From NCBI RefSeq assembly GCF_014647475.1, contig NZ_BMPG01000003.1:62001-126000 (forward strand): a stretch of DNA of 64,000 nucleotides, in the 5' to 3' direction. The translations under genes and the position numbers were made by a program. The stretch's first letter is position 1. Every line of letters starts with the position of its first letter. Below, piece after piece: positions 1 through 64,000 of the stretch. This DNA is from Halocalculus aciditolerans (GTDB lineage Archaea > Halobacteriota > Halobacteria > Halobacteriales > Halobacteriaceae). The notes beneath the pieces are model-generated. The model was not told where the DNA came from, ran no database searches, and saw only the letters and a list, made by a program, of their open reading frames with translations.

Positions 1-620
1 GAGAATTGGAGACCGAGCACCTCTTTATACAGCTTCGCCAAGCTCCGTTCTCGGTACTCTCCGTTCTCATCAACCCCCCCAAGCAATACTTGACTGTAAT
101 CCCACTGTTCCTGTAGCTCATTGAAAGGTATCCCGTCACATTTTCTTATAAGCTCCTGTCGAAACTCGTGAAGCGCGATAGCCGTTTCAGCAACAGTCCG
201 TATGCTATTGTCGAAGTAAGAGCGCCATCGGTTTTCGTCGGTGTAGTCAGAGGGAGCAGCGTTTAAGCTTTGGACCATGCCAGAGACATTAATTCCTATA
301 CATTTACCAGTTGGGGAGGGTTTGACTTCCAAAATACGAGCCCGCCGTTTAGATACAGTGGCCAGATATACTCCTTGATACGACCCCACAGGATCTTCAG
401 GTAGAGCCGCACAGACAGGGTCGAGGCCGGACACGCTAGCGTAGAAGAAGTGGCTCGAACCGCCCTCTATCGGTTCTGTAGGTATCATCGCGGAGGCCGG
501 CACGATCCAAAATGCAGATCCTAGGATCCGTGCTTCACCGGTGCTGAAGTCTGCGATGAAACCTCCATAATCGCGTGGCCGTGAGTGATATCCACCACTC
601 AGAAACGCTTGTAAAACTCT
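1..620 (-). CDS. Unrecognised protein, 3' part outside window, start unresolved
   Basis: A minus-strand open frame runs off the left edge. It reads through without a stop from about 620 to 1 and encodes a mixed alpha/beta-looking protein with a conserved-looking N-terminal stretch (RPRDYGGFIADFSTGEAR). No ATG, GTG or TTG occurs in frame before the GTG at 503 or the ATG at 488, although the protein-like sequence clearly begins upstream; an in-frame TAG sits at 621-623. A TATA-like box (631-637) would start transcription near 607. Either a non-canonical start (CTG at 602) is used or the 5' end is damaged. I do not recognise the family. Confidence 0.45.
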
Positions 621-704
621 CTATAGGGACTATAAACACTCCTGAACCACTAGTTTGGCAAGGGTTTATCCGTGACTATAGAACAAAACGTGTGCCGTTC
701 GAAC

Positions 705-1211
705 ATGACGGGAACACAGAACACCACCGAAACAACGGACGAGTCGGACGACAGCGTCACCCTCGTTGTTAACCTAGAGACGCTCCTCTCCGCGATGCGA
801 CGAAACGCCCGCGACAAAGACACGCGCCAAAACTATCGGCTCCGCTTCTCCCGGCCACTGGAGGGGCGTGTCACGGCCAGTCTTCACGTCCACCAGCAAG
901 ACACATACTGGCCGAACCCTGCCACTGATCCATTCACCCTGGTACCCGAACAGCTCATCGAAGACGATCCATCCGTGCTGACCGAATATCCGGAACCTAG
1001 GCAAGTCAGGAAAGCCGCAAAGGAGGTCGATGGCGTGGAGGCACTCGACGACGTGAGCGACGAAACACTCAACGAGTGTTGGGACGTCCACATTGAAGTC
1101 TGGGAGGGCGCCGTCCGAAAGGCGCTCAAACCAGAAGTGGACATCCACGAGCGCAGCCACGGACCAAACGTCAAGCCGCGCATACTCCCTGTCGAATACA
1201 CCTCCGAATAA
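705..1211 (+). CDS. Hypothetical acidic protein
   Basis: A 168-residue acidic protein of typical haloarchaeal composition, with a low-complexity Thr/Asp/Glu-rich N-terminus followed by a compact domain. No catalytic motif or membrane segment is visible. The ATG at 705 was chosen because the residues before it look random; a GTG at 672, just after a TTTATC box, is an alternative that adds 11 residues. It diverges from the partial gene at the left edge, sharing an A/T-rich promoter region around 625-640. Function unknown. Confidence 0.5.
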   Translation: MTGTQNTTETTDESDDSVTLVVNLETLLSAMRRNARDKDTRQNYRLRFSRPLEGRVTASLHVHQQDTYWPNPATDPFTLVPEQLIEDDPSVLTEYPEPRQVRKAAKEVDGVEALDDVSDETLNECWDVHIEVWEGAVRKALKPEVDIHERSHGPNVKPRILPVEYTSE

Positions 1212-1313
1212 GCTCACCAGGGAGCCCCTCGGAAGAGACCGGCAGCGAACCAGGCAACGCGCACTCCATACGGCGCTCAAGCACGACGCCCCGAGAACCA
1301 GGCGGGGCGGGCG

Positions 1314-1583
1314 TCACTCGTCGGGTTTCGTCCCGGTGCGGAGCTTCTCCCGATACTCCGCCCACGCGCGATACATCGCCACCGTTTCGGCCTCCGTCAT
1401 CGTGCTGTGCTCATTCGGGTCATAGAAGGGGAGGTCCTCTTTTTCAGGCATCGCCATCACCTGCCCGAGCGGATATAGTTGCTTGTAGTAGTGTTCGAGC
1501 ACCCAGTCTTCACCGTGCTCCGCGACGGCCTGCTCGATGTACGGGGCTGCCTCTGGGTACTTGTCAGCGAGTGTCTCGGTCAT
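1314..1583 (-). CDS. Small hypothetical protein
   Basis: An 89-residue protein, highly charged and probably all-helical (repeated Glu/Ala/Tyr patterns), with no Cys and no membrane segment. The ATG at 1583 is the only sensible start. It lies 48 bp downstream of another small minus-strand gene (1632-1988), so the two may be co-transcribed. No family recognised. Confidence 0.5.
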   Translation of the reverse strand: MTETLADKYPEAAPYIEQAVAEHGEDWVLEHYYKQLYPLGQVMAMPEKEDLPFYDPNEHSTMTEAETVAMYRAWAEYREKLRTGTKPDE

Positions 1584-1631
1584 TGGGGATCGTGTACTGC
1601 AGGCTGTTTCTGACCTCGGATGCTAGACGTC

Positions 1632-1988
1632 TCAGACGTCCGTGTATTCGGCGAGCGAGTGGTTCGCGCTGGGACGGGTCCACTTCCCGATCTGGATGAG
1701 CTCGAACGTGTCGAGCGGAACGTCGAGCGCGGCGGCGATCTGCGCCCGGACGGGGGCTGGGAGGCTGTCGATCCGGATCGCGGTGAGCGCGTGCTGGGTG
1801 AGGCCGTAACTAGTTGCAAGGCTCGTCGGGGCGACGATGATGACGTTCGCCCCCTCGACGGCGTCGAGTGCGAGCTGGGCATCTCGGTACTGGAGCACCG
1901 TCGCATCCAGGTCCTCGACGGGGAAGAGACAGCCAGCAGCGCCGTACGCGATACTCGCCCCCGCCGACTCGAAATGCCCTTTGAGCAT
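1632..1988 (-). CDS. Small hypothetical protein
   Basis: A 118-residue protein with two parts: an N-terminal alpha/beta segment (hydrophobic strand around ANVIIVAPTSLA, residues about 47-58) and a middle helical segment that could be a small DNA-binding fold (SYGLTQHALTAIRIDSLPAP). The ATG at 1988 lies about 12 bp from an A/T-rich promoter-like box (1998-2006) shared with the divergent CBS/HEPN-like gene. It leads a possible two-gene operon with 1314-1583. An XRE-like helix-turn-helix is conceivable but not demonstrated. Confidence 0.5.
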   Translation of the reverse strand: MLKGHFESAGASIAYGAAGCLFPVEDLDATVLQYRDAQLALDAVEGANVIIVAPTSLATSYGLTQHALTAIRIDSLPAPVRAQIAAALDVPLDTFELIQIGKWTRPSANHSLAEYTDV

Positions 1989-2033
1989 AACTAAGCAAAA
2001 ATATATTCGCTACAGGCATTAGTTTTGTGGTGG

Positions 2034-2960
2034 GTGAGCGCCCCCAGCCACGCCCACCGCCCCCAATTTGACTATCCCGACTCCCCACCAGTGGATATGC
2101 CCCGCGACCTCTACGACTGCACCGCGGCCGAGCTCGCAACCCACTCAGTCGAACACCTCGACCACAACACGCCACCGCGCGACGCCGCCGCGTGGCTCCA
2201 CGAGACTGGCTACGACGCCGCCCCCGTCTACGCCGACAACGAGCCAGTCGGATTCATCCACAAAGACGACGTCACGACCGACGACGACGGCGACACGCTC
2301 GACGACCACCTCACTCCACTAACCATCCACTACATGATCAGCGGCGACACCCAGTTCACGGACGTTCTCTCCGCACTCGTCGAGCAACCAGTCTACTTCC
2401 TCGGCGGCCACAACCACGTTACCGGCATCCTCACCCGCGCCGATCTCAACACCGCCCCCGCACGCATCTACCTCTTCGACCGCATCACCTACCTCGAAGA
2501 ACATCTCCGCGAGCTCATCCTCGACACGAAACCAGCCTGGAAGGACACGCCCGTCACCGCAGCCGAACTCGACGACATCGAAACCCGGTACGAAGACGCC
2601 CAAGCCGCCAACGTCGCCTTAGACGAACTCCACTACGCCCAATTCTCCACCCTCGAAACCATCGTCACCAGCGTCGACGCCTGCTGGCAAACCTGCGGGT
2701 TCTCCACGAAAGGCAGTGCAGACTCTCGGCTCCACGCGGTCACTGACCTCCGCAACGACGTCGCCCACGCCAACCTCCTTGTTGAGAACACCACCAGCAA
2801 CGACTTCCTCAGCAGCGGCCGCACCACAGAGAATCTGTACGATACGCTCGAAACCATTCACAACGTCCTCTCGAACCTCCAAGACGCAGGGTACGAGCCA
2901 GGGGCGACGACCGCACGAGACGCGGCCACTCTAGCAGACCCGAGCACGTCCCTGGACTGA
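2034..2960 (+). CDS. CBS-domain protein with C-terminal HEPN-like motif
   Basis: About 308 residues. The N-terminal half is a CBS-type regulatory module: one clear CBS repeat (DAAAWLHETGYDAAPVYAD, then a hydrophobic strand and GFIHKDD) and a second, weaker one (FTDVLSALVEQPVYFLGG, then GILTRADL). CBS pairs usually bind adenine nucleotides. The C-terminal half is helical and contains LRNDVAHAN, which fits the RxxxxH signature of HEPN RNases found in many abortive-infection and toxin proteins. The start is uncertain: GTG 2034 suits leaderless transcription from the box at 1998-2006, TTG 2025 and ATG 2097 are alternatives. It could be a nucleotide-gated RNase; that is inference from motifs only. 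Confidence 0.6.
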   Translation: MSAPSHAHRPQFDYPDSPPVDMPRDLYDCTAAELATHSVEHLDHNTPPRDAAAWLHETGYDAAPVYADNEPVGFIHKDDVTTDDDGDTLDDHLTPLTIHYMISGDTQFTDVLSALVEQPVYFLGGHNHVTGILTRADLNTAPARIYLFDRITYLEEHLRELILDTKPAWKDTPVTAAELDDIETRYEDAQAANVALDELHYAQFSTLETIVTSVDACWQTCGFSTKGSADSRLHAVTDLRNDVAHANLLVENTTSNDFLSSGRTTENLYDTLETIHNVLSNLQDAGYEPGATTARDAATLADPSTSLD

Positions 2961-3008
2961 CTACCGATCACGCGATACTCTGTCCACCAGCAAGTCTCAC
3001 CCGGAGGC

Positions 3009-3533
3009 CTACGTGATCCCGTGCTCGTCTCGATAGCGCTGATAGTACGCTTTCTCCACCGTTCGGAGATCGAACCCGCCTGGATTCCGATCACGTAACT
3101 CCGACAGTAGCTTTGGATAATCCGTCACCCGCAGCTGTCGATCTTCACCGAAGAACAAATCAACCATATATCGATCCCCGACAGCGTACCGCTCCGGATC
3201 GTAGAACGCCAATACCACTGTCGCGGTCGCACACCCAATCCCTGGTATCGAGGCCAGCGTCTTGAGTTGCACCGCTGGATCGTCAACCAGCAAGGCAGCC
3301 TCACTCACCCGTCGGACAAACGCATCAGGAACCCGATTCACTCGTTCAATATTCCCGCTTCGACGCCCCGCTTGATTATCCAATTTCCACGTGACCACAT
3401 CACGGAGCTGTTCTTGCGTAATGTACCCCTGCGATTGCAGCGCTTCATGGAGCGCCTGCTCGATCTCGTGGAGTTCCTCGTCGTAGCTCTCCTCATACAA
3501 CGTCGCCCATCGCGTAATACCACTCCTATCCAT
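3009..3533 (-). CDS. Helix-hairpin-helix protein, HhH-GPD-like
   Basis: A 174-residue protein. Residues about 95-125 contain a helix-hairpin-helix of DNA-glycosylase type (LASIPGIGCATATVVLAFYD) followed by a conserved-looking Asp-rich segment (DRYMVDLFFGED) in the place where HhH-GPD glycosylases keep their catalytic Asp. It is shorter than full glycosylases and has no C-terminal Cys cluster. It probably binds DNA non-specifically; glycosylase activity is not certain. It lies 52 bp downstream of a Mrr-like endonuclease gene on the same strand. Confidence 0.6.
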   Translation of the reverse strand: MDRSGITRWATLYEESYDEELHEIEQALHEALQSQGYITQEQLRDVVTWKLDNQAGRRSGNIERVNRVPDAFVRRVSEAALLVDDPAVQLKTLASIPGIGCATATVVLAFYDPERYAVGDRYMVDLFFGEDRQLRVTDYPKLLSELRDRNPGGFDLRTVEKAYYQRYRDEHGIT

Positions 3534-3585
3534 GGATATCTGATCTCAAGAACACGATTAAAACCCATCTGTGGATTAATAACCC

Positions 3586-4602
3586 CTATGAGGAAAAGGA
3601 GAGGCGAAGTAACGTCGGTGTTGGGAGCCACCGCGTATTTGTCTGAAAGTGGTCTGCCAATCTCCTAGGGGGAATCACTGTTAGTCGCTCTCGATCAACG
3701 CTCAACTGCGGTTCACCATTGTCACCCGGACTACTGAAAAGAAACACGTGCCCCTCATCGGCTAAGTCAAAGTAGTCTTCAGGATTTAGCGATGCATCAC
3801 CGGATTTCACCTGAACGAACCCGGTTTCCCGAGTACCGTTCGTCACTCGCCGAAGTTCACACTCGTATTTCGCCTGTGAGTCACCCGTAGAGTATTTTGT
3901 AATCCGCCATCCGTTTGACTGCAGGTAGTCTAAAACGAGTTCCTCGGTGTCATCCGCGTCCAAAATACTGAACAGTTTACCAGGCCCCATCGAATCCAAT
4001 TTCTTCTCAAGACGCTCAAAATCCAGCGTACGCTCGTTATCGAAGTCGTCAACTGAATGGAGTTCTCGAATAACCCGCTTCGCGTCGCTATCAACTCCTT
4101 TCTTCATCCTGTTCAAGGTTCCGAACCGACCGGTGAACTTTCGCTTAACATACCCTGGTACAAATTCTACCGGGATATCGGTCCAGTCCACATGCCGGAT
4201 ATTATGAATCTGCGTTCCGTTCTCGTTAGTCAGATCTTCCCGGAGAGATTCGGATACATCGTGGCTAGTTGTACACTCCGAGGTCACTTTACACAGTGCG
4301 AATTCACTCCCCTCGTTGACCCAGACGTAGTCCTGCGGTGCATCACCGGAACCGTCACTCATTTCTTTAACGATGTATCGGAGCTCGTGACGTAGATCAC
4401 CACTATTGGTCGTCCGGTCATGGTTAGGGTCTTTCCCGAGCTCTTTGTGGGCCTGTTCTATCTCGGCAGGAGAGGCGCACGAACGCTGTGGATCCCATCC
4501 AGCCCCAATAACCCCAGCGTCACGACAAGCCTCAAAGAAGCCTGTTTCACCGGCAGGTTGGAGCTTGAGTGCGTAGACAGTAAAACCAAGATCAGGTGAC
4601 AT
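3586..4602 (-). CDS. Mrr-like restriction endonuclease superfamily protein
   Basis: A 338-residue protein with two regions. The N-terminal half starts with a beta-rich segment (FTVYALKLQP, GVIGAGWDP) that recalls PUA/EVE-type modified-base readers, but this is weak. The C-terminal part has the layout of a PD-(D/E)XK nuclease of the Mrr class: ELVLDYLQSNGWRI, a strand with YECEL, then GFVQVKSGD (the QxK version of ExK). A modification-dependent restriction role is plausible. It stands upstream of the HhH protein, same strand, with 70 bp separating it from the HNH endonuclease gene. Confidence 0.6.
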   Translation of the reverse strand: MSPDLGFTVYALKLQPAGETGFFEACRDAGVIGAGWDPQRSCASPAEIEQAHKELGKDPNHDRTTNSGDLRHELRYIVKEMSDGSGDAPQDYVWVNEGSEFALCKVTSECTTSHDVSESLREDLTNENGTQIHNIRHVDWTDIPVEFVPGYVKRKFTGRFGTLNRMKKGVDSDAKRVIRELHSVDDFDNERTLDFERLEKKLDSMGPGKLFSILDADDTEELVLDYLQSNGWRITKYSTGDSQAKYECELRRVTNGTRETGFVQVKSGDASLNPEDYFDLADEGHVFLFSSPGDNGEPQLSVDRERLTVIPPRRLADHFQTNTRWLPTPTLLRLSFSS

Positions 4603-4672
4603 AACACAACAACAGACAGTCAGAGAATAAACCTTTCCCCGAAGATTCCCCTATTCGTTAGATTGGGCGCCT

Positions 4673-5746
4673 CTATCGACTGAGTGTGTCGTCCACCTCC
4701 TGTAGCGCATCAATTGCCTGCTGCAGATGCACGCGCAGTCCCTCATCGGCACGATCCCGGCTAACGGGCTGACCCGCATCTTCCACATCCTCATCCGCGG
4801 ATTGAGGTTCAGGAGCCGGCTCTGGCGCACCCCACGTTTCTGTCCGACCCATTGGCTCAGAGTCCTGGTCTGTCACTGCATCAAGCCGCTGCTGTTCGTC
4901 GCTCTCTCCCGTTGCGGTGTCAGCCCCAGTCGCGCTGTGGTCCGAACGCTCACTGTCGGTCGGTCGCCCGCCACGACTGAACGCGGACAGCGGGAAGTCG
5001 TACGCGCAGGCGCGTTTCTGTTTGTTGAACGTGGTGCGCCGCGAGATGCCGAGCACGTCGATGATGTCGCTGCGGTCACACCCGCGGTCGAGCGCTTGTC
5101 GGACTTGCTCGTCCTCCATCCGTTGCAGCAGCAGTTGCGGGTCGTCCGGGATGTGGCCACGCGCCGAGTTCTCGACCTGCTCGACGAGCCCCCACTCGCC
5201 GGTTTCGACGTCCTTGTCCACGATCTGCCGGTCGCGGGCGTCGACGAGATTATCGAGCCCCATCAGTACCCACAACCGCTCGCGGACCGCTGACACCGAA
5301 TGATCGCTCGGCAACCCGCCGGCGATGTCACCCGTCCGGGCCGGTCCTTCGTCCGCTAAGTACCGCAGGATCTCGATGTCCTGCGGGAGCAGCACGCTCT
5401 GATCCGCTTCCGTGATCTCGACAGGCGAGTCGTCCGGTGTGGACTGCTGGTGGAACCAGCTGTGACACGACCGGCACAACAGCGTCAGGTTCTCCAGGTC
5501 GTGCTCACCCATGCCGTCCGGGTCGCGCTCGATGTGGTGGACGTGCAGCGTCGCTAGCCCACCTTCGCCCAGGCCGCGCCGGCCGCACGCCTGACAGCGG
5601 TGCCGGTACTCCGTCAGTACCTCCTCTCGCGTCTCCGGATCAACCGTCTCATGACACTCGCGCGGACTGGTCACCCCGGACTCGTCGCTACCTGCAGTTT
5701 CACCGCTCGATTCCTCCGCATTCGGTCGTAATTCAGCGTCTGCCAT
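4673..5746 (-). CDS. HNH endonuclease with winged-helix region
   Basis: A 357-residue protein. Residues about 40-105 form an HNH nuclease: paired zinc Cys (CQACG and CRSCH) flank the HVHHIERD active-site stretch and the ENLTLLC segment. The middle region (about 120-200) reads as a winged helix of the kind used to sense chromatin or DNA (EILRYLADEGPARTGDIAGG). The C-terminal 100 residues are acidic low complexity with a coiled-coil end. It lies 163 bp downstream of the RAMP operon on the same strand and may be transcribed with it. Free-standing HNH proteins of this build are common in haloarchaea, so functional linkage is uncertain. Confidence 0.75.
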   Translation of the reverse strand: MADAELRPNAEESSGETAGSDESGVTSPRECHETVDPETREEVLTEYRHRCQACGRRGLGEGGLATLHVHHIERDPDGMGEHDLENLTLLCRSCHSWFHQQSTPDDSPVEITEADQSVLLPQDIEILRYLADEGPARTGDIAGGLPSDHSVSAVRERLWVLMGLDNLVDARDRQIVDKDVETGEWGLVEQVENSARGHIPDDPQLLLQRMEDEQVRQALDRGCDRSDIIDVLGISRRTTFNKQKRACAYDFPLSAFSRGGRPTDSERSDHSATGADTATGESDEQQRLDAVTDQDSEPMGRTETWGAPEPAPEPQSADEDVEDAGQPVSRDRADEGLRVHLQQAIDALQEVDDTLSR

Positions 5747-5909
5747 ATCGTATCTCAGTTCGCGCGTTCGTTCAGCAGCGATTGTACGTCACCCGCTCCC
5801 GCAACCGTTTGGGTTATCGCTTCAATCCGCACTGGGAGACTACCGACACCGACCGCGTTCAGCGCAAGCGAGCGCCCGTAACGTCACCGTCCAGCAACTC
5901 GCGTGCCGC

Positions 5910-6575
5910 TCACGCATGCCGTGTCGGGGTCAGTGATTTCAGTTTGAAATCGGATTTCGAGCAGTACCGTTCTGCGAGTAACCCTAACTCCCGCGTTCGC
6001 AGGACATCCGCGATATTGTGAATGACGAGGTCAGTGAACCGGCCGTCCTCGTACGCCGTCACGGCTTCCCCGCTCTCCGCGAACGGGTCAAGGTCACCGT
6101 ACTGTCCGTCACACAACGTCTCGTACACGCCGGCCAGGTCTGACCGTGACTCCCCCTCCTCGTCGGTCGTGTTGAACCGGTTCGTCACGACCGGGAAGAG
6201 GTCGGCATACGGCATCTCCCGGAACGGCCACTCTACATCACGCTGCGAGAGGCGTGTCCGCAAGAACGGCAAGTCGAATCCAGACCGCCACAGCTCACCG
6301 TTGAACGCGACCAACAGGACGTCGCTGCCGACCAATCGCTCTGCAGCGAACGCGCCAACCGCCTCCAGCAACACGCGTTCCGATTCGTGTGTCGATACCT
6401 CGACGTGCGACTCGACGCGGTCACGAACCGAGGCCTCCACGTCAGGCGCGGCCCGTCCGTCAGTCTGTACGAACACGCGCACACCCAGCGGCACGGCAAA
6501 CCCGACGACGGTCACCTCATCCCGAACTTCGAACCCCGTCGTCTCGATGTCGAACGCAACCAACTCTAACGGCAT
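5910..6575 (-). CDS. DEDD-type 3'-5' exonuclease, last gene of RAMP operon
   Basis: A 221-residue RNase-H-fold exonuclease. Exo I is FDIETTG near residue 8, Exo II lies in the AFNGELWRSGFDLPFL segment, and Exo III is HNIADVLRT near residue 190. The spacing of Exo III (H-x3-D) is that of PolB-like proofreading domains with His replacing the usual Tyr. No polymerase follows, so this is a stand-alone trimming nuclease on DNA or RNA. ATG 6575 overlaps the stop of the upstream RAMP gene (TGATG), so it is translated with it. In this operon it may take the place of the Cas3, Cas10 or DinG effector. Confidence 0.75.
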   Translation of the reverse strand: MPLELVAFDIETTGFEVRDEVTVVGFAVPLGVRVFVQTDGRAAPDVEASVRDRVESHVEVSTHESERVLLEAVGAFAAERLVGSDVLLVAFNGELWRSGFDLPFLRTRLSQRDVEWPFREMPYADLFPVVTNRFNTTDEEGESRSDLAGVYETLCDGQYGDLDPFAESGEAVTAYEDGRFTDLVIHNIADVLRTRELGLLAERYCSKSDFKLKSLTPTRHA

Positions 6576-7528
6576 CACCGCTCACCCCCGCCAGCCTCAC
6601 GGGTGGCCGCGATACGCGCACGTTCGGGCACGCGATCCTCACTGACCGGTCGCAGGCGGACCTCTCCAAACCCATATCGGGAGTGCGTTCCAACGCGTAA
6701 CACGCCGCTCTTCGCCGTCTCGACTGGATTCGGTCCGCCGTACCCGACGACCTGCCCGTGATCAATCGTCTCCAGCTCGTACACGTCACCGTCCTCGACG
6801 AGCCGTTCGTCGCGGCGACGCAGCCCGCCTGGTCGGGGCGTCCACCACCACGGCACCGACTGGTCATCCGCACCTGGATACTCACTCGCCGTCACGTACG
6901 GCGACACCAACTCCAGCTCGAACGACCGCTCAGCGTCCTTCAACGTGGAGTAATCGAGCGTATCCAGATCAACCGTCTGCGTGTCCTTCAGGCTCGTCTC
7001 CCCGAGCCCGTAATTCCGTGCGCCACCGACCCGCAGCCCGTCCAATACGTCCTCGTCAAGCGGGACACTATCGGCACTACCGCCGGCGTCGTGCAGGTAG
7101 AACTGGACGAACCACGTCATCGTCCGCTTCGAATTCCGCGACGCCTGCGGCAACCCGAACCGGACAGTTGGTGAGAACGCAATGCGCCCACCGTGCACGC
7201 GCAGATCGTGCGTGTTCTGCGCGTCTCGCGGCCGCGACGCCGACAACCACCGCTGCGCCGCATCGCGGAACAGGAACAAGTCCTCGTAGGACTCGACCGG
7301 CCGCAACCCAGCGCCGAAATATGGCGCCCCACCAGACTGCGAGTGTTCATCAGGGTAGCCGCCGTGCTCACCCGGGACGAACACGCCGTGACTCACCGCC
7401 ACCGACGACCGCGTCGCCGCATCCACACGCCGCGCCAACGCCCGGTACAGCGCGTGGCCCGACACGTGATAGGGTCGTCCGTGGTAGTCCGACTCCAACT
7501 CCAGCAGTACCTGCTGGATCATCGTCAT
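6575..7528 (-). CDS. RAMP-superfamily protein with two glycine-rich loops (Cas5/Cas6/Csm4-like)
   Basis: A 317-residue protein with two glycine-rich loops typical of RAMP (RRM-fold) CRISPR proteins: GLRVGGARNYGLGE around residue 168-181 and GVLRVGTHSRYGFGEVRL near 282-299. An N-terminal HGRPYHVSGHALYRALA segment resembles the start of Cas6/Cas5 proteins, where a His can be catalytic in crRNA processing. Two loops in one chain suggest two ferredoxin-like folds. ATG 7528 overlaps the previous stop by 4 bases (ATGA). The likely role is holding or cutting a guide-RNA 5' or 3' end within an effector complex; which one cannot be told by eye. Confidence 0.65.
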   Translation of the reverse strand: MTMIQQVLLELESDYHGRPYHVSGHALYRALARRVDAATRSSVAVSHGVFVPGEHGGYPDEHSQSGGAPYFGAGLRPVESYEDLFLFRDAAQRWLSASRPRDAQNTHDLRVHGGRIAFSPTVRFGLPQASRNSKRTMTWFVQFYLHDAGGSADSVPLDEDVLDGLRVGGARNYGLGETSLKDTQTVDLDTLDYSTLKDAERSFELELVSPYVTASEYPGADDQSVPWWWTPRPGGLRRRDERLVEDGDVYELETIDHGQVVGYGGPNPVETAKSGVLRVGTHSRYGFGEVRLRPVSEDRVPERARIAATREAGGGER

Positions 7529-8451
7529 CGCTCATCACCCCTGAGTCGAGAGCTGCGCTGCAACACACGCCACCACCCGATGCTCTCCTCGATGAACTGC
7601 AACGCCGTCGACCAGGACCGAATCCGCCGCAACTGCGCGTCGATCACGCGCCCCATGCGCTCCTCAACAGCTAGCGGCTGCTCTGGCAGCCGCGTCCACA
7701 CGTCAGCCCACGACTGTGCCGGCGCAGCGCCAAGCCGCGCCCCCGGCCGCTCACCCGGCTCACCAGTAATGCGCAACGCGAACGACGGTAGCACCACCAC
7801 CGTTCGATGCGGCACTACCTGAGGATCGCCCTCTCCCTCGGCCTGGTCCACAACGAGGTACAGCTCGTCGAACCCGTACCCCGACCGGTAATTATCCACC
7901 AGGGCAGCGGTCAACAGCGTGTGGAACTTCAGCGACGTGTACGGGTAGTACACGGACTCGTTGAAGATCGACACCACCGCGGAATCGAGCCACGCCGCGT
8001 GCATCTCGACCGGGTCCTCGACCTGAACGAGGTCCGCCAACGCACTTCCGATCCCGTCGTCAATCCGGCCAACCTTCGTCGCCGTCTCACCCGTCACGAG
8101 CGATAGACGGAACGGCGAACTGTGATTCTTCACCGACTGTTCTGGCTCACCACGCGGCCGACTCAACAACGCCGCATCACCATCAGCACCCAGTGGGACT
8201 GGCTCGTTCACCGGCACGCCAGCAAACTCGGCGACCGCGTTCTCGTGCGACCGCCCCCGCGACTTGTGCACGTCGTGACGGTACACCGACACTATCGACA
8301 CATCCTCACCGCGCTTCGACCGACCCGACTCACCAGCAGGCGAGGATGACGCATCACCCCCGTCAGTCAACCGCTCGACCGTGGGACGGACCTCCGTCGA
8401 CGGCGACTGCGGCTGATCGTACCACTTGTCTGACGACCCGGGCTCAGTCAC
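7525..8451 (-). CDS. Unrecognised RAMP-operon protein
   Basis: A 308-residue protein with a disordered acidic N-terminus of about 60 residues, then an alpha/beta body (YPYTSLKFHTLLTAALVDN; GYGFDELYLVVDQ; HRTVVVLPSFALRI) and a helical, Arg/Trp-rich C-terminal tail. No nuclease or Walker motif is visible and no convincing glycine-rich loop. It sits between the two RAMP genes with ATGA overlaps on both sides, so it must be made in step with them. By position it could be the missing Cas5-like or large-subunit component of a class 1-type complex, but sequence does not prove it. Confidence 0.5.
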   Translation of the reverse strand: MTEPGSSDKWYDQPQSPSTEVRPTVERLTDGGDASSSPAGESGRSKRGEDVSIVSVYRHDVHKSRGRSHENAVAEFAGVPVNEPVPLGADGDAALLSRPRGEPEQSVKNHSSPFRLSLVTGETATKVGRIDDGIGSALADLVQVEDPVEMHAAWLDSAVVSIFNESVYYPYTSLKFHTLLTAALVDNYRSGYGFDELYLVVDQAEGEGDPQVVPHRTVVVLPSFALRITGEPGERPGARLGAAPAQSWADVWTRLPEQPLAVEERMGRVIDAQLRRIRSWSTALQFIEESIGWWRVLQRSSRLRGDER

Positions 8452-9416
8452 GCAGACTCACCTCCCGAGTCACCGTCCGGCATCGGTACCTCTCCGTCAC
8501 GCGCCGCCGTCCGTGCCTGCAACGCCCGCACGAACTCCGGCCGGCACTCCGACCGCCACACCTCGTCCTTCTCCGCCATCGCCGACGTCGCATCCTGCGC
8601 ACGATTGAACACACGCCGCACCTCCCGTTCCGAGTAGAGCGGATTCAGCACCCACACATCCGCGATCCCAGCGCCAAAGTTGCGTGCCCCACCGAGCTGG
8701 AACTCGAACTCGTCACTGTGCGCGTCGAGGAACGACACCGCCTCCAACAGTAGCCCGACGAACTCCGGCTTCACCTCCCGGAGCGTCAGCTTCCACGTCC
8801 CCTCCACATTCCCGAGGACGTCGCGGTCTGCCTGCCGGAGCGGCTGGCCACCATCGGCTTCGTTGCGCGACCGGACCTGGTTCGAGATCTGACGGAAATG
8901 CGCTTCCGCCTCCCCATCCAGGACGTCCACCTGCCGTCGAATCGGCGAGAATGATACCGGGCGACGCAGCAACTTCCCGGGCTGCGAGCCGAACCCACCG
9001 AACAAATCGTAGATGACACACCCGTCATCGTGTTCGTTGAGGCACGCGCCCTTCTCGTGGTAGCCCGAGTCGAGATCGCGCTCGTACACGTTCGCGCGCA
9101 TGTAATCCGCGTTCGGTTCTCCCGGGTGGCACGCAGTCGCCCCAGCGATTTGGACGACTTGTTCGCACCCGTGCCGCAACCACCCGCTCAGGGTGAATGG
9201 GCTAATCTGCCCCTCGATCTGGTTCATCGGGTCGTCTGCCTCGTACCGATCCGCCGAGGCATGATGCCGATCCGTGACGATCCCGTCCCCTGGAGACAGC
9301 AAGTCGATTTCCAAGCCGACGTACACGTCCGGCAGCAACATCTCCTCCACCGACCACGGCAGCTCCACCTCGACATCGAGCTGCGAATCCATGAGCACCG
9401 ACTCGTCCGCCGTCAT
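8448..9416 (-). CDS. RAMP-superfamily Cas7/Csm3-like backbone protein
   Basis: A 322-residue protein with Cas7-type signatures: an N-terminal strand and Gly turn, ISPFTLSGWLRHGCEQV (the segment that in Csm3/Cas7 follows 'pYIPGSSLKG'), DLFGGFGSQPGKLLRRPVSF (the usual 'iFG...s.l..sDa' region), and near the C-terminus FQLGGARNFGAGIADV (glycine-rich loop). Such proteins polymerise along the guide RNA. A Cys/His pair (CHPGEP; CLNEHDDGC) may bind zinc. Overlaps by 4 bases with both neighbours. Assigned as RAMP with good confidence; the exact family (Csf2, Csc2 or Csm3) is not settled. Confidence 0.7.
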   Translation of the reverse strand: MTADESVLMDSQLDVEVELPWSVEEMLLPDVYVGLEIDLLSPGDGIVTDRHHASADRYEADDPMNQIEGQISPFTLSGWLRHGCEQVVQIAGATACHPGEPNADYMRANVYERDLDSGYHEKGACLNEHDDGCVIYDLFGGFGSQPGKLLRRPVSFSPIRRQVDVLDGEAEAHFRQISNQVRSRNEADGGQPLRQADRDVLGNVEGTWKLTLREVKPEFVGLLLEAVSFLDAHSDEFEFQLGGARNFGAGIADVWVLNPLYSEREVRRVFNRAQDATSAMAEKDEVWRSECRPEFVRALQARTAARDGEVPMPDGDSGGESA

Positions 9417-9952
9417 CGCTGCACATCACCCCAATACAATCCGCGAACCACATCGTCCGCTGACCGATCCGCACGACGCTGCGCCCCACCCAGAGACACC
9501 TTCATCGACGACTCAGTCGTCTTCGAATCCTCGTCGGCAGCCGCATCACTCACGTGTGTACTCCCGCCGTCGGGAACCAACCGGATCGATTTCGTTGCCT
9601 CCGCACTTACCGCCACCACCGCGGGGTCCAGCAACACCGGCCACGACGACTGCGTCGCCCCGTCAGAACACCACCCGACACGCCCCTCAACGACCAGCTC
9701 CCGTACACCCAACGTGTACTCCTCCGGAAGGTCGTGCCCTTCCTCGCCACACACTACGTTACCGACCTGAAACATCACCTCTCCAGCCGGTCGAAACACG
9801 TACACAACAACCGCATCACCCTCACGAAGAGGGGAGCCGCACACTTGACACGTCGCGGCCCCTACCCCGAGCGAAATATAATTTATTTGATGTATGTCTT
9901 CAATTAGTGGCCTGTCGCTACCTTCTTGCGGTTTCGGATTTGAGTTCTTCAT
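9413..9952 (-). CDS. Zinc-finger protein heading the RAMP operon (Csf1-like position)
   Basis: About 179 residues from ATG 9952; a TTG at 10024 would add 24. It carries CQVCG followed about 29 residues later by VVCGEEGH, a probable zinc-binding C-x2-C...C-x4-H ribbon with a beta-rich middle (DAVVVYVFRPAGEVMFQVG). The second half is low complexity. It starts the operon and ends with a 4-base overlap into the Cas7-like gene. In type IV CRISPR systems the first effector gene, csf1, also encodes a small zinc protein, so the position fits; however, small zinc ribbons of this look are widespread in haloarchaea. Confidence 0.5.
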   Translation of the reverse strand: MKNSNPKPQEGSDRPLIEDIHQINYISLGVGAATCQVCGSPLREGDAVVVYVFRPAGEVMFQVGNVVCGEEGHDLPEEYTLGVRELVVEGRVGWCSDGATQSSWPVLLDPAVVAVSAEATKSIRLVPDGGSTHVSDAAADEDSKTTESSMKVSLGGAQRRADRSADDVVRGLYWGDVQR

Positions 9953-9983
9953 GGGTTCTCGGACGGTATTCGGAACCCAGCCT

Positions 9984-9999
9984 GGGTGCTGCAACACCC
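9984..9999. repeat. 16-bp near-perfect palindrome ahead of the RAMP operon
   Basis: GGGTGCTGCAACACCC is self-complementary apart from its inner pair. It lies about 32 bases upstream of ATG 9952, next to an AATACC box, so it could be an operator; if TTG 10024 is the true start it is only coding sequence. Confidence 0.35.
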
Positions 10000-10135
10000 G
10001 GGCACTTCCGTCGATCAGTGCCAATGACTGAGTTCGTATCCACTAGTCACGCGTCTATTGGCATAAACCTTTGGACGCTCGACTAATGGAGGGCCATCCA
10101 GCAGTCATATGTGAAATGGCACTCACGTCATTACT

Positions 10136-10366
10136 ATGGGCGACCGGGATCGGGACGAAGAAAGTGGGAAATTTACTGAGGAATACCCTGCCCAAGAGTT
10201 TCTGGAAGCCTTAGTCAATCTCGGTCCCAGTGGAACGACGGACATTGCCGATTATGTCGGCTGTGACCGTCGAACCGCTTACTTGAAATTGAAAACACTC
10301 GAAGAAGAAGGAGAAGTTAGAAGCAGGAAAGTAGGGAATTCGCTCCTTTGGGAGCGCGATGAATAG
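10136..10366 (+). CDS. Small winged-helix DNA-binding protein
   Basis: A 76-residue protein made almost entirely of a winged helix-turn-helix: FLEALVNLGPSGTTDIADYV, CDRRTAYLKLKTLEEEG (recognition helix and wing) and VRSRKVGNSLLW. No sensor domain is attached. ATG 10136 sits about 28 bases after a CATATG box, consistent with leaderless transcription. It diverges from the RAMP operon and converges on brxL, so it could regulate either; many BREX loci are flanked by small transcription factors, but the target here is inferred only. Confidence 0.7.
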   Translation: MGDRDRDEESGKFTEEYPAQEFLEALVNLGPSGTTDIADYVGCDRRTAYLKLKTLEEEGEVRSRKVGNSLLWERDE

Positions 10367-10387
10367 TTACCTGCCCATTCTGCGGAA

Positions 10388-12415
10388 TTACTCTATTTCG
10401 ATTGCTTTACTGGCTGCATCGAGCGGATCGGTGTAGAATACGAGCTGGAGCTGATCCAGCAGCTCATCCGGAATCTTTGCCAGATCTTCTTTGTTCTTCG
10501 CCGGGAGTAACACTGTCTTTGCCCCCGAATCTGCAGCCAACTGCAGCTTATCGATCAAGGAACTCACCGCAACTAATTCACCCATGAGACTCATCGCGCC
10601 AAGGACAACGGCTTGTGATCGAACTGGTCTATCGAGTATCCCTGAGACTATGCCGACAAGAAGTCCAACGCTCGTTTCGCCGCCTTCGTTCGCGTCGGAT
10701 GGATTGAGCACTTGGACGTTGATGTTGTACTCATCCAGCGTTTCATCACGGCGGAGCTCGCGCATATTCGCCTGGAGGTAGTCGCACGCAGTCTCGAACG
10801 ACTCTTTCATCTTCTTCCCTGGCGTCCCCGAGATGTTCGTCTTCCCAGAACCGGGGAGTGTCTGAGTTTCGATGCGGAACGGTGCGTGACGTCCTTCACT
10901 TTCGCCGATAGTGTAGACAGTACCTGCTTGTTGCGTCCCGGGGGGAATGAGAGCCTCATCGGCCTCCTCGGGAACCGGAACGTAGAGTTCCTCTTTCGTA
11001 TCCAAATCCAAATACGAGAACTCGACGGCCCGATACTCCATACCACCCATCCGTTTCAACTGTTCTTTGACGCGACGACGTCCCTCCATTGCGAATTCGA
11101 GGTATTCGCGGAGCTCTTCTTTCGTGTATTCACCGTGGGGATGGAGTAATTTGAGCAGACCAGATACTGTCTTCCGGACGGCCCTTTCGTCACGTTGGTT
11201 CAGGTGGTCTCCAAACGCGAACTCCTCGTTGATCGCATCGCCGTAGGATTCTTTCCGGAGATCGCGGACGAACTCGGCGAAGTAATCCACGATAAATCCG
11301 AACTGATCGCCGAAGAACTCGGAGCGCATCTTCGGGACTTCCCAGCCCGGAAGATAGTAGTGGAAGCGGTCGATGAGGGCGAGGTCCTGCATATCATCCG
11401 GGAACGGCTCGAAGAGGTGTGAGCTCTTGAGGACGCCTTCGACGTCCAAGTCAATGTTTCCAACGTAGACCATCGAGGCTTGGGCCGTGAGTTCCTCAGT
11501 TCCGCGTGAGAAGCTCCCAGACTCCATGTAGTCTTTCAGCATCTGGACTGCTTCCGAGTCGCTGAACTGGAGTCCACCAACCTCGTCGAACGCAACGACG
11601 TCCCAGCGGCCGACGAGTCCGATGCGTCCCGTGTTGAGGTTCAGAAAGAGCTTCGCAACGGTGGTTTTTCCACCCGATATAAGGATCGAGTGGGGGCTGA
11701 TTTCACGGTAGAGATAGCTCTTCCCCGTTCCTCGGGGTCCTAACTCGACGTAGTTGTAGTTGGACTCAACGAGAGGGAGACACCGAGTCAGGAAGAGGAG
11801 TTTCTCCCGGTCGCTGAACGCGGATGGGTCGTACCCGACACTCTGGAGGAGAAGGTCCATCCACTCGTCGCGCGTGAATTCTCGACGACGATCCTTCAAC
11901 TGGTCGAGGTCGAGGTTGGACACCTGGATCGGTTTGAACGACTCGATGCCGAACAGGCTCTTCGGGCTGTTCGCGTTGTCAGGAAGGTACTCCAGATCGA
12001 TGATGGCCCAGACACCGCCGCCCAGAAGCTTCGGGTGTTTGCTAACGAGATGTTCGTGGATCTCGACATCGTTGAGTCCGAGGTTGACGAAGGATCCGAT
12101 GTAGGCGTCCTGCTGCTCGTCGAGTCTGACGGTTACTTTGTCGATGACGCGGTATCGCCCCCGCTCGCGCACTTCGCTTTTGACGTACTCGGCTTCGTCG
12201 GGGCGAACGTAGTGCTTCGACAGAATCTGTTTGACTTTTTCGAGCCCCTCCTCCAGTGATTCCTCATCGTCGGTGGCGCAGTATTGTCCGATGAGATATT
12301 CCAGAACATAGGTGGGGACGTTTACTCCCGACTTGATATCTTGAACGAGATCCTTCCGGACGACGCGTCCGGGAAAGACGTCGAGAGCTTTCTGATCGAC
12401 GTCCTCAGTAGTCAT
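10388..12415 (-). CDS. brxL: BREX Lon-like protease BrxL
   Basis: A 675-residue protein with an AAA+ core: Walker A ELGPRGTGKSYL near residue 225-235, Walker B VVAFDEVGGLQF near 270, sensor region MVYVGNID. The C-terminal 150 residues are a Lon-type peptidase domain with the Ser region GGETSVGLLVGIVSG and a Lys-containing helix (DKLQLAADSGAKTVLLP). Length and order match BrxL of type 1 BREX, which forms DNA-encircling barrels. ATG 12415 follows an AATATG box and the gene is separated from pglZ by about 450 bp and an opposing small gene, so it likely has its own promoter. Confidence 0.93.
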   Translation of the reverse strand: MTTEDVDQKALDVFPGRVVRKDLVQDIKSGVNVPTYVLEYLIGQYCATDDEESLEEGLEKVKQILSKHYVRPDEAEYVKSEVRERGRYRVIDKVTVRLDEQQDAYIGSFVNLGLNDVEIHEHLVSKHPKLLGGGVWAIIDLEYLPDNANSPKSLFGIESFKPIQVSNLDLDQLKDRRREFTRDEWMDLLLQSVGYDPSAFSDREKLLFLTRCLPLVESNYNYVELGPRGTGKSYLYREISPHSILISGGKTTVAKLFLNLNTGRIGLVGRWDVVAFDEVGGLQFSDSEAVQMLKDYMESGSFSRGTEELTAQASMVYVGNIDLDVEGVLKSSHLFEPFPDDMQDLALIDRFHYYLPGWEVPKMRSEFFGDQFGFIVDYFAEFVRDLRKESYGDAINEEFAFGDHLNQRDERAVRKTVSGLLKLLHPHGEYTKEELREYLEFAMEGRRRVKEQLKRMGGMEYRAVEFSYLDLDTKEELYVPVPEEADEALIPPGTQQAGTVYTIGESEGRHAPFRIETQTLPGSGKTNISGTPGKKMKESFETACDYLQANMRELRRDETLDEYNINVQVLNPSDANEGGETSVGLLVGIVSGILDRPVRSQAVVLGAMSLMGELVAVSSLIDKLQLAADSGAKTVLLPAKNKEDLAKIPDELLDQLQLVFYTDPLDAASKAIEIE

Positions 12416-12507
12416 TATCTACGAGAAACAGAGCCGGGGGCATATTGGTGTCGGTCAATCGCTTTTTGGGGGTGTCTTTATCACCGACAATCGTAAATTT
12501 GGGTCCA

Positions 12508-12810
12508 ATGACTGACTCCGATTTTACAGAAGAAGACGCGAAAGAGGCGTTCGGGGAAATCTCGGACAATTTTAATATATTGATGGGAGCGAAGACTGGG
12601 AAACTCGAACCACCAGTCAGCATTGAAACTTCGTTCAGCGGCTCTCTTGCAGAAGCGACAGGTTCAGCACGGCACGTTTGTGATTTTATTGAGGAGGCGG
12701 GGCACGGTTACGAAGCTGATGAGGAACACCTGGGTGAAGCTGAGCCTCTTCCCTCAAATGATGAACGGCATCGGTTCAAAATCACGGTCACATCGAAGCA
12801 AGAATCGTAG
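12508..12810 (+). CDS. Small protein on the opposite strand inside the BREX cluster
   Basis: A 100-residue acidic protein (start ATG 12508, about 30 bases after a TTTATC box at 12477-12482, so probably leaderless). It reads as one alpha/beta domain ending in HRFKITVTSKQES with no nuclease or HTH motif. It lies between pglZ and brxL but on the other strand, diverging from brxL. Its promoter and the brxL promoter face each other within about 90 bp. No family recognised; a regulator, immunity factor or unrelated passenger are all possible. Confidence 0.6.
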   Translation: MTDSDFTEEDAKEAFGEISDNFNILMGAKTGKLEPPVSIETSFSGSLAEATGSARHVCDFIEEAGHGYEADEEHLGEAEPLPSNDERHRFKITVTSKQES

Positions 12811-12866
12811 CTAACAGCCACTCACCTCATGTGGGATATTGACGCTGTTGGATTCGTCTGTGAGAC

Positions 12867-15293
12867 TTAGACGTCGAATCCCATATCGTCGTCTCCGAAG
12901 AGCAAATCGAGTTCTACTGTTTTCCGCGTGATCGTTTCTCGGGTGTCGGTGTCGATGACTTCGAACTGAACGGAGTTCTCGCCGGAGATTGCTCCCTGTT
13001 TGAGCCGGACACGTTCACTATTGGTTCCCGGCGAGACCTCCATCGTCACGGAGTCTGCAACCGGTTCATCGTCGATGTTCGCGCGGATTTCCAGTATCGG
13101 CGCTGGGTCGAACGCCACCTGTCCGCTCTTGGCTTCGATCTCGACAGAGATTATCGAGTTCGTGATCGGGTCTGGGATCGAGACGTCGTAACTGATCGAC
13201 GCGCTTTCTTCTATCTCGCCAGTGGTCACCGTGAGACACGGGACGAGGAGTTCTTGGAGTGAAATCCCGCCGTGGAAGTACTGCATATTCCCTCCCTGGG
13301 CCTTGAAGCAGGCGACACTGCGTGGGAAGAGCAACTTGAGTTCTGGGGCGTTGATACCGAGATCGGCCAGCGCATCGGAATCAAGTTCGATGAATTCGTC
13401 CGTATCGACGAGTGGAGCATCACTGGCGGCGGCTGCGAACCGACGTTTGACGACCGAAGCGAGGTCGGGAGATTCGACTTTGAGGTCGTCGGACAACCGA
13501 TCCGTGTAGAGGAACCCGTGGTCGCTCGTGATGACGAACCGAGTGTACCCGGCCTGCTTCAGCCGCTGGACTGTCCGTTCGACGTCGTCGACGTGGGAAG
13601 CAACCTGGCTGAAGGCCGCGTCGTCGTCGAGGTTCTCGCCAAGTTTGTCTATCGTTCCGGAGTAGACGACTCGCGGGACGGGGTCGTTCTCAGTTAAGTC
13701 CTCTAACGAGATGCTGCTCACCTCGTCCATATCCACCACTTCGAAGCCAGCGGCGCTGAGTCGTTCGACGCGGTCTGCTTTCCCGGCCATCTCTTCACCG
13801 TCGCTGGTCACGACGAGGTCATCATCTTCGAGTGAGAGGCCGAGTTCCCCGGGGAGGTGTGCGGCCATCCCGACCTCGGTGATCGAGGGCAGTGCCGCGC
13901 TGACTGCGCTCAGATCTTGCTCGAAGTCAGTCCGTCGTCCGAGGTTCTGTTTGATCGTCTCGGCGAGTTCGTAGCGAAGCCCGTCACAGATGATGATCGC
14001 GGTTCCGTCCTCAAGATCCGCGAACTCATCGTAGAACGAGGTCTGGGGTGTCCCGAGCGTCGGATCATCACTCAGGATGTCCGCAAGCGGCCGGTTCACC
14101 CCCTGGAGGAAGGACATGTAGTGTTGGGTGACCCGCTGTTTCACCGTGGTTTCGTTCGGATAGGGGAACGTGGCTTTCTGCGTGGCGTTGATGTACTGCC
14201 GATACGCCGCATCGACTTGCCACCACCCGTTGTCACTCGTGTACTTCTGGGCGAGTTCCGAGGAGGAGAGCGTCTTGGCTTCGTCGGCGTCGATGGTTCC
14301 GATTCGCTGGAGGGTTTCGACCGCCAAGACTGGGACCGACCAATCGACGAGGTCCTCGTTGCTCCAGAAGCTGTCCTGACGCTCAGTGACTGTCTGCTGG
14401 AGGTCTGCCGCGATGTCGGGGAGATCGGCGTAGGTCTCGTCGGCGAGTCGTTGCATCACGAGCCGAATGAGGCCCATGTCGATGCCCTTGAACGCCGTCG
14501 CGTCCCAGTGAATCCGGTCGGAGTCGATGACCGCCTTCGCAAGGTCGTAGTCCTCCGCGATCCGCTGTGCGTAGCGCGTGAACTCGGCAGGAGCGTACTG
14601 CTGCCACTCGTCGCAGAACGCCGCAGCAGCACGAGTGTCGTCAGCCGCGAGTTCGTCGTACCGGGACGTCGGTGCTCGGCTGGCAACCTCGCCGAAGAGG
14701 AGCTGAGTTGCCAGCTCCTTCGGATCGAGTCCCGCGGTGACACCGTATTCCTCTCGGAGTTGGGCGTCCCAGGCGTCGGCCATCGCGTTGTCCTCGATTG
14801 TCTCACGGTACTCTTCCGGGTTCGAGAGGTAGGTTCGAACCCACTCGTCGGTCGCCGGGCCAGCGGTGTCGAAGAGAACGCAGAAGAATGCCAGGCGCTG
14901 CACCTCGCGGTTCTGTCCCCAGTCCTCGTACGCGTCGGGGATCTCCTCGTCGTGCTCGACGAGGAACTGCGTCACGGGCGTGTCGTCGATGTCCTGACCG
15001 ACACGGTACTGTCGTCCCAGTGCGTGGATATCGCGGAACCACTCGGCGTCGTTACGGGACTCGGGGATGTAGAACAGCCAGTTCTTCTCGTAGTTCGGAT
15101 CCTCCTCGTGGAGACGGCGCTTCAGTTCGAAGTAGCTGCCGTCGTAGCGTGCGAGCGTGACGTCGTCGAGCGCGGCTTCGACCTCGTCGAGGACGCCCTT
15201 GTACTTCTCCTGGGCGTCGTACCACACCCAGACCGGGTGTCGGTCGAACTTCTGCCGGAGTTCAGTGATAATGCTGTCCGCGAGATCTCCCAT
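12867..15293 (-). CDS. pglZ: BREX alkaline-phosphatase-superfamily protein PglZ
   Basis: An 808-residue protein with the PglZ phosphatase-like fold in its C-terminal half: IIICDGLRYELAETIKQNLG near residue 425-445 supplies the metal-binding Asp, and FVITSDHGFLYTDRL near 585-600 the DHG motif. The N-terminal 350 residues are helical. PglZ is required for BREX and binds PglX in studied systems; its enzymatic substrate is not known. ATG 15293 lies 6 bp after the pglX stop, so the two are translated together. Confidence 0.95.
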   Translation of the reverse strand: MGDLADSIITELRQKFDRHPVWVWYDAQEKYKGVLDEVEAALDDVTLARYDGSYFELKRRLHEEDPNYEKNWLFYIPESRNDAEWFRDIHALGRQYRVGQDIDDTPVTQFLVEHDEEIPDAYEDWGQNREVQRLAFFCVLFDTAGPATDEWVRTYLSNPEEYRETIEDNAMADAWDAQLREEYGVTAGLDPKELATQLLFGEVASRAPTSRYDELAADDTRAAAAFCDEWQQYAPAEFTRYAQRIAEDYDLAKAVIDSDRIHWDATAFKGIDMGLIRLVMQRLADETYADLPDIAADLQQTVTERQDSFWSNEDLVDWSVPVLAVETLQRIGTIDADEAKTLSSSELAQKYTSDNGWWQVDAAYRQYINATQKATFPYPNETTVKQRVTQHYMSFLQGVNRPLADILSDDPTLGTPQTSFYDEFADLEDGTAIIICDGLRYELAETIKQNLGRRTDFEQDLSAVSAALPSITEVGMAAHLPGELGLSLEDDDLVVTSDGEEMAGKADRVERLSAAGFEVVDMDEVSSISLEDLTENDPVPRVVYSGTIDKLGENLDDDAAFSQVASHVDDVERTVQRLKQAGYTRFVITSDHGFLYTDRLSDDLKVESPDLASVVKRRFAAAASDAPLVDTDEFIELDSDALADLGINAPELKLLFPRSVACFKAQGGNMQYFHGGISLQELLVPCLTVTTGEIEESASISYDVSIPDPITNSIISVEIEAKSGQVAFDPAPILEIRANIDDEPVADSVTMEVSPGTNSERVRLKQGAISGENSVQFEVIDTDTRETITRKTVELDLLFGDDDMGFDV

Positions 15294-15299
15294 GTTGAA

Positions 15300-18200
15300 T
15301 TACCTCGAATAGCTCGATTTTAGCTTTGGAAGTCCGGTTTCGAGAACTTCGTACTGGTCCCATTCTTTGACATTTTCCCAGATTCCCTTCTCAACATCGA
15401 CAGTGACGCCATCGTCGATCATCTCGTCGATGGTCTCACGGAACTCCCTGACGTCTTCAAGGTCGTTCTGGACCTCCTCTTTCCTTTTGAGAAGCTCCTT
15501 CTTTGGGTTCTCACCTTTCGTCTGAGCATTCAAGGTTTCAAGTTCGTTTTCGAGTTCGTTAATACGTGGGTCTAGATACTGTCCGCGAAGTTTGGGGAGC
15601 GTGTTGGAGTCGATCTCGTGGTAATACACAAAACAACTGAAAGCTCCATCAGGGCTCGCTAATTGCCAATAGATCGGAATTCGTTGACCTCGACGTCGAT
15701 ACTCCTTACAGTGATGATATCGGAAGAATCGATTTCGGAGCCACTCTTCCACATCACGCCCTAAGAGTTGTTTAATCTCAGATTCTATTTCCTCTGCGTT
15801 TTCTTTTGTCGAGGTTTCTTTGATACACTCTCTCATCGCATCCATCACACTACCATCATATGAACTACCAAAGGGAATTATTCCGTCCGTAGCCGGATTG
15901 AGACCACCGAGGCTCCAACGTCCCATAGCACACCCAAGATAATAGGAAAGAAGGCGACTGGCGGAAGACTCTTTTTCATCATCAGTATAAAGGTCAAAAT
16001 CTCTCCGGATCATCGCAACCGAATAGGGAGATATTTCGAGAGTCTCGGATATCTCGCGTAAGCTTTGTTCTTTGTGGTTGTCTATTTCATCTACAATTGA
16101 TTTGTACTCTTCTTCGGACAGTTCTTCTGTTTGGATCTCTGCCCGAAACTCATTCTTTTCTAGATCAAGTTCTCCTGCATTTGCTATGTGGTTGTAATTT
16201 GCGATGTTTAGAGGCACATCATTATAGATCAGATCGATAGTAGAGTCTGAAATATCATATTCCTCAAAAACACGATAGTCGATCAATCCGTGTGTCACCT
16301 CTATATCGGCAGATAGCATTTCAGTATCAAATCTATAAGAACCTCGCATGAAAGTTCTCATAAATTGATCTGGGTCAAACTCTTCATTAATCTCATCTAA
16401 CCTCTGGAGCTCTTCCTGCTTGTTCGCACCTTCCTGAGCAAGTTTTGAAATATCGTCCGTAGACGGAGCAAATTTGACTGGTATTTGTTCTGTGTCAGTG
16501 ACCCCGAAATTCAGGCTTGGGTTTAATGCCTTCATTATATACCTTACTAGGGATGAATTGAGATACCCTAAAAGATAGTGAGTATCAACGGATTCGTCTG
16601 GATATATCCCCGGACTCTTGCTAGCTATACAATCTGCGGGGAGCAATTTTACATTATAATTATCTCCCCATCGGCGGAAGATCAGCCCTGGTTTAAAGAA
16701 GTAATCTTCACTTGGTACAATACTACTTTCTGCCTCCTTGATTTCGCTTCCGTCGTCCCCCCAAAGCACCTTCTTTCTTACTGGCTCATGGTACAGAAGA
16801 TCCGTTGGACTCAGGAGATACGATTTCCAATTGTTATAATCAGATGGACTGATCTCCCAGTACTTTCGGACAAAGCGTTCATCATCACCGGTGTCTAGTC
16901 CCCTCAGAACTTCAGCCTTTGAAGAGATACTTGAATAATCTGAGTATATGGAAAGAACTTCGTTACCCAACCAGTAAGTGAATGGGTGTCCATTTAGTTC
17001 TTCAAATGAATCTTGTTCTATCAAAAACACATCTGATCGTGATGCACCCTTACGATTCGCTTCCGTAATTGCCTGTAAGCCTTCGATCTTGTCCTCCAGA
17101 TTCACAAGTCGGTTGAACCTTGACGAAACGCGGTTCTTTCCGGAATATTTTCTCATCGAGAAACAGACATTCATATACCCTTGATCACGGTTTTCAAGAT
17201 GAGCAACATCTACGAAGTTCATTTTCTTCAAGAGCTCGGGCCGCATCTTCCTATAGCTATATTGATACATAAATGTCTCCATCGTAATCATTGACACATA
17301 TCCATTTTCAACAACAAATTCACTGTTTCTTTCAATAAATGCAGTGTATAAATCACGGCTCCCGATATAGTTATCTTTCACAAATTGCTTGAGAACCTCG
17401 CCCATTTTCCCACTACTCAGATAGGGGGGATTTGATACAACAACCTCATATTCATGAACCAATAAGTCAAGTATTTCTACACTTTTTCCGACTTCCTCTG
17501 CGAACATTTCCTCAATTGGATCATTTCTGTCAAGGGCTTCAGACGCGAGTTCACCAACCTCCTCCAATAATCGATCCTTGACTTGTTCCCACGATTCTTC
17601 TTCACCTTCCCCAGATACGAAGGAGCTCTGTGTTGCAAACGATCCCTCTTGGGTGAACTTCACTTGACCCGACGCCTGAATGGCATCCTTGTGTTTTTCA
17701 AGAATTTCGTCAATCCGTTCTTCTACCCTCACGAGACTACCGAATTCCCGAATATTGTCGAAGCTCCGCCAGATCTGCTCTAAGATTTCTTCCTCTAGCT
17801 CCGAACGTGCTCTTTCTAAGACCTCCTGCTTACGGTCGCCGTTGATTAGCACCGCATCTGCGGAGACAATGTTCAACCGAGGAATCGTCACATCAGGAGA
17901 TTCCTCCTTGGCTTTTAGATATAAGGACAACGCCGCGATCTGTGCTGCACCAGAATCGATATCGATCCCGTAGAGGTTGTGTCGAAGAATCTCGCGTGGG
18001 ATGTATTCCTCAGGAACTTCACCCTCTTCTAAATACATCTGATAGAGCACATCGAACGCATAGAAGAGCATGTGACCGCTGCCACAAGCAGGGTCAAGCA
18101 CCGTTATGTCCTCAACTGCCTTTGTCTCTCGATCAATCAGGGAATCTTCCAACGGGGCGAGGTAGAAGCAATTCTCTTCATCGTCGATATTCGTTCGTTC

Positions 18201-18992
18201 ACCCTGCATTTCGAGCCACGTTCGCCCGAGTGAGTTATCGACCATCCACTCGACGATGTACCGGGGAGTAAACAGCTGGGTCTTCGTAGCGATGTCTGTC
18301 CCAGCGATTTTGTAGTTCTCTTCATCGACGCGGTCGTCGATCTCTTCACGTTCTTCCTCACCGAAGTACTGGTACACCCAGCCCAGTGCTTCGTCTCTCT
18401 CCCAAACTTCGTCGTCAATTGCGTCCAGTTCGTCGAGAACCTCTTCTCGAACTTGGGCGTCAAGGTCGATGGCGCTGTGTTCGGATTCCTCGAAGATCAT
18501 CCGGATCTCCGCACCGATCTCCTGGTACGCCAGGTCGAGTGCAGCACCGAAGCCGTCGTCAGGAGCGTTGGTTAGCTCGCCGGCGATTTCGGCCACGGTG
18601 TGGTGCATATACGACCGGTTGCCGTACTCCGGGCGCTCGGTGATGGTTTCCTCAACGAGTCCGCGAACCTCGATGGTCTTCAGCGCGACAAACCGGTTGA
18701 GGTATGTCTTCGTTGCTTCGCGGACGTAGTTGGTGATCGACCGCTCCAGATCACCTTCCGTGGATTCGAGTTCCCGTTCGATAGCGGCATCCAGCGTCCG
18801 TCGAGTGTGACGGTCTTCTGCGGAGAGGTGAGACAGGTCTTCGAGCGGGAGTCGCTTGTTCTCGTATATGCCGTACCTTTCGAGCTGGCGTCTAAGTTCG
18901 TCTTCGAGCGTATGACGAGTTCTAAGGATGGTGCTTCGGATGGTCGAGCGCTGATCCGACGAGAGACCGGGTTGACCGTGTGTCGTGGACAT
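15300..18992 (-). CDS. pglX: BREX adenine-specific DNA methyltransferase PglX
   Basis: A 1,230-residue N6-adenine methyltransferase. Motif I is DPACGSGHMLFYAFDVL near residue 298 and motif IV is SNPPYLSSG near 518. It methylates one strand of a non-palindromic site to mark host DNA in BREX. The start ATG at 18992 (STTHGQPGLSSDQ) is preferred over an upstream start at 19076, since the extra 28 residues look random and would cover a hairpin. The region coding residues about 450-1000 (roughly 16-17.6 kb) is visibly A/T-rich compared with both ends and with brxC and pglZ, which suggests an exchanged target-recognition region. Confidence 0.95.
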   Translation of the reverse strand: MSTTHGQPGLSSDQRSTIRSTILRTRHTLEDELRRQLERYGIYENKRLPLEDLSHLSAEDRHTRRTLDAAIERELESTEGDLERSITNYVREATKTYLNRFVALKTIEVRGLVEETITERPEYGNRSYMHHTVAEIAGELTNAPDDGFGAALDLAYQEIGAEIRMIFEESEHSAIDLDAQVREEVLDELDAIDDEVWERDEALGWVYQYFGEEEREEIDDRVDEENYKIAGTDIATKTQLFTPRYIVEWMVDNSLGRTWLEMQGERTNIDDEENCFYLAPLEDSLIDRETKAVEDITVLDPACGSGHMLFYAFDVLYQMYLEEGEVPEEYIPREILRHNLYGIDIDSGAAQIAALSLYLKAKEESPDVTIPRLNIVSADAVLINGDRKQEVLERARSELEEEILEQIWRSFDNIREFGSLVRVEERIDEILEKHKDAIQASGQVKFTQEGSFATQSSFVSGEGEEESWEQVKDRLLEEVGELASEALDRNDPIEEMFAEEVGKSVEILDLLVHEYEVVVSNPPYLSSGKMGEVLKQFVKDNYIGSRDLYTAFIERNSEFVVENGYVSMITMETFMYQYSYRKMRPELLKKMNFVDVAHLENRDQGYMNVCFSMRKYSGKNRVSSRFNRLVNLEDKIEGLQAITEANRKGASRSDVFLIEQDSFEELNGHPFTYWLGNEVLSIYSDYSSISSKAEVLRGLDTGDDERFVRKYWEISPSDYNNWKSYLLSPTDLLYHEPVRKKVLWGDDGSEIKEAESSIVPSEDYFFKPGLIFRRWGDNYNVKLLPADCIASKSPGIYPDESVDTHYLLGYLNSSLVRYIMKALNPSLNFGVTDTEQIPVKFAPSTDDISKLAQEGANKQEELQRLDEINEEFDPDQFMRTFMRGSYRFDTEMLSADIEVTHGLIDYRVFEEYDISDSTIDLIYNDVPLNIANYNHIANAGELDLEKNEFRAEIQTEELSEEEYKSIVDEIDNHKEQSLREISETLEISPYSVAMIRRDFDLYTDDEKESSASRLLSYYLGCAMGRWSLGGLNPATDGIIPFGSSYDGSVMDAMRECIKETSTKENAEEIESEIKQLLGRDVEEWLRNRFFRYHHCKEYRRRGQRIPIYWQLASPDGAFSCFVYYHEIDSNTLPKLRGQYLDPRINELENELETLNAQTKGENPKKELLKRKEEVQNDLEDVREFRETIDEMIDDGVTVDVEKGIWENVKEWDQYEVLETGLPKLKSSYSR

Positions 18993-19007
18993 GGATATCA
19001 GAGGGTC

Positions 19008-19043
19008 GCGTACTGCCACGAAACGGGCGGGGCGGCAGTACGC
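19008..19043 (-). promoter_or_regulatory. 10-bp perfect inverted repeat in the pglX leader
   Basis: GCGTACTGCC at 19008-19017 pairs exactly with GGCAGTACGC at 19034-19043, with a G/C-rich 16-base loop. It ends 15 bases before the pglX start codon and lies inside the expected leader RNA, so it could act as an operator or as an RNA hairpin affecting pglX expression. Confidence 0.6.
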
Positions 19044-19097
19044 TGTGTCGGGATTCCCGCCCTCGATGACATACAACCAGCAAGCATTCGGCGTGTC

Positions 19098-19103
19098 TTA
19101 TAA
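19098..19103 (-). promoter_or_regulatory. TATA-like box for pglX
   Basis: TTATAA in the 191-bp gap between brxC and pglX. Transcription would begin near 19075, giving a leader of about 80 bases that contains the inverted repeat. This suggests pglX-pglZ can be transcribed apart from brxE-A-B-C. Confidence 0.45.
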
Positions 19104-19183
19104 TTGTGGGAGAGTGTGCTGTCCCGGTGTCTGCCAATTCTCTTGGCGAGAAATCCTGAAAAACCGGAGTCAGAGTCGGTGGA

Positions 19184-22100
19184 TTACCGGAACCGAATCT
19201 CTACGTCACCGTCTTGATCGAGGAGCGACTCAATCTCTCCCCGTAGTTCGCTGATTGGTGCGTCGATGTCTTCGGGGTCAGTCACGACGACGCTTCCGAA
19301 GATGTCGTCGATGTCGACGCTCTCGCGGACCGTTCCATCGTCGTCGTCATCGTCCAGGTCGTCGATTTTGGTTTTCGCCCCGCTCTCGTACGCGTCGACG
19401 GTCTGGATGTGTTCGATGAGGCGAGTGAGCGAGGGGTCCGGATTGATGTGGTCCTTGTTCGAGATGTCCAGATCGACCGAGCCGTCGCCTTGCCGTTCCG
19501 TCAGGTCCGACAGCGCCGAGTCGAGATCGCTCTCGTCGATGTCGGAGCCGGCGTATGCTTTCACCGAGTCGATGGAGTTTGTGTACGTGTCGTGCCGTTT
19601 CTCGTACAGCGCTTCGTAGGTCGCGGTGAAGGCTTCTGCTGCGGCTCGATAGTCCGTCTTGACGTTGTTCCACTGGCTGATGACCCCCTCGGTGTCCAGC
19701 GTGTTCTTGACGCGGTCGGCGGCGTCACGCGCGTCGTCGCTGACGTCCACGAGTGCAGCGTGATCATCCGCCTCGTCGACGAGCGATTCCCACTCGGTCG
19801 TGATGAATCGCTGTATCGTCTCGTACTCTTTCAGTCGGTTTTCGTCGCCGTTCTCACCGCAGAACTCGGCGACGTCTTTTGCGGTTTTGGTGAGGCTTTC
19901 AAGTTCGTTCTCGAACTCGACGAACTGCTTGATGCGCTTGGCCGACGTGGGCTGCTGGAGTAGGTTCTTCAGTCTGGTTTGGAACTGCTCGACGTCGTCC
20001 GTGAGCGGGAAGTCTACCCGCCGGAGCTGCGAGAGGAGTGTGCTGGTGGTCGAGACCCACTCGTTGGCCTCCTCTCGGATGCCTTCATCGACGGCTTGGT
20101 CCGTGGATTTGACCTTGCGGTCGAACAGGCGGTCGAGGAGCTGCTTGGCGTTCGTTCGCGTGTCGATGTCGACGGTCTCGCGCTCGTCGAAGGAAGTGGA
20201 CTTGAACTTCGTGACCTGGGTGAACAGCTCCTGTGCGCCGTCTTCCGTGTACGTCCCGTAGGTTCGTTCCTTGTACGTCGGGATGATCGAGCCGTTGCGG
20301 AAGAGCACAGCCGCGGCGAGCCTGACGACTTCGCGGCTCCACCCGTACGGCGGTTCGGCGAAGTGGTCGATCAGGTCGCTTCCGGTACGGGATTCGCCTG
20401 CCTTCTCACGGCGTTGGATCTCGTCTTCGACTTCTGAGGAGATGCGGGCTTCGGCGATGAGTTCGCCGTCCTGCACAACACCCAGATCGGAGAAGACTGA
20501 CGGGTTCGACGATCCGCTGAGGTCGCCGAATATCTGCTCGATGTGTCGGTCTTTGACCGTCGCGGAGCCGTGTTTGAAGCTGGTGAAGACCTTCGGGATA
20601 GCGTTGTCCGTCTTTCGGGCGACGAGTGAAGTGAGGGAGGTGCTCGTTGTGTCGAACTCCTCTGTGTCGCCGTTGTAAATGAGAACCCCACGCTGGAAGC
20701 TGCGTTTGAACTCGCGTTCGACCTCGTTGCGGAGGCGCTGGAGGTCTTCCTGCTTCTGGCCGAGGGCTTCTTGTTCCTCCTGGCTGAGTTCGTTGCCACG
20801 CTTTTCTTTAACGACGGTGTTGATCTGGAAGATCGACTTAAGCTTCTCGTAGATGTCGTGCTGTTTCTCGTTGTCGGCGATCCAATACAGCGTGCCGTCC
20901 TCGCTGAAGCTCTGCGTTTTCAGACCGTCCGGGTCGAGGTCCTCGTACCGCTGGTAGATCGGCGAGTACGTTTTGAGGTCGATGTAGCCCTTCGACGTGA
21001 TTTCTTCGCCGTCGATGCTCAGGTTTACCTGGAACGTCTTCCCCTGGTAGTTGACGCGGGACGTTTCGTCGAGGATGTCGTTCAGGAAGCGTTTGGACGA
21101 GCGCCGGATGTCGCCCGGGCCGACTTCGATCCCTTTGATTTCGTTTTCGAGTTCCCGCTCAGTCTCACGGAGGAACCGGTAGCCTTCTTCGCTCCGACCG
21201 ACGTACCCGGCGTCGACGAGTGCATCCAGCGTCTCTTCGACGTCACCTTCCAGTTGCTGCGTGGGGCCGAGCTCCGTCTGGAGTGACGTCGCAATGTTGT
21301 CGGCCGTGTTCGGAATCCACGGAAGCTGCTGAAGGAGATAGAGCGACTTGAGGACACGTCGTGCGATTTCCGGATCGGCATCTTTCGGTCGCGCCTCGCG
21401 GATCGATTTGACGTCACTGCTGGGGATGTCGTTGCTGATCTCGTCGAAGATCATGTCCAGCGTGACGAGTGCCCCGAGTTCGTCGTTGTAGAGGTGGTCC
21501 TCGTCCTTGAGGACGCTCTGGGTGACATCGATCAGTGTGCGTTCACTCCCTGCCAGCTGGTCGTCCGAGCCTTTCCCGAGAGCCTTGAACATCTCCGGAA
21601 GGATATCGAGTTGGTAGGGAAGGAACGGGTAGCAGTCGATGAAGTTCTCCTCGGTAATCGGCTTCAGGCTCTGACTGGAGTCGAGTTTGTATCTCGCGGA
21701 CAGGATACCCTCGTGCTGGTCGTACAGATTGCCGAGAATGCCTCTGAATTCGCCTTTTTTGCTGAGGACGCGGTCGCGGACGACCTTGTCGAGGTTCTCG
21801 GAGGTGAGATCGAATCGGTGCGGGAACCGGTCGATGACTTTCGACTCCTCGGCTTCTTTCTCCAAGACACCGGGGATGAGTTGCTGGAGTTGTTCCTGTG
21901 AGGTGACTCCGAGGAAGACCTTGCCTTTGCCTTTCTGCCCGAATTCCTCGACGATGCTCTGGAGTTCCAAGAGCAGTTGCCCGTCGTCGCCGATGAACTG
22001 CGAGATCTCGTCGATGAACACGAAGTACCGACAGTTGTCGCCGGTCTCGGCTTCCCGCTGTTCGACGTAGTCCACGATGTCTTCGGCGAGCGTGGACGCG

Positions 22101-22828
22101 TTGATCAGAACGTTGTCCTGAACGTCGTCGATTGCGCGGGCCGCATCGTCTTCATCGTCGAACTCATCGGTGGCCTCGACTAATGCGGTCTCCATGTCCG
22201 ACCGGACGAACATGGCGTCCTTGCGGGCTTCCGTCCAGTCTTTCCCGGTGTTCGCTTCGATAGCGTCGACGAATTCGTCGTACACGCCGCGTGATTCGAG
22301 TTCCTGCTCCATTTGCGCGACCCAGGGCATCGAGGCGTAGCCACGGGAGATGTTGAACTCGCGGTGGATGATCTCCGTGATGGATTCGCTCCCGGATGCG
22401 TCGGCTTTCGCGCCGATCTGGAACATCAGCACCTCGGAATCGAACTTCTGGGTGACAGACGAGACCGCTCCGTCGAGCATCTCGTTGCCCTCGATTCGAT
22501 CCCGGAACATCTCGGCAGCGTGTGTATCCTCGAACTCACGGTTTTCGAGGATGTGCCCGAGGATTTTCATGTAGTGGCTCTTCCCCGAGCCGAAGAATCC
22601 GGAGACCCACATCCCGACGTCTTCGGTCTGTGCGTGTTCCGTATCGATGATGGCCTCTAACGCGTCCGAGAAGTGCCGTTCGAGCTGTGGCGTGAGGATG
22701 TACTCTTCGAGCTCCTTCTTGACGACGCTTGGATCGTCGTTATCGACTTTGACGACCCGGTCAATCTTCCGATTGATCGGCCGGTAGAAGATCTCGTGAA
22801 TCTGGTGTGATGTGGTAGTGTCACTCAT
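19184..22828 (-). CDS. brxC: BREX P-loop ATPase BrxC
   Basis: A 1,214-residue ATPase. Walker A is GFFGSGKSHYMKILGHIL near residue 77-95, Walker B region is CRYFVFIDEISQFIG near 268-282, and a long C-terminal half is coiled-coil rich. BrxC is a DUF6079/PglY-related protein needed for BREX defence and methylation. ATG 22828 overlaps the brxB stop by 8 bases, a sign of coupled translation. It ends in DVEIRFR at 19184 followed by a gap with a pglX promoter. Confidence 0.95.
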   Translation of the reverse strand: MSDTTTSHQIHEIFYRPINRKIDRVVKVDNDDPSVVKKELEEYILTPQLERHFSDALEAIIDTEHAQTEDVGMWVSGFFGSGKSHYMKILGHILENREFEDTHAAEMFRDRIEGNEMLDGAVSSVTQKFDSEVLMFQIGAKADASGSESITEIIHREFNISRGYASMPWVAQMEQELESRGVYDEFVDAIEANTGKDWTEARKDAMFVRSDMETALVEATDEFDDEDDAARAIDDVQDNVLINASTLAEDIVDYVEQREAETGDNCRYFVFIDEISQFIGDDGQLLLELQSIVEEFGQKGKGKVFLGVTSQEQLQQLIPGVLEKEAEESKVIDRFPHRFDLTSENLDKVVRDRVLSKKGEFRGILGNLYDQHEGILSARYKLDSSQSLKPITEENFIDCYPFLPYQLDILPEMFKALGKGSDDQLAGSERTLIDVTQSVLKDEDHLYNDELGALVTLDMIFDEISNDIPSSDVKSIREARPKDADPEIARRVLKSLYLLQQLPWIPNTADNIATSLQTELGPTQQLEGDVEETLDALVDAGYVGRSEEGYRFLRETERELENEIKGIEVGPGDIRRSSKRFLNDILDETSRVNYQGKTFQVNLSIDGEEITSKGYIDLKTYSPIYQRYEDLDPDGLKTQSFSEDGTLYWIADNEKQHDIYEKLKSIFQINTVVKEKRGNELSQEEQEALGQKQEDLQRLRNEVEREFKRSFQRGVLIYNGDTEEFDTTSTSLTSLVARKTDNAIPKVFTSFKHGSATVKDRHIEQIFGDLSGSSNPSVFSDLGVVQDGELIAEARISSEVEDEIQRREKAGESRTGSDLIDHFAEPPYGWSREVVRLAAAVLFRNGSIIPTYKERTYGTYTEDGAQELFTQVTKFKSTSFDERETVDIDTRTNAKQLLDRLFDRKVKSTDQAVDEGIREEANEWVSTTSTLLSQLRRVDFPLTDDVEQFQTRLKNLLQQPTSAKRIKQFVEFENELESLTKTAKDVAEFCGENGDENRLKEYETIQRFITTEWESLVDEADDHAALVDVSDDARDAADRVKNTLDTEGVISQWNNVKTDYRAAAEAFTATYEALYEKRHDTYTNSIDSVKAYAGSDIDESDLDSALSDLTERQGDGSVDLDISNKDHINPDPSLTRLIEHIQTVDAYESGAKTKIDDLDDDDDDGTVRESVDIDDIFGSVVVTDPEDIDAPISELRGEIESLLDQDGDVEIRFR

Positions 22829-23390
22829 GTCCGATCACCCTTGCGCGGTAATATGTTCCTTCAGATTCATCGAGGAATCTTAAGCTCTTGTCATCGACTT
22901 TCGCCGGGTAGCAGAACACGATGGGCGTGTCGTCCGGTGTATTCGTCTCTAATTGACCCATGAGTGTGGAGGCACTGGCGAACGGGTACAGAATACCCAT
23001 CCGGTAGATAATCACCGTGTCAGCGTCTTCTGCAGCCGTTGCGATGGCGGACGCTAACTGCCCCATCTCGCCATCATCAAGAAGCGACGATTTCAGTCCG
23101 TCGAGTAAACGGTCTCGATCCCGACGTTCGAGATGGATCACGTTCTCCAAGATACCGCGGTCTTCGAGGATGCTGAAGACCAGTTCGCGCATATCGATTC
23201 CTGCGACGGTTTGGTCGTGGTAATCCAGTTTCTCGATGAGGTTTCGAACCTCTTCGTCGACTTCGATTTCGTCACCGGGGTCGTAGGTGAAGACGATGAA
23301 GGGGACCCCAGCGCGCTTTCCGACTTCGTCTCGATCATCTCTGACGAGTCGTTCTACTTCTTCGAGCCGTGCCTGAAAGTCAGAAAGCAT
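22821..23390 (-). CDS. brxB: BREX protein BrxB (DUF1788)
   Basis: A 189-residue protein matching the BrxB family in length and order: an N-terminal helix (FQARLEEVERLV), the PFIVFTYDPGDE strand, the RELVFSILEDRG helix and the GILYPFASASTLMGQLE segment, ending with IVFCYPAKVDDKSLRFLD. The function of BrxB is not known in detail; it is a core BREX component. Start ATG 23390 overlaps the brxA end by 11 bases. Confidence 0.92.
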   Translation of the reverse strand: MLSDFQARLEEVERLVRDDRDEVGKRAGVPFIVFTYDPGDEIEVDEEVRNLIEKLDYHDQTVAGIDMRELVFSILEDRGILENVIHLERRDRDRLLDGLKSSLLDDGEMGQLASAIATAAEDADTVIIYRMGILYPFASASTLMGQLETNTPDDTPIVFCYPAKVDDKSLRFLDESEGTYYRARVIGHE

Positions 23391-24192
23391 CTATTAGGTC
23401 CTCGATGCTGTCATGCTTTGTAATTAGTCGTTCTGTCGAGCCGCGCTTTTCGTAGCTCACATACTGCGGTGAGATGTCTCGAACCCGGCGCTGGACTTCC
23501 GATTCGTTCATCAGGAATAACTTCCAGTCGTCGTGTTCGATGACGTCTGATGCGGACTTCGCTCCCTTCTGAAAGAGCCGGTAGACGACGTACGCGACAG
23601 TCTCGTCGGGGACATAGGTGACGGCGAATTCCTTGCGTTGGGTGCCTTCTAGAAGCCCGTAGTTCCGGAGTGCGGTGAGGTACTTCGTGGCGGCTTCGTT
23701 GATCGTCGATTCGGACCGGTCACGCAGGTCGGCGTAGTCCTCTTGAATCGATTCGATGAACGTGACGATGTCCGTAGCTTGAACGGAGAGGGTTCCCCGT
23801 TCGAATTCAGGGTACAGGAAATCGAGGGTGACGAGGTGGATGAATGGATCTTGCGCGAATTCGTAGTAGAGACACCAGTCGGTTACGTCGCTCTGGACAT
23901 CAGCCGACATGATCTTCATCAGCGGTGTCTCTGTGTACTCCTCTTTATCAGGGATGTGGCGACGTGTAACCTCGCGGAGAATGTTTGTTCGATACTCGTC
24001 CGTATTCTTGTTCAGGATGTTCTCTTCGACGACCCGTCGCTCCAGTTCTTCGTACGACTCGCAATCGACATACGTGCGAAGGATGCGTTTCGTCTCGTCA
24101 ATGTACGTACTGTGATGGGCGATTTTCGGATCGAGACTCGCCGCCACGTCTGTTTCTTCGTCATCCTTGGGCTCGATATGCTCGTTACTCAT
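23380..24192 (-). CDS. brxA: BREX protein BrxA (DUF1819, NusB-like)
   Basis: A 270-residue, mostly helical protein of the BrxA family (DUF1819), which is a DNA-binding NusB-like fold in other BREX systems. Recognisable parts are the ETKRILRTYVDCESYEELE and ILREVTRRHIPDKEEY helices, DWCLYYEFAQDPFIHLVTLD, and a late winged-helix-like part (AATKYLTALRNYGLLEG). Slightly longer than the usual 200 or so because of an acidic N-terminus and a C-terminal tail. It follows the brxE-like gene after 9 bp. Confidence 0.9.
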   Translation of the reverse strand: MSNEHIEPKDDEETDVAASLDPKIAHHSTYIDETKRILRTYVDCESYEELERRVVEENILNKNTDEYRTNILREVTRRHIPDKEEYTETPLMKIMSADVQSDVTDWCLYYEFAQDPFIHLVTLDFLYPEFERGTLSVQATDIVTFIESIQEDYADLRDRSESTINEAATKYLTALRNYGLLEGTQRKEFAVTYVPDETVAYVVYRLFQKGAKSASDVIEHDDWKLFLMNESEVQRRVRDISPQYVSYEKRGSTERLITKHDSIEDLIDAF

Positions 24193-24201
24193 ATGGATGT
24201 C

Positions 24202-24852
24202 TCACGCGCTTTCCGATTTAAGTTCTGACTTCAGGGGGTAGTACGGTACGCAGAGGCGGTCGGTGTTCTGACCGTACCCCTGCAAGAGGGTGGCCAGCAG
24301 CCGCCATTTCTCGGGTTCAATCTTGGACTGGGTGTACCCATCTTCCCCGACACAGAATGAATCACCGCTTCCTGGGTCGTTAAGGGTAGTAGATGCTGCT
24401 GTGATGTTTGATCCAGTTTGCTCGATGATTCGGTCTGTCCACCCTTCACTCAGTGATTGAACTGAGATGCTCTCAAGGGCTTCCAGGGGCTGGTCATCCG
24501 AAGCATCGATTTCTTCAATGGCTGCAGAGATGCGTGATTCCACTCGCGGGCCGAACGAGAACAGAGAGATAGTATCTGCAGGGAGGTGGTCTGATTCTGC
24601 TTTGCGACCGACTTTCGATGCGAGGGTGATTCGAGATTGGAGTTGCGTTTTTGGTGTTACTTCGTCGAGTCGTGCCCGGCCCGTCTCAGACAGGACCCGT
24701 GAGTCCCACCAGCCCTGGTTGTTCGACTCACCCACACGCTCTATCAACAGACGTGAGGCGATCAAGTCAAGAAAGAACTCGTCATCAATACCCGCCTCGT
24801 GGAGGGCCTCTTTAGTCGAGACAAACGCATCGGCGAAATCAGTTGAAGTCAT
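24202..24852 (-). CDS. brxE: BrxE-like protein, first gene of the BREX operon
   Basis: A 216-residue protein. The segment RLLIERVGESNNQGWWDSRVL, followed by EVTPKTQLQSRITLASKVG and ISLFSFGPRVESRI, matches the pattern I know for BrxE (VArlGE...WWdS...PrT...LF.lg..lE), a family described with type 6 BREX. ATG 24852 is preferred; a GTG at 24927 would add 25 unlikely residues and lie too close to the TATA-like box. It is 9 bp ahead of brxA, so part of the operon. Function of BrxE is unknown. Confidence 0.72.
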   Translation of the reverse strand: MTSTDFADAFVSTKEALHEAGIDDEFFLDLIASRLLIERVGESNNQGWWDSRVLSETGRARLDEVTPKTQLQSRITLASKVGRKAESDHLPADTISLFSFGPRVESRISAAIEEIDASDDQPLEALESISVQSLSEGWTDRIIEQTGSNITAASTTLNDPGSGDSFCVGEDGYTQSKIEPEKWRLLATLLQGYGQNTDRLCVPYYPLKSELKSESA

Positions 24853-24935
24853 ATTTACATCCACAAGAGGTGGTGGCTTAGAACCAACGCCTCCCGTTTT
24901 CTGTAGGGGAAACTGTGCATCCAGCACATCGCGGG

Positions 24936-24943
24936 TTTAATAT
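24936..24943. promoter_or_regulatory. Shared A/T box between BREX operon and phosphoesterase gene
   Basis: TTTAATAT (ATATTAAA on the other strand) lies about 25 bases before GTG 24964 on the plus strand and about 85 before ATG 24852 on the minus strand. One box could serve both divergent genes, or both have overlapping promoters. Confidence 0.45.
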
Positions 24944-24963
24944 CGCCCGACAGAGGTTGGATA

Positions 24964-26289
24964 GTGTATACGATGGGTTCCGGGAATGAGCTGACTGAAC
25001 TCTACGATTCTCTCTCTGTTCTGTATGGATCGCTGCCTTCTGGAGTTGATTCGGAGTGGAGGGTTGCGTTGCGGTCTGTGTTGTACGGGGGCGACCTGCT
25101 TGCAAGTGAGGCGTCGTGTTACGGGGCGCAGCAGAAAGAGCGGAATTTGGGGAAACGGAAGGACTACGCGCGGCATCATGGGAATGGGGATCGGGTAACA
25201 GAGTTTTCGGCGATCACGGTGGCAGAGCCGCGAGAGGAGGATCACCGGTATGTCCCGGCGGGTGCGAAGTTACCAGTTGCGCCGGAGTCAAGAGAAGTAC
25301 TTCCGGTAAACGTCTCGTCGGCAGAGGTTGATTGGGCGATTTCGCTGCTGTCGGAGTTCCCACCTGAGCCTGCGGCTGATCGGCCTGGTGACGGGGTTGA
25401 CGTGTTGCTTGATCAAGGGCGTGTTCGCAGGGCGAGGGACCGGGCGGGACTGGGGAGAAGTGGTGAATCGACGACTGTGTTGTTCGTGAGTGATACGCAT
25501 CTCGGGTACGAGAACCGTGCGGAGACTGGGAGTGGGAAGACCGTGTCGTGGATTGACGAGATTGATAGTCGGGATACGATTCGACGGATTCGGACGATTG
25601 CGATGGAGCGTGACGTTGATGCGGTGATTCACACCGGGGATGTGCTGGATCACGAGGTGGATGCGGTGACACTCGACGCTGCTGAGTCGAGTTTGCGTGA
25701 CTTGGCTCTTAGTGATATCCCAGTGTACTGTATTCTCGGTACACACGATCACAACGCGGCGATTCCGTACTATTCGAACTCCATTGATGGGATTGCTTGG
25801 CTGAAAGACCAGGTTCGGAACGGGCATCTAATCGAGTTATCGGCCAGGCCGACGTCGGTTGCTGGCGGTCCGCTTGACGCATACGGGGTCTCAGCGGAGA
25901 ATGTTGGAATCGACGATGTCGGGAAGTACGAGTCGCTTGGGTGGCGTCCGTCGGAGATCGCGTTCGGCGCGGCGTCGCCGGGGCCGAATGTGCTGTGTCT
26001 CCACGATGGGGTGACGCCGTACCGGGCTCGTTCGACTGCGGATGTCGATCTCGATGAGTTGCTCGCGCAGTCACGCGTCTCGTTCGACTGTGTGCTAGTG
26101 GGTGATGAGCATCGACCCAAGTACGATGACTTCGAGACCGGGTATACGTTCGAGACGGAGGATGGAACGCCAGTATTGTACACGGGACCGGCCGCACGCG
26201 TCGGGCCGGCGTACCGTGATCACGACGCGTTCGTGACGGAACTCTCGATTTCTGATGCAGGAGTAACGACGACGCGGCACTCGGTATGA
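24964..26289 (+). CDS. Mre11-like metallophosphoesterase
   Basis: A 441-residue protein. From residue about 175 it shows the calcineurin-like motifs in order: FVSDTHLGYENR, HTGDVLDH, GTHDHN (His for the usual Asn), CLHDGVTP and VLVGDEHRPKY, all metal ligands. The first 170 residues have no known fold to me and may contact DNA or a partner. SbcD/Mre11 homologues are nucleases acting with a Rad50-like ATPase; none is adjacent. The start is GTG 24964 or ATG 24973, both consistent with the box at 24936-24943. It diverges from BREX and may be an accessory gene of it or a stand-alone nuclease. Confidence 0.75.
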   Translation: MYTMGSGNELTELYDSLSVLYGSLPSGVDSEWRVALRSVLYGGDLLASEASCYGAQQKERNLGKRKDYARHHGNGDRVTEFSAITVAEPREEDHRYVPAGAKLPVAPESREVLPVNVSSAEVDWAISLLSEFPPEPAADRPGDGVDVLLDQGRVRRARDRAGLGRSGESTTVLFVSDTHLGYENRAETGSGKTVSWIDEIDSRDTIRRIRTIAMERDVDAVIHTGDVLDHEVDAVTLDAAESSLRDLALSDIPVYCILGTHDHNAAIPYYSNSIDGIAWLKDQVRNGHLIELSARPTSVAGGPLDAYGVSAENVGIDDVGKYESLGWRPSEIAFGAASPGPNVLCLHDGVTPYRARSTADVDLDELLAQSRVSFDCVLVGDEHRPKYDDFETGYTFETEDGTPVLYTGPAARVGPAYRDHDAFVTELSISDAGVTTTRHSV

Positions 26290-26345
26290 CTGGGCGGTCG
26301 TAGATACCCCAGTGCTGATAACCATCACTACCGTCTGATCCGATA

Positions 26346-26582
26346 ATGCAGCGCTTCTCTGAGGGGGATCGCGTCCGGATCGATATTCCAGATGAGACGG
26401 ATCCCGATCATCAGGAGTATCACGGCGAGCACGGGCAGGTTGTTGCAGTGCTGCGTGATGATGCGAATTCGGTCACCGATGATGAGCGAGACGCGAAGTT
26501 CTACCGGATCGCGTTTGATTCAGGTGAAACAGCTGATTTCCGGTGGCGTGATTTGCGTCCACCACTTGACGATCCACTCTAA
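26346..26582 (+). CDS. Small SH3-like (KOW/L21e-type) protein
   Basis: A 78-residue protein, FSEGDRVRIDIPDETDPDHQ then YHGEHGQVVAVL and DFRWRDLRPP. The EGD.VRI...HG..G.V pattern is the same small barrel as ribosomal L21e or KOW domains, used to bind RNA or protein. It lies 56 bp after the phosphoesterase gene and could be co-transcribed. No partner is known. Confidence 0.6.
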   Translation: MQRFSEGDRVRIDIPDETDPDHQEYHGEHGQVVAVLRDDANSVTDDERDAKFYRIAFDSGETADFRWRDLRPPLDDPL

Positions 26583-26652
26583 AGGAGGTTTTCGGTGAAG
26601 AGGGGCGTCTTCAGGCTAGAGTAGCGCCTTTGCGGAGGGATTTTGTTTTGCT

Positions 26653-26669
26653 GGCTCTGTTGAAATCCT
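26653..26669 (+). repeat. Left terminal inverted repeat of the IS5-type element
   Basis: GGCTCTGTTGAAATCCT, a terminus I recognise from haloarchaeal IS5-group elements; pairs with 28279-28295 with one mismatch. Confidence 0.7.
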
Positions 26670-26704
26670 CAGAGAGTCACACGTTCGCCCGGTAGTTTGA
26701 CCAG

Positions 26705-27526
26705 ATGCAGGCCCTCCCGAAGTCGCGGTTACTCCGGTTCGTTGAGCAGGCGTTCCACTTGGCCCGGCGAGCTGTCGCCCGCTACTCCTCGAAGTTCTCA
26801 AAACGACGCTATACACTCCACCAGCACATCGTCCTGCTGTGTCTCAAGGTTCGGAAGAATACGACGTACCGAACGCTTCTCGACGAACTCATCGAAATGC
26901 CCCGGATTCGGAGCGCCATCGACCTTGAGGAACTCCCGTCGCCCTCCACGCTGTGTAAAGCGTTCAATCGACTCAATATGGCTGTCTGGCGGGTTCTTCT
27001 CAATCTCTCGGCCACACTTCTCCCAACCAACGGTGTCGTCGGTATCGACGCTTCCGGCTTCGACCGGAATCACGCCTCGAAGCACTACACGAAACGAACG
27101 AAGTTGACGATTCAGCAGTTGAAAGTCACACTCCTCGTAGACACGAGGTCAAACGCGATTCTCGACGTACACGTGACGACGACCAGAAAGCACGACTCAA
27201 AGATCGCGCCATCGCTCATCAAGCGGAATGCCCGAAAAGTCGTTATTCTCCTTGGGGACAAAGGATACGATGACCAGAAGGTTCGCGCGTTAGCTCGTGG
27301 TAATGGTGTTCGACCGCTCATCAAGCACCGCGAGTTTTCGTCGCTCCACAAGGCGTGGAACGCTCGGCTGGATGCTGATCTCTACGGTCAACGGAGTCAG
27401 AATGAGACGGTGAACTCTCGGATTAAACGGAAATATGGCGCATTTGTCCGCTCACGACACTGGTGGAAGCAGTTCCGTGAACTCGTTATCAGCTGCCTCG
27501 CTCACAACATCGACAAAGCACTCTGA
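26705..27526 (+). CDS. IS5-family transposase
   Basis: A 273-residue DDE transposase, apparently intact. D1 is in GIDASGFDRN (about residue 115), D2 in LLGDKGYDDQKV (about 182), E in RSQNETVNSRIKRKYGAF (about 240), the usual Y-(2)-R-(3)-E-(6)-K-like end of IS5 enzymes. The N-terminal 90 residues are Arg-rich and helical, for end binding. ATG 26705 is 36 bases inside the left inverted repeat, normal for this group. Confidence 0.92.
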   Translation: MQALPKSRLLRFVEQAFHLARRAVARYSSKFSKRRYTLHQHIVLLCLKVRKNTTYRTLLDELIEMPRIRSAIDLEELPSPSTLCKAFNRLNMAVWRVLLNLSATLLPTNGVVGIDASGFDRNHASKHYTKRTKLTIQQLKVTLLVDTRSNAILDVHVTTTRKHDSKIAPSLIKRNARKVVILLGDKGYDDQKVRALARGNGVRPLIKHREFSSLHKAWNARLDADLYGQRSQNETVNSRIKRKYGAFVRSRHWWKQFRELVISCLAHNIDKAL

Positions 27527-27600
27527 AAGAGAGATGTGGGGGGCTGCGAGTGACCGGGGTTGATGCAGACTTCGCGGAGCCGTGCAAAATGCAGCGCGTA

Positions 27601-28140
27601 TTAGGTCGTGCTTTTTACGTGAATAACGAATGTATCGGCATCCCCGTTCTCGTGGGTGTGATTGGTAGTGTTCCACGCATTCGCGCTGAATTGGTATTTC
27701 CCCACAGAGGTGTTTCCGGTCGTGTGTACCGGTAAGCGAATCGTCACCGTAGGCTGAACCGGGTTCCACACCCAATATGGCGGATACGTAGCAACAGCGG
27801 AGGTTGCGGCAGGTGTGAAAGTTGCATTCTCATACTCAAACACGATACCGTCGTGATTGCTTGAGTTGAGATGTAATTCTCCAATATTTCGAGCGTGAAC
27901 GACGAGGACAGTAGACCCGCCGGATTCAACAGTTACATTTGAGATGTTGACTTCAGCCGGTGGGACAGACTCGTTGTTTTGGGTTATCGCTGAGGTGGAG
28001 GTAGTCGTCACAGGTGTATCCGTCGGCGTCTGTGTCGTCGTCATTTGAGTCGTTCCAGCCCCATTCTGTGTTCCCGTGCAGCCAGCCAAGGAAACACTAC
28101 TCAAGATTAGCAACGACAGGAGGGCGATTCGGGGACGCAT
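27601..28140 (-). CDS. Secreted lipoprotein, unknown function
   Basis: A 179-residue exported protein: a hydrophobic signal (LLSLLILSSVSLAGC) ends in a lipobox LAGC, followed by a Thr-rich linker of about 45 residues and a beta-sandwich-like domain with many N-x-S/T sites (NISNVTVESGG; YPPYWVWNPVQPTVTIRL). It would sit on the outer face of the membrane. It lies between the two IS-type ends in opposite orientation to the transposase, so it may be cargo. Confidence 0.7.
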   Translation of the reverse strand: MRPRIALLSLLILSSVSLAGCTGTQNGAGTTQMTTTQTPTDTPVTTTSTSAITQNNESVPPAEVNISNVTVESGGSTVLVVHARNIGELHLNSSNHDGIVFEYENATFTPAATSAVATYPPYWVWNPVQPTVTIRLPVHTTGNTSVGKYQFSANAWNTTNHTHENGDADTFVIHVKSTT

Positions 28141-28278
28141 ATGTTTGGTTTAGCACACTCACTGGTAAGTTCTTTCTGTGAGTCAAGCACCGATTGTACG
28201 TATTGAAATTGTCACCCCAACCCGTCTCGATGATATATCTACTCGACTGCTTCTCCAGCTCAAAACCATCAAAGGATT

Positions 28279-28295
28279 AGGATTTCAACAAAGCC
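28279..28295 (-). repeat. Right terminal inverted repeat
   Basis: AGGATTTCAACAAAGCC, the inverse of the left end with one mismatch. It supplies the last codons and the stop of the truncated gene at 28285-28728. Confidence 0.7.
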
Positions 28296-28728
28296 CAAAG
28301 AACCTAAGCCCGCTCTCGGTGGCGGCATTTATGATCGGATATTCGTCGATGTGGAGGTGGCCGAAAAGCTCTCGAATCGTTGCCTTTGCTCCTAGTTGAG
28401 TCTCCCAGTTACTATCGTACTGGTCGGCATCGCGGACCGATTTAATTAGACTAGCGAGGTCCGCGATAGAGTCGTCCCATTTTGAGAGGATTTGTTCCGC
28501 ACTCCCCCGCTGGCTGGCCGCATTCATCCGGTCCCACATCGATTTGAAGCCGTCTCTTGTGGGATTTTCGATGAACTCGTCTGCTCTTTCGACGATGTCC
28601 TGTGTTCGCTCGTACTGACTGAAGTCGAACTCGGCACCGGTCTGCTGGGTTTTTGCTACCTCCTGCCACTGTTCGAGAACAGTTCGTTGGTGAGTAGTGA
28701 GGTCCGGTGTTTGACTCGTCGAATCCAT
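28285..28728 (-). pseudogene. 5' fragment of an McrB-type gene cut by the IS end
   Basis: A 147-residue remnant. The sequence IRELFGHLHIDEYPIINAAT then GLRFFG resembles the N-terminal region of haloarchaeal McrB-like AAA GTPase/restriction proteins just before the nucleotide-binding domain. Right after FF the frame enters the terminal repeat (28295), adds GLC and stops. The P-loop and everything after it are gone; the sequence left of 26653 does not continue it, so a deletion accompanied the insertion. The ATG at 28728 follows a CAATAACC box about 30 bases upstream. Confidence 0.65.
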
Positions 28729-28895
28729 CAGATACCTTCACGTTGCGTGTATGGTTATTGAACATACCGCCTCAATCAAGATATTAGTAGTCGTACACAG
28801 CAACCGACCGTGCTCCTGGGCGTCGTTGATAAGCTCGCGTACGAGGTATCTGTGAGATTGACCTGCTGTCAAGCTCTCGGATCGGTGTTGTCCCC

Positions 28896-30302
28896 CTACT
28901 TCGAGGCGGACATCCGAATGTCGGAATTATAGACGTCTGCAATCGCCTCAATGTAGATGCCGTCGAGGATAGCGATCAGTTCCGGATTCTCGATGATCAG
29001 ATCGCAGACGCCTCGTTCGAGTGCGGCGACGTACGCGGCGAAGAAATCGTCGTGTTCGTCGGGGACGATGTCGTACTCCGCTGAGAGCAGATTTCGTTTG
29101 TTGCCGGTGCGACTGGCTGTCCCCGGGAGCGCAGCGTCGATAGCCTCGGCGCGTTCATCGAAGCGCTCGCAGACGGCGTCGATGAACGACTGATCGTTCG
29201 CGCCCATGTTCCGGAAGTACAGTGTGAGTGTCCGGTCTCGGATGGCGTTCTCGCGGTCGTTTTCGAGGCGGTGGTGGAAGCCGATTCTGGCGTCGTTGTG
29301 GTCGTCGGGGCGGTCGTGGAGCACGTCGGTGAGGTCGTCGGTGTGCCGCCACCACCCGTGTTTGAAGAGCATCCCCCAATCTGAGCTTGTTGCCCGGAAC
29401 CACCAGTCGCCGACAGCGTCGTCCCGACACCCGAAGCGGACGTGGTGCTCGCTCTCCGATTTAATCGATCCGTGGCCAGCGGCTGTGAGACGGTTCGCAA
29501 GCCGTGTTGGCCAGTTGTGCGTGAACGATTCCCACTGCTCTTCGAACGTGGCAGTGACGTCAGTGATGGCGTCGTAGTGGTCGAGATACAGTGCGACCTT
29601 CTCGTCAACGGTATCGGTGGGTTCTGACATGCCGGTAATCGAGCGGATATCGTCCGCGAATTCGTAGAGCTGTACCACTGTTCGCTGTGGATACCGGGGG
29701 GCGTTCTCGACGATGAAGTCAGTCAGGACAGCATCGAGAAATCCGGTCCACGTCCAGTTGCTGAACTCTGGATCATTCGCATCGGGTCGGTCTGCTTGAT
29801 GGAGGTACAGGTAGTACGCACCGGATTCGTAGTCGGTCTTGGGAGCTCCGTCGATGTGGGTGACGTCTCGTCGATAGAACTTGGTCTGGGTATCCTCAGC
29901 AGAGAACTTGAGTTCGACGAGAAGGAACCACTCGTTCGGAACCTGAACGCTCAGATCGACGAACCCCGACGATTCGGTGTTGCCGTCGACCTGTTCAGTG
30001 AGTCGTACTTGGTCGTCAACGACGACGTCAGAGAGATCGTAGGTATCCTCCTCGAATCCACAGGTGTCGGGCAGCCCGTCGAGGAATGCGCGAAGGAATT
30101 CCGCATCCATCCCGTGTGGTTGGTCCGGGTCGAGGAAGTACGCGAACAGCCGATTGATGTAGACTTCGGCCTTTCGTTGTGATCCGAGCGAGTATTCGAT
30201 CACGTCCATCAGTGATCGGGGCGTGTCGGGGACCGCTGTGAGTTGTTCCCACCGGCGTGTAAGCGTCTGCAACTCCTGCCGGAAGTCGTCTGTCGGAGTC
30301 AT
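28896..30302 (-). CDS. PD-(D/E)XK nuclease superfamily protein
   Basis: A 468-residue protein. The N-terminal third has a PD-(D/E)XK core: YINRLFAYFLDPDQPHGMDA, then SGFVDLSVQVPNEWFLLVEL with the D at FVD and the ELK at LVELKFSA (about residues 110-130), the family often annotated PDDEXK_4. The rest is a large alpha/beta region with WWFRATSSDWGMLFKHGWW, unknown to me. ATG 30302 (TPTDDFRQELQTL) is chosen over 30359. It is common in haloarchaeal defence islands; the target is unknown. Confidence 0.65.
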   Translation of the reverse strand: MTPTDDFRQELQTLTRRWEQLTAVPDTPRSLMDVIEYSLGSQRKAEVYINRLFAYFLDPDQPHGMDAEFLRAFLDGLPDTCGFEEDTYDLSDVVVDDQVRLTEQVDGNTESSGFVDLSVQVPNEWFLLVELKFSAEDTQTKFYRRDVTHIDGAPKTDYESGAYYLYLHQADRPDANDPEFSNWTWTGFLDAVLTDFIVENAPRYPQRTVVQLYEFADDIRSITGMSEPTDTVDEKVALYLDHYDAITDVTATFEEQWESFTHNWPTRLANRLTAAGHGSIKSESEHHVRFGCRDDAVGDWWFRATSSDWGMLFKHGWWRHTDDLTDVLHDRPDDHNDARIGFHHRLENDRENAIRDRTLTLYFRNMGANDQSFIDAVCERFDERAEAIDAALPGTASRTGNKRNLLSAEYDIVPDEHDDFFAAYVAALERGVCDLIIENPELIAILDGIYIEAIADVYNSDIRMSASK

Positions 30303-30357
30303 CCGATCATCTCTGGACAACTCAGCGCGAGGGTATAGACGCTTTGCCGACGAACGC

Positions 30358-30462
30358 ATGCAAGAACGAATTCAGCCCTTTGAGGGCTGTCAAGCCACCG
30401 CTACTTGGGATGGACTGACGACAGAGACAGAAGAGGCTGTTTTAGCAGATCAGGAGGAATAA
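30358..30462 (+). CDS. Possible 34-residue acidic peptide
   Basis: ATG 30358 lies about 25 bases after GGTATAGAC, a box that is also placed correctly for the opposing gene at 30302. It encodes MQERIQPFEGCQATATWDG plus an acidic tail and overlaps the 3' end of the ATPase gene by 21 bases. Too short to judge; listed as tentative. Confidence 0.2.
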   Translation: MQERIQPFEGCQATATWDGLTTETEEAVLADQEE

Positions 30463-32118
30463 CCAGAATGGTAGATAGCAAATACTGCACTCGTCGTTTT
30501 CAACGACTAGTTCTTCATTTTCTCGTACGTCCTTTGGCAGGCTGTCGCTGATGATGAACCTGTATGGTGCGTTGTAGTCGAAGTCTCGGAGGTCTTCGCT
30601 ATCTGATTTGGTATGTTGGCCGGAGTCGGCGTCGAATTCTTCAGCGATTGGTTCGGCGTTACCCGTGTGTGGGTGGTAGGAGAGGATGAAGGGGAGGACG
30701 TGCCCGTCGCGCTGGAGGATGTAATCAACGAGGCCGGATTCGGTTTCCGTGTATTCGACATCGTATGCTCCAATAGTGAAGGCGAGGCGTTTGGCGTGGT
30801 CAAAGGCGACGGTGCGGGCGAGTTTGTATTCGAATTCGTGGTTGAGGGTGTCTTGTTGGTCGTGAACTTCGAAGCCGTGGTGTTCCTGCCGTTGGGAGAG
30901 AAGGACGAGATGGCGTGGATTGCGGAGATATAGGCGGGTGCGGCGGTGACGTCGCAGAGAGTAGTCCTGGGATTCGGTCACGGCGATGCCTTCGTCGAGA
31001 ACATCGAGGTAGCTATCGACGGTTCGTCTATCGACACCAATCTGGTCACTGAGGGCTGTGTACTGGAGTTCTTCACCGGCGTTCGTGGCGGCAATGGAAC
31101 TGAGTCGGTGGAGATTTTCGGGTTGTTGAATGGATCGGTACTTAGCGAGTTCCTTGTAGAGGAAGAGGAGGAAGTGTGATTTGGAGAGTTCGTTCCGGAT
31201 CGCTGGGTCGTCCGTTTGATGGAGGGTCCCGCCAGTGCGCAGGTATGCGCGCGCGGCGTCGTGAAGGTTATCTCGGTCGTCTGCGTTGAAAATGTCGAAG
31301 CAGAGCTCAGAGAGCGTCTCAATTGCCGTGTCGAGCGTGGTCTCGGGGTCCTTTCCGGACAGCCCAGTTCGAATCGTCTTGATTGGTGATGGCCCGTCTA
31401 AGTCGGGTGATTGGTACTGTTCGAGTCGGGTTCGGAATTCCTCGTCGAGATCGCCGCCGAGACCGGCGCCGATTTGAACGGTGTCAATGAATTTCATTGG
31501 GAGGATCGGCCATAGCTCGAATTCCTCGACGCTGTCAGCGGATTCGGTCGTGGAGAGATCCACTTGAGAGCCGACGATCCCGGTTAGGAATACGTAGGTG
31601 TTCTCGTCAACGATGTCGAGTAACTCCCCTTTCTCCTCGTCGTCGAGGGCGAGGGCTTGGACATCGTCGAGGAGGATGAACGTTCGTTCTTGGCGGGGTG
31701 CGACGTGCGTCTGGAAGTAGTCGATGACCTGTTTGAGACGGTTGATGTCGTCGCCTGCGCGTTCAAGCTGGTAGAGAGAGTCTTCTAGAGGAATGTAGAG
31801 GATTTGCCGCGGCTCGATTGCGGAGACGAGTTCAAGTTCTGTGTTTTGATGCGGGAAGTCGGTCGTGTTGAGGAGGGCTGCGACAAGTTGGTGAAGTAGT
31901 GTGGTTTTCCCGATTCCGGTCTGGCCGTGAATTGCGTAGACGAGGCTCTTGGTGTCGTCCGTGTAGTGGGTGTTCGTCGTTTTGAGAACGCGGTGGAAAT
32001 CAGATCGAGGGGTGAGGTCTGTGACTTGCGATAGTTCTGGAGATTCCCCGTTACTCCACCACTCGTTGTGGTATTCGGCGTCGTCGATGAACTCTTCTGC
32101 GCTCCCTGTCCCAAGCAT
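30442..32118 (-). CDS. AAA ATPase, DUF4143-like domain arrangement
   Basis: A 558-residue protein with Walker A AIHGQTGIGKTTLLHQLV near residue 62-79 and Walker B TFILLDDVQALAL near 145-158, then a winged helix (TALSDQIGVDRRTVDSYLDV) and a C-terminal domain with a LVDYILQRDG strand of the kind seen in the nuclease-like tail of AAA_14/DUF4143 proteins. Its ATG at 32118 is about 28 bases from the ATATAT box at 32144-32149, so probably leaderless. It diverges from the Argonaute operon across a 258-bp region. It could be a control or defence ATPase. Confidence 0.65.
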   Translation of the reverse strand: MLGTGSAEEFIDDAEYHNEWWSNGESPELSQVTDLTPRSDFHRVLKTTNTHYTDDTKSLVYAIHGQTGIGKTTLLHQLVAALLNTTDFPHQNTELELVSAIEPRQILYIPLEDSLYQLERAGDDINRLKQVIDYFQTHVAPRQERTFILLDDVQALALDDEEKGELLDIVDENTYVFLTGIVGSQVDLSTTESADSVEEFELWPILPMKFIDTVQIGAGLGGDLDEEFRTRLEQYQSPDLDGPSPIKTIRTGLSGKDPETTLDTAIETLSELCFDIFNADDRDNLHDAARAYLRTGGTLHQTDDPAIRNELSKSHFLLFLYKELAKYRSIQQPENLHRLSSIAATNAGEELQYTALSDQIGVDRRTVDSYLDVLDEGIAVTESQDYSLRRHRRTRLYLRNPRHLVLLSQRQEHHGFEVHDQQDTLNHEFEYKLARTVAFDHAKRLAFTIGAYDVEYTETESGLVDYILQRDGHVLPFILSYHPHTGNAEPIAEEFDADSGQHTKSDSEDLRDFDYNAPYRFIISDSLPKDVRENEELVVENDECSICYLPFWLFLLIC

Positions 32119-32143
32119 AGCGCTGATTATCGTGGCCTAGCAC

Positions 32144-32149
32144 ATATAT
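32144..32149 (-). promoter_or_regulatory. TATA-like box of the AAA ATPase gene
   Basis: ATATAT about 28 bases before ATG 32118, the normal spacing for a leaderless haloarchaeal gene. A palindrome (GCGGATTTCCGC, 32214-32225) and two copies of TTGTTGAAC (32185-32193 and 32226-32234) lie between it and the Argonaute promoter. Confidence 0.55.
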
Positions 32150-32329
32150 TCATGCATCTTGATGTCCCTATTTGTCTTCTGCTGTTGTTGAACTGTCTGT
32201 GAACCCTTGTGTGGCGGATTTCCGCTTGTTGAACCCGCTCGTGCCGGTCTCAAAGATAACTCTCTTACAGGACCAACGCGTGTTCTCTGAGTGTATTAGC
32301 GCTAAAATCTAGTTACCGTGTTTTGGATT

Positions 32330-32359
32330 CGCCTAGTGGAAACCTATTTATTCTAGGCG
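32330..32359 (+). promoter_or_regulatory. Argonaute promoter with inverted repeat around the TATA box
   Basis: CGCCTAG (32330-32336) and CTAGGCG (32353-32359) are a perfect 7-base inverted repeat with the TATA-like CTATTTAT (32344-32351) between them. ATG 32377 follows about 29 bases after the box. A protein bound to the repeat would block TBP, so this looks like a repressor site for the operon. Confidence 0.6.
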
Positions 32360-32376
32360 GGAGTTGGTTGGCGTAG

Positions 32377-35064
32377 ATGGCAGTGAAGGCCGATATCCAG
32401 GATGGGGAAGAGATCGACATCGCGCTGCTCGTCACGGGGATTGACGAGTGGAACCACGATGCCATCGCTCGGAAAATCCAACTGGAAGACGTCAACGGTG
32501 CAGGGGTAGACCTGACCGTATTCCACAACAATGACGTGGCGGACTTCGAGTGGCGGACCGGGGAGTGGTATCTCCTGGAGGACGTCGTCGGGAACGAATA
32601 CCGGGGTGAGATGCAACTTAACCCAGGGTACGACCTCACCGTCACGCGATTAAATGACCCGCCGGCCGCTGCTGAGAACAACACGTCCGCAAGTAATGAG
32701 GCCTCAGGAGCACCGGCAGAGCGGGCGGCAAGGCAGGAGGCGAATAGTGCGTCCACACCGGCTTCAACCGCGCCCGACGGTGAACGGTTCGTTCGCGGAC
32801 GCGAGGTCGATAGTAGTCCGCGCCCAACAGCCGATGGCGGTGGGGAACTCCTGCATCAACAGCCGCTCTCGGACGGGAACTACTTGCTACAGTTCGAACT
32901 CGGGGAACTGCCGGAGCTAACGGTCCACGAGTACGAACTCCAAGCGACCGAGAGTAGCGGGATCGATCCCGATGACTTCACAAACGGGATTCAGGGATTC
33001 ACGGCGAAAGCAGCGAACTACTACCAATCACGGATCAGGAGCCCCGTGACGACGGCCGATGCGTCCCGGCGGCGGATCTACGCGACTGAGAAACTCCACG
33101 ATACACTCTCAATTCACGGGTACACTGTCCAGCCGGTATACCAGGGTGACACGACGCTGGAAGCGCGCTCGTACACGGACGACGGCCCGCTACAAGAGTT
33201 CGTCAAGCAGGACGTGAAACGCGCCGTCACTGGCCGTTTCGAGGTATCGGGTATCGATTCAATCATCGAGCCCACGCCGCAGCGCACTGCGAACAGCGGG
33301 TTGTTCGAGGCATATCGGAAGTACAAGTGCCGAATTCGCGTCGACGCTGACGGAACCGTAATTTGCGGCGTGAACGTCTCATACCACCTAGAATCGACGT
33401 TCTCCGCCGCGGACTGGGTGCGACGTGGTCACGACATCGCCGAGGTGTCTGTTGAGCACGACACCGATCTGTACGATAGCCCCCGGACAGCGACCGTCAA
33501 GGAAGTCGTCGACATGGACTACGACGATGTACTCGATGGCCCGGGCGTCCCGATGTCGGAGTACCACAAGAAGCACGTCGAGCAGGACGTCATCGACTCG
33601 ATGCGGGCTGGCGACCCGATTATCGCCGATTTGCAGTACGGGAGCGGCGCGGATTCGATCTTCCCGCAGCTTCTGGAATACTGTAAGGTCATCCCAACGT
33701 TCGACCAACTGGGTCGCGTCGACGAGACGTTCCTGAACGTCATCCACAACGAGAGCCGGATGAAACCCGAAGAACGGTTCAACGTCGTCACGTCGTTCGT
33801 CGACCTGCTCGGCCCGACTCCCTACTTCGACTTCGATCCTGTCCCGCAGCCCACGAACGCCGGGTACCGAGAACACCAGATCCGGAACCGACCGAACCTG
33901 CGGTTCGGTGACGGACAGACAGGATTCTACGGGGCTGGTGGCCTGGAACGGAAGGGCTACGGCGTGTACAAGGCACCAGAGTCGTTCGACATCATCGCGT
34001 TGTCCCCTGAAGATGAAGCGGGTGACGCGCGGCCGTACGTCCTCTCACTGCTCAATAAGCTCGCGGAGTACGGTGCGAGTCCGACAGCGTTCGACCGCGA
34101 CACCTACGAACTCGGCTCGGAGTTCCACTACTCCTCGCACGCGCAGAAAGCGAGTGACTACGATGCCGCGCTGATCGTTGTGCCGGATGCAGATGAGGCT
34201 GCGGCAGCGGACTACGACGACCCGTATCCTGAGTTCAAGCGGCGGCTCGGGCAACTCGGCGTGCCGAGTCAGATGATCTCTGTCGACAATCTCGGCAACG
34301 ACAACTACCGTGGGAACATCTGCTCGTCCCTCATCGGGAAAGCAGGGGGTGTACCGTGGCGTATCGACGACGTTCCCGGGGGCGTTGACGCGTTCGTCGG
34401 TCTCGACGTAACGTACGACCACGCGACCAAGCAGCACCTTGGTGCGGCCGCGAACGTCATTATGGCTGACGGAACCATCCTCGCGTCCGAGGCCGTCACG
34501 AAGCAGTCTGGCGAGACGTTCGACGAGGACGACGTAGCGAACGTCATCAAGCACGTCCTGGAGATCTTCGCCGAAGAGGAAGGCCGACCGCCGCGACACG
34601 TGGTCATCCATCGGGACGGGAAGTTCTACCTCGACGTCGAGAGCCTCATCACCCGTCTCGACAAAGCCCGCGATCTCATCCAGCGGTTCGACCTCGTCGA
34701 GATCCGGAAATCCGGGAACCCCCGGATCGCCGAGTACGACGAATCGAACTCGCGGTTTGATATCGCGGACAAAGGCGTCGCCTTCCACGTCCACAATGGC
34801 GACCACTCTTACCTGACCACGACCGGCGGGAAGGAAGGCAGTCCAGGCACGCCGCGGCCACTGCAAATCGTGAAACGTCACGGATCGACCGACCTCGACA
34901 CGCTCGCGGAGCAGGCCTACTGGCTGTCGGAAGCGCACGTCGGGTCGCTGAGCCGCTCCACCCGGCTACCCATCACCACGTACTACGCCGACAAGTGCGC
35001 TGACTTCGCCATGAAAGGCTACCTCACCAAGGGAAGCGTCATTCGCGGTGTTCCGTATATCTGA
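32377..35064 (+). CDS. ago: Argonaute (PIWI protein) with N-terminal OB fold
   Basis: An 895-residue long Argonaute. Residues 1-95 read as an RPA-type OB fold (WNHDAIARKIQLEDV, WYLLEDVVGNEYRGEMQL), then an acidic Ala/Ser linker (about 97-150), and N/PAZ/MID-like regions. The PIWI tetrad can be placed: D677 in FVGLDVTYD, E713 in QSGETF, D747 in VVIHRDGKFY and D872 in ITTYYADK, all intact, so target cleavage is likely. The same plan is found in Natronobacterium gregoryi Argonaute, to which the motifs align well (IHRDG, LPITT.YAD, KGYL). It leads an operon with nuclease and helicase genes. Confidence 0.95.
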   Translation: MAVKADIQDGEEIDIALLVTGIDEWNHDAIARKIQLEDVNGAGVDLTVFHNNDVADFEWRTGEWYLLEDVVGNEYRGEMQLNPGYDLTVTRLNDPPAAAENNTSASNEASGAPAERAARQEANSASTPASTAPDGERFVRGREVDSSPRPTADGGGELLHQQPLSDGNYLLQFELGELPELTVHEYELQATESSGIDPDDFTNGIQGFTAKAANYYQSRIRSPVTTADASRRRIYATEKLHDTLSIHGYTVQPVYQGDTTLEARSYTDDGPLQEFVKQDVKRAVTGRFEVSGIDSIIEPTPQRTANSGLFEAYRKYKCRIRVDADGTVICGVNVSYHLESTFSAADWVRRGHDIAEVSVEHDTDLYDSPRTATVKEVVDMDYDDVLDGPGVPMSEYHKKHVEQDVIDSMRAGDPIIADLQYGSGADSIFPQLLEYCKVIPTFDQLGRVDETFLNVIHNESRMKPEERFNVVTSFVDLLGPTPYFDFDPVPQPTNAGYREHQIRNRPNLRFGDGQTGFYGAGGLERKGYGVYKAPESFDIIALSPEDEAGDARPYVLSLLNKLAEYGASPTAFDRDTYELGSEFHYSSHAQKASDYDAALIVVPDADEAAAADYDDPYPEFKRRLGQLGVPSQMISVDNLGNDNYRGNICSSLIGKAGGVPWRIDDVPGGVDAFVGLDVTYDHATKQHLGAAANVIMADGTILASEAVTKQSGETFDEDDVANVIKHVLEIFAEEEGRPPRHVVIHRDGKFYLDVESLITRLDKARDLIQRFDLVEIRKSGNPRIAEYDESNSRFDIADKGVAFHVHNGDHSYLTTTGGKEGSPGTPRPLQIVKRHGSTDLDTLAEQAYWLSEAHVGSLSRSTRLPITTYYADKCADFAMKGYLTKGSVIRGVPYI

Positions 35065-35118
35065 CCATACGCCAGTACAGGCTGACATATCCACTTTCAA
35101 CACACCGGTGACTTCCAC

Positions 35119-37239
35119 ATGACCAAAACAGAATTCGAAGCAACGGTCGAGTTCGACGACGGCAGCACCGCCGATCTGGAAATGGCTGCCGACAAATCGT
35201 GGAGTAGCTTCCTGAATTACTTCGGTGACGCCCAACACGTCTACTGCGTTACGTACAGTCAGTCCCCCGCGTTCATCTACAAGATGTTTCAGAACCGGGA
35301 CCTCGCAGTTGACTCACTGGAGGTTATCGTTGGAGACAACCAGCACGACGACTACCGGCGGTCGCTGAAGAACACGAACAACGCGAAGAAAATCGCCGCA
35401 CAGTTGGAGTCACTCCGTCGAGACGGTGATCTCCGCATCCAGACCATTGATTCTGCGCGTGTCCTTCTCCACACGAAGCTCTACATCGTCGAGAATCAGG
35501 ACGGGTCTCGTACACTCATCTGTGGGTCGGCGAACCTCTCCAAGCAGGCCTGGCAAGGAAGCAAACAAACCAACGTCAACATGGCGTGGCGTACTGACGG
35601 GGATACGCCCGTCGACGAGTGGTTCGAGCAGCTCTACGCGTTCCACAAGGACTACGCGACGCCGTTCATGGAAGACCTCACGGAGGAGATCGAAGACGCC
35701 GAAACGGCAGACGAAGAGGCGAAGATTTACGACATCTGGCTGGGCGGGGACGAGTTCAGTGACGACCCAGTCGCCGAGCTGAACGCCCGTCTTGACGAAG
35801 CGGTTGACGACGACCAAGTCAACACGTACAACGTCGTCACAGACGCCGAAGAAGCAGAGAAGGCTGTGGTTGCCGCCGAAGATACGGATACTGACCCAAC
35901 AGAGATCAGTCCGGACAAGCGTGTGCGCCTCTCTCCGCAGGGGCTTGAAGACGCTATCTCGAATCTGGACGACACGCTGTCCGCTAATAACATCCGTATC
36001 AACGACGGTGAAATCGTAGCGACGCCAGCCGGTATCGCACGGTACAAAGAAACCTTCACCGGATACCCGGACCTGAACGTCGACAGGGAGGAGAAGACGG
36101 TCGGGTTGCGGGTTGACGACTCGGTCCTCGAATTAACGGCTCCTCTTCCGGATGACCCGCAGGAAGTCGCTGACGCGCTCGACCTGATCGAAAACTACGT
36201 TGAAACAGTCGGTGAGTTCGGCGAAACACGGACCAAGAAGGAGACACGGGCACACTTCTACGAGGGGATTATCTACTTCTGCTGGGCTCCGTTCGCTAAC
36301 TACTGCGCCCATCACTACGCCGAATACGAATCCGCGGAGCTCGACAAGGACCTACCGTTCCTATTCCTTCACGGCGACAACGACAGCGGGAAAGGCATGT
36401 TCCTGCGGTTCGGAGCGCGACTCATCTCGAACGGGTACGTGCAGGAGGTCACAACCGGGGACGACTTCGTCAAAAACAATATCGAGCGTGCTCGTGCGTC
36501 CGACACAGTTTTCCCGTACATCGTTGACGACGTGGCGAAGTCGAAAATCGACCGGGACATCATCAAGTCGTATTGGGAAGGGAAGTGGGACGGTTCCATC
36601 CAAATGCCGACGTTCATCTTTTCCTCGAACGACTCAACCAAGCCCAAATCCGAACTCCGGACTCGCATGAAGACGTTGGATTTCAACGTGAACTTCTCCG
36701 AACTGGAGAAGGACGAACGCGAAGCCGCCGCGCAGATCGCAGGGCAGGCGGACGGCTGTAATCTGTTCGCGTGGTTCGCTCACCTATTCTTGCAGCGGGA
36801 TATCTCGCTCCCGGACCAGTCGGACCGGCTCGCGGATGCACGGGACGTGTTCGCAGAGTTGTACGCGTACGCCGAGAAGGAACCACCAGAGTACGTGCCG
36901 CTGGAGAAACCCGCCGAGCAGGAACACGACCCAGGGCGTCGGAAATGGATCAGCGCGCTATCCGACGGGTTGTGTGAACTCGATTTCAAAGACGATGGAC
37001 GCATCATCGCTGATTTCTCAGCGAATCTGGATCAACAGCAGTGCTGGGAGTTCCAGAAAGCCACGCCACCCCACATCCGGGCGAGTATTTACGGGCCGGC
37101 AGTCCAGTTTGAAAGCGCAAACAGGTTCCAGAATTGGATTGATGAACCCAGTATCATCGAAAACGCACGACGCGACACCGAAACAAGAGCTGACAACGAC
37201 GGTGTTCTGTCCCGGGTCACACGATTCGTCCGAGGGTAA
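35119..37239 (+). CDS. PLD-type nuclease fused to a P-loop ATPase
   Basis: A 706-residue two-part protein. The N-terminal part is a phospholipase-D-fold nuclease with one HKD motif: H118 and K120 in LLHTKLYIVE, D128, then CGSANLSKQAW. One motif per chain implies a dimer. After an acidic linker (about 190-290) comes an ATPase: Walker A LHGDNDSGKGMFLRF near residue 416-430, Walker B FPYIVDDVAKS near 468, sensor 1 PTFIFSSND; this resembles D5/SF3-type motors. The gap after ago is 54 bp with a possible CATATCC box; the next gene starts after 5 bp. It is probably the collateral or processing nuclease of the Argonaute system. Confidence 0.75.
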   Translation: MTKTEFEATVEFDDGSTADLEMAADKSWSSFLNYFGDAQHVYCVTYSQSPAFIYKMFQNRDLAVDSLEVIVGDNQHDDYRRSLKNTNNAKKIAAQLESLRRDGDLRIQTIDSARVLLHTKLYIVENQDGSRTLICGSANLSKQAWQGSKQTNVNMAWRTDGDTPVDEWFEQLYAFHKDYATPFMEDLTEEIEDAETADEEAKIYDIWLGGDEFSDDPVAELNARLDEAVDDDQVNTYNVVTDAEEAEKAVVAAEDTDTDPTEISPDKRVRLSPQGLEDAISNLDDTLSANNIRINDGEIVATPAGIARYKETFTGYPDLNVDREEKTVGLRVDDSVLELTAPLPDDPQEVADALDLIENYVETVGEFGETRTKKETRAHFYEGIIYFCWAPFANYCAHHYAEYESAELDKDLPFLFLHGDNDSGKGMFLRFGARLISNGYVQEVTTGDDFVKNNIERARASDTVFPYIVDDVAKSKIDRDIIKSYWEGKWDGSIQMPTFIFSSNDSTKPKSELRTRMKTLDFNVNFSELEKDEREAAAQIAGQADGCNLFAWFAHLFLQRDISLPDQSDRLADARDVFAELYAYAEKEPPEYVPLEKPAEQEHDPGRRKWISALSDGLCELDFKDDGRIIADFSANLDQQQCWEFQKATPPHIRASIYGPAVQFESANRFQNWIDEPSIIENARRDTETRADNDGVLSRVTRFVRG

Positions 37240-37244
37240 CAACC

Positions 37245-39305
37245 ATGTCTAATCACATATCTCCCCGGCAGTTCGATGGAACGTTAGTAACGGTACCATT
37301 CGGAAGCGAAAACGTCGAACGAACAGCGCAGAACGAATACCGGACGCTCCTCGACGAGCACGATTCTGAGGAGATACTCGTGATCACGGGTGCGCCGACG
37401 AGTACTGAAGCGTTCCGGGAGTCCTTAGACGCAGAACTACCCGGCGCGGCGACGCCGTGGGTGACGTCGCTCGTCGTGCACGCGACGGACGTACTCGACC
37501 AGACGGACGACCGTACCGTTCTCTCCGACGCCCTACGACGCGAACTCCTCCATCGGTTCCTCGACGGGTACGACTGGAACTCGGAGTATCTGGAGCGCGC
37601 GTCCGCACAGCCATCGTTCGTCGAGGACGCGGCGACCGTGATCGATACGCTCTCGTGGCAATCTTCCCACCCCGACGAGACGCCGGAGCTCCGCGATCTC
37701 CGACGCGCGTGTGATGCGTTCCACGACTGGCTCGCCGACCACGACCACATGGAGCGCGGCCAACTCATCTCGGAGGCGCACGAGGTCCTCGCGTCGGACG
37801 CACGCGGCGACGTCGTGGACGCGGAGGCGGTGCTGGCGGTTGAGTTCGAGGAGTTCTTCCCGGGTGACCGCGCGTACCTCGACGCGCTGGCGGCGGACCG
37901 CGAGCTGGTCTGCATCGCGGAGGAGAACGCGAGCGTGCGGCGGACGTGGATGGACCCCGGCCCCGTCACGGAGTACGTCTCATTCACCGAGACGCGACGC
38001 GGACACGCGGCGCCACCACCAGCGCGACCGGCCGCGACGGCGACGTACTTTGCGGAGGGAACGGCACCGGACGAGCCGGACGCGGGCTCCGTCTCCGTGC
38101 TCGCTACGGACTCACGCGACGACCAGCTCGATGCGGTCGCTAACGAGATCGAGGCGCTCGTCTCGCGGCCGGACTGGACGTACGAGGACGTCGCGGTCGC
38201 CACCAAGCAGAGCGGGAGTGCGGTGACGGACGCTATCGACGCGCTCGAACGCGCCGGGCTCCCGACGGAGTCGGCGACTGTCACGGGGTTCGGCGACGAT
38301 CCCGCGATCCGCGAGCTGCTCGCCGTCGTTCGACACCTCGCCGCCAACGAGGACGAGGAGCCGGTAGAGCACGGGCCGGAACTCGACGCGGATCGCGTGG
38401 AGCGCGTCGCGGCGTTCGACCGGCTCGACGACGGGGTTCGGTGGTGGGCGACCGACGCGGGGCTGAAGGAGCGGATCGCGGAGCGCGCGTCCCCGCTCGA
38501 TGCGCGTGCGCAGCTCGGGAACGTCCGTCGCGCGTTCCGGATGGCGGCGTTCCTCGAAGACACGGGCTTCCTGGAGGCGACGTGGGCGTCGTACGAGGAG
38601 ATGCTGGAACGCGCGCACGAGTACGCGCCGCAGCACAACCAGACGAGCGCGACGGACCTGAGTGGTGGCGTCCGCGTCGATCACGTGCAGGCGCTGAAGA
38701 ACGAGTCATATCGTGCGGTGTTTCTCGTGAATCTCACGGACGCCGAGTATCCCGGTGACCCGTCGTTCACGCGGCTCTTCCCGACTGAGCGCGTCGCGGC
38801 GATGCCGGACTACCCGGGCGTGACGGACCTTGACGCGGACGCAGTCGAAGCGACGTTCCCGACGGAGTCAACGGCGTCGAGTCGGCCGTTCGCGCGCTAT
38901 CATGCCGAGCACGCGCGCAGGCGGCTCGCTGTCGGTGCGGGCGTCGCAACGGAGCGGCTGTACTGTTGTCTCTACGAGTACGAGGACACGGCGCTCGAAG
39001 AGCGCGCGCAGGCCTCTCGCTTCCTGACGGCGGCGTACGACGCGCTCCCGTGGCTGCACGAGGCTGCCGACACTGGAATCACGAGCGAGCAGGCCGCCGA
39101 AGAGTATCTCCTCTCGCGGGTGGACGACGCGCTCGCGGAGGTCCGGCGCGCGAACAGTCAGGACGTGACGGTGTCGCTCGACGACATCGAGGCGGAACTT
39201 GGGGAGATTCAGGAGCTACTCGACGAGAGCGGGGCGCGCGGTGAGGAGGTACGGAAGGCGTTGCGTGCGCGCGTCGAGTTCGCCAACGGGGAGGTGCGGC
39301 GATGA
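37245..39305 (+). CDS. AddB-like inactivated helicase subunit
   Basis: A 686-residue protein. Near residue 475-500 it has VRVDHVQALKNESYRAVFLV then NLTDAEYPG, the degenerate form of UvrD motif V (the 'HkaKGlEf..V.l' element) seen in AddB/AdnA/RecC-type partners. Earlier VSVLATDSRDDQLDAVANEI matches the AddB 'aeaieI..l' segment. There is no Walker A, so ATPase activity is not expected; it is likely the structural subunit. G+C jumps to near 70 percent here. Its end overlaps the next start (ATGA). Confidence 0.65.
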   Translation: MSNHISPRQFDGTLVTVPFGSENVERTAQNEYRTLLDEHDSEEILVITGAPTSTEAFRESLDAELPGAATPWVTSLVVHATDVLDQTDDRTVLSDALRRELLHRFLDGYDWNSEYLERASAQPSFVEDAATVIDTLSWQSSHPDETPELRDLRRACDAFHDWLADHDHMERGQLISEAHEVLASDARGDVVDAEAVLAVEFEEFFPGDRAYLDALAADRELVCIAEENASVRRTWMDPGPVTEYVSFTETRRGHAAPPPARPAATATYFAEGTAPDEPDAGSVSVLATDSRDDQLDAVANEIEALVSRPDWTYEDVAVATKQSGSAVTDAIDALERAGLPTESATVTGFGDDPAIRELLAVVRHLAANEDEEPVEHGPELDADRVERVAAFDRLDDGVRWWATDAGLKERIAERASPLDARAQLGNVRRAFRMAAFLEDTGFLEATWASYEEMLERAHEYAPQHNQTSATDLSGGVRVDHVQALKNESYRAVFLVNLTDAEYPGDPSFTRLFPTERVAAMPDYPGVTDLDADAVEATFPTESTASSRPFARYHAEHARRRLAVGAGVATERLYCCLYEYEDTALEERAQASRFLTAAYDALPWLHEAADTGITSEQAAEEYLLSRVDDALAEVRRANSQDVTVSLDDIEAELGEIQELLDESGARGEEVRKALRARVEFANGEVRR

Positions 39306-40207
39306 GTGAACGCGCGCTTTCCCCATCGCGGTTGGCGACGTACGCGGCGTGCCCGCGGCAGTACGACTACGGCTACGTCCAAGATGTGACCACGCCCGAC
39401 CGCACGGAACTCTACCTCAACCAGGGGACGATTTACCACGAGACCATCGAGGACGTCTGTGACGCGACCGAACGCGACGACGACCCGGAGACAATTCACA
39501 ACCGAGCGATGCGGGTGTTCGACACGAAGTGGGACGAACACAGCAGTCCGGACGACTACGAGTCGAACGCGCACCGGGAGTACCAGCGTGCAGAGAACCG
39601 CGCCGCTATCGACGCGTTCTTCGACCCCGATGGCGGTGACGGCATCGAGCACGCGCGCCGGTCGGTCGCCACCGAGGTCTGGGTGGAATGCGAGATCGAC
39701 GGGCGCGCCCTCCACGGCAAAGCAGACAACGTGATCCGGACGGACAAGGGACTCCACGTCTTCGACTACAAGCGGAACACGCGCGGGGTGATATCCGGCC
39801 GAACGGCCGAGCGACTCTCCGACCATCTCGACGGTGAGGCCCACGAGCCCAAGCGCGCACGGAACGCGTTCCAGACGGCGACGTACGTCGAGGGCGTGAA
39901 GAACGAACCGTTCTACGAGGACGGGATGACGGTCCAGTTCAGCTTCTACGGCCTCCTCAACAGCACGTCGTTCGAGAGCACGCCCGACGGCTACGAGGTG
40001 TCCGCTCGCGGCTATCCCCGTGAGACGACAGACATCTACGCGGAGCACTACGACACGATTCGGGCGCTCATCCGGGAGGCACACGACGGGATCACGAGCG
40101 AGGCGTTCGCACCGGAGCCGTTCGACGTCATCGGCGAAGAGGCGTGCCCGGACTGCGACTACCGAGAGATGTGTCCCGACCGCCTCTCCACGGAGGTCCA
40201 GCAATGA
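39302..40207 (+). CDS. Cas4/RecB-like Fe-S PD-(D/E)XK nuclease
   Basis: A 301-residue nuclease of the Cas4/AddB-C type. C17 in AACPRQYDY and C282, C285 and C291 in ACPDCDYREMCP form the iron-sulfur staple. The nuclease core has TIYHETIED (His), LHGKADNVIR (Asp) and VFDYKRN (DxK). It probably completes the AddB-like protein as a separate nuclease subunit, since together they equal the domains of a full AddB. Both ends overlap with neighbouring genes by 4 bases, so expression is locked together. Confidence 0.8.
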   Translation: MSERALSPSRLATYAACPRQYDYGYVQDVTTPDRTELYLNQGTIYHETIEDVCDATERDDDPETIHNRAMRVFDTKWDEHSSPDDYESNAHREYQRAENRAAIDAFFDPDGGDGIEHARRSVATEVWVECEIDGRALHGKADNVIRTDKGLHVFDYKRNTRGVISGRTAERLSDHLDGEAHEPKRARNAFQTATYVEGVKNEPFYEDGMTVQFSFYGLLNSTSFESTPDGYEVSARGYPRETTDIYAEHYDTIRALIREAHDGITSEAFAPEPFDVIGEEACPDCDYREMCPDRLSTEVQQ

Positions 40208-43200
40208 ACGACGGTGACGTCGAGTACCCATCGTGGTACCCGACGCCGGAGGAGGACGTCTCGCCGGAGCCCCAACAGGAGACGATCATCGATTCGGACG
40301 CATATCCGATGCGCGTGCTCGCCGGCGCGGGCACCGGGAAGACGTTCACGATGGTTCGGAAGGTCGAGCACCTCATCGACGAGGAGGGCGTCTCGCCCGA
40401 CCGCATCCTCGCGTTGACGTTCACGAACAACGCGGCGGACTCGATGCGCGAGAAGCTCAACGCGAAACTCGGCACCGCCGGCTACGACATCGACGCCTAC
40501 ACCTACCACTCGATCTGCAACGAGATCCTCACCGACTACGCCTACGAAGCCGGGCTCGACCCGGACTTCGAAGTCGCCACCGACGCAGAAAAGTACGCCA
40601 TCGTGCTGGACGTCCTCGACGAGATCGAGTACCGCTCGGTCAAACCCAACGTGTACGGCTCTGACGGGTACGCGTCGGGCGCGGCGTCGAAGCTCCTCAA
40701 CTTCATCGGATCGATGAAGCGGAGCGGCATCACGCCCGACAAGATTGACGCGTTCCTCGGTCCCGCCGAGCGCGTCTACGACCTCGCGGAGCTCCCGGAG
40801 CGCATCGGAGCCATCGCCAGCGACCACCTCGGCGGCCAGTCCGTCTCCACGGTCGGAGCTTCGCTCCCGGACGTACGCGCCGACCTCGTCGCGGAACGCG
40901 ACGCGCTCGGCACAGAGGGGATCGAAGCGACCGCACGCGATTTCTTGGACCGGCTCGTGGAGCTCTGCGACGCGCTCGAAGCCGCGTTCGACGCGCACGA
41001 GGCCGGTGAGCGGGAACTCCCGGAGAACGCACACAAGCTCCCGAAGTACCTGTTCGGTGGATACGCGAGCGGCGCACCGACGGGTATCCCGGACGACCTC
41101 GACCTCGAACTCACGGACCATCTCGACTCGTTCCTCTCGGACTGCCTCACGGCCCGTGACTTGACGGCGGGGTACGCCGCGTACGAGCGTGAACTCGACG
41201 AGCGAAATCTCATCGACTTCGACGGCCTCGTCGTCGAGACGGCCGCGCTGATGGAGTCGCCGGTCGGCGACGAGATCGCCGAGCGCTGGGACTACGTCTT
41301 CTGCGACGAGTTCCAGGACACCGACCGCCTCCAGTTCGACCTCGTCACGTCGCTCGTCACCGACGACAACCTGTTCGTCGTCGGCGACGACGACCAGGCG
41401 ATCTACGAGTGGCGCGGCGCGCACGTCGCCAACATCACCGACGAACTCGACCGCGCGTTCACCGCGCTCGACGACGAACCCTTAGAGGAGAACTTCCGCT
41501 CCCGACAGCCGATCCTCGACCTGGCGAACGAAGCGATCCAGAAGCTCGATCACCGGGAACGCCACAAGACACTGACACGAGTCGACGAACCCGACTACGA
41601 CGGGGATACCGTCGCCACCGTCGAACTCCCTGCCGAGGACGACGATGCAGACGGGGCGGCCCAGTTCCGCACGGTCGTGCAGAACCTCCTGAGCGGCGAA
41701 GCGGAGAACCTCGATGCGGCGTACGATCCGGGCGACATCGCGCTCCTCGTCCGGAAGAACAAGCACGCCACGCCCATCATCGAGGAGTTCGAGGACGCGG
41801 GCATCCCGTACCAAGTAGCGGGTGATCTGGCCTCTGAATCGGTCGGCGTCGGCACCGTCACCGCCTACCTGAAAGCGCTCGCACGACCCGAGGACGAGGT
41901 GAGCTGGAACCGGGTCCTCCTGATGCGCTATCGGCTCTGTGACGCGGACCTCCGCACGCTCAATGCCGGTGACGAGCCGCTCGTCGACACACTGCGCGAA
42001 ACACCGCTTAAGGACTTCGAGGAGCCTGACCGCGTCGCAGAGGCCCGCGAGCACGTCACGGAACTTCTCGATATCCGGGATTCGGCGTCTCTCAGTCACC
42101 TGTACCGCGAGCTCACGGACATCACGAACATCGAGTGGTATCTCAGTGAGCAGGAACGCCGCGACCTCGCCCAGTTAGAGAACGTCATTGAACAGTACGG
42201 GGACAGTGCGGTCCAACCGCCGCTCACCCCGGAGTTCATCGACTCGCTCGACCACTACGATTCCCTCTTCGACGAGAGCGGTTCGACACCGACGAGTCAG
42301 CCGGATGTCGCCGACGATGCGGTCAACGTGATGACTATCCACAAGAGCAAGGGCCTAGACTTCCCGGTCGTCCTCGTCCCGCAAGTCACGGCCGACGAGT
42401 GGGCGCCAAGCTCACGAGCGTACGACGCGCTCGAAACCGGGCTCTCGGACGGCCCGGAGACGGCGTTCGCTGAGGACTTCGTCGAGCGTGACGCCCGTGA
42501 GACGCGACGCGTATTCCACGTCGGAATCACGCGCGCCGAAGACGTCCTCGTCTTGCAGGGCGGCAGTGAGGACGACGACGATGCCGCGGACGTACACCCG
42601 GTTACGGAGGCCGTCGACGAGATCATCCCGTCCAGTATTCCGTGGCAGCCTGAGCGCGGGCAACTACCGCTCTGGACTGACGTCCAAGAGTGTCTCCCCG
42701 ATGCTGCGGGAGACTGGACTGACACGCTGGCGAGCGAGACTGTCGGGCAGGTTGGTGGGACCGTCAATCACGACGGAGAGGAACTAACAGTCGAGACGGG
42801 GCGCGACCGCGTGCTAGCTCTCGCAACAGCCACCCTCAACGGGGATCTCTCCCCGAGAGCAGAGCGGGAGACACTCCACGTTGCGTCGCTGACCGGCCCA
42901 TCGACGCCAGCACCATCGATCTCGCACAGCTACACGTCGCTGGCAGCCTACGAGGAGTGCCCGCGGAGTCACTACCTGGACTACGTGGTCAACGCGTTCC
43001 CCGACTATCAGGAGCCTGCGGCCAAGAGCGATGCCGGGAGCGGTGTCTCACAACGTGACATCGGGTTGCTGTTTCACGACACCGCAGAGCAAGCCGCGAA
43101 CCAAGACGTGAAACAGCGTGAGGAGTGGTACGAGATCTGCGACCGTCTCGCCAGTCAGCGCCGCGTCGAGGACGCGCTCCCGGCCGCAAAACAGTGTATC

Positions 43201-43668
43201 GACCGGTACTTCGAGTTAGACCTTCCCAGTTACGAGATCGTTGACGCGGAGCGGGAGTTCGAACTCGATATCGACGGCCACGATCTCGTCGGGTACATCG
43301 ACGCCGTCTACCGGACGCCGGACGATGAGCTCGTCGTCATCGACTACAAGGCCACCGAACGGCACCGCGATTTGGACGACGACAAGCAGCTCCCGATCTA
43401 TCTGTTGGCGTGCCGTGACCTGTACGACGAGCCAGTGACGCGTGCTGGGTACGCGTACGTCGGCGAAATCGGGCCGAAGATCGAATCCCGAACGTTCAGC
43501 GATGATGACCTGGCGGCAGTCAGGGACGACGTGACGGCGTCGATGACCCGCATTGCCGAGTTCACGTTCGGTCGGTACACTGCTGGTGAGCACTGCCAGT
43601 GGTGCCAACACAACCAACTGACTTGTGCGCCGGGGTCGTTCACTGTCGGTCCTGGATTTGAGGAGTGA
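40204..43668 (+). CDS. UvrD/AddA-type helicase with C-terminal Fe-S nuclease domain
   Basis: A 1,154-residue SF1A helicase from ATG 40204 (an upstream start at 40144 only lengthens the overlap). Walker A is LAGAGTGKTFTM near residue 38-50, motif Ia LTFTNNAA, motif II FCDEFQDTD near 366, motif III VVGDDDQAIYEWRGA, motif V MTIHKSKGLDFPVVLVPQ, motif VI RVFHVGITRAED. From about 910 a RecB-like nuclease domain follows: ECPRSHYLDY, GYIDAVYRT, VVIDYKAT and a final C-x2-C-x6-C (HCQWCQHNQLTC), giving an Fe-S staple. This is a full DNA-end-resecting motor-nuclease. Confidence 0.9.
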   Translation: MNDGDVEYPSWYPTPEEDVSPEPQQETIIDSDAYPMRVLAGAGTGKTFTMVRKVEHLIDEEGVSPDRILALTFTNNAADSMREKLNAKLGTAGYDIDAYTYHSICNEILTDYAYEAGLDPDFEVATDAEKYAIVLDVLDEIEYRSVKPNVYGSDGYASGAASKLLNFIGSMKRSGITPDKIDAFLGPAERVYDLAELPERIGAIASDHLGGQSVSTVGASLPDVRADLVAERDALGTEGIEATARDFLDRLVELCDALEAAFDAHEAGERELPENAHKLPKYLFGGYASGAPTGIPDDLDLELTDHLDSFLSDCLTARDLTAGYAAYERELDERNLIDFDGLVVETAALMESPVGDEIAERWDYVFCDEFQDTDRLQFDLVTSLVTDDNLFVVGDDDQAIYEWRGAHVANITDELDRAFTALDDEPLEENFRSRQPILDLANEAIQKLDHRERHKTLTRVDEPDYDGDTVATVELPAEDDDADGAAQFRTVVQNLLSGEAENLDAAYDPGDIALLVRKNKHATPIIEEFEDAGIPYQVAGDLASESVGVGTVTAYLKALARPEDEVSWNRVLLMRYRLCDADLRTLNAGDEPLVDTLRETPLKDFEEPDRVAEAREHVTELLDIRDSASLSHLYRELTDITNIEWYLSEQERRDLAQLENVIEQYGDSAVQPPLTPEFIDSLDHYDSLFDESGSTPTSQPDVADDAVNVMTIHKSKGLDFPVVLVPQVTADEWAPSSRAYDALETGLSDGPETAFAEDFVERDARETRRVFHVGITRAEDVLVLQGGSEDDDDAADVHPVTEAVDEIIPSSIPWQPERGQLPLWTDVQECLPDAAGDWTDTLASETVGQVGGTVNHDGEELTVETGRDRVLALATATLNGDLSPRAERETLHVASLTGPSTPAPSISHSYTSLAAYEECPRSHYLDYVVNAFPDYQEPAAKSDAGSGVSQRDIGLLFHDTAEQAANQDVKQREEWYEICDRLASQRRVEDALPAAKQCIDRYFELDLPSYEIVDAEREFELDIDGHDLVGYIDAVYRTPDDELVVIDYKATERHRDLDDDKQLPIYLLACRDLYDEPVTRAGYAYVGEIGPKIESRTFSDDDLAAVRDDVTASMTRIAEFTFGRYTAGEHCQWCQHNQLTCAPGSFTVGPGFEE

Positions 43669-43767
43669 CCAGTGCTGTTTCGTCTGAATCTGTCGCCGGG
43701 CGTGGTTCGGCAGGCTGTTCGCAGTCCGAGGAACGGGCGGTTGGGGCTGGGTGACCGAACGCTTAAG

Positions 43768-43790
43768 TCATTATCGTAGTAATCATTATC
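43768..43790 (+). promoter_or_regulatory. Direct repeat upstream of the DUF234-type ATPase
   Basis: TCATTATC occurs twice (43768-43775 and 43783-43790), 15 bases apart, just ahead of ATG 43797. It is A/T-rich in a G/C-rich area and overlaps the expected promoter, so it may be a protein-binding site. Confidence 0.4.
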
Positions 43791-43796
43791 TAGAGT

Positions 43797-45188
43797 ATGA
43801 CCTTCTACGACCGGGAGGCGGAACTCGATACACTCACCGACGCGAGGGAGTCCCCTGGTTCGGACTTCATCGTCGTGTACGGGCGACGTCGCGTCGGGAA
43901 GACGGAGCTCCTCAAAGAGTTCTGTGCTGACCGTCCCCACATTTACTTCCTCGCCGCGCAGGAGGCCGAGCATAGACAGCGAGAGAAGTTCCTCGACCAG
44001 ATCGCAGGCCACTTCGACGAGCGCGTCCCGCGAATCGACGGGTGGGACGAGGCGTTCGAGTATCTCGGGGAGCAACTCCAGCAGGAGGATCTCGTCATCG
44101 TCATCGATGAGTTCCCGTATCTCGTTGCAGAGAACGATTCACTCCCGTCGTACGTGCAAGGGTTCGTCGACCAGGAGCTCGACGGGACGGATTCGATGCT
44201 CGTCCTCTGTGGGTCGAGCGTGAGTACGATGGAGTCAGAGATCCTGGGCCACGAGAGTCCACTGTACGGGCGACGAACGGCGCAGCTCGACGTGACGCCG
44301 TTTTCGTTTCGACAAGCCCGAGAGGTCATCTCGTACGACATCCAGGATGCGATTCGCTCGTATGCCGTCACGGGTGGTACCCCGATGTACCTCACGCTGT
44401 TCGACTACACGCAGTCGCTCGCGGCGAACATTCGGTCGCACGTGCTGTCACCGTCTGCGGTGCTGTACAACGAGCCGGAGTTCCTTCTGCGGACCGAGCT
44501 TCGGAACCCGGCGCGGTACATGAGCATTCTCGAAGCGGTCGCGCTCGGTCATACGACACCGAACGAGATCTCCGGCGCAACGGGGATTGACGCGGGACCT
44601 CTCTCGAAGTATCTCCAGACACTGCGCCGACTCAGGCTCATCGAGCGAGACGTCCCAGTCACGGCTTCGGGGAAGAAATCGAAGCGGTCGCGGTACCGGG
44701 TGGCCGACGAATTCCTTCGGTTCTGGTTTCGGTATGTCGAGCCGAATCGATCCAGTATCGAGGAGGCACCGGAGATCGTATACGACGGGACAATCCAGCC
44801 GGACCTCCCAACGCACGTCGCAACCACGTTCGAAGACGTGTGTCAAGAAGCCGTCTGGGAAGGGATTCGACGCGGCACGTTCGACACGTACTCGGAGGTT
44901 GGTCGCTGGTGGTACGGGGAGGAAGAGATCGACATCGTCGGGCTGGCACCGAACGAGGACCGAGTGCTCCTCGCCGAATGTAAGTGGACGACAGATCCAG
45001 TTGGGGAAGACCTCGTCGAGAGCCTCCGAGCGAAGGCCGAGCACGTCCGGTGGGGACCGGCTGACCGAGACGAACGGTTCGCCCTGTTCTCCAAAAGCGG
45101 GTTCGTCGACGGGCTCGAAGAACACCTCGACGACTCCTGGTCACTGCTCAGCGTAACGGATATCGACGATCTCCTCACGCCAGCGTGA
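43797..45188 (+). CDS. Archaeal ATPase with DUF234/nuclease-like C-terminus
   Basis: A 463-residue protein of the archaeal ATPase family: FYDREAELDTL, Walker A VVYGRRRVGKTELLKEF near residue 22-38, Walker B LVIVIDEFPYLV near 100-111, sensor SMLVLCGSS. Then a winged helix and a DUF234-type C-terminus with WYGEEEIDIVGLAPN and LLAECKWT, a PD-(D/E)XK-like D...ECK pattern. These genes are common in archaeal mobile regions. The gap to the helicase gene is 128 bp with its own promoter region, so it is probably separate from the Argonaute operon. Confidence 0.8.
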   Translation: MTFYDREAELDTLTDARESPGSDFIVVYGRRRVGKTELLKEFCADRPHIYFLAAQEAEHRQREKFLDQIAGHFDERVPRIDGWDEAFEYLGEQLQQEDLVIVIDEFPYLVAENDSLPSYVQGFVDQELDGTDSMLVLCGSSVSTMESEILGHESPLYGRRTAQLDVTPFSFRQAREVISYDIQDAIRSYAVTGGTPMYLTLFDYTQSLAANIRSHVLSPSAVLYNEPEFLLRTELRNPARYMSILEAVALGHTTPNEISGATGIDAGPLSKYLQTLRRLRLIERDVPVTASGKKSKRSRYRVADEFLRFWFRYVEPNRSSIEEAPEIVYDGTIQPDLPTHVATTFEDVCQEAVWEGIRRGTFDTYSEVGRWWYGEEEIDIVGLAPNEDRVLLAECKWTTDPVGEDLVESLRAKAEHVRWGPADRDERFALFSKSGFVDGLEEHLDDSWSLLSVTDIDDLLTPA

Positions 45189-45525
45189 GTGCGCCTGTCT
45201 CTAGGTCCTGGAGATCGTGTCGTTGAGTGTGTTGTGTGAGTGTCGTCTTCCATAGTCCGTACATCCTCGGCGATGTAGTGGGATTACGAAGGTTTCATCG
45301 AGGATGGCGGGGATTCCGGGTGGTGCGCGCGGTGTGGTGAGTGATTCACCGTCTTTTCGCGGGTGAAGAGGTACGTATATTGTCATGATATGCGATATGG
45401 TCGTACTGTCAGTCGGCTGCCCGTGCTGTCAGTCCGGATTTTGGCTTCTAACGGCCTGCCTCGGTAGAAATCAGGGTTTCCGAGGGCGAGGTTTTAAATA
45501 CAACTGGCGGTTGTGCCGGTGTGCA
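45189..45525. other. Intergenic region without a clear gene
   Basis: A 337-bp stretch. On the minus strand a 61-codon frame (45201-45386) is present but has no recognisable feature and I do not call it. The right end holds the promoter of the next gene (box at 45492-45500). Otherwise nothing stands out. Confidence 0.5.
45492..45500 (+). promoter_or_regulatory. TATA-like box
   Basis: TTTTAAATA, 26-30 bases before ATG 45526, the typical leaderless spacing; it decides the start of the following small gene. Confidence 0.6.
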
Positions 45526-45843
45526 ATGCAACGCGTCATCAACAGGAAACTGTACGATACCGACGAAGCCGAACAGATCGCACAACACGCTCCCAACACG
45601 GACCGAGGGGACTACCACTACCTCATCGAAACGCTGTACAAAACCTCGGATGAGGAGCCAGAGTACTTCCTCCACTGCGAGGGCGGTGCAGCAACCGAAT
45701 ACTCGGACCCGTACGAAGGCGGCCGGACCAGCGGAGAAGAACTCAACCTGGTCGATCCAGAGACCGCGCTAGACTGGTGCGAGGAACGCGCCATCGACGG
45801 CGAGATCATCGTCGAGGAATTCGGCGAGTTGATCGAAACGTAG
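45526..45843 (+). CDS. Small hypothetical protein
   Basis: A 105-residue acidic protein (MQRVINRKLYDTDEAEQIAQ at the start; YFLHCEGGAATEYSDPY in the middle; ALDWCEERA near the end). The pattern of a short N-terminal helix followed by strands with YFLHCEGG recalls small proteins linked to integrative elements in haloarchaea and bacteria, but I cannot name it. The start is set by the TATA-like box 30 bases upstream. A hairpin (CCACTC/GAGTGG at 45865-45879) after the stop might end transcription. Confidence 0.6.
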   Translation: MQRVINRKLYDTDEAEQIAQHAPNTDRGDYHYLIETLYKTSDEEPEYFLHCEGGAATEYSDPYEGGRTSGEELNLVDPETALDWCEERAIDGEIIVEEFGELIET

Positions 45844-46043
45844 TGCGAGCGGCTGCCTCGGAACCCACTCTCTGAGTGGTCGGCGTACTGCGGATCGTTC
45901 CCGCAGCGAGGTATATGGGAGACCCAGTAGAAAGCCCTCACCTTCACCGTCGAAGGCCGGGTTGCAATGTTCGTCGATATCCATCGACCTCTATCCCGTC
46001 CCTAGTAACGAGCGGCGGGATAGAACACTCTCCAGTCACTCCA

Positions 46044-48359
46044 GTGGGAGGAGACGCACGTCGGAACGAACAGATAGACGCCGTGATCCAGCAACTCACG
46101 AGAGACGGTCATAACATTCCGTCACCATTCTCGAAACGAGAACTGTACCGCACTGCCGCCGACGTCGGAATTGCAGTGTGGAAGCCAGACGTCAAGGCGC
46201 GATTCACTGACCGAGTGCTTGATCAACTCCACTACGAATGGGACCCAGTCTCCCAATCATTCATTCCTGCAGTCACGGAGGAGCTCGTCGACGACATTCA
46301 ACTAGCAGCTAGTACCATCACCCCGTCATTCGATACGGAATTGTCGGAGTCACTTCGCACACGAGTTGAGGCGTGGTGCGATCTCCACGGTTTCGATACG
46401 TTCGAAACCGGGACGGTGCAGAGAACTGTCGCGCGGCACGCCGTCCTGAGTGTTCTACTGAAAGCGGCATTGTACGAATGGTATCAGCACCGGGGTGATG
46501 TTCCGCCTCTTTCAGAGACGATACAACAGGCGTTTCGAAACGCGAGTGAGCGAACAGATAACCCGGCGTTCGATACGTTCGTTCTCGACGACATCGCCGA
46601 GTTAGCTGATGAGACCGTACTTGCCTCCGTAGTTACTCACAGGGATCGCTTGCTCTACTCCAACCAACCAGCTGCAGACATCGGCCGGATCTACGCGGCA
46701 GTGACACCGAGCGAATACCGACAGTCGCTGGGGCAGTTCAGGACACCCCCCGAAATCGCGGAAGCCATGCAGTCTTGGGCCGCCCGCGGTGACTGTCACC
46801 TCCTCGATCCGGGGATGGGGGCAGGAATACTGTCGAGTTCGTACCATCCACGCTGGGTTCTGAACACTGAACCAGCGCACGTCAACGGAATCGACCGCAG
46901 CCCTCTCTCACTCGTTATGGGTGCGACTGCGTTAACCCTCTCCGGACAGGCGAATAAACCACAGACAAGCGATTTCCTCGATGTTCGGCCGGACGACCTA
47001 CAACGAGACGTCGAGGGTGTCGTCTGCAATCCGCCGTACACAAGCGGTGACGCGCTACCAAAGCAGTACAAAGACCGGATTAACGCGAACATAGAGGAAT
47101 CAACGGGGATCGAGATCAGTGCTCGGTCACCGCTCTACACGTACTTCCTGTACCACGCTCGCTCGTTCTTGTCCTCGGGTGACCGTGCGGCGTTCCTTAC
47201 ACCGGACAGCTTCCTCACGAGGGCGTATGGCACATCACTCAAACAGTTCTTGCTTGATGAGTTCTCGATCAAGGCACTCGTCCAATTCAACCCCGACGGT
47301 GACTCGGTTTTTGAGGACGCGCAGGTCACTGCCCTCCTTAGCTTCTTAGAAACGAGCGCCACCGGCGAGGAGTCCCTCACGCGGTTCATTCGTGTCGACG
47401 AGTCTGTTGATGCGAGTACCCTTCGTGACGCGGTCCGGAACGGTGACCAAGGTGAGACTGAGTGGGGAACGATCAATCACGTGCCGCAAGCGGATCTCGC
47501 GGACAGAGAAAACTGGGCGGCGTTATTCGCGCCGTGCGACGTCGATACAAGCGCACTCACGTCCTTGAACGAGCTCGCCACAATCCATCGCGGGAAATCC
47601 ACCGGTGATGTGAATTTCTTCTGCCTCACCAGAAACGACGTTGATGAGTACGGAATTTCAGAAGAACACTTGTCACGACTCATTCGTCAACCAGCGGTCG
47701 TCACTGGCTACGACTTCACCGCCGAAGACTGGGAGAACTTACGAGGTGCTGGCGAGGAGGTGTGGCTGCTCGACCCAGACGAGCTGCCAAAAATCAAGAA
47801 CTGTCAATACGACTTCGAGCATCAGGTACTGTTCGACCCGGACTCGCTCCCGAGGAACAGCGACGATGAAGTACTGAATATCGTGTCGTACCTACGGGAG
47901 AGTGTACACAAGTCCCTCAGGGCAAACGTAATCGACAAGCGTCAATACTGGTATCGGCCACGTAGACAACCCTCGCCACAAGTCTTAGTGCAAGACGCAG
48001 GGCGGGACGGATTCAGGTTCGTCCTCAACGAGACCTCGGCGCGGAACATCAATAACTTCCGTGGGTTCTTTGACGTACATCTCGACGAAACGGAACTGAA
48101 GGCATTACTCGCGTACCTGAATAGTCCCGTCGCAGCACGAGTGATTCAAACCCAAACGCAAACGCAGCAAGGCGGCTACGAAAAACTCAGCATTAGCGCC
48201 CTGCATGGCCTCCCGGTAATCGATCCGACCTCGCTGGCGAACCCAATCGTAACGACGCTGGCTGACTTATTCGATGAGCTGCGCGAGACTGCGAGAAATG
48301 ACGGTGATTGTGAAGCGGTGTTGCATCGTCTCGATAGCGTGCTTCAACAGGTGATTTGA
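46044..48359 (+). CDS. Eco57I-like N6-adenine DNA methyltransferase
   Basis: A 771-residue protein from GTG 46044 (the 56 codons before it look non-coding; GTG 45876 is the longest option). The catalytic part has motif I LLDPGMGAGIL near residue 255, an acidic NGIDRSPLSLVMG (motif II) and motif IV VVCNPPYTS near 327. The second half has a TaqI-type target recognition layout (LNELATIHRGKSTGDVNF; NSPVAARVIQ; LSISALHGLPV). I see no PD-(D/E)XK at the N-terminus, so this looks like a solitary modification enzyme or one partnered with a distant nuclease. Confidence 0.8.
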   Translation: MGGDARRNEQIDAVIQQLTRDGHNIPSPFSKRELYRTAADVGIAVWKPDVKARFTDRVLDQLHYEWDPVSQSFIPAVTEELVDDIQLAASTITPSFDTELSESLRTRVEAWCDLHGFDTFETGTVQRTVARHAVLSVLLKAALYEWYQHRGDVPPLSETIQQAFRNASERTDNPAFDTFVLDDIAELADETVLASVVTHRDRLLYSNQPAADIGRIYAAVTPSEYRQSLGQFRTPPEIAEAMQSWAARGDCHLLDPGMGAGILSSSYHPRWVLNTEPAHVNGIDRSPLSLVMGATALTLSGQANKPQTSDFLDVRPDDLQRDVEGVVCNPPYTSGDALPKQYKDRINANIEESTGIEISARSPLYTYFLYHARSFLSSGDRAAFLTPDSFLTRAYGTSLKQFLLDEFSIKALVQFNPDGDSVFEDAQVTALLSFLETSATGEESLTRFIRVDESVDASTLRDAVRNGDQGETEWGTINHVPQADLADRENWAALFAPCDVDTSALTSLNELATIHRGKSTGDVNFFCLTRNDVDEYGISEEHLSRLIRQPAVVTGYDFTAEDWENLRGAGEEVWLLDPDELPKIKNCQYDFEHQVLFDPDSLPRNSDDEVLNIVSYLRESVHKSLRANVIDKRQYWYRPRRQPSPQVLVQDAGRDGFRFVLNETSARNINNFRGFFDVHLDETELKALLAYLNSPVAARVIQTQTQTQQGGYEKLSISALHGLPVIDPTSLANPIVTTLADLFDELRETARNDGDCEAVLHRLDSVLQQVI

Positions 48360-48431
48360 ACTCACCCGGATATGGCTTGTCGACAAGAACTATGTTCGTT
48401 GTCGGGAAAGTAATTCTTAGAAATTAGTTTC

Positions 48432-48860
48432 ATGCCAAACCACGTGGCGACCTACCCAACTGATGAGCAGTTGAAGCGCTGGCGGAGTGAGGCTGACGAG
48501 ATGGACATGTCCTTCTCCGAATGGGTACAGGGGATGGTCGAGGCGGGGATGAAGAACTTCACCCCGACGGTTGAACGCGACGAAGACGCTCACGAACTCC
48601 GAGAACAACGAAACGACCTTCGCCAGGAACTGGAAGCCACGCGGACGCGCGTCCGGGAGCTGGAAACTGCGCTCTACCAAGGAGAACGCGAAGCGATAGC
48701 CGAGTACGTCGAAAACAACCCCGGTGTCGAGTATAGCGAGATCGTCCAGCACCTCATGAATTCGACGCCCGAACGGGTGAGTCGTCAGTTGGATGTTCTT
48801 GAGGGTGAACGGGTACAGCGCGATGGAGACACGTTCTATCCAACTGAGGGCGACGAATAG
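48432..48860 (+). CDS. RHH-coiled-coil-winged-helix DNA-binding protein
   Basis: A 142-residue protein in three parts: an N-terminal ribbon-helix-helix-like MPNHVATYPTDEQLKRW then MSFSEWVQGMVEAG, a coiled coil (residues about 55-85), and a C-terminal small winged helix (YVENNPGVEYSEIVQHLMNS). It is the first of three overlapping genes that end with the integrase, so it may control excision or act as an accessory factor of recombination. Confidence 0.7.
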   Translation: MPNHVATYPTDEQLKRWRSEADEMDMSFSEWVQGMVEAGMKNFTPTVERDEDAHELREQRNDLRQELEATRTRVRELETALYQGEREAIAEYVENNPGVEYSEIVQHLMNSTPERVSRQLDVLEGERVQRDGDTFYPTEGDE

Positions 48861-49315
48861 TGGTTTCGACGAAAATCGAGGAGCGGTTAGGGGTGTACAA
48901 GTCGCTGTCCGAGGTGCCGGCAGAGTATCGTCTGGAGTCGTTTGCCGCCGGTATCGATGGCCAGGACGTCTGGTCGGAGTGGAACGAGATTCACTCTGAT
49001 TCGAAGTGGAAGCGTGCGGAGGCCCGTCGCGTCAAAGACCGTTGGGACGACCATCTCGATGGCACAGGCAGGCATTACGCAGCAGCGACACCGGAGGATG
49101 TCGAGTCGTTCATCGATGGGCTCCTCGACGAGGTTCAACTTGAGCGGGCGTACAAGCCGTACTGGCTGTTCCTCAAGCGGTTCTATCACTGGCTCGTGTG
49201 GCATACTGAATACCCACATCGATACAACCCGGTCCTCATGGCTTCAGCCAACTACCCGGCATGCAGGGAGGTCTGGGATCACGTCATGTCGTTCGACAGG
49301 AGGTCGTTCAAATGA
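48860..49315 (+). CDS. Recombinase-associated helical protein (core-binding-like)
   Basis: A 151-residue protein starting with GTG 48860, sharing one base with the previous stop and overlapping the integrase start by 4 bases. It is helical: WKRAEARRVKDRWDDHLDG, HYAAATPEDVESFIDGLLDE, YWLFLKRFYHWLVWHTEYPH and ending in NPVLMAS. That is the pattern of the SAM-like core-binding domain of tyrosine recombinases but with no catalytic domain, so it may help the integrase hold DNA. Confidence 0.6.
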   Translation: MVSTKIEERLGVYKSLSEVPAEYRLESFAAGIDGQDVWSEWNEIHSDSKWKRAEARRVKDRWDDHLDGTGRHYAAATPEDVESFIDGLLDEVQLERAYKPYWLFLKRFYHWLVWHTEYPHRYNPVLMASANYPACREVWDHVMSFDRRSFK

Positions 49316-50412
49316 CAAACGAGAAACGCAGAGAGATCGCTGAGGCGTTCGAGAAAGACTTAGATCCGCTCTCGAAGTTCGAGCGGACCTTCGTCGAACA
49401 CGAACTCGAACCGTTCGATGCGGCACTCGACGATCTCATCGATTACGAAACGACCCCCCAGGGTACCATCAACAACTACACGACGCCCATCAGACAGTGG
49501 AAGACCTTTATGGAACGCCAGGATCGCCACCCTGCGTGCCCATCAGAACGCCATGTCGTCGAGTTCATCACGTACCTTCGAAACGAACGCGAAAATTCGG
49601 ACGCGACGATCAAACCGAAGATCCGGCATTTGAATAGCGTCTTCGAATACTGGCAGTCCGACGCGGCGTTCCCCCACGACGACGCATTCAATCCGTTTGC
49701 CAAGGAGTTACAGAAGGGATACCTGTCGCCGGAGGACGCGGACGAACCGCCGCGAGTCACGGTTCCGGAACTCCGCGACGTGCTGCAAGACGTGAATCAC
49801 TGGCGAGATCGGAGCGTCATCGTGACGCAACTGAAGCTTGGTCTCCGAGCAAGCGAGCTATGTAACATCAAGCTGTCCGAGATCAATATCCGGCATCAAG
49901 AACTGCAGGATCACTACGACGAGATGGGGACGCACAGGCGAGTCCGCGACCGACCAAACTCGGTCTACATTCCACCAGATCGGGAGATGAACAAGTCGAG
50001 TGTCCCTCGGGTACTCCCGTTAGACGACGAGTTGCGACTTCTCCTCATCGAGTACCTTCTCGTGAGACCTGACAACGGGAAACCCTGGATGTTCCTTTCC
50101 CCGACTCGCCACAACCAGATGAACAACTCGATGGTGAACGAGATCTGGAAAGACCACTTCCATCCGGAATTCCAATTTGACGAGGACGATCCGTACCGAA
50201 GTATCACCTCGCACTTCGGCCGTCACCGGTTCTCAACGCTCTTTCGAAACGAACGGCACTGGCAGGAAGAAAAAGTCCAGTACATGACAGGACACAAAGG
50301 TAGCTACGACAGCGACGAGCATGACTCACTCGCCACATACGTCCACACGTACTACGAAGACATCAAAGACCGATACCTTGACGAGATCTACAAATTCGGG
50401 CTCGGTGTCTAA
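49312..50412 (+). CDS. Tyrosine recombinase/integrase
   Basis: A 366-residue integrase from ATG 49312. The core-binding domain covers residues about 40-140; the catalytic domain has Arg in LKLGLRASELCNIKLSE (near 183), HFGRHRFSTLF (H-x2-R near 303), a TGHKGS His and the nucleophile Tyr in YVHTYYEDI near 345. All four key residues seem present. It forms an operon with the two upstream genes and ends tail-to-tail, 4 bases overlapping, with the replacement PurD-like gene. It is the likely integrase of the island. Confidence 0.88.
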   Translation: MTNEKRREIAEAFEKDLDPLSKFERTFVEHELEPFDAALDDLIDYETTPQGTINNYTTPIRQWKTFMERQDRHPACPSERHVVEFITYLRNERENSDATIKPKIRHLNSVFEYWQSDAAFPHDDAFNPFAKELQKGYLSPEDADEPPRVTVPELRDVLQDVNHWRDRSVIVTQLKLGLRASELCNIKLSEINIRHQELQDHYDEMGTHRRVRDRPNSVYIPPDREMNKSSVPRVLPLDDELRLLLIEYLLVRPDNGKPWMFLSPTRHNQMNNSMVNEIWKDHFHPEFQFDEDDPYRSITSHFGRHRFSTLFRNERHWQEEKVQYMTGHKGSYDSDEHDSLATYVHTYYEDIKDRYLDEIYKFGLGV

Positions 50413-51728
50413 CTATCAGCAGGTCCGAGGTAGCCCCACGCCTGCAGGCGGTCGCCGTCCCCGTTGATCCACCGTTCGCCGATGTCGTCCCGGTAGTACA
50501 TGTTCGGCATCACGATCTGATCGATGCGGTCGTAGGCCTGTTCGCGCGCTGCCTGCATCGTGTCGCCTTTGCCGGTGACGACGATGGGCATCCCGTTGTC
50601 ACCCGCGACACGCCACTGGTCGTCGATCTTCTTCGCGTCCTCCAGGTGGATGCCTTCACGGCTCTCGGTCTCGAAGACGACGGCCGCGTTCCGCGAGTTC
50701 TCATCGTACGTTTTGTCGTCATCGAACGGGAACGGCGGCAGGACGACCCGCACGCCGATCTGATACCCGTTGTGGACCTTGAGCTCCGGGTCGTTCCCGT
50801 GCGCGAGGTCGTAGAAGAACTCCCCCGTGCCGGACTCAAAGGACTCCTCTTGGAGCGCGATGGTGGGGTAGCCGAAGCGCGGCGTGAACTCCAACGGATA
50901 GATCCCGGATTCGTTGACGATGCAGTTGAGGTCGATACTCCCGACGTACCCCTCATTGGCGAGCCAGCCCTCTATCTTGCCGAACGTCTCCTCGAAGAGC
51001 TTGTTCTGAGCTGCCCAGAACATCGACGTCCCCATCTCACCAGTGGATGGCCCGATGTTCCCTGGGAATAATTTCTTATGCTCAAAATTGAAATTGACCT
51101 GATCAATAAACTCCTCACCGTTGAAGAACCCGCAGATGGCCACCTCGACGCCCTCGACCTTCCGCTGGAGCTGGAAGCCCTTCATCCGGTGGCCCCACGC
51201 CTTCTTGTACGCCTTCAGGACGTCGATGATGTCGCTGCCGTCGTCTTCGTTGCCGACGTAGAGCAGGCGTTTGACGTTCTGGACTTCCCCGAGGGGCTTG
51301 ATGACGTAGGGCGCGGGGTTCTCCTGGACGTGCTTGATGCCCTCGTCGAAGTCGTGGAAGATGTGATGTTCAACCGTATTCACACCGTGCTCTTCGAGCA
51401 CCTCCATCGCGTACCCGCGATCCTCTTCCAGGTGATCGGTATTCGGTGTTCCACCGACGACAGCGTGGCCTTGCTCACGAAGTTCCTGAGCGAGCTTGCC
51501 TGTCCCGATATCCGGACCCACCCAGATATCGTCGAAGATGATGACGTCAGCCCACTCCACCTCAGCGCGCCAGTCATCCGTTTTCGGCACGAAGCCGTCC
51601 CCAATCTCCTTGTCGTGTTCGGCTTCGATGTAGTATTTCACGCTGTGGCCTTCCTTGTGGACTTGCCACGCAGTGTCGGTAATCAGTGCAGCGTCGGCGG
51701 AGACGAACAGGAAATTCTTGGATTCCAT
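50409..51728 (-). CDS. PurD-like ATP-grasp protein, element-borne full-length copy
   Basis: A 439-residue ATP-grasp enzyme related to phosphoribosylamine-glycine ligase. Recognisable are APYVIKPLGEVQNVKRLL (ATP-binding lysine), KGFQLQRKVEGVEVAICGFF, the FPGNIGPSTGEMGTSMFW loop (PurD 'NTGGMGAY') and PLEFTPRFGYPT (PurD 'EFNvRFGDPE', metal site). The substrate is unproven; it is not the standard PurD. About 10 bp upstream lies a truncated homologue (51738-52457) that is the host copy. Codons around 51055-51117 are A/T-rich (CAT AAG AAA TTA TTC CCA). Its promoter (TATATAAT at 51784-51791) lies at the element end. Confidence 0.8.
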   Translation of the reverse strand: MESKNFLFVSADAALITDTAWQVHKEGHSVKYYIEAEHDKEIGDGFVPKTDDWRAEVEWADVIIFDDIWVGPDIGTGKLAQELREQGHAVVGGTPNTDHLEEDRGYAMEVLEEHGVNTVEHHIFHDFDEGIKHVQENPAPYVIKPLGEVQNVKRLLYVGNEDDGSDIIDVLKAYKKAWGHRMKGFQLQRKVEGVEVAICGFFNGEEFIDQVNFNFEHKKLFPGNIGPSTGEMGTSMFWAAQNKLFEETFGKIEGWLANEGYVGSIDLNCIVNESGIYPLEFTPRFGYPTIALQEESFESGTGEFFYDLAHGNDPELKVHNGYQIGVRVVLPPFPFDDDKTYDENSRNAAVVFETESREGIHLEDAKKIDDQWRVAGDNGMPIVVTGKGDTMQAAREQAYDRIDQIVMPNMYYRDDIGERWINGDGDRLQAWGYLGPADS

Positions 51729-51782
51729 TGTTAGGGTTTAAGCCGCGGTAATATCGGTTTGTGCGTCAACACTCGCGGTCGG

Positions 51783-51793
51783 ATTATATAATA
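51783..51793 (-). promoter_or_regulatory. Element-supplied promoter for the intact PurD-like copy
   Basis: ATTATATAATA lies just inside the junction. Transcription would begin near 51762, 34 bases before ATG 51728, so the replacement gene does not depend on the host promoter. Confidence 0.45.
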
Positions 51794-51799
51794 GATCCC

Positions 51800-51830
51800 C
51801 GAAATGGTGCTCGAAGTTGAAGTTGACCTG
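51800..51830. other. Candidate attachment-site junction inside the PurD-like gene
   Basis: Homology between the cut and intact copies stops at codons around 51804-51809, just after GTTGACC...GTTGAAGTTCGAGCA (minus strand reading NFNFEH). To the left is element sequence. The matching attachment half at the other end of the element is outside the window, so the core sequence cannot be fixed. Confidence 0.55.
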
Positions 51831-52509
51831 GTCGATGAACTCCTCGCCGTTGAAGAAGCCGCAGACGGCGACTTCGACGCCCTCGACCTTCCGCTGGAGC
51901 TGGAAGCCCTTCATCCGGTGACCCCACGCTTTCTTGTACGCCTTCAGGACGTCGACGACGTCGCTGCCGTCGTCCTCGTTTCCGACGTAGAGGAGGCGCT
52001 TGACGTTCTGCACCTCGCCGAGCGGCTTGATGACGTAGGGAGCGGGGTGTTCTTGAACGTGCTGGATGCCCGCGTCGAAGTCGTGGAAGATGTGGTGCTC
52101 GACGGTGTTCACGCCGTGCTCTTCGAGAATCTCCATGGCGTACCCGCGGTCCTCTTCGAGGTGGTCGGTGTTCGGCGTGCCGCCGACGACGGCCTTCCCC
52201 TGCTCGCGGAGTTCCCGCGCGAGCTTCCCGGTGCCGATGTCGGAGCCGACCCAGATGTCGTCGAAGATGATGACGTCAGCCCACTCGACTTCCGCCCGCC
52301 AGTCGTCGGTCTTCGGCACGAAGCCGTCACCGATCTCCTTGTCGCTCTCCCCCTCGATGTAGTATTTGACGTCGTGGCCTTCCCGGTGGACTTGCCACGC
52401 GAGGTCGGTGATGAGCGCCGCGTCGGCGGAGATGAACAGGAAATGCTCGGAGTCCATACCGGGACGTCACAGACAGGAGAGAAAAATCGTTCGGCGACCG
52501 GCCGAAACG

Positions 52510-53145
52510 TCAGCGCTCTCTGAGCGTCCACTCGCCGTCGCGGCGTTCGAGGACGGCGTCAAAAAGCTGGGTGAGGGTGCCGACGGTCTGTTTGTCGTGG
52601 GCGTCGGGGTCGAGGTGGTAGTGGGCGACCGCGCCCTCGCGGGAGAGTTTCACCGTCATGACGTGGAGGAACTGGAAGGCGCGCTCCAAGGGGACGTGGG
52701 CGAGGAGTTCGGTGAGGGAGTCGACGCAGACGAGGAGTTCGCGGTCCTCGCCGTCGAGGCGGTTGTCGAGGAAGGTGGTGAGCGCGATACCGACCTGCGT
52801 GAGGTCGGCGGGGTCCTCGACGGCGCGGACGTCGACGGTCGAGCCGGTGCGGACGCTCGGCCCGTCGTCGGTGCCCGCGCGCGCCGCGGCGGATCGGGAG
52901 ATTTCGCCGACGGCGACGGCGAAGACGCTCTTCGGCTGGTGTTCGTGCTCCGCTCGCCACCGGACGAGGTGCTCGTCGACGCGGCCGTCCCAGGAGACGA
53001 CGACGACGTCCTCGTCACCGGGTTCGGACGCGGTCAGGAGGGCGTTGCAGGCCGTCTCGTCGTCGTCGAGGAGGAGGACGTTGGAAGCGGTGCTCGGAAC
53101 GGGGACATCGTCGCGCGAATCATCGTGGTGCTGTTCGACTCCCAG
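52510..53145 (-). CDS. DUF7504-like (RecA/KaiC-related) protein without a standard start
   Basis: The minus-strand frame encodes NVLLLDDETACNALLTA, DVVVVSWDGRVDEHLVRW, a SVFAVAVGEISRS strand, LLVCVDSLTELLAHVPLERA and FQFLHVMTVKLSREGAVAHY. This is the degenerate RecA-like fold of haloarchaeal DUF7504 proteins. The frame is open to beyond 53190 but has no ATG, GTG or TTG; the given end is a CTG. An ATG with a TAG two codons later lies at 53187 in another frame, so a one-base frameshift or a non-canonical start is likely. Confidence 0.6.
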   Translation of the reverse strand: MGVEQHHDDSRDDVPVPSTASNVLLLDDDETACNALLTASEPGDEDVVVVSWDGRVDEHLVRWRAEHEHQPKSVFAVAVGEISRSAAARAGTDDGPSVRTGSTVDVRAVEDPADLTQVGIALTTFLDNRLDGEDRELLVCVDSLTELLAHVPLERAFQFLHVMTVKLSREGAVAHYHLDPDAHDKQTVGTLTQLFDAVLERRDGEWTLRER

Positions 53146-53260
53146 CGTGAAACCCTCAGTTGCGACGTTCTTCTCACCTATCGCATATGAACGTTGTGGA
53201 GAGTTCCAGCGGGCCCCGTAGCGGGCGCGCGACCGCCGCGCGCCGAACGGCGGTCCCGGG

Positions 53261-53485
53261 CTAGAACTCGTAGTCGTCGTCGAGCGGGCGGTCGGCGGTC
53301 TCCTGCATCTCCTCGCCGTAGAAGTCGCCTTCGGCCTCCGCGCCGGCGTCCGTCTCGTAGGCGTTCAGGCCGAGCGAGAGGATCTCCTCTGCGGCCTCGT
53401 TCCGGTTCACGAACTCGCCCTGGTCGACGATACGCTCCAGTTCGACTTCGAGGTCGTCGGGGATGGTGACTTCGACTTTCGGCAT
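53261..53485 (-). CDS. Ribbon-helix-helix protein
   Basis: A 74-residue protein: MPKVEVTIPDDLEVELERIV is the strand and first helix and FVNRNEAAEEILSLGLNAYE the second helix of a CopG-type fold, followed by an acidic tail. It should bind DNA as a dimer. The ATG at 53485 is chosen because upstream residues are Arg-rich noise. Backbone gene. Confidence 0.75.
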   Translation of the reverse strand: MPKVEVTIPDDLEVELERIVDQGEFVNRNEAAEEILSLGLNAYETDAGAEAEGDFYGEEMQETADRPLDDDYEF

Positions 53486-53647
53486 TCGCCCGCACGTTCG
53501 GGCGCGCCGCGTAAGAAGGGTTCGGCCTGCAGAGCAGGGGGTGGGGGCCGGGCGGCCGCGAAAGGGGGAGGACGCGGCCACCCGTACCCGACGGGAGGCG
53601 TGCCAGCGTCAAGAACCGCCGGGTCGAATCGGCCCTCGATACGTGCG

Positions 53648-54166
53648 TCAGTCGTCGAGCCGCCGGACCATGTGGACGTGCGGGATGCCGGCTTCGTCGA
53701 ACGGCTCGCCCTCGACGGCGTAGCCGCGGCGCGCGTAGAACCCCCGGGCGTGCGTCTGCGCGTGCAGTTCGAGGACGTCGTAGCCGCCGTCGCGTGCGGC
53801 CGCTTCGACGGCGTCCATGAGCGCGTCACCCCACCCCTCGCCGCGGCGCGCCTCGCGGACGGCGACCCGCTCCACCTTCCCGACGCGCTCGCCGTCCGCG
53901 GACTCGGACTCCCGGAGGCGGGCGACGCCGATCGCCTCCGAGCGGCCGTTCCCGCCGTCATCGCTCTCGTCGATGCCGCGCTCGCCGCCGTCGCGCTCGC
54001 CGGTGCCGTTCTCGTCGTCGTAGGCGACGAAGTGGCGGGCGTCGGCGTCGTGTTCGTCGAACTCGAGCGCTTCGGGGACGTCCTGTTCCTCGACGAAGAC
54101 GGCGACGCGGACGGCACGGGCGTCCGCGAACCGCTCGTCGTCCTCGTCGACGCGGACCACGGTCAT
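53648..54166 (-). CDS. GNAT-family N-acetyltransferase (ElaA-like)
   Basis: A 172-residue GNAT protein: VRVAVFVEEQDVPEALEFDE at the N-terminus (ElaA 'R..VFV.EQ...p..E.D'), an acidic Gly-rich insertion at residues about 52-78 typical of haloarchaea, the acetyl-CoA loop VREARRGEGWGDALMDAV (R-x2-G-x-G/A) and GFYARRGYAVEGEPFDE. The substrate is unknown. Confidence 0.8.
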   Translation of the reverse strand: MTVVRVDEDDERFADARAVRVAVFVEEQDVPEALEFDEHDADARHFVAYDDENGTGERDGGERGIDESDDGGNGRSEAIGVARLRESESADGERVGKVERVAVREARRGEGWGDALMDAVEAAARDGGYDVLELHAQTHARGFYARRGYAVEGEPFDEAGIPHVHMVRRLDD

Positions 54167-54217
54167 ACCTGGAACGGGGGCGCGGGCGTGGAAAAACCGT
54201 GCGATGCGGTCGGAGGG

Positions 54218-54640
54218 TTATTCGACGTCGATGCTGTGGCCGCTCCCGGTGCCGGCTTTGGGGAGGGTCACGGTGAGCACGCCGTTCTGGTAGGTGGCGT
54301 TCGCCTCGGTCTCGTCGACGGGGCCGGGGAGGCGGACGTCGCGGACGAGGGAGCGGCGGCTTCGCTCCTTCCGGTGGTAGGTGACGTCCTCGTCCTCGTC
54401 GCGTTCGGTCTCCTCGCTGTGCGTCGCGGAGAGGCGGAGAACGCCGTCGTCGACGCTGACGCCGATGTCGTCCTTGTCGAAGCCGGGGAGGTCGGCGGTG
54501 ACCTCGTAGGCGTCGTCGGTCTCGGAGACGTCGACGCTGACGCCGCCGAGTTCGCCGAGCGAGGAGAGGTCGCGGTCGAACTGGCTGCCGAGTCGGTCGA
54601 GCGTGCGCTGCAGGTCGTCGAAGAACGGGTCTCGTGCCAT
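54218..54640 (-). CDS. Hsp20-family small heat-shock protein
   Basis: A 140-residue alpha-crystallin-domain protein. VSVDVSETDDAYEVTADLPG starts the domain, FDKDDIGVSVDDGVLRLSA and RSLVRDVRLPGPVDETEANA follow, and GVLTVTLPKA is the closing segment. It prevents aggregation of unfolded proteins. ATG 54640 is preferred; upstream in-frame residues look random. Confidence 0.9.
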   Translation of the reverse strand: MARDPFFDDLQRTLDRLGSQFDRDLSSLGELGGVSVDVSETDDAYEVTADLPGFDKDDIGVSVDDGVLRLSATHSEETERDEDEDVTYHRKERSRRSLVRDVRLPGPVDETEANATYQNGVLTVTLPKAGTGSGHSIDVE

Positions 54641-54881
54641 CACTGGCTGAGTAGGGGCGGAACCCTCAAAGGCCTTATCGCCGAACGGAGAAAAACACCG
54701 GACTGCGGCGGGTTCAGGGCGTCGGAGAACCGGGAAGAGCGGTCGGCAGTGAAGGCCGGGGGTGGTCGGTGGGGGCCGAGTGAGAGTCGCCGGAGGTAGC
54801 CGGAGAGATGAATCTGCGAGGTGGGCGCGTCGCTCCGATGAGGAACGGTCGGCGCAACAGTATTTTGTATCAGCCACAATA

Positions 54882-55589
54882 ATGTGCAGTATGGAACGCG
54901 AGTCGGCGGACGAAGGCGAGGCGGGGGACGCCCGCGTGGGTGTCGGCCTCCTCGACGAGGATATGGGGCCGAGTTCGGCGTTCGCCCACCTCTACCGCGG
55001 GGAGATACACCGGATGAAGCTCTGGCGAGAGCGCCTCGACCGCACGACGAACTGGGCGGTCGTCGTGATGGCCGCGCTCCTCACGTGGGCGTTCTCCAGC
55101 CGCACGAACCCGCACTACATCATCCTCGTCGGCGTCGCCGCCGTCACCGTCTTCCTCGTCATCGAGGCGCGGCGGTTCCGCGGCTACGACATCTGGCGGT
55201 CGCGCGTCCGCACGCTCCAGGCGAACGTCTGGGCGGTCGGTCTCGACCCGGAGCGGGACGTCGACGACCCGGACTGGCGCGAACGCCTCGGCCGCGACTA
55301 CGCGCAGCCGACCGTGAAAATCACCGCCGAAGAAGCCATCGCACACCGGCTGCGCCGCGTCTACCTCCCGCTCTTCGCCGTGCTCGGCACTTCCTGGTTC
55401 ATCCACGTCACCGCGTTCGAGATGTCGTCGTGGCCGGCGAGCGCGGCCATCGGCCCCGTCCCGGGGACGCTCGTGAGCGCGGTCGTCGTCGGGTACTACG
55501 CGCTCCTCAGCGCGGTCGCGCTCCGGCCGCGGACGTGGCACGCGCGCGACGAGCTCCGAGAAGAGGACCTGCGGAAAGACCGAGAGTGA
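54882..55589 (+). CDS. DUF2270 membrane protein
   Basis: About 235 residues with an acidic soluble start, SSAFAHLYRGEIHRMKLWRE and RLDRTTNWAVVVMAALLTWA (DUF2270 signature), and four hydrophobic segments (about residues 55-72, 78-92, 170-188, 196-215). Function unknown; widespread in haloarchaea. ATG 54882 is about 20 bases after a TATTTTG box; ATG 54891 is the alternative. Confidence 0.8.
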   Translation: MCSMERESADEGEAGDARVGVGLLDEDMGPSSAFAHLYRGEIHRMKLWRERLDRTTNWAVVVMAALLTWAFSSRTNPHYIILVGVAAVTVFLVIEARRFRGYDIWRSRVRTLQANVWAVGLDPERDVDDPDWRERLGRDYAQPTVKITAEEAIAHRLRRVYLPLFAVLGTSWFIHVTAFEMSSWPASAAIGPVPGTLVSAVVVGYYALLSAVALRPRTWHARDELREEDLRKDRE

Positions 55590-55595
55590 AGGGGG

Positions 55596-55994
55596 TTAGG
55601 CGTGTGCTTCGATCTGCGAGACGTAGGCGGTGAGGTCCGTGGTGGTGATGATGCCGATGACGTGGTTCTCGTCGTCGACGACGGGGAGGTGGTGGATGCC
55701 GACGTCGAGCATCGTCTCGGCGGCCTCGGTGATGGAGTCCCCGGCTTTCGCGGTGCGGACGCCCGTAGTCATGTATTCGGAGACCGGCGTCTGGTCTTTC
55801 GGCTGGCGTTCGGCGACGATGCGCACGAAGTCGGTCGTAGTGAGAATCCCTTCGAGTCGGCCGTCGCCGTCGACGACGACGACAGACCCGATTCCGTTGT
55901 CGAGCATCGTACGCGCCGCGTCCTCGACGAGGGTGTCGGGCTCGACGGTCGTAACCTCCGAGGACATGAGCCGCGCGACGAAGATGTCTTCCAT
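55596..55994 (-). CDS. CBS-pair protein
   Basis: A 132-residue protein made of two CBS repeats: ARLMSSEVTTVEPDTLVEDA with GIGSVVVVDGDGRLEGILTT, and YMTTGVRTAKAGDSITEAAE with GIHHLPVVDDENHVIGIITT. It probably binds adenine nucleotides and regulates a partner. Converges on the DUF2270 gene with 6 bp between stops. Confidence 0.9.
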   Translation of the reverse strand: MEDIFVARLMSSEVTTVEPDTLVEDAARTMLDNGIGSVVVVDGDGRLEGILTTTDFVRIVAERQPKDQTPVSEYMTTGVRTAKAGDSITEAAETMLDVGIHHLPVVDDENHVIGIITTTDLTAYVSQIEAHA

Positions 55995-56126
55995 ACGTCT
56001 CCTCCCTTGTTTCGGCCCGCTGTTAAGGGTTTGTACCGGGGCGGAACGTGCAGCGTCGGGATAGTCGGCTCCGAGTGGTTCTTCGGAGCCGATGGCTTCA
56101 TCACCACGGAGCGAGTATTGTAGTCT

Positions 56127-56522
56127 GTGAGCTATACTACCCGCATCACGGTGGGCGGCGCGTTCGACGACGTCGTCGAGACGACCACCGACGCGCTCGC
56201 CGACGAGGGCTTCGGCGTCCTCTGTGACATCGACGTCACGGAGAAGTTCGCGGCGAAGCTAGACGTCGATTTCCGCGACTACCGCATCCTCGGCGCGTGC
56301 AACCCCCCGCTCGCGAAAGAGGGTATCGACGCCGAACCCGCGCTCGGCGCGCTCCTCCCGTGTAACGTCGCCGTCTACGCGGACGGCGACGACGTCGTCG
56401 TGGCCGCCGTCGACCCGGAGAAGCTCGTGAGCGTCACCGAGAACCCCGACCTCGACGGCGTCTCCGAGGACGTCGCCGAACGCTTCGACCGCGTCCTCGC
56501 GACGGTCGAGGAGGCCTACTGA
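56127..56522 (+). CDS. DUF302 protein
   Basis: A 131-residue DUF302 protein: FDDVVETTTDALADEGFGVL, DIDVTEKFAAKLDVDFRDYR, ILGACNPPLAKEGIDAEPAL and LLPCNVAVYADGDDV, with a conserved Cys in GACNPP and LPCNV that could bind metal or thiol. Starts with GTG 56127. Often found with redox or sulfur genes. Confidence 0.88.
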   Translation: MSYTTRITVGGAFDDVVETTTDALADEGFGVLCDIDVTEKFAAKLDVDFRDYRILGACNPPLAKEGIDAEPALGALLPCNVAVYADGDDVVVAAVDPEKLVSVTENPDLDGVSEDVAERFDRVLATVEEAY

Positions 56523-56528
56523 CCCCCG

Positions 56529-56678
56529 ATGCCCTGGGGCGTCAACACGGAGTTCACGGAGAACGAGACCGAGGACGTCGAGGTCGACGAGGACGGCGAG
56601 CCCGTCAACCGGGGCGAGGACGGCGAAGAGACCACCGACGACTTCGACATCGACGACGCGATCTCGAACCTCGACTGA
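56529..56678 (+). CDS. Short acidic protein
   Basis: A 49-residue, extremely acidic protein (starts MPWGVNTEFTENETEDVEV, ends DFDIDDAISNLD) 6 bp after the DUF302 stop, with haloarchaeal codon use. Probably translated with it; function unknown. Confidence 0.45.
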   Translation: MPWGVNTEFTENETEDVEVDEDGEPVNRGEDGEETTDDFDIDDAISNLD

Positions 56679-56763
56679 ACGCCGGTGCCACGACCACACC
56701 GCGGCGACGTGACGTCTCGGACGCGTCCACTGCGGGGTCGTCGGGTTGAACGGGAGGTCCGAG

Positions 56764-57387
56764 TTATCGGACGGCGGTGAGCGCGAACGTCTCGACGCGT
56801 TCGTCCGCCCGCTCGACGGTGAATCCGGCGGCGGTGAGGAGGGAGTCGGCGTCGGTCGCGTCGTAGCGTTCGTCGACGGGCGGGCCGTCCACGCCGTCGC
56901 CGGCGGCGGACCAGTCGACGACGGCGAGGCGCGCGCCGTCGCGGAGGACGCGTGCGAGTTCGGCGAGGCTGTCCTCGCTCGCGAACTCGTGGAAGGTCAT
57001 CGTGGAGACCGCGCCGTCGAGGCTGGCGTCGTCGAGCGGGAGGTCGGCGACGTCGGCGGTGACGAGGTCGACGTTGTCGGGGATGCCGTTCGGCTCACGC
57101 GTCGCGTCGCGCCGCGTTCGCTCGTTCCGCTCCGACCCTCCCGACGGAGCGTGCTTCTCCCGGTACGCGTCGTGCATCACGTCCTGGACGTCGACGGCGT
57201 GGACGTGCGCGACGTGCGGGGCGACGTCGTCAGTATAAAAACCGGTGCCGGAGCCCAGGTCGGCGACGTCCCAGTCGGCTTCGGGAGCGAGCGCGCCGAG
57301 GAGCTCTTCGCGGGAACAGTAGCGGTAGCGCTCGCCGGCGTCTTCGAGCTTCGCGGCCTTCTCGGGGTCGAACGTGTGGAAACCCAT
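56764..57387 (-). CDS. SAM-dependent methyltransferase
   Basis: A 207-residue class I methyltransferase: WDVADLGSGTGFYTDDVAPH (motif I, near residue 39-58), VHAVDVQDVMHDAYREKH (acidic loop), VDLVTADVADLPLDDASLDG (motif II) and VSTMTFHEFASEDSLAELAR. The target is probably a small molecule, as in UbiE/Methyltransf_11 proteins. ATG 57387. Confidence 0.88.
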   Translation of the reverse strand: MGFHTFDPEKAAKLEDAGERYRYCSREELLGALAPEADWDVADLGSGTGFYTDDVAPHVAHVHAVDVQDVMHDAYREKHAPSGGSERNERTRRDATREPNGIPDNVDLVTADVADLPLDDASLDGAVSTMTFHEFASEDSLAELARVLRDGARLAVVDWSAAGDGVDGPPVDERYDATDADSLLTAAGFTVERADERVETFALTAVR

Positions 57388-57417
57388 AGGTGGTCTTCGA
57401 GGGGGAGGGCTATAGTG

Positions 57418-57984
57418 TTAGACGAGGAGTTGGACGTCGGCTTCGGCGAGGTCGGTGATGGCGGACGCCGCGCCGACGCCGGTGGTGACGCCGTCGTAGA
57501 AGTCGGCCTTGTCGTAGTCGAGGAGGTCGACGGTCATCTGGCAGGCCTGGAGGTCGACGCCCATCTCCAGGGAGGTCTCGACGAGCTCCTCGACGGATGC
57601 GGTGTCGTTCTCCGCGATGCGGTTCTCCATCATGCGCGTGGTCACGCGGTCCATCCCGGGGAGCGCGCCGAGGAGGTTCGGCACGGGCAGGTTCGGGTTG
57701 CCGACCGAGGAGAGCTGCAGGTGTTTCGAGCGCTCCTCGTGGAGGAGTTCGAGCCCCCAGAAGGTGTGGAAGACCGTCACTTCCCAGCCGAACGCGGCCG
57801 CGGTGCTCGCGAGGATGAGCGGCGGGTACGCCATGTCGAGCGTGCCCTTCGTCGCGATGATGCTCATCTTCTTCGTCCCGTCCTCGACCTCGTCGAGGCG
57901 GGCTTCCAGCGCCTCGATACGCGCCGCGAGCGCCTCGCGGGACGGGCGGTCGTCGTCGGGTTCTGTGTCTGAGTCGGCGCTCAT
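57418..57984 (-). CDS. DsrE/DsrF-like sulfur-relay protein
   Basis: A 188-residue protein: a coiled N-terminus (REALAARIEALEARLDEVED), then KMSIIATKGTLDMAYPPLIL, FGWEVTVFHTFWGLELLHEE and LGVDLQACQMTVDLL-type end (here MGVDLQACQMTVDLL), with the Cys that carries sulfur in DsrE-like proteins. It starts within the tusA stop (TGATG), so the two are coupled. Likely takes sulfane sulfur from TusA. Confidence 0.82.
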   Translation of the reverse strand: MSADSDTEPDDDRPSREALAARIEALEARLDEVEDGTKKMSIIATKGTLDMAYPPLILASTAAAFGWEVTVFHTFWGLELLHEERSKHLQLSSVGNPNLPVPNLLGALPGMDRVTTRMMENRIAENDTASVEELVETSLEMGVDLQACQMTVDLLDYDKADFYDGVTTGVGAASAITDLAEADVQLLV

Positions 57985-58268
57985 CACTCGGTCTTGCGGA
58001 CGTAGTGGGTGTAGATGGTACGAGTCGGTTCGTCAGACGACGAGGTGTCGCCGCCCGTCTCGTCTTCGTCTTGCGCTTCGAGTTCGACGCCGGGGGTGTT
58101 GTCGGCCCAGCCGGCGACGTCGTTCACGCTGCCGGGGTCGGTGGCGACGACTTCGAGGACGTCGCCGTCGTCGAGGTCGTCGACGGCCCGCTTGGCTTCG
58201 ACGACCGGCATCGGACAGTTGAGGCCCTTCGCGTCGAGCGTCTCGGTGGGAGTGTCTTCGAACGTCAT
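57984..58268 (-). CDS. tusA: TusA-type sulfur carrier
   Basis: A 94-residue protein with the TusA signature ETLDAKGLNCPMPVVEAKRA (residues about 9-28), where Cys of CPxP carries a persulfide, and a later acidic extension. Start ATG 58268, with GTATTATTG about 30 bases upstream as promoter and three TATTG units between box and start. First gene of a minus-strand pair with the DsrE-like gene. Confidence 0.9.
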   Translation of the reverse strand: MTFEDTPTETLDAKGLNCPMPVVEAKRAVDDLDDGDVLEVVATDPGSVNDVAGWADNTPGVELEAQDEDETGGDTSSSDEPTRTIYTHYVRKTE

Positions 58269-58473
58269 ATTGTATTGTATTGTATTGGACGCACTAAGCA
58301 ATAATACGAAGCGGGTGAAAAGCGCATCGGTCGCCACCAGACGGTTAATCCGATGTAACGGATTCGTCAGCCTCCATCCGGTTTCAGAGAGGTCTCCCCT
58401 CGCGATTCGGTATTGTGTCACTCGTGTATTTCTACCCGAACTCTTTTGGTCGACGGTCGGCTACGTGGGAGTA

Positions 58474-59634
58474 ATGACGCAGGATACGGACAGCGGCGTT
58501 CCGACCGTCACCGCGGACGCGCTCCGAGCGCGCATCGAGCGCGGCGAGGACGTCTTCGTCGTGGACGCGCGGAACGTCGACGACTACGAGGAGTGGCGCA
58601 TCGACGGCCCGACCGTCGACTCGGTGAACATCCCCTACTTCACCTTCCTCGACGACGACCTCCCCCGGGGCGTCGACGCGCTCCCCGACGACCGGCGGCT
58701 CACCGTCGTCTGCGCGAAGGGCGGCGCGAGCGAACTGGTCGTCGAGAAGCTCGCGGCCGCCGGCTACGACGCCGAACACCTCGACGGCGGCATGACGGAG
58801 TGGGCGCGCGTCTACGAGGCCAACGACGTCGACACCGGCGGGGACGTCCTCGTCCGCCAGTACCACCGGCCCTCCTCGGGCTGTCTCGCCTACCTCGTCG
58901 CGAGCGACGGCGAGGCCGCCGTCGTCGACCCGCTCCGCGCGTTCACCGAGCGCTACGTCGCCGACGCCCGCGACCTCGGCGTCTCCATCGAATACGCCGT
59001 CGACACGCACATCCACGCCGACCACGTCTCCGGCGTCCGCGACCTCGCCGCCCGAACGGGAGCGACCGTCGTCCTCCCGGAGCGCGCCGACGCGCGTGGT
59101 GTCGACTACGACGACGCCTACGAGACCGTCGCCGACGGCGACTCCCTCGCCGTCGGGACCGCCGCGCTCGACGTGCTCGCCGCGCCCGGCCACACCTCCG
59201 GGATGACCGCCTACCGCGTCGACGGCGTGCTCTTCACCGGCGACAGCCTCTTCCTCGACTCCGTCGCCCGCCCGGACTTAGAGGACGACGACCCCGACGC
59301 CGTCGCGGCCGCCGCGCGGACGCTCCACGGAACGCTCCGGTCCTTCCTCGACCGCGCCGACGACACGCTCGTCGCGCCCGCGCACGTCGGCGGCGACACC
59401 GAACCCGCCGCTGACGGGACGTACACGCGGCGGCTCGGCGACCTCGCGGCGAGCCTCGACGCGCTCTCCATGAGCGAGGACGCGTTCGTCGACTTCGTCC
59501 TCGCGGACGTCACGCCGCGCCCGGCGAACTACGCCGCCATCATCGACATCAACCTCGGGGCGCGCGACGCGTCCGCCGAGGACGCGTTCGAACTGGAACT
59601 CGGGCCGAACAACTGCGCCGTCAGCACCGAATGA
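58474..59634 (+). CDS. Rhodanese-metallo-beta-lactamase fusion (persulfide dioxygenase-type)
   Basis: A 386-residue fusion. The N-terminal rhodanese has VVDARNVDDYEEW and the active loop VVCAKGGASE; the C-terminal metallo-beta-lactamase part has VDTHIHADHVSG, AAPGHTSGM and FTGDSLFLDSV, as in ETHE1-type persulfide dioxygenases. It would turn persulfides into sulfite or thiosulfate. Divergent from tusA, 4-base overlap with the next gene. Confidence 0.9.
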   Translation: MTQDTDSGVPTVTADALRARIERGEDVFVVDARNVDDYEEWRIDGPTVDSVNIPYFTFLDDDLPRGVDALPDDRRLTVVCAKGGASELVVEKLAAAGYDAEHLDGGMTEWARVYEANDVDTGGDVLVRQYHRPSSGCLAYLVASDGEAAVVDPLRAFTERYVADARDLGVSIEYAVDTHIHADHVSGVRDLAARTGATVVLPERADARGVDYDDAYETVADGDSLAVGTAALDVLAAPGHTSGMTAYRVDGVLFTGDSLFLDSVARPDLEDDDPDAVAAAARTLHGTLRSFLDRADDTLVAPAHVGGDTEPAADGTYTRRLGDLAASLDALSMSEDAFVDFVLADVTPRPANYAAIIDINLGARDASAEDAFELELGPNNCAVSTE

Positions 59635-60122
59635 CGACACTCCCACTCGTCCTCACGCTCGACCAGCCGTTCCCGCGCGGCGTCCTCCCCTACCTCCTCG
59701 GCGGCGTCCTCATCGGGCTCGGCGTCTCCGTCATCTATCTCGCCACCGGCATCATCGCGGGCGCGAGCACCTTCCTCGAAACGACGCTCTCCTACGCCTC
59801 CGGCGTCTCGCGGCTGAACCAGCCGAAGTACCTCGCCTCTCGCGACTGGCGCGTGCTCTTCACGCTCGGCATGGTCGGCGGCGCGGCCGCCTACACGCTC
59901 GCGTTCGCCGACCCCTGGACCACGCAGGTCCAGCCGTGGCGGCTCCTCGGCGGCGGCGTCCTCGTCGGCGTCGGGACCCGCCTCGGGAAGGGCTGTACGA
60001 GCGGCCACGGCGTCTGCGGCATCGGCTCGCTCTCCGAGACCAGCATCGTCAACGTGGCGACGTTCATGGCGTTCGCCGTCGGCACCGCGCTCCTCGTCGC
60101 CGCCGTCGGGGTGACTCCGTAA
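59631..60122 (+). CDS. YeeE/YedE transporter half 1
   Basis: A 163-residue membrane protein with four or five hydrophobic helices and the signature LGKGCTSGHGVCGIGSLSET, whose two Cys are used by YeeE proteins to pass thiosulfate. It is split from the next gene, as often seen. Overlaps neighbours on both sides. Confidence 0.9.
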   Translation: MTTLPLVLTLDQPFPRGVLPYLLGGVLIGLGVSVIYLATGIIAGASTFLETTLSYASGVSRLNQPKYLASRDWRVLFTLGMVGGAAAYTLAFADPWTTQVQPWRLLGGGVLVGVGTRLGKGCTSGHGVCGIGSLSETSIVNVATFMAFAVGTALLVAAVGVTP

Positions 60123-60604
60123 TGACCCGAGAACCACCCGCGAGCGACCCCGGGAAAGACGGGCAGGGCGCGCTCTTCAACCTCGTCGTCCTCCTCGGCG
60201 GCGGCACCTTCGGCGTCGGCCTCGCCGTCTCCGGGATGGCGAAACCCGAAGTAGTATTGGACTTCCTCCAGCTCGACGACCTCGGCCTGCTCTTCGTGAT
60301 GGGGGGCGCGGCGGGCGTGACGATGCTCGTCTTCGCCGTCGCCACTCGCTATCTCGGGAGCGCGCCGCTCACCGGGCGGCGATACACGAAGCGAGTGAAG
60401 TCGATGGACCGGAACGTCCTCGTCGGCGGCGCGATATTCGGCGTCGGCTGGGGCGTCTCGGGCATCTGCCCCGGCGCGGCGTACGCCAGCGTCGGCCTCG
60501 GGAACTGGCCCATCCTCTGGGCCATCCTGGGGATGTTCGTCGGCGCGTACGCCCAGGCCTACTGGCGCTCCCGCGGGTCAGCCTCGGCGAGCGCGAGCGA
60601 CTGA
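60122..60604 (+). CDS. YeeE/YedE transporter half 2
   Basis: A 160-residue membrane protein completing the transporter: FNLVVLLGGGTFGVGLAVSG, AVATRYLGSAPLTGRRY and GVGWGVSGICPGAAYASVGL with its conserved Cys. The ATG shares one base with the previous stop, so the halves are made together. Confidence 0.9.
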   Translation: MTREPPASDPGKDGQGALFNLVVLLGGGTFGVGLAVSGMAKPEVVLDFLQLDDLGLLFVMGGAAGVTMLVFAVATRYLGSAPLTGRRYTKRVKSMDRNVLVGGAIFGVGWGVSGICPGAAYASVGLGNWPILWAILGMFVGAYAQAYWRSRGSASASASD

Positions 60605-60673
60605 CGGACTGACGACTCGGCCCACGAGAGCCGAGCACCCGGTGAGCGCGCCGTCTCCGTCTCGCTCCCGTGC

Positions 60674-62050
60674 TCACTCCTGTTCCGCGTGGAACTGTTC
60701 GACGAGGAGTTCGGTCGCGCGGTCCTTCGACCCGTCGGGGACGAAGACGAAGGGAATGGGGGTGTCGAAGGCGCGTTCGCCGTAGAGCCCCCAGTCGCCG
60801 ACGGAGCGCGTCGTGCCGCCGTAGGCGATGGGGATGTCTTTCAGTTCGGCGGGTTCGTACTCGGGGACGTAGGACCGTTCGATCCAGACGTCGTAGCGGG
60901 GGAGGTCGAGGCGGTCGGCGAGAGCGTCGCGGAGCCGAGAGCGATTATCGAGGAGCCAGTCGCCGAAGGCGTCGAGGTCGGCGTCGACGCGGTCGGCGTA
61001 CGCGATGCGGTGTTTCCAGCAGGTCTTCGGGAAGCGCCGCGCGCGGAAGCGGTCGTAGAGCGCCGCGAGCGTCGAGTCGGAGTTGTCGCGCGCGGTCGTG
61101 CGGAACGCCTCCATGAGCGTGTTGTCGTCGATTTCGTCGTCGAGGACGGCGTCGACGGTGACGGGTGACGCGTCGGCGACGCCGTCGAGTTCGACCAGCA
61201 TCTCCCGCAGGAGGACGTTCGCGTACACCGACTTGTGGTGTTGGGTCACCCACATGTAGAGCGCGATGCGGCCCTCCAGGTAGTTCCCGATGGTGCTGAG
61301 CGCTTTGTCCGAGAGCGCGAGGCCCTCTTCGGGGTGGGCGGTGTAGGCGTCGATCATCCGGTCGGTGTCGAAGCTGAGGACGTCCGCGCCCGTCATCCGG
61401 TTGTCCCGCGTGATGTAGTCGAGGCGGTCGACGTCGATGGGCGAGTGGAGGAGCTGTGCGCCGAGGCCGAACTGCCAGGGGCCGCCGCGCTCGTAGACGA
61501 GGCTGTACCCGAGGACGTACGCGCAGACCTCGAACGGGTCCGCGCCCAAGTCCGCGATGGTGTCCGCGTACTCCCGGAGGACGACGAGGCAGCCGAGGAG
61601 TTCGTGGGGGCTGGCGTCCCGAATCGGGCCGTCGCCGAGCCCCGCGTCCGCGAACGCCGCGAGCAGGCCGCGGTCGTCGAGGCGCGCGCGGAGGTCGTCG
61701 GTGTCGAGGAAGCGCTCGGCGAGGTGCGAGAACGGCGGGTGGCCGACGTCGTGCAGGAGGCACGCGCACTCCAGCGTCCGCTGTATCTCGTCGAGCGTCT
61801 CTGTATCCGTGTTCCGCGTGAAATAGGACTGCGTGCGGAGGTTCTCGAAGACGGTGCGGCCGAGGTGGTAGACGCCGAGCGAGTGCTCGAAGCGCGTGTG
61901 GTTCGCGCCCGGGTAGACGAGGTAGGTGGCGGAGAGCTGGCGGACGTACCGCAGGCGCTGGAACGGCCGCGTGTCGACGACGCGCTCCACGAGCGCCTCG
62001 TCGAGTTCGATGTAGCCGTGAACGGGGTCTTTGAGCTGCTTCGTCGCCAC
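60674..62050 (-). CDS. HD-domain phosphohydrolase
   Basis: A 458-residue HD protein: KDPVHGYIELDEALVERVVD, HTRFEHSLGVYHLGRTVFEN (first His), CLLHDVGHPPFSHLAERFL (HD motif near residue 97) and DRLDYITRDN near 206. Similar to dGTPase-type YdhJ-like proteins; probably a nucleotide phosphohydrolase. ATG 62050. Confidence 0.88.
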   Translation of the reverse strand: MATKQLKDPVHGYIELDEALVERVVDTRPFQRLRYVRQLSATYLVYPGANHTRFEHSLGVYHLGRTVFENLRTQSYFTRNTDTETLDEIQRTLECACLLHDVGHPPFSHLAERFLDTDDLRARLDDRGLLAAFADAGLGDGPIRDASPHELLGCLVVLREYADTIADLGADPFEVCAYVLGYSLVYERGGPWQFGLGAQLLHSPIDVDRLDYITRDNRMTGADVLSFDTDRMIDAYTAHPEEGLALSDKALSTIGNYLEGRIALYMWVTQHHKSVYANVLLREMLVELDGVADASPVTVDAVLDDEIDDNTLMEAFRTTARDNSDSTLAALYDRFRARRFPKTCWKHRIAYADRVDADLDAFGDWLLDNRSRLRDALADRLDLPRYDVWIERSYVPEYEPAELKDIPIAYGGTTRSVGDWGLYGERAFDTPIPFVFVPDGSKDRATELLVEQFHAEQE

Positions 62051-62051
62051 G

Positions 62052-62753
62052 CTACGTCGACGTCGCGTTCTCGATTGCGGCCCGCGTGTCCTCCTCCTGA
62101 AGCGGGTTGTAGAGGTCGCCGTCGACGACCAGCATCGGCGTGCCGGAGATGTCGTTGTTCTGCGCGAACGTCGTCGTCTCGCGGACGGCCTCGCTGTACT
62201 TCGTTCCCTCGAGGTCGGCGCGGACGGTGGAGCGAACGTCGGCGGAGACGCCCGCGGACTCCATCATGGAGACGAGGCGGTCGGTCGTCGCCCACGTCTC
62301 GTCCTCCGGCGGCTGGTTCGCGAAGACGTACGTGTGGAACCGCCAGTAGGACTCGGGGGCGGCGTCCCAGAGCGAGAGGCCGGCGCGCGCCGCCCGGGAG
62401 GCGTCCTCGCCGAGGAACGGCTCGCCGCTCGGCGTGTACGCGAGCGCCCGGTACGTCAACTGCACGGCGGCCGTTTCGACGTAGTCCGTGACGAACTCCG
62501 GGAACCAGCCGGTGTCGAACTGCGCGCAGTACGGGCACTTCCAGTTTCCGACGTAGGTGACGTGCGCGTCGGCGTCCGCCGACCCCATCGTCGCGTACGT
62601 CGTCGACGTGTCCGCGGGGAGCGGCGCGTTCGCCACGGCGTCGCTCTCCGACCCGCCACCGCCGCCACCGCCGCCGCCGCTACAGCCGGCGAGCGCACCC
62701 GCGAGTGCCGTTCCGGACGCCGCGAGGACCGCACGCCGAGAAGGGTTCGTCAT
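62052..62753 (-). CDS. DsbA-like thioredoxin-fold lipoprotein, Tat-exported
   Basis: A 233-residue protein with a Tat signal (SRRAVLAASGTALAGALAGC) ending in a lipobox, a poly-Gly linker, and a DsbA fold with the active site WKCPYCAQFD (CxxC) and a cis-Pro region DISGTPMLVVDGDLY. It would act in extracellular disulfide exchange. It ends 1 bp before the HD gene on the same strand. Confidence 0.88.
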   Translation of the reverse strand: MTNPSRRAVLAASGTALAGALAGCSGGGGGGGGGSESDAVANAPLPADTSTTYATMGSADADAHVTYVGNWKCPYCAQFDTGWFPEFVTDYVETAAVQLTYRALAYTPSGEPFLGEDASRAARAGLSLWDAAPESYWRFHTYVFANQPPEDETWATTDRLVSMMESAGVSADVRSTVRADLEGTKYSEAVRETTTFAQNNDISGTPMLVVDGDLYNPLQEEDTRAAIENATST

Positions 62754-62857
62754 ATCCTCTCTGTAGTCGCCGGGGGGATATGCGGCTTTTGTTCACTCGC
62801 CGAACCGGCGTGAATCGGGGGCAGCGTTAAGCCCGTCCGTGTCCGAAGTCGAGTAGC

Positions 62858-64000
62858 ATGCACTGGGAGCAGGCCCTCCTGTTCTACCCGCTGCTCTTCG
62901 CCGCTCTCGTGTCCGTCGCGACGGCCGTCGGGTTCGTCGTGCGGACGCCCAATCAGCGGCTCCGCACCGACGCCCGGTGGTTCGTCGTGCTCGCGGTCTC
63001 CGTCGGCCTCTGGGCGGCCGGGACGGCGTTCGCCGTCACGGCGACGACGGGCGAGGGGACGTTCGGCGGGGCGGCCATCGCCTGGCTCGGCGTGAGTGCG
63101 ACCGCCATCGCGTGGCCGCTCTTCGTCGCCGCGTACACGAACCGCCGGCGGTGGCTGCGCGCGAGCCGCGTCCTCGGCGTCGCCGTCATTCCGGCCGTCT
63201 CCTACTTCGCGGCGCTCACGAACCCCGTGCACGGGCTGTTCGTCATCGGCCTCGACACGGCGACCGGGAGCGACCTCGGGACCGTCGTCGCCGAACCCGG
63301 CCCCGTGCTCGTGGTCTTCGTCGCGTACACGCTCGCGGTCGACATCGTGACTCTCGGCTGGCTCGCGTCCAGTGCCCGCGACGCCACGGGGACCGACCGC
63401 CGCCAGTACCGCCTCGTCTTCGTCGCCGGCGCGGTCCCGTTCGCCGCGAGCGTCACCCACCTCGTCCTCGCCCCGCAGTCCGTCGACTTCACGCCCGTCA
63501 CGTTCGGCGTGACCGTCCCGCTCCTCGGCCTCACGCTCCTCGAACTCCACGACCGCGGCCTCGTCCGGCGGGCGCACGGCGAACTCCTCGAATCCCTCCC
63601 GGACGGCGTCGTCGTCGTGGACGACGCCGGCCGCGTCGCCGACGTGAACACCGCGGCCGAACGGCTCTTCGGCGACATCGTCGGCAGCCGGTTCGCGGAC
63701 GCCGCCGCCGACTACCCGACGCTCCGCGGCCTCGAACCCGCGGACGGCGCGGTCGAGCTGACCGCGGCGCTCGACGGCGAGCACGTCGTCTTCGACGCCC
63801 GCGTCGCCGCCATCGAAGACGACGACATCAGGCCGACCGGCCACCTCTACCTCCTGCGCGACGTCACCGAGCGCCGCCGGACCGAAGTCCGCTATCAGAC
63901 GCTCCTCGAGGACTCCGCCGCGCTCGTCTCCGTCGTGTCCGCGGACGGCGAAATAACGTACGCCAGCCCCGCCCACGAATCCGTCCTCGGACACGCCCCC
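62858..64000 (+). CDS. Membrane histidine kinase, N-terminal part
   Basis: Runs off the right edge. 381 residues are visible: seven hydrophobic helices (about residues 6-225) as in the his7tm sensor family, then a PAS domain (LLESLPDGVVVVDDAGRVAD; YLLRDVTERRRTE) and the start of a second PAS (YQTLLEDSAALVSVVSADG). The kinase domain lies outside. ATG 62858. Confidence 0.85.
   Translation, partial: MHWEQALLFYPLLFAALVSVATAVGFVVRTPNQRLRTDARWFVVLAVSVGLWAAGTAFAVTATTGEGTFGGAAIAWLGVSATAIAWPLFVAAYTNRRRWLRASRVLGVAVIPAVSYFAALTNPVHGLFVIGLDTATGSDLGTVVAEPGPVLVVFVAYTLAVDIVTLGWLASSARDATGTDRRQYRLVFVAGAVPFAASVTHLVLAPQSVDFTPVTFGVTVPLLGLTLLELHDRGLVRRAHGELLESLPDGVVVVDDAGRVADVNTAAERLFGDIVGSRFADAAADYPTLRGLEPADGAVELTAALDGEHVVFDARVAAIEDDDIRPTGHLYLLRDVTERRRTEVRYQTLLEDSAALVSVVSADGEITYASPAHESVLGHAP

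Follow-up and report, generated by a model that had tools for sequence, protein, structure and literature searches.

A haloarchaeal Argonaute–PLD pair encoded with a split AddAB-like helicase-nuclease and a divergent ATPase

An Argonaute locus was analyzed in a stretch of 64,000 nucleotides from Halocalculus aciditolerans (contig NZ_BMPG01000003.1, positions 62,001 to 126,000), hereafter the window. Five open reading frames described in an earlier note on this DNA were each recovered at the positions given below, all on the + strand and separated by 54, 5, -4, and -4 bp from the Argonaute to gene 5. The five-gene make-up proposed there is complete as far as it goes, but the unit also includes a divergent ATPase gene on the opposite strand. 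The features are as follows.

30442..32118, - strand: AAA_14/DUF4143 ATPase, 558 aa, divergent, the sixth gene (Pfam, neighborhoods of relatives)
32119..32376, no strand assigned: putative divergent promoter region, common to both sides (alignment of 13 loci, sequence)
32377..35064, + strand: Argonaute, long-A with N-terminal OB fold (Pfam Piwi, alignment, structure comparison)
35119..37239, + strand: PLD nuclease with P-loop ATPase region (Pfam PLDc_2, alignments, model comparison)
37245..39305, + strand: AddB-like subunit, gene 3, the N-terminal two thirds of AddB (AF2, Foldseek, profile match)
39302..40207, + strand: Fe-S PD-(D/E)XK nuclease of Cas4/AddB type, gene 4 (PDDEXK_1, residues, profile alignment)
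40204..43668, + strand: AddA-like UvrD helicase with C-terminal Fe-S PD-(D/E)XK nuclease, gene 5 (Pfam, PDB matches, residues)

The Argonaute has a Piwi domain (Pfam, E = 9.5e-20) and an intact tetrad (D677/E713/D747/D872) that was invariant in an alignment of 11 haloarchaeal Argonautes, in agreement with its earlier description as a catalytically complete OB-fold Argonaute. Its nearest solved structure is CbAgo (6qzk, E = 1.4e-78). A viral origin was considered and dropped, since a search of IMG/VR found no viral relatives. The next gene, which had been read as a fusion of PLD nuclease and P-loop ATPase, indeed encodes both a PLD domain (Pfam PLDc_2, 2.6e-7) and a conserved P-loop (GDNDSGKG). 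This protein is a relative of AgaP with a compact HxK...GSxN motif, GSxN lying ~16 residues past HxK. A PDB sequence search with its profile returned no significant match; in structure comparison, its model resembles SauUSI and the NgoAVII R protein. The ATPase half (model pTM 0.59) yielded no confident class assignment.

Fold comparison decided the identity of gene 3, as its sequence profile had no match to the fused haloarchaeal AddBs. The best PDB match of its AF2 model (pLDDT 83) was AddB (4cei_B; Foldseek E = 5.8e-24, TMq 0.66), and its profile matched AddB 3u44_B at E = 4e-9, so that the AddB-like subunit named in the earlier note is borne out. A motif check found no Walker A motif in gene 3, and its product is therefore probably ATPase-dead, as in RecC. 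Gene 4 encodes a PDDEXK_1 domain (3e-25) with four invariant or near-invariant cysteines (C17/C282/C285/C291) and a D..DxK motif, which upholds the Fe-S nuclease part of its original reading as a Cas4-like enzyme. Its identity as a CRISPR Cas4 was rejected: it scored 31 bits against TIGR00372, for which the NCBIfam cut-off is 65, and its profile aligns instead with residues ~690 to 1015 of fused AddBs. Gene 4 therefore corresponds to the detached C-terminal third (nuclease) of a split AddB. Genes 3 and 4 together amount to one AddB in two pieces, making the trio a split AddAB. Gene 5 combines UvrD-helicase (2.3e-60), UvrD_C, and a C-terminal PDDEXK_1 domain (3.6e-25), the latter with invariant or near-invariant cysteines (C919/C1131/C1134/C1141) and a D..DxK motif, as expected of a UvrD-type helicase with a second Fe-S nuclease; its PDB matches were PcrA, AdnB, and AddA. 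The helicase motifs and both nuclease motifs are intact in the trio.

Recurrence of the gene order, a search suggested in the earlier note, was analyzed in 391 haloarchaeal genomes. Counts were based on tblastn and genome-search coordinates because ORF calling missed some starts or genes (for example, the ATPase gene in locus L100). The Argonaute clade was present in 15 of the 391 genomes, and all 15 carried the PLD gene and the AddB/Cas4/UvrD trio in identical order. Four more species had the full arrangement, one of them on a plasmid, which brings the recurrence to about 19 species in several families. Natronomonas gomsonensis, Halorussus marinus, and Halosimplex salinum are examples of culturable species in which the locus is intact. 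Junctions were near-constant among relatives (63/5/-4/-4 bp), with an Argonaute–PLD gap of 61 to 64 bp and a PLD–trio gap of 5 bp in nearly all loci across many genera; a separate promoter for the trio would therefore need to sit within the PLD gene. The AddAB-like machine is thus encoded with the Argonaute as a conserved unit. Distances between Argonautes correlated with those between UvrD proteins (Mantel rho 0.70, p 0.0005) and weakly with those of AddB and Cas4 (rho 0.38 and 0.21), and the AddB-Cas4 stretch of the window appears to have been exchanged. Beyond the haloarchaea, a wider phylum sample gave weak AddB-profile matches only, of about 38 bits or less.

The divergent ATPase (Pfam AAA_14, 1.9e-9; DUF4143, 7e-9) belongs to the Argonaute/AddAB unit as its sixth component. 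Its 34 relatives (at least ~50% identity) adjoined Argonaute and/or AddAB genes with few exceptions (Argonaute only in 7, AddAB only in 11, and both in 13), and its distances correlated with those of UvrD (Mantel rho 0.75). The spacer between the ATPase and Argonaute genes measures 255 to 260 bp in every complete locus. In the window it contains a TATA-like box, CTATTTATT, with CGCCTAG...CTAGGCG on its flanks, and in relatives a CTAGTnnAAA element is present on either side.

The trio also occurs by itself. According to the earlier note, a trio found mostly apart from the Argonaute and PLD genes would indicate a chance neighborhood. This is how the trio is distributed (roughly 125 of 140 genomes with trio relatives had no adjoining Argonaute of this kind), but of 20 Argonautes of the clade, 19 had the trio with them, the exception being an intact orphan Argonaute lacking its partners (L150). 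For the Argonaute clade, chance is ruled out by the conserved order and junctions. Argonaute and PLD genes were repeatedly lost while the trio was retained, and trios with and without Argonaute are intermixed on the AddB tree, with at least six forced changes. Because it exists without Argonaute in these settings, the trio is an autonomous module that the Argonaute has joined. A sister locus without Argonaute keeps the ATPase, trio, and PLD genes together with an OB-fold DEDD exonuclease, and two Halosimplex loci bring a ~59% trio, an OB-exonuclease, an Argonaute, and a PLD gene into one place. Fused AddAB adjoins other haloarchaeal Argonautes in six further genomes, in one-strand runs that include PLD-Ago-AddB-AddA and AddB-AddA-Ago. 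Several Argonaute groups thus each adjoin a different helicase-nuclease. Overall, the locus is patchy and accessory, with plasmid presence, decay, and defense-island neighbors; the window's own island also holds BREX.

The Argonaute–PLD half corresponds to APAP, a long-A pAgo with the PLD protein AgaP described in Natrinema pellirubrum, which restricts plasmid and virus, has been expressed in Haloarcula hispanica, and in which Argonaute suppresses AgaP toxicity (Cheng et al. 2024, PMC11442185). For this half, the earlier statement that no such system had been described does not hold, and the APAP authors mention in one sentence that a helicase neighbors some loci. In APAP the two genes form one operon with a gap of usually 31 to 64 bp (PMC11442185). 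The window Argonaute is likewise long-A with an intact tetrad (DEDX), its PLD gene adjoins at 54 bp, and the PLD protein is homologous over its full length to that of N. pellirubrum, whose locus (L124/L186) also has a divergent ATPase, 62% identical. However, the Argonaute is ~34 to 37% and the PLD protein ~33% identical to the N. pellirubrum proteins, and the ~20 kb examined there contains no AddAB trio. N. pellirubrum AgaP and close homologs have a split motif, in which ~50 residues separate HxK from GSxN (PMC11442185); since the window PLD protein lacks it, we refer to the window pair as an APAP-like variant. The APAP paper describes neither the AddAB trio nor the ATPase, and the ATPase is newly proposed as a possible component of that system.

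The trio resembles Bacillus subtilis AddA/AddB (PDB 4cei) in the fold of gene 3, the Fe-S nuclease of gene 4, and the helicase-nuclease of gene 5, with a dual-nuclease layout and an SF1 motor in the AddA-type subunit. It differs in having AddB in two genes and no Walker A, in the sequence of gene 5, which is nearer UvrD/PcrA than AddA, and in being archaeal, accessory, and encoded with an Argonaute. Gene 5 has the domain make-up of the defense-linked UvrD-Cas4 fusions of bacteria and mesophilic archaea, found near type III R-M and Dcm loci ('Phylogenomics of Cas4 family nucleases' 2017, PMC5704561); the main text of that paper does not contain the word Argonaute. UvrD, Cas4, and PLD orthogroups are each singly enriched near pAgos ('Expanded Universe of Prokaryotic Argonaute Proteins' 2018, PMC6299218), where AddAB is unmentioned and we found no trio of this composition described as a single operon.

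Our preferred reading, which we put at only slightly better than even, is a six-gene haloarchaeal DNA-defense unit (APAP pair, split AddAB, and ATPase) in which AddAB feeds the Argonaute in a feed-forward loop. The AddAB-like machine would load where foreign DNA offers a free end, as in linear viral genomes, broken plasmids, or stalled forks, and chop the unwound DNA into single-stranded fragments, which the OB-fold Argonaute would take as guides or be delivered to as targets. Guided Argonaute and the PLD nuclease would then destroy matching DNA, their cuts providing fresh ends for AddAB. The AddAB module would be self-sufficient and also work without Argonaute. Points in favor are the clade recurrence, junctions, distance correlations, AddB fold, intact motifs, the association of the ATPase with each of the two halves, fused AddAB beside other Argonautes, the Halosimplex loci, and CbAgo as closest solved relative. 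Published ties add to these: RecBCD shapes the guide sets of three Argonautes (SeAgo, LrAgo, and CbAgo), and TtAgo purifies together with AddAB (PMC10269773). Counting against feeding, the N. pellirubrum pair protects although the ~20 kb examined there holds no AddAB, RecBCD alters guide patterns in E. coli but guide loading proceeds without it (PMC10269773), most trios have no Argonaute, Argonaute and PLD genes have been lost, the L150 Argonaute is an orphan, and AddB and Cas4 track the Argonaute weakly, with the window's stretch seemingly exchanged.

Whether the trio feeds guides or clears targets is something we infer. On linear DNA, enzymes of the AddAB type act as strong exonucleases, and both nuclease sites are intact; Argonaute and PLD might cut first with guides from elsewhere, AddAB just degrading the linear products and blocking repair. 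That the N. pellirubrum system protects with no AddAB in its locus implies that guides can arise otherwise, and the trio stays intact after Argonaute–PLD loss. Nevertheless, we consider clearing rather unlikely, as by itself it accounts neither for trio persistence without Argonaute nor for the several Argonaute groups with different helicase-nucleases. The Argonaute-PLD-ATPase genes and the trio could instead be separate defense or repair systems co-traveling in an island under a common promoter with no mechanistic coupling, in line with the many trios without Argonaute, their intermixing on the AddB tree, and the nearby BREX; this is improbable given the near-constant 5-bp junction and order across genera, an ATPase specific to both halves, and the recurring pairing of Argonaute with fused AddAB. 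Still less probable is a housekeeping role (replication finishing, double-strand break repair, or decatenation), as proposed for TtAgo/SeAgo: AddAB is a repair enzyme that co-purifies with TtAgo (PMC10269773), but the patchy distribution, plasmid presence, decay, and island neighbors, and the plasmid and virus restriction by APAP (PMC11442185), speak against it.

The locus bears on how catalytic prokaryotic Argonautes obtain DNA guides and tell foreign from own DNA. In bacteria, housekeeping RecBCD/AddAB has been implicated solely via guide patterns and co-purification, whereas here AddAB lies in the Argonaute's own operon. The unit recurs in about 19 species, its junctions hardly differing among them, which suggests that some Argonautes carry their own DNA-end processor. 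Natural variants exist with Argonaute, without it, with OB-exonuclease, and with fused AddAB; together with the operon arrangement, they make the guide question testable by gene deletion in culturable haloarchaea. More tentatively, and short of an even chance, the loci may form a modular family with a core of AddAB-type helicase-nuclease, AAA/DUF4143 ATPase, and PLD protein. OB-fold nucleases of the RNase-H-like fold (Argonaute, DEDD exonuclease, or both) would be fitted into this core to deal with the single strands that it makes. In such a family, the products of AddAB would go to interchangeable receivers, Argonaute being one of them, and guide biogenesis would have genes dedicated to it.

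The divergent ATPase and the five-gene operon of the window are listed below. Our ORF check of the window matched exactly the five open reading frames, gaps and overlaps described in the earlier note.

30442-32118, - strand, AAA_14/DUF4143 ATPase of 558 aa (sixth gene)
32377-35064, + strand, Argonaute, family Piwi (gene 1)
35119-37239, + strand, PLD nuclease-ATPase, family PLDc_2 (gene 2)
37245-39305, + strand, AddB-like protein, no match in a Pfam search (gene 3)
39302-40207, + strand, nuclease, family PDDEXK_1 (gene 4)
40204-43668, + strand, helicase-nuclease, UvrD plus PDDEXK_1 (gene 5)

The Argonaute scored 1081 bits against a PADLOC pAgo model, and its nearest solved relatives were CbAgo and CpAgo. 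Its tetrad D677/E713/D747/D872, earlier read as catalytically complete, was invariant in an alignment of 11 haloarchaeal Argonautes. An AlphaFold2 model of gene 3 (31-sequence alignment, pLDDT 83) best matched B. subtilis AddB (4cei_B, E 5.8e-24), and AddB was the first match of the gene 3 profile against the PDB, in agreement with the AddB-like subunit proposed previously. No Walker A motif was present at the gene 3 N-terminus in any inspected relative. The gene 4 profile aligned to residues ~690-1015 of fused haloarchaeal AddBs, beginning about where a 686-residue protein would stop; gene 4, a PDDEXK_1 nuclease, corresponds to this part of AddB rather than to a CRISPR Cas4. Genes 3 and 4 are therefore a single AddB divided in two, a reading based on fold, lengths and gene 4, since the gene 3 profile did not match fused haloarchaeal AddBs. 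Together with gene 5, in which both the expected UvrD-type helicase and the nuclease domain were found, they form a split AddAB carrying two Fe-S nucleases.

Among 391 Halobacteria genomes, 140 encoded an AddB-like protein and 83 gave Argonaute matches, with a long Argonaute in 52 by our count. The window's Argonaute clade (84-90% identical) comprised 15 genomes, a count that takes in one truncated and one decayed copy. In 15 of 15, the PLD gene and a closely related trio (genes 3-5) lay immediately downstream with the order kept, one locus (G261) being divided between two contigs, so the pairing does recur, as the earlier note had proposed to check. Junction spacing (Ago/PLD/AddB/Cas4/UvrD) was 63/5/-4/-4 bp across clade loci, with few exceptions: L066 (PLD broken), L068 (198 bp ahead of AddB), and L075 (Argonaute decayed). 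The first gap is 54 bp in the window; across the loci, the spacer to the divergent ATPase is 255-260 bp. Members include Halorussus marinus, Halocatena pleomorpha (PLD broken), Halorubrum sp. 48-1-W, Haloferax profundi, Natribaculum breve, Halogeometricum limi, Halostella pelagica, and Natronosalvus hydrolyticus, and additionally Halosimplex salinum, H. pelagicum, Natronomonas gomsonensis, and the plasmid-borne locus of Salinigranum marinum. The exception was Halobacteriales archaeon YIM A00013, with an intact Argonaute (79%) standing alone.

The ATPase is transcribed divergently from Argonaute in all intact loci and is absent from the loci with a truncated or decayed Argonaute (L074, L075). 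The same 391 genomes held 34 relatives at about ≥50% identity, whose neighbours were sorted by coordinates and fetched loci. Thirteen accompanied Argonaute, PLD, and split AddAB; seven accompanied Argonaute (mostly with PLD), AddAB not being found within the fetched region; nine accompanied split AddAB of a ~60% trio group without Argonaute (AddB truncated in G064); two accompanied fused AddAB without Argonaute (L190, L191); one (L192) accompanied an SF1 helicase plus a fragment resembling the OB-exonuclease; and two had neither Argonaute nor AddAB. The ATPase is therefore a third partner tying Argonaute to AddAB. TATA-like elements in the Argonaute-ATPase spacer are conserved toward both genes. 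An inverted repeat, CGCCTAG...CTAGGCG (32331-32359), surrounds the Argonaute-side box, is largely kept in relatives, and is a possible operator. In L190 and L191, fused AddB, AddA, a DUF4143 ATPase, a 711-aa protein, and a metallo-beta-lactamase run on one strand without Argonaute, possibly a separate AddAB-centred system.

Distances over 14 complete loci correlated well for Ago-UvrD (rho 0.70) and ATPase-UvrD (rho 0.75) and weakly for Ago-AddB (rho 0.38) and Ago-Cas4 (rho 0.21). The window is unusually divergent over AddB-Cas4 (about 37.3-40.4 kb), and its AddB is placed as sister to that of Halarchaeum acidiphilum (support 100/100), suggesting that this stretch was exchanged inside a fixed operon. 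Trios with and without Argonaute intermix on the AddB tree, with 9 changes of which at least 6 are forced, and a PLD 3' remnant lies directly upstream of five Argonaute-less trios; Ago-PLD has therefore been lost repeatedly, the trio staying intact. Since the trio outlives Argonaute, it must have its own function.

The ~60% trio group, largely plasmid-borne, keeps ATPase, trio, and PLD and lacks Argonaute; its place is taken by a protein of 375 aa that combines an OB fold resembling that of Argonaute with a PolB-like DEDD exonuclease (motifs DIET, FD, YxxxD). Such exonucleases repeatedly adjoin Argonaute and/or AddAB loci (L097:14378-15505, L152:8736-9872, and L170:3325-4335, all -) and are candidates for a new Argonaute partner. 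In two Halosimplex species, AddB-Cas4-UvrD, Argonaute, and PLD occur together, with the OB-exonuclease on the opposite strand. Fused AddB (C-terminal PDDEXK_1) and AddA adjoin Argonaute in six genomes, as PLD-Ago-AddB-AddA (Halobaculum litoreum), AddB-AddA-Ago (Halomarina oriensis, G099), a looser version (G123), or convergent with Argonaute (G354, G073). Of the roughly 50 long Argonautes examined, we counted 21 with AddAB no more than about 9 kb away; chance expectation from AddB match density was well under one, a rough estimate in which the clade's 15 cases are not independent.

The published Natrinema pellirubrum APAP (Ago + PLD) system (L124/L186; Cheng et al. 2024, PMC11442185) comprises an ATPase (62%), a metallo-beta-lactamase protein, Argonaute, and PLD, with no AddAB at the locus. 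The earlier statement that no such system was described is not supported for the Ago+PLD half, already known, with a helicase noted near some loci (PMC11442185); UvrD, Cas4, and PLD groups near pAgos have been listed one by one (PMC6299218). For the AddB subunit, split AddAB, ATPase, OB-exonuclease loci, and fused-AddAB loci, we found no description in the text of open-access papers; Cheng's Figure 1B may show part of this. The six-gene unit, with intact motifs, recurs and is inherited as a unit; it is an APAP variant, real, conserved, and new, and a good system for asking how guides are made.

The guides that SeAgo, LrAgo, and CbAgo carry are shaped by RecBCD, which is not needed for loading, and AddAB co-purifies with TtAgo (PMC10269773). 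In APAP, plasmid restriction depends mainly on the PLD protein and ssDNA virus restriction mainly on Argonaute (PMC11442185). In the proposed mechanism, AddAB would open foreign DNA and fragment it from its ends, the fragments would feed Argonaute, and Argonaute and PLD would make new ends. The main rival to Argonaute feeding is that AddAB clears cut DNA; the data fit both.

Argonautes of another group adjoin MrfA/MrfB-like pairs (DEAD/MZB helicase and RNase_H_2 exonuclease) at L180:4379-11278 (-), on one strand, and L170:4430-11177. In Halorubrum salsamenti (L126:1682-11322, -; same as L155), Argonaute-PLD is followed by a Mre11/Rad50-like pair, a calcineurin-like phosphoesterase and an SMC-like coiled-coil protein, relatives of which also lie upstream of a distant AddAB trio (L110, L112, L115). 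Upstream of the window's Argonaute unit is a one-strand run of BREX genes (10388-24192, -; BrxA, BrxB, BrxC, PglX, PglZ, BrxL), with 43% GC in the PglX region (16-18 kb) against 54-60% around it. Downstream (43797-48359) are an archaeal ATPase (PDC-S27-like, DUF234), a 105-aa protein, and an Eco57I-type methyltransferase; the PDC-S27-like ATPase, or the other two, again follow several complete loci, partly decayed.
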